Part shown: piece after piece, positions 1 to 23,187 of the stretch | How the letters are laid out: every line of letters starts with the position of its first letter | How positions within the stretch are numbered: position 1 is the stretch's first letter | Origin: a virus | Strand: one strand, 5' to 3' | IMG/VR virus record: IMGVR_UViG_3300026455_000065 | Coordinates: 1-23,187 of that record | DNA length: 23,187 nt | Translations under genes and position numbers: made by a program | The notes under the pieces: model-generated | The model's database searches: none | Seen by the model: only the letters and a program-made list of their open reading frames with translations | Told to the model about the DNA's origin: nothing

Positions 1-2247
1 CAATGGATTGTGTGATATTACAAAAATATGCTCGAAATAGTTTTTGATTTTCTTAAAGAATTCACCAACCATCTCCAAGTTCTCATCAGCTATTTTACCA
101 AACACTTCGTCCATAACAACAATATTTGGTTTTGGTAATGATGATACTTTTGTAAGTACACTTCTTAATGCTAAAGAAGATATTGTTCTTTCATACCCAG
201 AACCGGCATTTAATGGTTTAACAACTCTAGTTTCAGAATCAATCATAATAAACTCTAATTCGTTCTTATCGTTTATATTTAATTCTAAAACAAAGTAGCA
301 ACTGTCAGAAAGTAATCTACTCAATTCTTGATTAATGAGTGGTATCATATTTTTCAAAATTGTTTTTGAAATACCATTTTTACCATAGGTCATCAAATAA
401 ACCTTAAATACACCTTGAAGTTCTTCCTCCGCTTTTATCTTTGTTATCAATTCGTTGTAGGTTTTAATTTTTTCCTCCATCGTTGTGATATTGATTTTGT
501 TTCTTTCAATTGTTGAATTTGAAACGCGGATATCAGCATTTACAGTTTCCAATCTAGTTCTTAACGAAAGAAGTTCGGCATCTATTTTTTGATTCTCATC
601 AAGCTTCTTTTTATTATTCTCGTAATTATCTAGCTTAGTTTGTTTAACATTAATCTCCAAATCTTTTTGATCTACTTCAAGCTCGTATCTTGCTTTGCGC
701 AGTTTGTTTCTTTCGTAGTTATCAAACTCAGATTTAAGAGAATCGAAACCACCTGATTGCACTTTCAATTCATCAAGTTCTTTTTCGGTTGAATCAATTT
801 GAGAGCTAATTTCTTCAATCTCTTTCTTTAGGTTTTCAATCTCGTATGTATGGTCAACTTCATCTAAAGCTCGCTTACATGTTGGACATATCTTTCCCTC
901 TTCAAGTTGTTTTATTAACTTTTCCTTTTCTCCTTTGGTATGCTTATATGCAACAATAAGTGAGTACACCTCACCCATTTTCTCTTTTAGGTCTTTGTGC
1001 TCATCTTCACTGTAATATTTGGAAGGTTCTTTCACATCTACAGCTTCTGCGTTTCTTTTGCTTGCTGCTTTTTGTGTGTTTAATTCTTCAATCTCTCGTT
1101 GAAGTGCAACAGGATTTGTTTTAATTAGTTCCTGGTCAATATCATTTGATCTCAAGCCAAGAATATAATCTCTTCTATCTTCTAATTCTTTTAACTTATT
1201 ACCATAGTCGGTCAAAAGATTAGTATGTTCAAATATTTGATCTTTAGAGTTTTCAATACTTTCGTTACTAGCTTCAATATCAACTTCTAATTGTGCAATA
1301 TTATGAGTATTGCTAATTAATTTTCTAGACCAATCATTATAGATTTCTTTACAAATCTCTTCCTTTTGCTTTAGATTTTCTAAACCCAAAAACTTAGTTA
1401 AGATTTGACCTCTCGCTGTTGGCTTAGATTCGATCAATTCTTCTAGATTATAACCAGTAGTTAAAATTGTAGAAAGAAAATCTTCTTGGGTTCCGATCGC
1501 TGATTCAATAAACGTCTCAGTTTCCCTTCTCTGTTCTCCTGTTAAATTCTCAAGCTCACCATCTTCCTTTTCTTTATAGAATTCTAATTCGCTTTTTACA
1601 GAGTATTCGCCGGATCTACCTTTCTTTCTGGTTAATGTTCTGGAGATAACATAATTTTCTCCATCAATTGTTATATGCCCCTTTACAACAACTTCATCGT
1701 CGTCGGTAAATTTATTGAAAACCTCGCCGTTTGTTTTTGTTTTAGTTGTTGTATTAAAGAATAAAAACATTAATAGATCAACACTAGATGTTGACTTACC
1801 ACCAAAGTTTCTAGGATTTGATTCGATAACGCTGATACCATTCAATTCGGTAAAATCAATACTGTTGTTCTTTCCAAAAGAAAGAAAGTTTGAAAACTCA
1901 ACTTTCTTAATGAACCATTTATTGTATCTTACTTTATTCTCATTGATTTTATCAATTTGAGAATTAACACGATTGTCTAATCTATCTAACAGCTCCCACT
2001 TAACATTAACCTTATTCTCAGTTAGAAAATCTTTCATTAATGTTTTTTGATACTGATGGTCTAGTATACTATCAGTAACCTCTAGAGTCTTCAGCTTTGT
2101 GTTTTGCTTTTGACTTAGAGTTTTTGTAACAACTTGCACATGTGTTGTATTGTACTTGTTTTGGAAGTACGTTTTAACACGTTTAATTCTCTCTGGGGTA
2201 AAGTTCTCAGCAACGTCTTCCCACTCAACTTTAATAAAAGGATTCAT
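1..2247 (-). CDS. SbcC/Rad50-like ATPase (T4 gp46 type), 3' end cut by window edge
   Basis: Reading from ATG at 2247 the frame stays open for 749 codons to base 1, so the C-terminus lies outside the window. The protein is the ATPase subunit of a phage recombination nuclease, expected to act with the SbcD/gp47-like protein encoded at 3087-3902 in end resection and recombination-dependent replication. Visible parts: an unusual N-terminal region (residues 1-110), an ABC half-domain from about 111 with a P-loop ending GGKST (K151), a long charged coiled coil, a zinc-hook CPTC (C454, C457), a returning coil, an ABC signature-like NAGSGYERT (680-688), Walker B VVMDEVF (D713, E714) and an H-loop SHN (H746). 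The P-loop lacks the usual first glycine (NPRNFGGKST). The start has no Shine-Dalgarno sequence. The next in-frame Met is residue 71, so most of the extension is coded whichever start is used. Confidence 0.93.
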   Translation of the reverse strand, partial: MNPFIKVEWEDVAENFTPERIKRVKTYFQNKYNTTHVQVVTKTLSQKQNTKLKTLEVTDSILDHQYQKTLMKDFLTENKVNVKWELLDRLDNRVNSQIDKINENKVRYNKWFIKKVEFSNFLSFGKNNSIDFTELNGISVIESNPRNFGGKSTSSVDLLMFLFFNTTTKTKTNGEVFNKFTDDDEVVVKGHITIDGENYVISRTLTRKKGRSGEYSVKSELEFYKEKEDGELENLTGEQRRETETFIESAIGTQEDFLSTILTTGYNLEELIESKPTARGQILTKFLGLENLKQKEEICKEIYNDWSRKLISNTHNIAQLEVDIEASNESIENSKDQIFEHTNLLTDYGNKLKELEDRRDYILGLRSNDIDQELIKTNPVALQREIEELNTQKAASKRNAEAVDVKEPSKYYSEDEHKDLKEKMGEVYSLIVAYKHTKGEKEKLIKQLEEGKICPTCKRALDEVDHTYEIENLKKEIEEISSQIDSTEKELDELKVQSGGFDSLKSEFDNYERNKLRKARYELEVDQKDLEINVKQTKLDNYENNKKKLDENQKIDAELLSLRTRLETVNADIRVSNSTIERNKINITTMEEKIKTYNELITKIKAEEELQGVFKVYLMTYGKNGISKTILKNMIPLINQELSRLLSDSCYFVLELNINDKNELEFIMIDSETRVVKPLNAGSGYERTISSLALRSVLTKVSSLPKPNIVVMDEVFGKIADENLEMVGEFFKKIKNYFEHIFVISHNPL

Positions 2248-2292
2248 ATCTGTTAAAGATAATGTTTTTGATTTAAAATTAAAAATTTTTTC

Positions 2293-2607
2293 TTACTTAA
2301 TTCTGCTTTCTTCGAAAAATTCTACAATACCATTAATTGCCCATACAATTCCACAGGTAAACATTCCATCGAAGAAAACACCAAATAACCAATTAACTTC
2401 TAAAAATCTTGAAGTTAAGCTACCGAGAAGTATTGACATAAAAAAGCCAACCCATGTAGATGTACACATCATGCAACTAATTAGATCACCAAAGAATTTA
2501 GATTTCTTTTTAATCCAAGCTCGTTGGTTTTCAAAAATTGATCCGTAAACTAGAATAGTGGTCATACCGTAACCCATAAATGCCCACAAGATTAAAACTG
2601 ATACCAT
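2293..2607 (-). CDS. Small integral membrane protein with a CxxC motif
   Basis: The 104-residue protein has three strongly hydrophobic stretches (about residues 2-24, 51-68 and 74-95) separated by a basic loop (QRAWIKKKSKF). A CMMC motif (C45, C48) followed by TSTWVGFF lies just before the second segment. A Cys-pair followed by a Trp-containing membrane helix resembles DUF1360-like small membrane proteins, but I hold that loosely. It lies between the repeat protein gene (10-base gap) and the gp46-like gene (45-base gap), in the same operon. A membrane role in a replication operon is not explained by the sequence. Function unknown. Confidence 0.75.
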   Translation of the reverse strand: MVSVLILWAFMGYGMTTILVYGSIFENQRAWIKKKSKFFGDLISCMMCTSTWVGFFMSILLGSLTSRFLEVNWLFGVFFDGMFTCGIVWAINGIVEFFEESRIK

Positions 2608-2617
2608 AATTTAAATT

Positions 2618-3118
2618 TTATTCGTCATATAGATTATTCAAGTCGCTACCCTTTAGATATTTCGCTTTATTCATTTTTTCTAAAGCAGTTGTTATCTTGG
2701 CTAGCTCGTCTTTTAATTTATCATTTTCCAGCTTTAAAGCTTTAACCTCATCATCATTAACAACTACCTTTTCAATAGGTACTTCTTTAATTACTTCTTT
2801 GATGATTACTTGTTTTTCGCCTTTAACTTGTACCGGAACTTCTTTGATAACCTCAACAATTTTCTCAACAGGAACCTCTTTAACCACTTCAACTGTTTTT
2901 ATAACTTCAACAATCTTTTCAACAGGAACTTCCTTGATCACTTCTTTGATCACCTCTACTTCTTTTCCTTTTGCTGTTGTTGGTGTTTCACCATATTTTT
3001 CTATGGTAAATCCTCTTTGAAATATCTTTTTGGCTGTTCCTTCGATGTCTGTAATATTGTTAAGTTCGCAGTACCTTACAAATTCATCATCCAGCGTTAA
3101 CGAGTTCTTCTTTTTCAT
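2618..3118 (-). CDS. Phage protein with VPVEK-type heptad-like repeats and C-terminal coiled coil
   Basis: The 166-residue protein has three parts. Residues 1-50 form a compact polar domain (DEFVRYCELNN, then QRGFTIEKYGETP). Residues 53-120 are a repetitive, alternating Val/Ile-Lys/Glu segment in which KEVP(V/I)EK(I/V)V recurs three times, with shorter variants between. Residues 122-152 look like a coiled coil (LKLENDKLKDEL). The ATG at 3118 lies inside the end of the gp47-like gene, giving a 32-base overlap. I keep this start because the N-terminal segment looks like a folded domain and the overlap suggests translational coupling. Function is unknown. Position between gp47 and gp46 suggests, but does not show, a link to recombination. 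Confidence 0.8.
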   Translation of the reverse strand: MKKKNSLTLDDEFVRYCELNNITDIEGTAKKIFQRGFTIEKYGETPTTAKGKEVEVIKEVIKEVPVEKIVEVIKTVEVVKEVPVEKIVEVIKEVPVQVKGEKQVIIKEVIKEVPIEKVVVNDDEVKALKLENDKLKDELAKITTALEKMNKAKYLKGSDLNNLYDE

Positions 3119-3902
3119 CTTGAATATCGTTTATATCTGAAATGGTAAAATGCATGTATGGTTGATTGTTTGGTAAATCAAAGAAATCATATTTTTTTGT
3201 TACCATATCAAATATCCCATAACCATGATGTTTAACTGTTTCACCAAAGTTTTGTTGAATAAGAGAACCGATCATAATAGCTAATCCACCACCAGGTAGT
3301 TTAAATGTTTGTCTTTTATGTATATCACCGCATAAAAGTAAATCTAAGCCAACAAAGTTTAATCGATCATACCCATCTTCAAATTTAAAGCCGAGATCTG
3401 TAGACATACCTTGTATTGCTCCGTGAAACAAACCAATTTTATAACGACCGTCTGCTTTAAAATCTGGTCTTTCATTGTGTTGGTACAATGAATATACAAC
3501 CCAGTCAACATTTTCATCTTCATACACACCTTTGTCTTTTAGATAAACAATATTTTTATTGTCTATTAATTCTACAACTGGTGTTATACTATCTAATCGC
3601 TGCATATTATTTTCTAAGAAATCGTGGTTTCCCGGAATAATAACAACCTTACCATAACCAGAAAGTTTATTTAAAAACCAACTGGTTAACATTAGTTGTT
3701 CGTTTGAAATATTGATTTTCTGATGTGCAATATCGCCAGCAATAACAATACGAATCTCATCCCATTTAACACCTTCAGATGTCCATTGTGCACTATGTTC
3801 TCTAATTTCTTCAATTAGCTTTTCAAATTGCTCTTTATACAAATCATGTAATTGAATTGTTCTGATGTGTAAATCTGCAATGTGTACAATTTTTTTAATC
3901 AT
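3087..3902 (-). CDS. SbcD/Mre11-like nuclease subunit (T4 gp47 type)
   Basis: The 271-residue protein is a calcineurin-like metallophosphoesterase with the family motifs in order: DLH (D10, H12), GDIAH (D57, H60), GNHDF (N92, H93), LFHG (H160) and GDIHK (D193, H195). These are the two-metal ligands of Mre11/SbcD nucleases, and no key residue is missing. With the SbcC/gp46-like subunit it should form the double-strand-end processing nuclease used in phage recombination. It is shorter than bacterial SbcD and close to phage gp47 size, lacking a long C-terminal capping region. Its ATG is one base downstream of the stop of the PD-(D/E)XK gene, and its own stop lies inside the following gene. This points to a single coupled transcript. 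Confidence 0.95.
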   Translation of the reverse strand: MIKKIVHIADLHIRTIQLHDLYKEQFEKLIEEIREHSAQWTSEGVKWDEIRIVIAGDIAHQKINISNEQLMLTSWFLNKLSGYGKVVIIPGNHDFLENNMQRLDSITPVVELIDNKNIVYLKDKGVYEDENVDWVVYSLYQHNERPDFKADGRYKIGLFHGAIQGMSTDLGFKFEDGYDRLNFVGLDLLLCGDIHKRQTFKLPGGGLAIMIGSLIQQNFGETVKHHGYGIFDMVTKKYDFFDLPNNQPYMHFTISDINDIQDEKEELVNAG

Positions 3903-3903
3903 T

Positions 3904-4665
3904 TTATTTTGAGTTTAACATGTCGATAATCTCTTTTCTCATGTCTGCACATTTGAAAACTTTGTAATTGTCATTACCTTCAAAAAACCAAACGAAATAT
4001 AGATCACCTATCTTTAAGTTTGTGTTCTTTTCGATAATATATTTGTATAGACTTGTTTGAAGGCTATATGTGTTATATTCACATTCATCTAAATGTGAGA
4101 TTGGTCTTTTAAATCTATTTCCATAATCACTCTTCATGTTTATGGCTTTGTTTGTTTTCCAGTCCCAGATTTGAATCTGATTGCTTTTCTTGTTCCAGAA
4201 TAGCTGGTCTACCATTCCACATATACCTAATTCAGCATCGCCAATTACAAATTCGCTTTTTAAAGGTATTAAATTTGCTTTACTATCGTTATAGAATCTA
4301 TCAAATAGTTTTACACATTTGTCATATGCTGGTTTAACAATGTCTTCACCAAATCTATTAACAGCTGGTGATGAATCGTATGGGAAAATTTTATTATTCC
4401 AATGGTTTTCTGCATAATCATGCACTGCGCTTCCTTTGATGGTGCTATAATCTCTTTTGTGGTCCCATTCAGCTAATACCTCTTCTTTTACTAGGCCATG
4501 TTTATTTGCATATCTTTCAGCTTGACCATCGCTGTCAAATTTGTTTTTGAACTTTCCAATAAAAGTGGTCGCAGATGTCAATAATTGATCTTCAATATAA
4601 TAGTGATGTGGCTCATCATGATACTTGATGTGATCAAACTTGTTTAATTCTAATAGTAAATCCAT
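3904..4665 (-). CDS. PD-(D/E)XK superfamily nuclease (RecB/Cas4-like fold)
   Basis: The 253-residue protein shows the signature of RecB-like nucleases: GSAVHDYAE (H82), KSEFVI (E138), GMVDQLF (D153), the core IWDWKT (D168, K170), and YSLQTSLYKY (Q203, Y207), which matches the QxxxY motif. The catalytic set therefore appears intact. No four-cysteine iron-sulfur cluster of the Cas4 or AddB kind is visible, so a plain phage exonuclease-like protein is more likely than Cas4. It sits between primase and gp47 genes with one-base gaps on both sides, implying a role in DNA replication or recombination, possibly end trimming. Substrate and polarity cannot be read from the sequence. Confidence 0.88.
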   Translation of the reverse strand: MDLLLELNKFDHIKYHDEPHHYYIEDQLLTSATTFIGKFKNKFDSDGQAERYANKHGLVKEEVLAEWDHKRDYSTIKGSAVHDYAENHWNNKIFPYDSSPAVNRFGEDIVKPAYDKCVKLFDRFYNDSKANLIPLKSEFVIGDAELGICGMVDQLFWNKKSNQIQIWDWKTNKAINMKSDYGNRFKRPISHLDECEYNTYSLQTSLYKYIIEKNTNLKIGDLYFVWFFEGNDNYKVFKCADMRKEIIDMLNSK

Positions 4666-4666
4666 A

Positions 4667-5605
4667 TTAATCTAATTGTAGTTTTTCTAAATTTTCGAAA
4701 TCGCCTTTTAAATCAGCGATATCTTTGTCTATAGGCATTTTAACGACCCATACTTTACCAAATAACTTGCCCGTGTTTAATTTATGATAAAGTCTTTGTG
4801 CATCTTCCCATGCATCCCCATCCAACACAATAACAATTTCTTTTGCATTTGCATAAAGTTTAGAGTAAAGAAATTCACCCATAACCTTACCTAGCATAGC
4901 AATTGAATTATCAACAAATATACTATCAAACGCGCCTTCAACCAGATAAATTGTTCTATTCCAATCTATTAGGTGTTCATTGAAGATTATTATTTCTTTC
5001 TGAACATCAGGATTCTTATATTTCATCTTGGTCTTAGTTAAGTAAGACCTGGCAACAAAATAATTAAGTTTTCTATTCGCATCATAAGAGGGGATAATAA
5101 TTCTGTTTGCAAATAAACCTTCATAAGCAAACCCAATATTATGTTTTTTAACCATATCATCCGTTATATTTCTACTTTTGATATAGTTGTATGCTTGCCT
5201 GTAATGATGTGTTAGTTTTAGCCCCATGCTCGCTCCTGAAAATGAAATAAATTCATTTGGAAGATTAGCTATTTTAGTGATTTTCTGTGGTTGCTCCACG
5301 TCTTCCGGACGCATTAACTCATAAAACTGAAGTTGCTTTTTTGTCCCATATTTTTTTATGAGCTTATAAAGATTTCCGTGAGTTTCGTGAGTTTCACCAC
5401 AAGACCAGCACTTGTAAACCCCCATTCTATAGTTGATTTCCAAGTTACCTTTACCGTCTCCTTCATCTAAACCCTTAATCTCATACGAACAAACAGGACA
5501 ATCAAAGGATATTTGACCCTTATAGTCATTGTGCATCTTGTAATTTCCAAGAATGTCCTCTAAAAGTTCAACAATTTGATCGAAATCGGTATCAGTTGCG
5601 GTCAT
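4667..5605 (-). CDS. DnaG-type DNA primase (zinc finger plus TOPRIM)
   Basis: The 312-residue protein has an N-terminal zinc-binding domain with CPVC (C36, C39) and CWSC (C66, C69). A linker follows, with an RNA-polymerase-like region containing YIKSRNI and RIIIPSYD. A TOPRIM core then carries LVEGAFDS (E223) and the acidic pair LDGDAWED (D262, D264). This is the architecture of phage primases that make RNA primers at the fork. It lacks the C-terminal helicase-interaction domain of bacterial DnaG and has no helicase fused to it, unlike T7 gp4. It is the first gene after the noncoding gap with the terminator, so it probably leads the DNA-metabolism operon. The leader just upstream is almost pure A/T (TATATTTAAAAT before the ATG). 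Confidence 0.93.
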   Translation of the reverse strand: MTATDTDFDQIVELLEDILGNYKMHNDYKGQISFDCPVCSYEIKGLDEGDGKGNLEINYRMGVYKCWSCGETHETHGNLYKLIKKYGTKKQLQFYELMRPEDVEQPQKITKIANLPNEFISFSGASMGLKLTHHYRQAYNYIKSRNITDDMVKKHNIGFAYEGLFANRIIIPSYDANRKLNYFVARSYLTKTKMKYKNPDVQKEIIIFNEHLIDWNRTIYLVEGAFDSIFVDNSIAMLGKVMGEFLYSKLYANAKEIVIVLDGDAWEDAQRLYHKLNTGKLFGKVWVVKMPIDKDIADLKGDFENLEKLQLD

Positions 5606-5631
5606 ATTTTAAATATAAGTAAAAAAAACCG

Positions 5632-5666
5632 TAAAAAAAAATCCCCAGAGACACCACCCTCTGGGG
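5632..5666 (-). terminator. Intrinsic terminator after the RuvC-like/68-residue genes
   Basis: An 8-bp perfect GC-rich stem (CCCCAGAG/CTCTGGGG, 5643-5650 with 5659-5666) closes an 8-base loop. On the minus strand it is followed by AT and eight T residues, then a second run of eight T. This is a textbook rho-independent terminator for transcripts coming from the virion and RuvC side, and it separates them from the primase operon. Confidence 0.88.
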
Positions 5667-5676
5667 AACCAACCAA

Positions 5677-5696
5677 AATGTAAATAAATTTACATT
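5677..5696. repeat. AT-rich inverted repeat
   Basis: AATGTAAAT and ATTTACATT form a perfect 9-base inverted repeat around a two-base centre. It lies between the promoter-like element and the terminator. It could be an RNA hairpin in the leader or a palindromic binding site for a dimeric repressor. Confidence 0.55.
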
Positions 5697-5712
5697 CCCG
5701 CCTACATTATTA

Positions 5713-5741
5713 AATATAACACAAATAAAGTTCTTTATCAA
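5713..5741 (-). promoter_or_regulatory. Sigma70-like promoter, TTGATA-N17-TATATT
   Basis: On the minus strand TTGATA (5741-5736) and TATATT (5718-5713) are separated by exactly 17 bases. Each hexamer matches the E. coli sigma70 consensus at five of six positions. The -35 box overlaps the stop codon of the 68-residue gene. It lies upstream of the terminator hairpin, so any transcript would meet that hairpin before reaching the primase. Bacteroidota sigma factors prefer TAnnTTTG, which I do not see here, so the match could be chance in AT-rich DNA. Confidence 0.4.
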
Positions 5742-5944
5742 ACATTAGTTGCCATTTTTTCTTTAGTCTTCTTTTCTTTGATAATTCCAACAGGATAATA
5801 AGTAATTTGATCAATAGTAATTGAGTTTATTTTATATCCAGTGTTTGGGTTTGTAACATTAATTCTTTTACTAATACTAGTATCATAGATAACATTTTCA
5901 AGTACCACTTTGCCGTCGACCATTCTTTTAATTGTTTTTTCCAT
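5738..5944 (-). CDS. Small hypothetical phage protein
   Basis: The 68-residue protein starts at ATG 5944, four bases after the stop of the RuvC-like gene, and is read in the same direction. It is polar, with a Lys-rich tail (KEKKTKEK), short beta-prone stretches (KVVLENVIYD, KINSITIDQITYYPVG) and no cysteines, signal peptide or membrane segment. I do not recognise a family. Tight spacing to the resolvase and the terminator just downstream make it the last gene of that unit. It may be a small DNA- or RNA-associated protein given its basic charge, but that is a guess. Confidence 0.6.
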   Translation of the reverse strand: MEKTIKRMVDGKVVLENVIYDTSISKRINVTNPNTGYKINSITIDQITYYPVGIIKEKKTKEKMATNV

Positions 5945-5948
5945 TTTT

Positions 5949-6551
5949 TTAATCGTTTTCTTTTATCATGTTTATATATCCTATAACAGCCGTTGCGGCG
6001 TCAGCCATATCATAGTTCTCTTTCTTTAAATTACCTGTTTTACCATATAACCATTTTACCTCTGTACATACTGCATTAACGTGTTCCCAGATAACGTGTT
6101 TTTTATCAATGTCTTTTGGATATCCACCGAATAATACGTTCTTACCTTTACCGTTGTCACCAACTAAATCTGGAAATGCAAACTTTCTAGCGTTGTATGT
6201 TGAAATAAATGTTGGTACAATCTCTAATACATCATATACTGCTTTGCAGATCATAGTATTATAGCGAAGTAACGTACCTACTGTGTAGATGTTATTGGAA
6301 TTTAATAATGGCTCTTCAATAATAACTTTTACAATACCTAGATTCTTATATGCTTCTAGATGTTTTTTAAAAGCGTCTGCCTTTTTTATTAATTCTTCTA
6401 ATTTATCTTCTGGTTGTGGTTTTATCTTGGGGGAAAAATGTGTTAATTCCAATAACTTTTTTCCGGTTAGGTCAAATAAAGCCCAGCCAATTGTCTTGGT
6501 TGAAATATCTAAACCAAGAATCTTCGATTTGTTTTTGAATTTAAGGTCCAT
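5949..6551 (-). CDS. RuvC-like Holliday-junction resolvase / RNase H-fold nuclease
   Basis: The 200-residue protein begins with a clear RNase H-fold first strand, ILGLDISTKTIGWAL, with catalytic D15. KVIIEEPL supplies the second acidic position (E79/E80), and YDMADAATAVIGY supplies D181 and D184. This is the four-acid layout of RuvC-type nucleases. Length is close to the bacterial RuvC norm of about 170-180 residues. In phages such proteins resolve branched DNA before packaging, and here the gene follows the virion block and precedes the terminator, so late expression is likely. A few phage RuvC-like proteins have other roles, so resolvase is the likely rather than certain function. Confidence 0.87.
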   Translation of the reverse strand: MDLKFKNKSKILGLDISTKTIGWALFDLTGKKLLELTHFSPKIKPQPEDKLEELIKKADAFKKHLEAYKNLGIVKVIIEEPLLNSNNIYTVGTLLRYNTMICKAVYDVLEIVPTFISTYNARKFAFPDLVGDNGKGKNVLFGGYPKDIDKKHVIWEHVNAVCTEVKWLYGKTGNLKKENYDMADAATAVIGYINMIKEND

Positions 6552-6590
6552 AAAACAAATAATAAGAAAAAATAAATCTATAGTAAAGTC

Positions 6591-8792
6591 TTAGAAATCA
6601 ATTCTAACTGAAAATACCTGATTACCTGTTCTTTCTAACGGTTTAGCTAATTTAGCTGTAACTAAAGGTTCTTTATTTTCATTTAATAATGCTACCTCTG
6701 TTATTCTTTTTGGTTGTCCAGTAACATATGTTGGGTTCTGGCTTGTTAAGAATTGTGTTCCGGGTAAATTAACCATGAAATTTAAAACCTCTACGTCAGT
6801 TGCTCTTGTTAATTGAACAGCACCTGGAAAGGGTTGTGAATCCCCAAATTGTGGTAATGTTGGTTGATCAATATTTGGTAATGGTCCAAGATAAGTTTCA
6901 ATATCATATGTTGATGCTGAATCGTACATATCTCCTGTTATCACAAATTGATATCCGCACATGTTTGTTTTGGATATTAAGTTACCAACAGTATGGCCAG
7001 ATATTTGAGATGTTAAATCAATTATTTTCCAAGCGTCTGAGGACGGTTGATTTCCTGTTTGTACAACCTGAACCAAAGCATAAAATTTATTTGCTGTGAA
7101 TCCAGTAAAATATGATGAATTGCTTAAGTATTTAAAATCTCCTGTTTCAAATCTAAATCCTATATTTGAATTTGTTGTACCTGTAATTTTACCATAATAG
7201 TTACAGTGCATACCGTTTTTATAGGTGTCGCCAGTGTATTGGAACATGTATGTAACCCAAGCAGTTTCTCCTGTAAGAACTACTGGATCTAAATCATAGA
7301 ATGTTGGTAAATCTAATGGTACTGTGTTAAATCTAGGGGCTGGTAATGTATATTTTCTATTTGTTTTATATTCTAATACAGCCACCAATTCTTGGTCATC
7401 AAATACAATAATTTTTTTATCGACAAATACTTTACCAACACGAATACCTTGTTCGTCTAATAAAAATCTAAACTTAAGATTGTTTGTGTTTGGTTTAGTA
7501 TTTTTTGCTGATGAAACATAATAATCAGTTGTATCCATCACAAATTTTGCGCCGATTGTTGTTCCTGTATTTCTATGATAAAAAATAAAAGGAATATAAA
7601 CTTCAAAATGATTAACGTCAGAAACTAAATCATCTGGATCGTATGTATAATATTCTTCATCCGTTTCGCTTCCAATGTAATCATCATATTTAAAAAATCT
7701 TTCTGGATCATTAACAATGTCTCCTAATTCTGAATAGTGAATAACAGCAATACATCTTTGATCTTCTGGTTTAACATCAATTTTTTCACCGAATGAATTT
7801 GTATATGATGTTGGATTTGAAATTGTTCCGCCAGTTAAATTTGTAAATGTTTGGCCTGTAGATGTATATCCCAAATACTCTTTTAGAGATGCAAATTGAG
7901 TTCCAGTATAACCACTTAATGCCTCATCAGACGCGTCTAAACCAGCTGGCTTTTGTGTCCATATTGTTTCTAGTGTCCATGGATCGTGTTGCGCTAGATT
8001 GTCAACTGGTAATGGTGAACAGACACTTGACCCTGCTGGAGATTCTGGATACTCTAAGCTACACCTGTTGCAAACAACTCTAGTAACACTTGATGGCGAT
8101 GCTCCGGCTAAATTTGGCGTTCTTCTATCTAAAACTAATTTAGTATCTCCGGTAATTGTTTGGACGCCATTTATCAATGTCGTTCCGGTATTAATGATAA
8201 TATCTGTAATTTTATAGACTAAGCTTTGAGTTCCACCGCTTATTACATTGTTAGACTGTTTAAATTCATTATCAAATACCAATGTAATATACTCACATTC
8301 TCTAAAATCTTGTGCAGTTTTACCTGTAACGCCTAAAGATAATTCAGTTGTACCTGTAACTGGTACTGGTACCCCATCAATGACTGTAGTACTAATTGTT
8401 GTCGTTGAAATTTCTTTTGATACGCATTCAACTGTTGTGCCAGTACAAGGACTAGCGTTATATGGTCTATAGTTTGTAACAAATCCAGCTGGACCCATTG
8501 CATTTTTTAATGTGGTTGTTATTGATTGTTCAACAGCGTTACCATAGTTAATTGTATCTGTACCTGTTAATAGATAGGGATACTTTACATGCTGATCTCC
8601 ATCCATAGGCGCCAATACTCTTTGTCTTGGTGTTGTGCCTGCTCCAGTAAATCCACTGAAAGTATAATCAAACTCAGAATCACCGACCTGAAAATATTTT
8701 ATAACAAAATTACCTTCAGCGATAGATTTTCTACCCTTTCTGGTTATTCTTGCTGATAAGAATTCTGAATTACTACTATCTAAAAAGCTCAT
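6591..8792 (-). CDS. Large phage virion structural protein
   Basis: The 733-residue protein starts MSFLDSSNSEF and continues ARITRKGRKSIAEGNF and YFQVGDSEFDY, a beginning I associate with structural proteins of large environmental tailed phages. It is rich in Gly, Thr and beta-prone segments, with repeated TGTT-like strings and no signal peptide or membrane helix. It has scattered Cys (for example VVCNRCSLEYP) but no enzymatic motif I can name. It is the last gene of the virion block before the RuvC-like gene, with a 39-base A/T-rich gap. A baseplate, tail or fibre-connector role fits its neighbours, but there is no direct motif evidence. It lacks the Thr-Pro stalk of its upstream neighbours. 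Confidence 0.78.
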   Translation of the reverse strand: MSFLDSSNSEFLSARITRKGRKSIAEGNFVIKYFQVGDSEFDYTFSGFTGAGTTPRQRVLAPMDGDQHVKYPYLLTGTDTINYGNAVEQSITTTLKNAMGPAGFVTNYRPYNASPCTGTTVECVSKEISTTTISTTVIDGVPVPVTGTTELSLGVTGKTAQDFRECEYITLVFDNEFKQSNNVISGGTQSLVYKITDIIINTGTTLINGVQTITGDTKLVLDRRTPNLAGASPSSVTRVVCNRCSLEYPESPAGSSVCSPLPVDNLAQHDPWTLETIWTQKPAGLDASDEALSGYTGTQFASLKEYLGYTSTGQTFTNLTGGTISNPTSYTNSFGEKIDVKPEDQRCIAVIHYSELGDIVNDPERFFKYDDYIGSETDEEYYTYDPDDLVSDVNHFEVYIPFIFYHRNTGTTIGAKFVMDTTDYYVSSAKNTKPNTNNLKFRFLLDEQGIRVGKVFVDKKIIVFDDQELVAVLEYKTNRKYTLPAPRFNTVPLDLPTFYDLDPVVLTGETAWVTYMFQYTGDTYKNGMHCNYYGKITGTTNSNIGFRFETGDFKYLSNSSYFTGFTANKFYALVQVVQTGNQPSSDAWKIIDLTSQISGHTVGNLISKTNMCGYQFVITGDMYDSASTYDIETYLGPLPNIDQPTLPQFGDSQPFPGAVQLTRATDVEVLNFMVNLPGTQFLTSQNPTYVTGQPKRITEVALLNENKEPLVTAKLAKPLERTGNQVFSVRIDF

Positions 8793-8815
8793 ATGTTAAA
8801 AGTATATGTTTTTAT

Positions 8816-9919
8816 TTACATCGGTCCACCTCCGCCACCACATGATTGTGATCCTACGTCTGTTACATTACCCATTGAATCAATTTCAATCCAACTAAAT
8901 TGACCATCATTGTATGTATTTCCGTATTGTGTTGTTTTTATTGCGTAAACATAACCTGATCCAGGCCCAACAAATGGGTCGCCAGCAGAATCGTATACAG
9001 GATTATTAAGCATTCCTGAAATAGTTGATGATGTTGATTTTATTACCCCCGACATTATATAACCTGGGCTACTACAATATGTGCTACCAGTTAAACTTAC
9101 ATCAACCGGAGAAGCAATATAAAATTCATTAAGCAATGTTGGTGTTAATGTTGGTGTTGGCGTTGCAGTATATTCTTGACAATCGCGAACATCTAGATTC
9201 ATTTGACCGGAACCTCCAGTTCCTCCTCCTTGATTACAATCTATTTGTTGTACATATAGCTGATATGTGCCTGGTGTTGTTAATGTATATCCTGTTGGTG
9301 AGAATGTTGGTGTGTTACTATTAACTTGTGTTAATGTAAATTGTTGAATATCAACCCCTGTACTTGTTCTTAAATATGCATATGCGTATCTTGTTCCTGT
9401 ACCACTGTAGAAGTAACCTTGTGGTTCAACTGTTACTTTGTATCCGCTTGCCAACGTAAATGTTGATAAATCTGAACCACTACAAGTACCTGTTGTTGTT
9501 AAATCACCGCTTAAACAAGTTGTTGGTGTTACTGTAGGTGTAATTGTTGGATTGATAGTTGGTGTAGTGGTTGTGGTAGGTGTAATTGTTGGGTTAATAG
9601 TTGGTGTTGTTGTTGGCGTGATCGTTGGATTAACAGTAGTAGAAGTTGTTGTTGGTGTTGGTGTCGCTCCTGGTATACCTGTAATAGAAATACATTGTGA
9701 TGTTCCTGAACAATCACCTCCATCAACTTTAACAAATAAACTAACCACGTTATCGGGTATTCCTGTTAATGTTTTTGGAAAACTAGTTACAGCTTGTGAT
9801 GTCGCTAAGCTTGTACAGCCGCTTCCACAAGATGCACCTGTACATCCTGATATTGAAACGGTTTGTCCTGTAATTCCGTTTCCTACTGTTCCTAAATTTA
9901 CCGAAGCGTTAAATGCCAT
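8816..9919 (-). CDS. Stalked virion fibre/adhesin-like protein, 367 residues
   Basis: Residues 1-85 form a Cys-containing N-terminal domain (SGCTGASCGSGC, then GIPDNVVSLFVKV). Then comes a Thr-Pro stalk built from repeats such as NPTITPTTTP (about residues 86-133), a beta-rich middle domain, a second short stalk (TATPTPTLTPT) and a C-terminal domain ending in a glycine run and PM. It lies 29 bases downstream of the 392-residue gene and 23 bases upstream of the 733-residue gene. The GIPDN-type segment resembles VPDN in the 1645-residue protein, suggesting a shared virion-attachment domain. The C-terminal domain probably faces the outside. No known receptor-binding family is recognised. Confidence 0.75.
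   Translation of the reverse strand: MAFNASVNLGTVGNGITGQTVSISGCTGASCGSGCTSLATSQAVTSFPKTLTGIPDNVVSLFVKVDGGDCSGTSQCISITGIPGATPTPTTTSTTVNPTITPTTTPTINPTITPTTTTTPTINPTITPTVTPTTCLSGDLTTTGTCSGSDLSTFTLASGYKVTVEPQGYFYSGTGTRYAYAYLRTSTGVDIQQFTLTQVNSNTPTFSPTGYTLTTPGTYQLYVQQIDCNQGGGTGGSGQMNLDVRDCQEYTATPTPTLTPTLLNEFYIASPVDVSLTGSTYCSSPGYIMSGVIKSTSSTISGMLNNPVYDSAGDPFVGPGSGYVYAIKTTQYGNTYNDGQFSWIEIDSMGNVTDVGSQSCGGGGGPM
9521..9670 (-). repeat. Thr-Pro stalk repeats in the 367-residue protein gene
   Basis: Short tandem units coding for NPTITPTTTP-like blocks. The coding strand is A/C-rich and the plus strand reads as GTTGGTGT-type repeats. The repeat NPTITPT occurs three times. Confidence 0.8.
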
Positions 9920-9948
9920 ATGTTATAAATATTATTTCTTTTATTTTA

Positions 9949-11127
9949 TTAATTCGGTACTTCAAACTGGCTACATGTTATTTGTGTACCTGTGCATGGG
10001 CCAACTTGTGCGTAACATGGTGAAAATTCACTATCTTTACAATAATATGTGGTTTGTACACAATTAGATTGACAATCTTGTAATGTGGTATATAAACCAC
10101 TTCCGTCATATACTGCTTCACATACACCATTATTACAATTATATGTTACCGCTGAAGATGTTGGTGTTATGGTTGGGGATGGGGTTGGGTCTGCGCATAC
10201 ACTATAATTTGGTGTTATTGACGCATAACTATCGATTGTGATTGTCTCAGCTTGACAATAGCTTTCTTGACCACCACAATCAACATATCCTGTTGTTGTT
10301 ATATCAACGTAATTTGATAGGTTACCTGCGGTTATTGTTATAGAATAAGTTTCAGGGGTTGTCCCTCCGTAACAATAGTTTCTTGTTGCGTTTACCATAA
10401 CTTCTACACTAACCCCAGCAATTGCACTTAAGGTTGCGGTAACCCTTGTTATTGTGTTATTATAAGGCCCCTGACCTAAACAATTTATTTGTTCATTGCT
10501 AATTGACTCACTAATTGTTATACAACCACTACCTCCAGATGTTGTTACTGTTGGTGTTCCAGTTACTGTTGGTGTAATTGTAGGTGTAGATGTTGTTGTC
10601 GGTGTACCTGTACTAGTCGGTGTTACTCCTTGAGTACTTGTTGGTGTTGGTGTACTTGTTGGTGTTGGTGTTACCCCAGCAGTACTTGTTGGCGTTGCTG
10701 TATTAGTTGATGTACTTGTTGGTGTTCCTGTTGGTGAGGGTGTTATCACTTGATCACTTATTGCTGATCCTCCACTAAATCTACAATCAATATAGTTCGA
10801 TGTACCCCCAGTAAATAAACAACAATTTATACAATTATCATAAACCTCTTCGTGATTTGTGAAAACATTTTCAATCACATAGCCTCCGGTTACGGTGTCT
10901 AAAATTTTAAACCAGTATTGAGTACTGTACGATGCCCCGCTAAAAATAATAGGATTTGTGTTGTAATATGATCCATCAGAACTTGCTTGATAAGTTGTAG
11001 TAGAATTTGGATAATATGTATACCCAGTTGTGACCACGGATTCATTACCTGCGGTTGGCCCAGTTTTATATAATAACTTAAATGGGTTTGGTGAAACAAT
11101 ACCTTTTAATTTTAGATTTAATCCCAT
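9949..11127 (-). CDS. Cys-rich stalked virion protein, 392 residues
   Basis: I choose ATG at 11127 (MGLNLKLKGIV). The frame also allows a TTG at 11142, but that adds only five residues (YLCS after it). An N-terminal domain of about 120 residues includes STQYWFKILD and the cluster CINCCLF. A long Thr-Pro stalk follows (about 10540-10749), then a domain of about 120 residues with paired Cys, a second short stalk (PTPSPTITPT), and a final Cys-rich module with NCNNGVCEAVYDG and LQDCQSNC. The gene follows an intrinsic terminator, so it may have its own promoter. The architecture matches its stalked neighbours. A displayed fibre or adhesin is likely, target unknown. Confidence 0.75.
   Translation of the reverse strand: MGLNLKLKGIVSPNPFKLLYKTGPTAGNESVVTTGYTYYPNSTTTYQASSDGSYYNTNPIIFSGASYSTQYWFKILDTVTGGYVIENVFTNHEEVYDNCINCCLFTGGTSNYIDCRFSGGSAISDQVITPSPTGTPTSTSTNTATPTSTAGVTPTPTSTPTPTSTQGVTPTSTGTPTTTSTPTITPTVTGTPTVTTSGGSGCITISESISNEQINCLGQGPYNNTITRVTATLSAIAGVSVEVMVNATRNYCYGGTTPETYSITITAGNLSNYVDITTTGYVDCGGQESYCQAETITIDSYASITPNYSVCADPTPSPTITPTSSAVTYNCNNGVCEAVYDGSGLYTTLQDCQSNCVQTTYYCKDSEFSPCYAQVGPCTGTQITCSQFEVPN
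10540..10749 (-). repeat. Thr-Pro stalk repeats in the 392-residue protein gene
   Basis: Degenerate 6-base units coding for TP, SP and TS dipeptides, with two Gly-Val interruptions (AGVTPTPT and QGVTPTST). Confidence 0.8.
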
Positions 11128-11162
11128 ACTACATAAATACAACTCTTATAAAATATAAATAA

Positions 11163-11188
11163 AAAACCCCTTGTTTTGAAGGGGTTTT
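11163..11188 (-). terminator. Intrinsic terminator after the 188-residue gene
   Basis: AAAACCCCTT (11163-11172) pairs perfectly with AAGGGGTTTT (11179-11188) around a 6-base loop, 21 bases past the stop of the 188-residue gene. On the minus strand the stem runs into TTTTTT and further T/A. The A-rich other side would also allow it to work on the plus strand. It divides the virion block into two transcription units. Confidence 0.88.
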
Positions 11189-11209
11189 AAAATATTATTT
11201 AATTTAAAA

Positions 11210-11776
11210 TTAGTTGGCACATGGTACAAAACATTCACTACCAGATACTGTGGTACAAATACAGTTATCTGTTGACCATAAGTATGGGTCGCAAGTAACT
11301 TCCATACTGTATTGAACACAAACCGGAGATTGGTATGAACCTCCTTGCATAACGCATATGTAGGCGGTATATGTTCCATTTCCATTATCCATACTTTGTA
11401 AATTTTGGATTAGAGTCGTTGTAACCACACCTTCCATGTCTCTATATCTAACATATAGATCATTTGGTATTGTTGAATAAGTCAGACTGTAACAATATCC
11501 ATACGCTGATGGGGTTACTGTTGGTGTTGGTGTTGATTGTGATGGGAAAGCTACCCATTGTTGAGTATTTGTGCAAACCCCAGTACTAGCAATTGTTCCA
11601 CCGGTTGTTGAATCAGTAATACCTGTAATTGTATGTCCGGTTAATAACTGTTCTTTGGTTATTCCCGTCGCTAATTCTGTTGTTACGTTAGCGTCAGTTG
11701 TTCCCGAAATATTAAAAGGCCCAGCTACATATGTTGCGCCAGAATATTGATTTTGTAATGTGAAAGTAACTATCAT
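11210..11776 (-). CDS. Small stalked virion protein, 188 residues
   Basis: The N-terminal domain (about 1-80) contains GPFNIS and ATGITKEQLL, similar to GPYNIY and ATGITYSDLT in the 1645-residue protein. A minimal stalk (STPTPTVTPS) leads to a C-terminal domain of about 95 residues with NDLYVRYRD, NGTYTAYIC, PVCVQYSMEVTCDPY and a Cys-rich end. This C-terminal domain resembles modules I have seen in virion proteins of marine and freshwater phages, though I cannot name the family. It looks like a short member of the same fibre set. An intrinsic terminator follows. The 55-base leader upstream is almost entirely A/T and holds AATATTTATATT. Confidence 0.72.
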   Translation of the reverse strand: MIVTFTLQNQYSGATYVAGPFNISGTTDANVTTELATGITKEQLLTGHTITGITDSTTGGTIASTGVCTNTQQWVAFPSQSTPTPTVTPSAYGYCYSLTYSTIPNDLYVRYRDMEGVVTTTLIQNLQSMDNGNGTYTAYICVMQGGSYQSPVCVQYSMEVTCDPYLWSTDNCICTTVSGSECFVPCAN

Positions 11777-11831
11777 TGTTTTTTCTTTTTAATATAAATA
11801 TTCGTTTATTTGGTTTTATTTGCTTTATATT

Positions 11832-14800
11832 TTATACTTGTTGACCTCCGCTACCACTACTACAGTTAGTACAATTGTTATAGATTACTGCGTTATTTCC
11901 GTCAGCTAAATGAATTGAACTAGTTGAACACTGCGTACCAGTTGAGTAGTCGATTTGGTAACATACATTATTGATTTTCACCACTTTAGTTCCACCTAAG
12001 AATGCTGATACTAATACATCTGGTGAAGTCATTGTTAAATATGCGTTGTCACTACATCTGATAACTTGATATGTATAATTTACCGCTTCGTCAACTAAAA
12101 CTGTTATTCCGCTTGTAACTACACATCCGTTTGCATCTGTTACTTCTAAGCAGAATCCGCCAGAAGTTAGACCTGTAACACTTCTACTTGTATTATCTGA
12201 AGTGACGTTAGTATATGTCGCTCTTAATGTGCCGCCACAAGTTGTATATGGCGAAGATTCGTCTTCATATAATCTATATGTCTTAGGCCACACACCACCT
12301 GCAGATGAAATTGTCAAGCTACCTCCATTTGGATCAGCGCATGGTGGGTTTACAGGACTACTAATTGAAGCTGATTGTGCTGTAGGTTGAGTTATGATAG
12401 CTTCATATGTAGCAACACAACCACTAGAATCTTTTATGTATACAGTATATGTACCCGCAGTTTTATTACTAAATGTTAATGTACCAAGTGTAAATGAATA
12501 GTAATCAGATACACCACCTGTTAATGATGCGGTAATTTGGCCACTATTTCCACTTGTTGGGTTAGTTAATGTAATTGAGCCGTTTGATCCTCCGTTACAA
12601 GTCACATTAGAAACTGAAATATTAGCATAAGGCGCCGCTTTACTTAAGTTAACAGATTGTGTTGATGATAAACATCCGTTGCTATCTTTTACTCTAAAGG
12701 TATATGTTGTAGCAAAGAGACTAGTAAATGAATTACTTAATTGCCATGTTGATCCACCATCTTTAGAGTATTCGTACGAGCCAGTTCCTCCACCAGCCCC
12801 AACTGTAACAGCACCATTAGAGCTATTATAACATGTTGGATATGTTGCATTTGTACTGATTGTCACTTGAGTTGGAACACTTATTGAAGTAGAATATGTT
12901 TGCTCACATCCTGAACCATCTTTAACAAAAATTGTGTACGATCCGTCACCTAAACTCGAATATGTTTGTGGGAGATTTCCATAAGTTCCTCCGGCATTTA
13001 ATTTTGATTGATACGTGCCGCCATTTCCTCCTGTACCTGCAGAAACAACTATTGAACCTGTACCACCAAAACAAGATGGATTAGTCACTTGAATCTGCGC
13101 ATTAGGAGCTGATTTAGATAAGGTTTGTGATACTGTTGCGGTACAATCATTAGCATCTTTTACATACAATGTATATGTACCTGTACCTAAATTGCTAAAC
13201 GTTGCGCTTGCTTGGTAGTTTGTACCGTCTTTTGAATAAGTTTTTGTTCCTGTTCCACCAGATGCCGAAACAACTATTTCACCATTTGTACCATTCCAAC
13301 AAGTTGGATTTGTTGCAGAGCTAACACTTATTGTTAATGCAGATGGTTGTGTGATTGTATATGTATAAGACGCCTTACATCCTGTTGCATCTTTAATATA
13401 TAATGTATATACCCCAGGTGATAATGAGTCAAATAATTTTTGTACCGTATAGTATGTTACATCATTTAATGAAACAGTATACGGCCCATTATTACCACCA
13501 CTTGCGCCAACAACATTTAATGATCCAGTTCCTCCATTACAAGAAACGTTTGTTTGGTTGACCACCGGTGTTGGTGCGGACTTAGTTATGTCAACCGTTA
13601 AACCAGTAGATTGGCATCCACTATTATCTTTTGATTTAACAGTATAAACACCAGAACTTAAGTTAGTGAAAACACCACTACTTTGCCATGTTGCCCCGTT
13701 ATCTTTAGAATATTGATATGTTCCTACACCCCCAGAAGCACTTAATGTAAATCCACCGTTAGTACTATTCCAACAAGTTGGATACACCAATGAAGATGAA
13801 CTAACTGTTACTTGAGATGGTTGAGTTATTGTTACTGCATACGTATTTTCACAACCAGCACTATCTTTCACATAAATTGTGTATGAACCTGCTGTTAGTG
13901 ATGAATATGTTCTTGAGGTTGTAATTACTTGGTAAGTTCCTCCGGCATTTAATTTTGTTGAATATGGTCCGCCTTGACCACCAGCTAAATCAGAAACAAC
14001 TATTGACCCATCGTTACCTCCATTACAAGTTACATTTGTTTGTGATATTGTTGCAGTAACTTGTGTTCTACTTAATGTTACTGAAGTTGATCCAGTACAA
14101 TTATTACTATCTTTTGCATAAATTGTATATGTTCCATTAGCTAAATTGCTAAATGTTGTCCCAGTCTGATAGCTTGAACCATCTTTAGAATAGGTATAAC
14201 CACTTCCAGACCCGCCAGATGCAGATGATACTGTAATTGAACCATCGGTACTACCAACACACGTTGGGTTTGTTCCAGATGCACTAAGTGAGACTACTGC
14301 TGGTTGAGTTACTGTTACTACAGCACTACTACCAACTTCACCATAAGAATCTTTGGCATATAAAATATATGAATTAGCAGTTAAGCCGCTAAATACATTT
14401 GACGACTGATAAGTTGACCCATCTTTAGAATATGTATAACTTGCAGTTCCGCCAGTGACACCCGATACTGTTATAACACCGTTTGATCCGCCATTACACG
14501 TCACATTTGTTGTTACAGATGCTCCAACAGATATTGTAACATTTGTAATAGATATTGTTATTGTTTTGTCATAGGTTAGTCCACCTGCATCTGTTGCTCT
14601 AACTCTTATTGAATATGTTGATTGTGTTTCAAAATCAAAAATGGCCGCACTTCTTAATGTGCTTCCTGAAATTGAGAAACTACTATTATCTGGATATGTT
14701 GATGTATCTACTAATGCATATGTGAATGTATCACCAGCGTCTGGGTCTGTAGAACTAAATGTACCAACAGTTGTTCCGGTTGGTACGTTTTCTGATATTG

Positions 14801-16769
14801 ATGAAGAACTTAAACTTATATTTGTTGGGGCTTCATTAACATTTGTAACAGAAATTGCAAAAGTTTGATCTACTGTTAATCCGCCCGCATCTGTTGATCT
14901 AACTTTGATTGAATAAGAAGATTTAGATTCAAAATTAAATATTGCTGCAGATCTTAGTGATGAACCAACAATGGTAAAGCTGCTATTATCGGGATAATTT
15001 ACTGTATCTGTTAATGTATAAGTAAACGTATCCCCTGCATCTGGATCTGTTGTTGATAACGTACCAATTGTTGTTCCGGTCGCAGAATTTTCTGCAATTG
15101 TGTTTGATGATAATGAAATGCCCGTTGGTGTTTCGTTTACATTCGTAATTGTAATCGTTAATGTTTTATCAAATGTTAATCCACCAGCATCTGTTGATCT
15201 AACCCTAATGCTATACGAACTTTTGCTTTCATAATTAAAAACTGCAGCAGATCTAAGTGTTGATCCACTTATGCTAAAGCTACTGTTATCAGGATAGGTT
15301 GCAGTATCATATAGCTGATATGTAAATGTATCACCAGCATCTGGATCTGTTGTTGATAACGTACCAATTGTTGTACCAGTAGCAACATTTTCAGCAATTG
15401 AAGACGCGCTTAATGAAATATTTGTTGGTGTTTCGTTAACATTTGTTACATTGATTGTTAATGTTCCATCATACGTTAACCCACCTTGGTCAGTAACCCT
15501 AATTTTAATTGAATATGAAGATTTGGTTTCATAATTAAAGATAACAGCAGATCTAAGTGTTGATCCACTTATGCTAAAGCTACTATTATCAGGATAATTT
15601 ATGGTATCTGTAAATGCGTAAGTAAATGTCGATCCAGCATCATAATCTAAACCAGATAGAGTTCCAATAGTTGTTCCTGTTGCAGAGTTTTCTGCAATTG
15701 TATTACTGCTTATTGTTAAACCGTAAGGTGCCTCATTAACGTTTGTAATTGGTACTGTTAATACACCATCATATGTTAATCCGCCAGCATCTGTTGTTCT
15801 TACTTTAATTGAATATGAATTTTTTGTTTCATAGTCAAAAACCGCAGCTGATTTTAAAACCCCCGCTGTTGTTAATGTAAAACTATTATTATCTGGATAA
15901 TTTATTGTATCTGTTAATGCATATGTAAATGTATCACCAGAATCAACATCCAAAGCCGTTATTGTACCAACAGTTGTACCTGTTGCTGAATTTTCAGGAA
16001 TTGAACCACTGAAATTCAAGCCGTATGGTGCTTCATTTACATTGTTTACATAAATTGTAAATGTTTTATCAAAATATAATCCGCCACTATCTGTTGATCT
16101 AATTGTTACTGTGTATGAAGTTGCTGCTTCATAATTAAAAGATTCAGATGATCTTAAACTACTACCAGATATATTAAATTTAAACCCATTACCACCTGGT
16201 TGAATGCTGTACGTATGTGTATCACCCGGATTTGCATCTGTTGTGCTCAATGTACCGATAATAGTGTTTATAGCACTATTTTCATTTATACTATCATTAC
16301 TTAATGTAATATCCGTTGGTGTTGAGTTTGTTGGGGTTGGTGTCGCGGTAGATGTTGGTGTCGGCGTTATAATAGTCGCCGAGGTATCAATAATAAATTC
16401 ACAATTTGGTGTATAAGTTGATGTTGGCGTTGCTGTAAATGTTGGGGTTGGGGTTGGTGTTATAGTAGGTGTAGCAGTAATTGTTGGTGTTGTTGTTGGT
16501 GTAGCTGTTGGTGTTGGTGTTGGTAAAATTAAATCGTCACCGATTAAACAATATGGATCTGTGTTATATAAAATTATTTTATACGCATTATCTGGTACCG
16601 ATACCAATACGCCGTTTATGTTTGTTAAATCTGAATATGTTATTCCTGTTGCAGGTAGTGACGTTGAAACTACAGTAGCAATATTCAACGGATCAACAAC
16701 ATCATAATAAATGTTGTATGGCCCTGGTGCTGTCCCTGAAGATATTGTTACTGTGAATTGTTTTGCCAT
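11832..16769 (-). CDS. Giant fibre/adhesin: Thr-Pro stalk, six cadherin-like and about ten SprB repeats
   Basis: The 1645-residue protein is almost entirely repeats. Residues 1-82 form the N-terminal domain, and 83-151 a Thr-Pro stalk holding one CEFIID unit. Six cadherin-like repeats occupy 151-744, each about 100 residues, with ENSATGTT, DPDAGDTFTY, YPDNSSF and closing TNVNE(A/T)P. About ten SprB-type repeats span 745-1557, each about 80 residues, with TCNGGS, YTYSKDG, YTIYVKD and GC. A Cys-rich tail ends the protein (1558-1645). The DPDAGD segments resemble calcium-binding turns of cadherin-like domains. SprB repeats are named for the surface adhesin of gliding Flavobacterium, so this phage fibre uses host-type adhesive modules. 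No signal peptide is seen, as expected for a virion protein. Receptor binding is inferred. Confidence 0.88.
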   Translation of the reverse strand: MAKQFTVTISSGTAPGPYNIYYDVVDPLNIATVVSTSLPATGITYSDLTNINGVLVSVPDNAYKIILYNTDPYCLIGDDLILPTPTPTATPTTTPTITATPTITPTPTPTFTATPTSTYTPNCEFIIDTSATIITPTPTSTATPTPTNSTPTDITLSNDSINENSAINTIIGTLSTTDANPGDTHTYSIQPGGNGFKFNISGSSLRSSESFNYEAATSYTVTIRSTDSGGLYFDKTFTIYVNNVNEAPYGLNFSGSIPENSATGTTVGTITALDVDSGDTFTYALTDTINYPDNNSFTLTTAGVLKSAAVFDYETKNSYSIKVRTTDAGGLTYDGVLTVPITNVNEAPYGLTISSNTIAENSATGTTIGTLSGLDYDAGSTFTYAFTDTINYPDNSSFSISGSTLRSAVIFNYETKSSYSIKIRVTDQGGLTYDGTLTINVTNVNETPTNISLSASSIAENVATGTTIGTLSTTDPDAGDTFTYQLYDTATYPDNSSFSISGSTLRSAAVFNYESKSSYSIRVRSTDAGGLTFDKTLTITITNVNETPTGISLSSNTIAENSATGTTIGTLSTTDPDAGDTFTYTLTDTVNYPDNSSFTIVGSSLRSAAIFNFESKSSYSIKVRSTDAGGLTVDQTFAISVTNVNEAPTNISLSSSSISENVPTGTTVGTFSSTDPDAGDTFTYALVDTSTYPDNSSFSISGSTLRSAAIFDFETQSTYSIRVRATDAGGLTYDKTITISITNVTISVGASVTTNVTCNGGSNGVITVSGVTGGTASYTYSKDGSTYQSSNVFSGLTANSYILYAKDSYGEVGSSAVVTVTQPAVVSLSASGTNPTCVGSTDGSITVSSASGGSGSGYTYSKDGSSYQTGTTFSNLANGTYTIYAKDSNNCTGSTSVTLSRTQVTATISQTNVTCNGGNDGSIVVSDLAGGQGGPYSTKLNAGGTYQVITTSRTYSSLTAGSYTIYVKDSAGCENTYAVTITQPSQVTVSSSSLVYPTCWNSTNGGFTLSASGGVGTYQYSKDNGATWQSSGVFTNLSSGVYTVKSKDNSGCQSTGLTVDITKSAPTPVVNQTNVSCNGGTGSLNVVGASGGNNGPYTVSLNDVTYYTVQKLFDSLSPGVYTLYIKDATGCKASYTYTITQPSALTISVSSATNPTCWNGTNGEIVVSASGGTGTKTYSKDGTNYQASATFSNLGTGTYTLYVKDANDCTATVSQTLSKSAPNAQIQVTNPSCFGGTGSIVVSAGTGGNGGTYQSKLNAGGTYGNLPQTYSSLGDGSYTIFVKDGSGCEQTYSTSISVPTQVTISTNATYPTCYNSSNGAVTVGAGGGTGSYEYSKDGGSTWQLSNSFTSLFATTYTFRVKDSNGCLSSTQSVNLSKAAPYANISVSNVTCNGGSNGSITLTNPTSGNSGQITASLTGGVSDYYSFTLGTLTFSNKTAGTYTVYIKDSSGCVATYEAIITQPTAQSASISSPVNPPCADPNGGSLTISSAGGVWPKTYRLYEDESSPYTTCGGTLRATYTNVTSDNTSRSVTGLTSGGFCLEVTDANGCVVTSGITVLVDEAVNYTYQVIRCSDNAYLTMTSPDVLVSAFLGGTKVVKINNVCYQIDYSTGTQCSTSSIHLADGNNAVIYNNCTNCSSGSGGQQV
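12099..14537 (-). repeat. About ten tandem SprB-type repeats
   Basis: Units of about 77-95 residues. Most carry a Cys near the start (TCNGG or TCWN) and another near the end (KDxxGC). From the third unit two subtypes alternate. Confidence 0.82.
14538..16319 (-). repeat. Six tandem cadherin-like repeats, about 300 bases each
   Basis: Repeats 2-5 are exactly 100 residues, the first 98 and the last about 96. Copies are in 300-base register, and some 38-52-base stretches are identical or differ at one base between neighbours. Confidence 0.85.
16317..16523 (-). repeat. Thr-Pro stalk repeats in the giant fibre gene
   Basis: Degenerate 6-base units coding for (T/P)n with one CEFIID unit (residues 123-128). 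It links the N-terminal domain to the first cadherin repeat. Confidence 0.82.
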
Positions 16770-16788
16770 TATTCTATATAATTATTCA

Positions 16789-18360
16789 TTAACTTTGATT
16801 ACACAGGTTTAAATTATACCCCAATGTGTTTAGTGCTGTTATTATTTGATCCGCATAATACTGAGCATTTGATCCTGCTGTAACATTTGAAATGTAGGTT
16901 ATTTCACTCTTATCTGATAGACCATTTGTTCCCGAATATGCTCCAGCCCCGTTTTTAACGGCAGCTAAGAATTGTCTAAATCCGTCATACGAATCTGGTC
17001 CTGTATTAACTCTAAACACAATACCTCTATAATAACTGCTATTCGGAACATTGTCAAGCGTTGATCTTAAGCCACTTATGTCTGTATCATATGTTCCTGT
17101 TCTGACGCTAATATTAAATGAACTACCGTCAGCAGCATATGGTGAAGATTCATCTTGGAATACTAAATTTATAACCTTAGTTATACCAGCTGTTGTTCCA
17201 GTTGTGTTCAATATGTACATCGTTCTCTCTGTACCACCAGTTTTACTTGAGAAGTTGCTTACCGTTACGTTTTGATCATATGTGTTATAATCATTATTGT
17301 AGAATTGAACAAGACAATCTCTTAAAATGGTATCTCTCATAGTTTGTAATGGTGCTAATGTTGAATTCATTGAGCCGCTATCATCAAACCAAATATTAAT
17401 TTCAGTATTTTCATCAACAACTAATGGTGTACCAAACGCAGCTTGGAACGCACAATCAGGTGTATAAGTTGATGTTGGCGTTGCTGTTGGTGTTTCAGTT
17501 ACCGTTGGTGTTGCAGTAGAGGTTGGGGTTGCTGTTGGCGTTTCAGTTGTTGTTGGTGTAGAAGTTGAAGTAGGTGTTGGTGTGGCGATTACCGCAACAG
17601 TATCTATTACAAACTCACAATTTGGTGTATAAGTAGATGTTGGTGTTTCAGTTATCGTTGGTGTCGCAGTAGATGTTGAAGTTGGCGTTTGTGTGATAGT
17701 TGGTGTCTCAGTAGACGTAGGTGTCTCTGTTATTGTAGGTGTTGAAGTTGGTGTTGGTGTAGCAATTATAGCAATAGTATCGATAATAAAATCACAATTT
17801 GGTGTATATGTCTCTGTTGGGGTAATTGTAATAGTAGGTGTCTCTGTTGGCGTCGGTGTCTCGGTTGTAGTTGGGGTTTGAGTTATTGTTGGTGTTCCGG
17901 TAGACGTTGGTGTTGGTGTTGGTGTTGCAATAATAGCATCGATGTTAATCATAAACTCACAACTATCTGAAGAGGTCACCGTTGGTGTTTCTGTGATAGT
18001 TGGGGTTGTAGTAAATGTAGGGGTTGGTGTTGCAATTATTGCATTAATATCAATTATAAATTCACAACTATCTGAAGATGTTACTGTTGGTGTTTCAGTA
18101 GGTGTAAATGTGATTGTTGGGGTTGTTGTTGGGGTTGGTGTTACATTTGGTACAATTTCTAAATTACATGTAAAACCCTCAAGCTCATTTTTAAAATTAA
18201 AATCATATGTACCATAGTAATAATCGGATGTCCAAAAATAAGGTATAAGTACATTGGTGCCAATATTGACAGCTGTTCCTCCACTATATGGGTGGAAAAC
18301 AACGTCAGCATAATAACCATTGTATAAGCCAGATGTACTATATAATCTTATTGTTGCCAT
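16789..18360 (-). CDS. Stalked virion protein with von Willebrand A-like domain, 523 residues
   Basis: Residues 1-72 form a small aromatic N-terminal domain ([14 protein letters not shown]). Residues 73-300 are a Thr-Pro stalk containing four Cys-Glu/Asp-Phe units near residues 99, 133, 189 and 249 and a degenerate fifth (PDCAF at 301). From about 315 a von Willebrand A-like fold begins: [11 protein letters not shown] gives the MIDAS pattern DxSxS (D326, S328, S330), followed by helix- and strand-prone stretches to a CNQS end. VWA domains bind proteins through a divalent metal. It sits three bases after the C1q-like gene and 19 bases before the giant fibre gene. The VWA call rests on one motif plus fold length. 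The threonine and third acidic MIDAS positions are not clearly assignable by eye. Confidence 0.78.
17461..18144 (-). repeat. Thr-Pro stalk with four CEF..D units in the VWA-protein gene
   Basis: About 228 residues of TPT, TET and TST units are punctuated by four copies of (S/N)C(E/D)F(I/V/M)I(D/N), each followed by an Ala-Ile-Ile-Ala-Thr-Pro-like end. Confidence 0.85.
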
Positions 18361-18363
18361 TTA

Positions 18364-18957
18364 TTATACTTGTGTTAATGTTGCTATTACTGATGGTATT
18401 GACGGCCCAAGGGATGGGGTCAATGCTCTTATTTGTATATTACTATCTGTTGTAGCCCACGCAATTTCAACGTTATCACCACTACTTAAGTTAGGGTATA
18501 TGATATTCCATGCGGCAACAATATATTGACCATTATTTGCAAATGTTATTGCGGTATTTGAATTTGTCACATTTTGACCATTTTTCTTAAACCATATATA
18601 GATGTTTTCGGTTGTTCCTCCTTGAACTCTATATAATTGAGCAGAAAATTGTAAATTATATGACCCAGGATTACTAACAATCATTTGTGTTCCATTTGCC
18701 CAAGTACAACCATTTGTTGCATCAAGACTATTGAATGTCATTAGATGTTCGGTATTTGTTGTTCCTGTTTGAGTAACGGAACTACTATATGAACCAAAAA
18801 ATCTTGTTGACCCTGTCGTTATAACATTACCAAATAAATCGTCATATGTGATTGCACTTGAACTATATGTTGGCCCATTTCCTTGTGCCATATAAAATAA
18901 CGCGCCATTTGTTGGGGTTGTTAATCTTTGTAATTCCGAAATTCTAACTATACTCAT
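18364..18957 (-). CDS. Phage fibre-type protein with C1q/TNF-like jelly-roll C-terminus
   Basis: The 197-residue protein opens with ISELQRLTTPTNGALFYMAQG and a following ITYDDLF, an N-terminal pattern common in phage fibre proteins. The C-terminal half (about 85-197) reads as a jelly roll: YNLQFSAQLYR, NIYIWFKKNGQNV, YIVAAWN, SSGDNVEIAW and a closing strand IPSVIATLTQV. This order matches C1q/TNF-like domains found in many tailed-phage virions, usually forming trimeric tips. It is the only short gene in this part of the block without a Thr-Pro stalk. It lies between the baseplate-like and VWA-like genes, and its product may form a trimeric knob or adaptor. Confidence 0.75.
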   Translation of the reverse strand: MSIVRISELQRLTTPTNGALFYMAQGNGPTYSSSAITYDDLFGNVITTGSTRFFGSYSSSVTQTGTTNTEHLMTFNSLDATNGCTWANGTQMIVSNPGSYNLQFSAQLYRVQGGTTENIYIWFKKNGQNVTNSNTAITFANNGQYIVAAWNIIYPNLSSGDNVEIAWATTDSNIQIRALTPSLGPSIPSVIATLTQV

Positions 18958-18979
18958 TTTATTTAAATATTTTTTTTGT

Positions 18980-21900
18980 TTATTCTACTATTAATATATC
19001 AGTATTATTTTCATCTGCAATAAAACTTGCACCATTTTCAACTATTATCCCCTCTGAACTTTCAACCACTTCATATGCCATATCACAAGACCCTTCGGTA
19101 AATGTAATTGTTGGTGTAGTTGTTATTGTTGGTGTAGTAGTAATTGTTGGTGTTGGTGTTGCAATCGTTGCATTTACATCAACAACAAATTCACAACTAT
19201 CCGATGATGTTGGGGTTTCAGTTACTGTTGGTGTAGTTGTGATCGTTGGCGTAGGTGTAGCAATTATAGCAACAGTATCAATAATAAAATCACAATTAGA
19301 TGTGAAAGTTGATGTAGGTGTTATAGTAACACTTGGTGTTGGTGTGGCGATTACCGCAACAGTGTCTATTACAAATTCACAATTTGGTGTGTAAGTAGAG
19401 GTGGGGGTGATTGTTATGCTTGGTGTTGGGGTAGCAATTACCGCAACAGTATCAACCATAAATTCACAATTAGGTGTTGATGTTGACGTTGTTGTTGGTG
19501 TCGGCGTTGTTATTACAATATTTGTGTCAATAACAAATTCACAATTTGGTGTATCTGTTACTGTAGGTGTGTTAGTTGGTGTCTCAGTTATAGTAGGTGT
19601 AGCGGTACTACTTGGTGTACTGGTAGGGGTATTAGTTGATGTTTGAGTTACAGTAGGGGTTGGGGTTGCTGTTGGTGTACCCGTTGCTGTTGGTGTACCC
19701 GTTGCTGTTGGTGTACTGGTAGATGTATTTGTTGGTGTCGGTGTAGATGTTGGGGTTGGGGTAACTATTGGATATGCGCTACCACAAGGTACTGCTGGAA
19801 TTATAATACCACATTCAGTTGTATAATTTCTTACAGGATCTTCAATTTCAGTTTTACAACATTGATTATCAATATAATATTGACTTAAATTCATATTAAG
19901 TCTATTAAACTTAGTATATGAATGTTGTATTAAAACTTGTGTTCCATTATTACCATTAAATAATACTAAATTTTGAGGTTGTGTTCCTGTTACATTAATG
20001 TTATAATAAAGATTATTTTCACAGTAATTTAAATTAACTGCAATGACCTCTAATAATTCACCTTTTTCTGTAATTAAAAAATCTCCGGTATCATAGTAAT
20101 CTGATGGATAATAACAACAAGGCTCTTCAGGTGTTTCTGGTTTTAATTGCAAAAACTCTGGAGATCTAGAATCAAAGAAATAACCATCTCGTTTAGATAC
20201 TCTATATGTTGCTTCATCAACCTCTTTATTTGTGTAAACACGTAGTTTTGTTGTTGGTAAAACTTCAATAACAACCTGTTGACCATTTGAAGTCATACCT
20301 GTTATTTCACTTTTCTTTACTGACCCCAAACAATCAATATCACTAATTGTATGCGTTGAATAATCATATGAAAAAGAATAATCATTGTTTTCACTAGCAT
20401 ATTCAAACATGCTTGATGAAAGTGTAGTGCATGATAAGTATGTTGCGCCTAATATAACATTTCCATTAACTAAATCTTTAACGTCTTTTTTAACAAGAGT
20501 ACCTGCAGCTAAATAACTAGTAATGTTTGCCGGTGTTGTAGATGAATTAATTGTAGCGCCACTAACAACAATAACTTTTGTATTGTGTTTTAAACCATAA
20601 TTGTATGTGTTTCTATATTGTACTTTTGGTACTAACGTGTAACCGGTGTTAACAACCAATGGTAAATCAGGTGCTTCAGTTGGATACTCAACGTATCTTA
20701 ATGCTAATCCTTCAATTTTTACTTTTTTATCACAGTTTGCTGCATCAGTAAAAATTAAATCAATAACTTCATCTTCTCTTACATTAGTAAGTTTGAACTT
20801 ACAATTTTCTCCAACAATTTGGAAGAAACTTGTATCTGTATAGGTTGGGTGATATCCTGTACTAATGTTATTTCCAGGTGTACAATTTCTTTGAACGTAT
20901 ACTCCCCATCCACTATCGTTACCAGATTGAACTGTAACACCTGTTAAGCTAACAATAACATCTGTTGCAACTTTACAAGTTGGATAACCAGAATAAACAT
21001 CACAAGACGCATCAAATGATAAATCTAAATGACATTTAGGTTCAGTATATTTGTAATCAACATCAAAATAAAAATCTAAATTATCTTTTACTAAACATTC
21101 TCCGGAAGAGTTTGTGTGTGCAATAAATTTAACTTTTTCAACACCATTATTATCTGTGAAAAATTCATAAGATATTAATTGTGTTTTTCCCGATAATACA
21201 GCATTTCCAGGAACATATGAAGGAGTATTAAATGCGCTGTATTGTGTTTCTGTTTGATTAATCTGATTAACAAGCGCGGCTATTGCGTTTTTCCAAGCAG
21301 CCTTTATTGTTGTTAAATTTAAATTGATCCAATTTTTATATTCACAAATAAGTGGTATTTTAGATGATGAAGAAGTAAGTACACTACAGTTTTCTACTGC
21401 GGTAAAGCCGGTACCGAATAGTGTGCTACCGGTTAAAACTACCTGTGTTGTCCCACTATAATCAGTTCCATCAATATCAATATGTAAAGTAAATGTTACA
21501 CCACTAAATTCAATTAAACCTCTTAAGTTATCTGGGTCTCCAATTATTGTTTCAAGATCTTCTTCAATTACTGTTTCAAATTCTGGATATAAATTTTCTA
21601 CAATCTCTAACGGCTTACATGGTTTTCTATATGAAAACTTAGGTCTACCAAAAACATTGTTTTCAATTAAATTACCCCCCATCCATAATGTTGTTGATGG
21701 TATAATTTGTTCTAAAACATTTGACCAATATGGACTCATCTGATTAACAAAATCAGATGTTGATATCATATCATAAGTTGTATATCCAGACGCTACTAAT
21801 TGATTTATGTAATCCTGATAAACATCCTCTAAAGCGATATAATTTTTCTTATATCTTATTATATTCGAATTAGTTATTTGACTTGAGAAAATATTTTCTA

Positions 21901-23187
21901 AGTATTGCGCAAAAGTTACACCTGTTTGTGGTGGTAAACTATTTGTTCCAAAAGTCACTTCAAGTTCTCTAGACTTTCTCCAAATATCATAATTAACAGC
22001 ATTTGCTGCAGATACAAAAACGTTTATGTTTTTTCTATTAAGAATTAAATTTGAAAGAGCTTCGTCTTCTAAAATTTGCCCCTGCTGGTTATCAATTTCA
22101 CTTTGTATTGTAAAACCATAATCCAAACCAGGTAATGTTCTATAGTTGTCAAAAAACTCTTCACCATATGAATATGGTTTCGATGTTGTTAGTAAAGTTT
22201 TAGTTCTCCCTGATAATACTGAATTTTCTGTATCAAGAATATCTGAAGATCTGTGATCTAAAGTAACGCTTGACCAACCTGAACCCATTTGGAAGAAAAC
22301 ATTTTCTTGGTTTGTTGTTGGGGCTTTAGGTAGTAACGTTGTTTCATCAATAGGATAATCCGTTAATTGACTATTTGTTGTTAACCCTGTTAAAGAAGAA
22401 ACGGTATATGTATATGTTTCGCTATTAAATGTTACATTGTTGCTAACATTAATATTATTTAATGTGTTATTTAAATCATCTAAAGTAGATGGTGGTAAAG
22501 CGCTAGTTACTTTATAAACATATTCGTCTATTTTCACCATTGGATCTGGTGCACCGATAAACTTTAAGAAAAATTCAATACTACTTCTAGTACCTTTTGA
22601 TTTGTATATAAATGCTAGATTAACTAATAATCTTCTGTAAAATTCAAGTTCAGCTTCTACTAGATTTTTACCAATAGCTTGTCCATTGTAAACAGTAGAA
22701 GATGCTTTATATATTTGTTCTTCTAAACTTTTTTGATCAAATAAATTGATGGTATTAAGACCAAGTGTATTTGCTAAATTTTTAAGAAAAACATCTGGAA
22801 TATTATCGATTGCGTCATAAGAAACATTTCTCATGTTCGCAATATTATCAATATAAGATTTTACCTTATCAAAACTCTGACCATATAATTGAAATATCTT
22901 ATCAATTTTTTGGTCTTCAGTATCAAATTCAAATAATTGTGGGGCAACAAGGAATCTTGTAACTAAGTTAGATTTATAGTTATCAATTTCAGTTGCTAAA
23001 TCACTTAGACGTGTTATGTACTCTTCAAACTTAAGACCGGTAATTTGAATATTATATCCGTCTTTTGATGTTGGCCAGTTAACTAATATAGAAATTAGTT
23101 CTGTTTTTGTTTCATCTAAACTAGTTCTAGGAACCGTAAATCCAGCTTGATATATTGGATAGGTATCTCTATTTAATAATGTTTGCT
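18980..23187 (-). CDS. Baseplate-like structural protein with C-terminal Thr-Pro stalk, 5' end cut by window edge
   Basis: The frame is open from the stop at 18980 right through the window edge, at least 1401 codons. The Met at 22834 is internal: upstream codons continue in frame with protein-like text (PQLFEFDTEDQKID, DKVKSYIDNIANM). The N-terminal third contains YKSKGTRSSIEFFLKFIG (window residues 194-211), a motif I associate with tail or baseplate wedge proteins of large myophages. The centre is beta-rich with Cys pairs. From about residue 1141 a Thr-Pro stalk carries five CEF..D units, and the end is acidic (DENNTDILIVE). It is the most upstream gene in the window. Fusion of a baseplate-type body to the stalk suggests the stalks project from the baseplate. 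Confidence 0.82.
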   Translation of the reverse strand, partial: QTLLNRDTYPIYQAGFTVPRTSLDETKTELISILVNWPTSKDGYNIQITGLKFEEYITRLSDLATEIDNYKSNLVTRFLVAPQLFEFDTEDQKIDKIFQLYGQSFDKVKSYIDNIANMRNVSYDAIDNIPDVFLKNLANTLGLNTINLFDQKSLEEQIYKASSTVYNGQAIGKNLVEAELEFYRRLLVNLAFIYKSKGTRSSIEFFLKFIGAPDPMVKIDEYVYKVTSALPPSTLDDLNNTLNNINVSNNVTFNSETYTYTVSSLTGLTTNSQLTDYPIDETTLLPKAPTTNQENVFFQMGSGWSSVTLDHRSSDILDTENSVLSGRTKTLLTTSKPYSYGEEFFDNYRTLPGLDYGFTIQSEIDNQQGQILEDEALSNLILNRKNINVFVSAANAVNYDIWRKSRELEVTFGTNSLPPQTGVTFAQYLENIFSSQITNSNIIRYKKNYIALEDVYQDYINQLVASGYTTYDMISTSDFVNQMSPYWSNVLEQIIPSTTLWMGGNLIENNVFGRPKFSYRKPCKPLEIVENLYPEFETVIEEDLETIIGDPDNLRGLIEFSGVTFTLHIDIDGTDYSGTTQVVLTGSTLFGTGFTAVENCSVLTSSSSKIPLICEYKNWINLNLTTIKAAWKNAIAALVNQINQTETQYSAFNTPSYVPGNAVLSGKTQLISYEFFTDNNGVEKVKFIAHTNSSGECLVKDNLDFYFDVDYKYTEPKCHLDLSFDASCDVYSGYPTCKVATDVIVSLTGVTVQSGNDSGWGVYVQRNCTPGNNISTGYHPTYTDTSFFQIVGENCKFKLTNVREDEVIDLIFTDAANCDKKVKIEGLALRYVEYPTEAPDLPLVVNTGYTLVPKVQYRNTYNYGLKHNTKVIVVSGATINSSTTPANITSYLAAGTLVKKDVKDLVNGNVILGATYLSCTTLSSSMFEYASENNDYSFSYDYSTHTISDIDCLGSVKKSEITGMTSNGQQVVIEVLPTTKLRVYTNKEVDEATYRVSKRDGYFFDSRSPEFLQLKPETPEEPCCYYPSDYYDTGDFLITEKGELLEVIAVNLNYCENNLYYNINVTGTQPQNLVLFNGNNGTQVLIQHSYTKFNRLNMNLSQYYIDNQCCKTEIEDPVRNYTTECGIIIPAVPCGSAYPIVTPTPTSTPTPTNTSTSTPTATGTPTATGTPTATPTPTVTQTSTNTPTSTPSSTATPTITETPTNTPTVTDTPNCEFVIDTNIVITTPTPTTTSTSTPNCEFMVDTVAVIATPTPSITITPTSTYTPNCEFVIDTVAVIATPTPSVTITPTSTFTSNCDFIIDTVAIIATPTPTITTTPTVTETPTSSDSCEFVVDVNATIATPTPTITTTPTITTTPTITFTEGSCDMAYEVVESSEGIIVENGASFIADENNTDILIVE
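19102..19764 (-). repeat. Thr-Pro stalk with five CEF..D units in the baseplate-like gene
   Basis: About 220 residues. The first part is pure TP/TS/TG repeats, including an 18-base tandem at 19665-19718. The second part has five copies of C(E/D)F(V/M/I)(I/V)D separated by TPTPT linkers. Confidence 0.85.

Follow-up and report, generated by a model that had tools for sequence, protein, structure and literature searches.

Our analysis indicates that this locus, which belongs to a large T4-like phage, is likely a multi-slot, tip-exchanging adhesion array lying in the row of baseplate genes. The window, i.e., the whole stretch of 23,187 nucleotides analysed, is, judging from its relatives, a 23-kb piece of the genome of an uncultured, contractile-tailed T4-like phage. 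Six of seven consecutive minus-strand genes (8816-23185), here named A to F, share one plan consisting of a head, a Thr-Pro stalk and a tip, while the seventh is stalkless (Table 1). This plan had been described in an earlier note and was confirmed: all seven ORFs are present in the order given there, and a stalk detector (T+P-rich sequence, 16-residue window) was positive in exactly those six genes and in none of the other eight genes of the window. Among relatives, the heads stay ordered and conserved while the tips vary, and the view that the stalks are the joints at which tips are swapped is well supported by the sequence comparisons presented below.

Table 1. Features of the array; handles such as L016 denote related sequences, and percentages are identities.
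Feature	Position	Strand	Basis or remark
Gene A: baseplate-associated body, stalk and short C-terminal piece	18980..23185	-	5' end beyond the window
Gene A stalk, five beads (an 18-residue sequence and variants)	19085..19789	-	stalk detector
C1q-like gene (probable), stalkless	18364..18957	-	85% relatives in 4 contigs
Gene B head (MATIRLYS...)	18172..18360	-	homologous head on the 5472-aa protein of L196
Gene B stalk, four beads	17464..18171	-	stalk detector
Gene B tip, predicted VWA fold with DDSGS motif	16789..17463	-	structure model and motif
Gene C head (MAKQF...)	16545..16769	-	head comparison and model
Gene C stalk, one bead	16293..16544	-	stalk detector
Gene C shaft, cadherin then SprB repeats	12060..16292, approximate	-	PF00028, PF13573
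Gene C C-terminal cap, varying between close relatives	11832..12053, approximate	-	L016/L020 matches
Gene D head (MIVTF...)	11558..11776	-	relatives' matches
Gene D stalk, 20 residues	11498..11557	-	stalk detector; place kept in 9/11
Gene D Cys-rich tip, 8 Cys in 95 aa	11210..11497	-	sequence count
Gene E head (MGLN...)	10759..11142	-	98% to L016, residues 1-133
Gene E stalk	10525..10758	-	L016 DNA match stops within, residue 169
Gene E Cys-rich tip, 14 Cys in 191 aa	9949..10524	-	homologous tip on L040 gene A (50%)
Gene F head (MAFN...)	9695..9919	-	89-92% in L016/L020
Gene F stalk	9491..9694	-	L016 DNA match stops within, residue 131
Gene F tip	8816..9490	-	end 69% to L026
Conserved unstalked gene closing the array	6591..8792	-	no significant family match

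Phage hallmark genes, none of which lies in the 23-kb window itself, were found in seven related contigs (118-311 kb, which may be fragments), namely a sheath in 7/7, a gp23-type capsid in 5/7, Baseplate_J in 5/7 and a terminase in 4/7. Baseplate_J is located 8-9 kb upstream of gene A in the same gene row (5/7 contigs), and this position, together with the domain types, suggests that the array proteins belong to the virion and act as adhesive fibres. The window edge truncates gene A (1401 residues here, 1653 in L023), whose body is 38-97% identical among relatives. This body and the neighbouring 305-aa and 588-aa genes gave no significant PHROG, NCBIfam or PDB match (weak ones from E 0.03 up), and a Pfam scan, applied to gene A alone of the three, returned nothing over the cut-off (VipE, E 0.04, fell below it). 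No match was found in INPHARED for gene A (window part), the 305-aa gene or the VWA tip. A reading of the gene A C-terminal stub as a VWA remnant was dropped, since 165/2000 shuffles scored equally high. Relatives of one neighbouring gene number at least 572 among IMG/VR contigs. The gp23-like capsid of L081 is nearest to those of an uncultured 484-kb phage and of Rhodothermus RM378, Microcystis Mel-JY01 and Flavobacterium immuto phages (28-43%); a Bacteroidota host is only a guess, and in a scan of genome contigs with the 305-aa gene 20 stretches matched, with no relative among them.

The stalks measure 225 residues in A (in 5 segments), 232 in B, 84 in C, 20 in D, 78 in E (+23) and 68 in F (+21, +24). 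Their coverage was equalled by 0/300 shuffles of each protein's own composition for A, B and F, by 3/300 for E, 10/300 for C and 32/300 for D; the test is conservative because stalk residues were kept in that composition, and by these counts the stalk of D alone is not beyond chance and that of C only modestly so. The D stalk is nevertheless kept at the same place in 9 of the 11 listed D genes, being absent in L026 and L064 (a fused ORF of L021 was set aside). A Thr-Pro pattern was present in 7/8 uncultured records vs 0/5 reference phages; genome G002 scores 0 by the strict pattern, yet its proteins (L017) carry stalks. At the other extreme, a 5472-residue stalk protein (in L196) has a head homologous to that of gene B (38%, E 2.9e-10; hhalign 98%), and a stalk can reach 4757 residues.

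Tip exchange was assessed in 17 representatives kept out of 35 genomes, after removal of those with at least 95% core identity to another; the window itself (represented by L023/L057), heads or tips cut by contig ends and tips under 30 residues were left out. Tip homology was undetectable in 125/157 pairs sharing a head (one of which concerns an upstream gene outside the array, subtype 10) and in 62/91 without gene A; some of these, especially in gene A (63/66 'unrelated'), may be short tips whose homology was missed and not true replacements. Conversely, 26 pairs have a tip in common on different heads, with tip identities of, e.g., 80% against a core identity of 52%, 79% against 64% and 66% against 43%. 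Tip identity exceeded core identity in 12/26 of these pairs; values at or below the core (14/26) are expected for old transfers or a common tip family. In addition, a 110-aa middle domain carried with head F in L020 and with head E in L040 shows 95% identity, at a core identity of 44%. N-terminal alignments end at a median of 0 residues from the stalk start (IQR -20 to +8). They end within the stalk span +/-12 residues in 68/109 cases vs 25% expected by length, with 40/109 breaks more than 12 residues ahead of the stalk. In five unstalked neighbour genes used as a control, C-terminal similarity was lost in 0/319 pairs, although control members were picked for comparable length and for matches spanning half of the gene, which favours full-length homologues; an initial 14/333 breaks all fell in two genes, which with complete ORFs give 0/43. 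Fixed gene content without shuffling, named in the earlier note as the contrary outcome, was not found among the 17 representatives, and its proposal of stalks as tip-swapping joints is upheld by varying tips under constant heads, the same tip on different heads, breaks at or near the stalk and the crossover pair described below. Not every slot differs in each pair: between L023 and L016 the D tips are homologous and the F tips keep a short end piece. For the genes of the window itself, the D tip is homologous to that of L016 (55%), the E tip shares a 23-residue match only (E 0.007) and in the F tip only a 32-residue piece matches (47%). Gene E probably starts at an internal ATG near 11127, as most relatives begin MGL....

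The VWA-like tip of gene B is invisible to Pfam, and neither a PDB profile search nor Foldseek against the PDB (E<=0.001) gave a match, but the predicted structure (pLDDT 90.8) supports a von Willebrand A fold resembling integrin beta I. The VIA list is headed by integrin beta I-like (Z 10.3) and VWF A1 (Z 9.1) domains, the best match having an rmsd of 3.2 over 156 aligned residues. The phage-encoded domain shares 5-19% identity with the 50 matches listed, and its metal binding is putative. The DxSxS motif, presumably of MIDAS type, occurs in 12/16 VWA tip rows including the window and is absent in L093-L096. This tip is found on three head types, namely B (window), a C-type head (L026, 79%) and gene A (L009, L091). 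Both families claimed for gene C scored above the Pfam cut-off, cadherin in 6 stretches (PF00028, E 3.3e-52) and SprB in 10 (PF13573, E 7.4e-38), and its shaft matches phrog_26672, 'virion structural protein' (E 6.5e-32). The seventh gene is stalkless and probably C1q-like; the label itself is drawn only from 2 of 13 matched INPHARED records ('cerebellin-1 domain', 'complement C1q-like protein 3 roll fold'), with one other annotated 'phage-associated hyaluronidase-like protein' and most 'hypothetical', while Pfam gave nothing over the cut-off and a PDB sequence search nothing relevant. In 12/13 of these relatives the match begins at residue 52 or later, so that the N-terminal part appears to be a separate module.

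Exchange also occurs away from stalks, in the gene C cap and the C1q-like gene. The match of gene C to L016 (78%) stops at residue 1569, past the SprB repeats and with no stalk at that point, whereas that to L020 (53%) runs to the end; in the C1q-like gene, similarity to its positional counterpart in L008 is limited to the first 68 residues (40%). Regarding the heads, the gene C model (pLDDT 87.8) found no convincing fold match (best YomS, Z 3.5; P22 head-binding domain, Z 2.5). The C, D and F heads link via those of L070/L048 (hhalign 81-96%; C-D directly 56%), and one origin for all heads was rejected, as B and E do not link to C, D and F.

A crossover inside a stalk, placing a VWA tip on protein A, is caught in the contig pair L008/L009. 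A single DNA match (95.9%, 5577 columns) runs through the gene A body and proximal stalk; in 90-base windows up to residue 1666 the best match of L009 is the L008-A stalk (19/22, 81-100%), and from 1726 to 1846 it is L008-B (9/9, 70-94%), with L009 running into the same VWA variant. In the junction zone (windows 1681-1816) resemblance to either L008 stretch is just 63-82%, which means that the exact donor was not L008-B itself. Stalk DNA of different slots in one genome (first 150 bases) shows longest exact matches with a median of 12, compared with 8 in heads and tips, and matches of at least 15 occur in 28% of 102 stalk pairs vs 0.00 of 2168 control comparisons. We propose that similar but codon-varied stalk DNA would be the common element of the slots, so that homeologous recombination or template switching within it could join tips in frame with both domains unharmed. 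This route remains a proposal because exact matches are short (maximum 23 within and 26 between genomes, with controls reaching 23 once or rarely). A conserved small head, or the large conserved body of gene A, would dock at a fixed tail site, the extended stalk would hold out the tip towards a surface target, and the VWA, cadherin-SprB, Cys-rich and C1q-like tips may bind host or other surfaces. We give about even chances to a stronger version, a dedicated exchange platform in which a length-tolerant, codon-varied Thr-Pro joint used across slots, tens to thousands of residues long, allows any tip on any head, serial middle domains or fusion to protein A; stalk reach would then extend from nanometres to possibly cell size.

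It might be argued that head-tip combinations are faked by metagenome misjoins at low-complexity Thr-Pro repeats. The comparison contigs do stem from IMG/VR metagenome data, stalk DNA is repetitive, ORFs of contig 3300008267_000919 (L021/L137) slip frame in the stalk and look like sequence errors, and L009 is a 6.7-kb contig ending just past the tip. We nonetheless consider such chimeras very unlikely: the same array recurs in contigs from four IMG data sets (L004, L005, L013, L016), exact stalk DNA in common is short, and the L009 junction zone is no plain splice between known copies. Furthermore, L091 also has VWA on gene A with downstream genes C-D-E-F in place (the C1q gene and B are missing), and the giant stalk is equally long in two assemblies with 99% of its 60-mers distinct. 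Slightly less probable again is fast divergence, whereby receptor selection erases tip homology under persisting heads with no exchange. Many unrelated-tip pairs have heads at just 32-65% identity, and the common piece in the L023/L016 F tips would fit as well; however, gene E heads 98% identical carry different tips, tips on unlike heads are more alike than core genes, and the L008/L009 pair shows a switch. Divergence is contradicted for these named cases and might still apply to certain ends of genes A and F.

A more serious contender, though still on the doubtful side, is that the stalked proteins are virion decorations loosely attaching to mucus, polysaccharide or particles, and not host-receptor fibres. 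The folds involved (cadherin, SprB, VWA and C1q-like) are generic to adhesion, and phage capsids carry Ig-like domains for which loose surface attachment has been proposed; the variety of tips on one phage and the very long stalks would also suit this role. On the other hand, the array is part of the baseplate gene row, and in gene A the stalk and tip are attached to a conserved body. Decoration is compatible with tip exchange.

Phage host range is largely set by tips, and an exchange array of this kind shows how, in nature, docking parts can stay fixed as tips pass between slots and from phage to phage. It offers a testable joint design, connects low-complexity sequence with a possible role in recombination and represents a natural plug-and-socket system with which phages can try out surface-binding domains. 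VWA/integrin-like, cadherin-SprB and C1q-like domains also become candidates for the adhesion repertoire of an uncultured phage group that is widespread.

Among known systems, T4 (gp37/gp38, gp12) has a similar baseplate, several types of fibre and distal adhesins that can be exchanged. Its fibres are beta-structured trimeric shafts, unlike the low-complexity Thr-Pro stalks described here, and PHROG searches of the array returned no T4 fibre family. Gene C was matched by 45 INPHARED records, from giant Caulobacter, Brevundimonas and Rhizobium phages; among the 20 listed, 19 match the cadherin block (34-38%) and LR756502 only the SprB block (31%), none spans head, cadherin and SprB together, and one, Gurke, is without the Thr-Pro pattern. 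We know of no Thr-Pro stalk array in the tailspikes of E. coli O-antigen phages. For these tailspikes, modularity and horizontal transfer of receptor-binding proteins are announced in the title of one report (PMC10408124). Our literature searches found no description of Thr-Pro stalk arrays or VWA tail tips, and the VWA domain in the retrieved part of PMC8651126 lies in CobT, not in a tail. Domain shuffling in phage receptor-binding proteins is already known, and an array with one common joint was not found in the literature searched. According to the retrieved sections of Smug et al. (2023; PMC10684548), fragments are common to otherwise unrelated tail fibres and spikes, and recent shuffling is tied to host interaction. 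The array resembles such mosaic proteins in that unrelated proteins carry a homologous tip (the 26 pairs) and a conserved N-terminus, presumably the virion anchor, precedes a variable C-terminus (the 125/157 pairs). The words 'stalk' and 'linker' are absent from the main text of that study as retrieved, and, in contrast to the proteins presented in it, the array is a row of slots with one low-complexity joint, whose tips cross between slots and reach protein A.

Across related uncultured phages (loci with L numbers), the heads of the stalked array genes stay while their tips change, and tips move between heads of different type. Loci were compared via gene A (55) and via the 733-aa gene closing the array (16), and head, middle and tip were delimited in 142 ORFs containing a stalk-like stretch, of which a few belonged to other genes. 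In 17 genomes below 95% core identity, 157 same-head pairs between different genomes could be judged; the tip was unmatched, i.e., without a match at E 1e-3 over half of the shorter tip, in 125 of them. C-terminal similarity of complete unstalked neighbour genes, used as a control with members picked as near full-length, was lost in 0 of 319 pairs. The clearest tip change concerns gene E, whose head is 98% identical to that of L016 over 133 residues, with nothing but a 23-residue match (E 0.007) past it. The gene F head is 89% identical to its L016 counterpart, the tips having only a 32-residue end piece in common (47%), and the gene F tip end matches L026 at 69%. Gene D, however, is a counter-case, its tip being homologous to the L016 gene D tip (55%). 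Gene E orthologues of 125-138 residues in L026, L064 and L052, with a head, little stalk and no real tip, are possibly natural tip losses. Residues 129-238 of the unstalked 733-aa gene are missing from the DNA alignment even with the close L016, L013, L005 and L020, hinting that its middle is another variable part.

Homologous tips were found on different head types in 26 pairs, with tip identity exceeding core identity in 12. For example, a 420-aa tip is 80% identical between the MGLN head (gene E type) of L038 and the MSKG head of L030, against 52% for the core, and the alignment begins at the residue directly after the L038 stalk. L026 carries the VWA tip of window gene B on a head of C type (79%), and in L009 and L091 it is gene A itself that bears this tip. 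L016 gene B has a 245-aa middle domain that reappears between gene A stalks in L030, L031 and L052 (69-72%). In L103 and L105-L107 a VWA domain forms the end of a protein that has ten stalk segments, and in L097-L102 and L104 it is carried by other proteins without comparable stalks. In L093-L096, from more distant phages, VWA lies directly behind a stalkless gene A body, with more residues after it, and the DxSGS motif is absent.

In 109 same-head pairs with different tips, the median distance between the end of the N-terminal alignment and the stalk start was 0 residues (IQR -20 to +8). With a margin of 12 residues on either side of the stalk span, 68 of the 109 ends fell inside, versus 25% expected by length; 40 lay before and 1 after. 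Between L023 and L016 the DNA breaks inside the stalks of B (residues 148-162), E (169) and F (131), the gene B break being an additional middle domain in L016. The clearest join is provided by L009 and L008, whose gene A bodies and proximal stalks share 95.9% DNA identity over 5577 columns. Starting at about residue 1700-1726, L009 more closely resembles the distal part of the L008 gene B stalk (9/9 windows, 70-94%) and continues past the stalk into the same VWA variant. The zone between these stretches is only 63-82% like either, pointing to a relative of L008 gene B as donor. L091 lacks the C1q gene and B, a layout that would fit recombination between A and B stalks with deletion of the intervening genes; L020 is likewise without both.

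When the first 150 bases of each stalk were compared between different slots of one genome, the longest exact match had a median of 12 and a maximum of 23, reaching at least 15 in 28% of 102 pairs. For heads and tips the median was 8, the fraction reaching 15 was 0.00 of 2168 comparisons, and the maximum was also 23. Because the stalk matches are short for classical homologous recombination, the route of exchange can only be inferred. Tips could be joined via homeologous recombination, template switch or end joining in stalk DNA, perhaps performed by SbcC/SbcD-like and RuvC-like proteins that the phage itself encodes, and a joint made of repeated residues would tolerate changes of length.

The earlier note had described six stalked genes among seven, and indeed a Thr-Pro stalk was found in 6/7 array genes and in 0/8 other window genes. 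The gene D stalk (20 residues) was matched in 32/300 composition shuffles and is within reach of chance, that of gene C, which carries cadherin and SprB repeats, is borderline (10/300), and those of A, B, E and F were matched more rarely or never. A stalk bead occurs five times in A, four in B and once in C; L008/L009 stalks bear another bead, CTFDIDV..., unlike that of the window. An AlphaFold2 model of the VWA tip from 16 related tips had a pLDDT of 90.8. VIA-align placed integrin beta I-like domains at the top (Z 10.3, rmsd 3.2, 156 aligned), followed by VWF A1 (Z 9.1). Foldseek alone gave weak PDB matches, and in BFVD it matched named VWFA-domain viral proteins (best E 6.3e-06); a profile search of PDB sequences with the tip matched no VWA chain. 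The DDSGS motif, which is of metal-binding type, is absent from 4/16 alignment rows.

The window is a complete IMG/VR record (23187 bases) and represents a genome fragment of an uncultured phage, essentially the same phage as L023/L057 (86-kb contig; 100% identity for gene A and 733-aa queries). Outside the array it carries genes for RuvC-like resolvase, primase, exonuclease and SbcC/SbcD-like proteins. The contractile sheath gene was present in all seven related contigs, gp23-type capsid and Baseplate_J genes in five each and Terminase_6N in four. Where present, Baseplate_J lies on the same strand as gene A, 8-9 kb upstream, immediately preceding the first gene of the loci, which encodes 1.2-1.4 thousand residues, and thus the row order is J, 1437-aa, 588, 277, 420, 305, A, (C1q), B, C, D, E, F, 733. 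Judging from gene position and domain types, the stalked genes may encode tail fibres, with the tips as putative binders.

For the 305-aa neighbour gene, IMG/VR contigs yielded at least 572 relatives. Among 78 newly read loci, many redundant, 45 of the 48 longer than 14 kb contained a stalked ORF. Complete gene A ORFs among those listed comprised 23 with a stalk and 20 without (a few of the 20 being fragments); the gene A extension is optional. An additional ORF within the L040 array starts METNQKGCLVQGTLISMADGTSKV..., which, judged by eye, looks like the Hint/intein type. A giant ORF of L196 was also observed in L199, L200 and L201. Its head is homologous to the window gene B head (38%, E 2.9e-10; hhalign 98%), and its unbroken Thr-Pro-Asn/Val stalk runs from residue 62 to 4818 (4757 residues) with varied codons (60-mers 99% distinct). 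L199, a second assembly, gives the same ORF length, a third assembly is open over at least 4247 residues and one relative has 2737. The other forward frames of the stalk hold 296 and 225 stops, indicating that its reading frame is kept. Polyproline II extends about 0.31 nm per residue, and a stalk so extended would span about 1.5 micrometres.

Coordinates of array features and of Thr-Pro patterns elsewhere (G numbers, scanned phage records)
Feature	Location	Strand	Remark
Bead CEF[VIM]IDT.A.I.TPTPT	window 16293-19789		ten copies in three genes
733-aa gene	window 6591-8792	-	
Short gene E orthologue	L026:21025-21438		
Short gene E orthologue	L064:1847-2263		
Short gene E orthologue	L052:17924-18301		
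Additional ORF	L040:15090-15593		
Giant ORF	L196:950-17368	+	5472 residues
Thr-Pro pattern	G008:C1:62940		outside array
Thr-Pro pattern	G013:C1:164360		outside array
Thr-Pro pattern	G003:C1:86771		outside array
Thr-Pro pattern	G001:C1:909		outside array

In searches of open-licence literature, no account was found of Thr-Pro stalk arrays or of VWA tips on phage tails. Domain shuffling is established for phage receptor-binding proteins (PMC10684548, PMC10408124).
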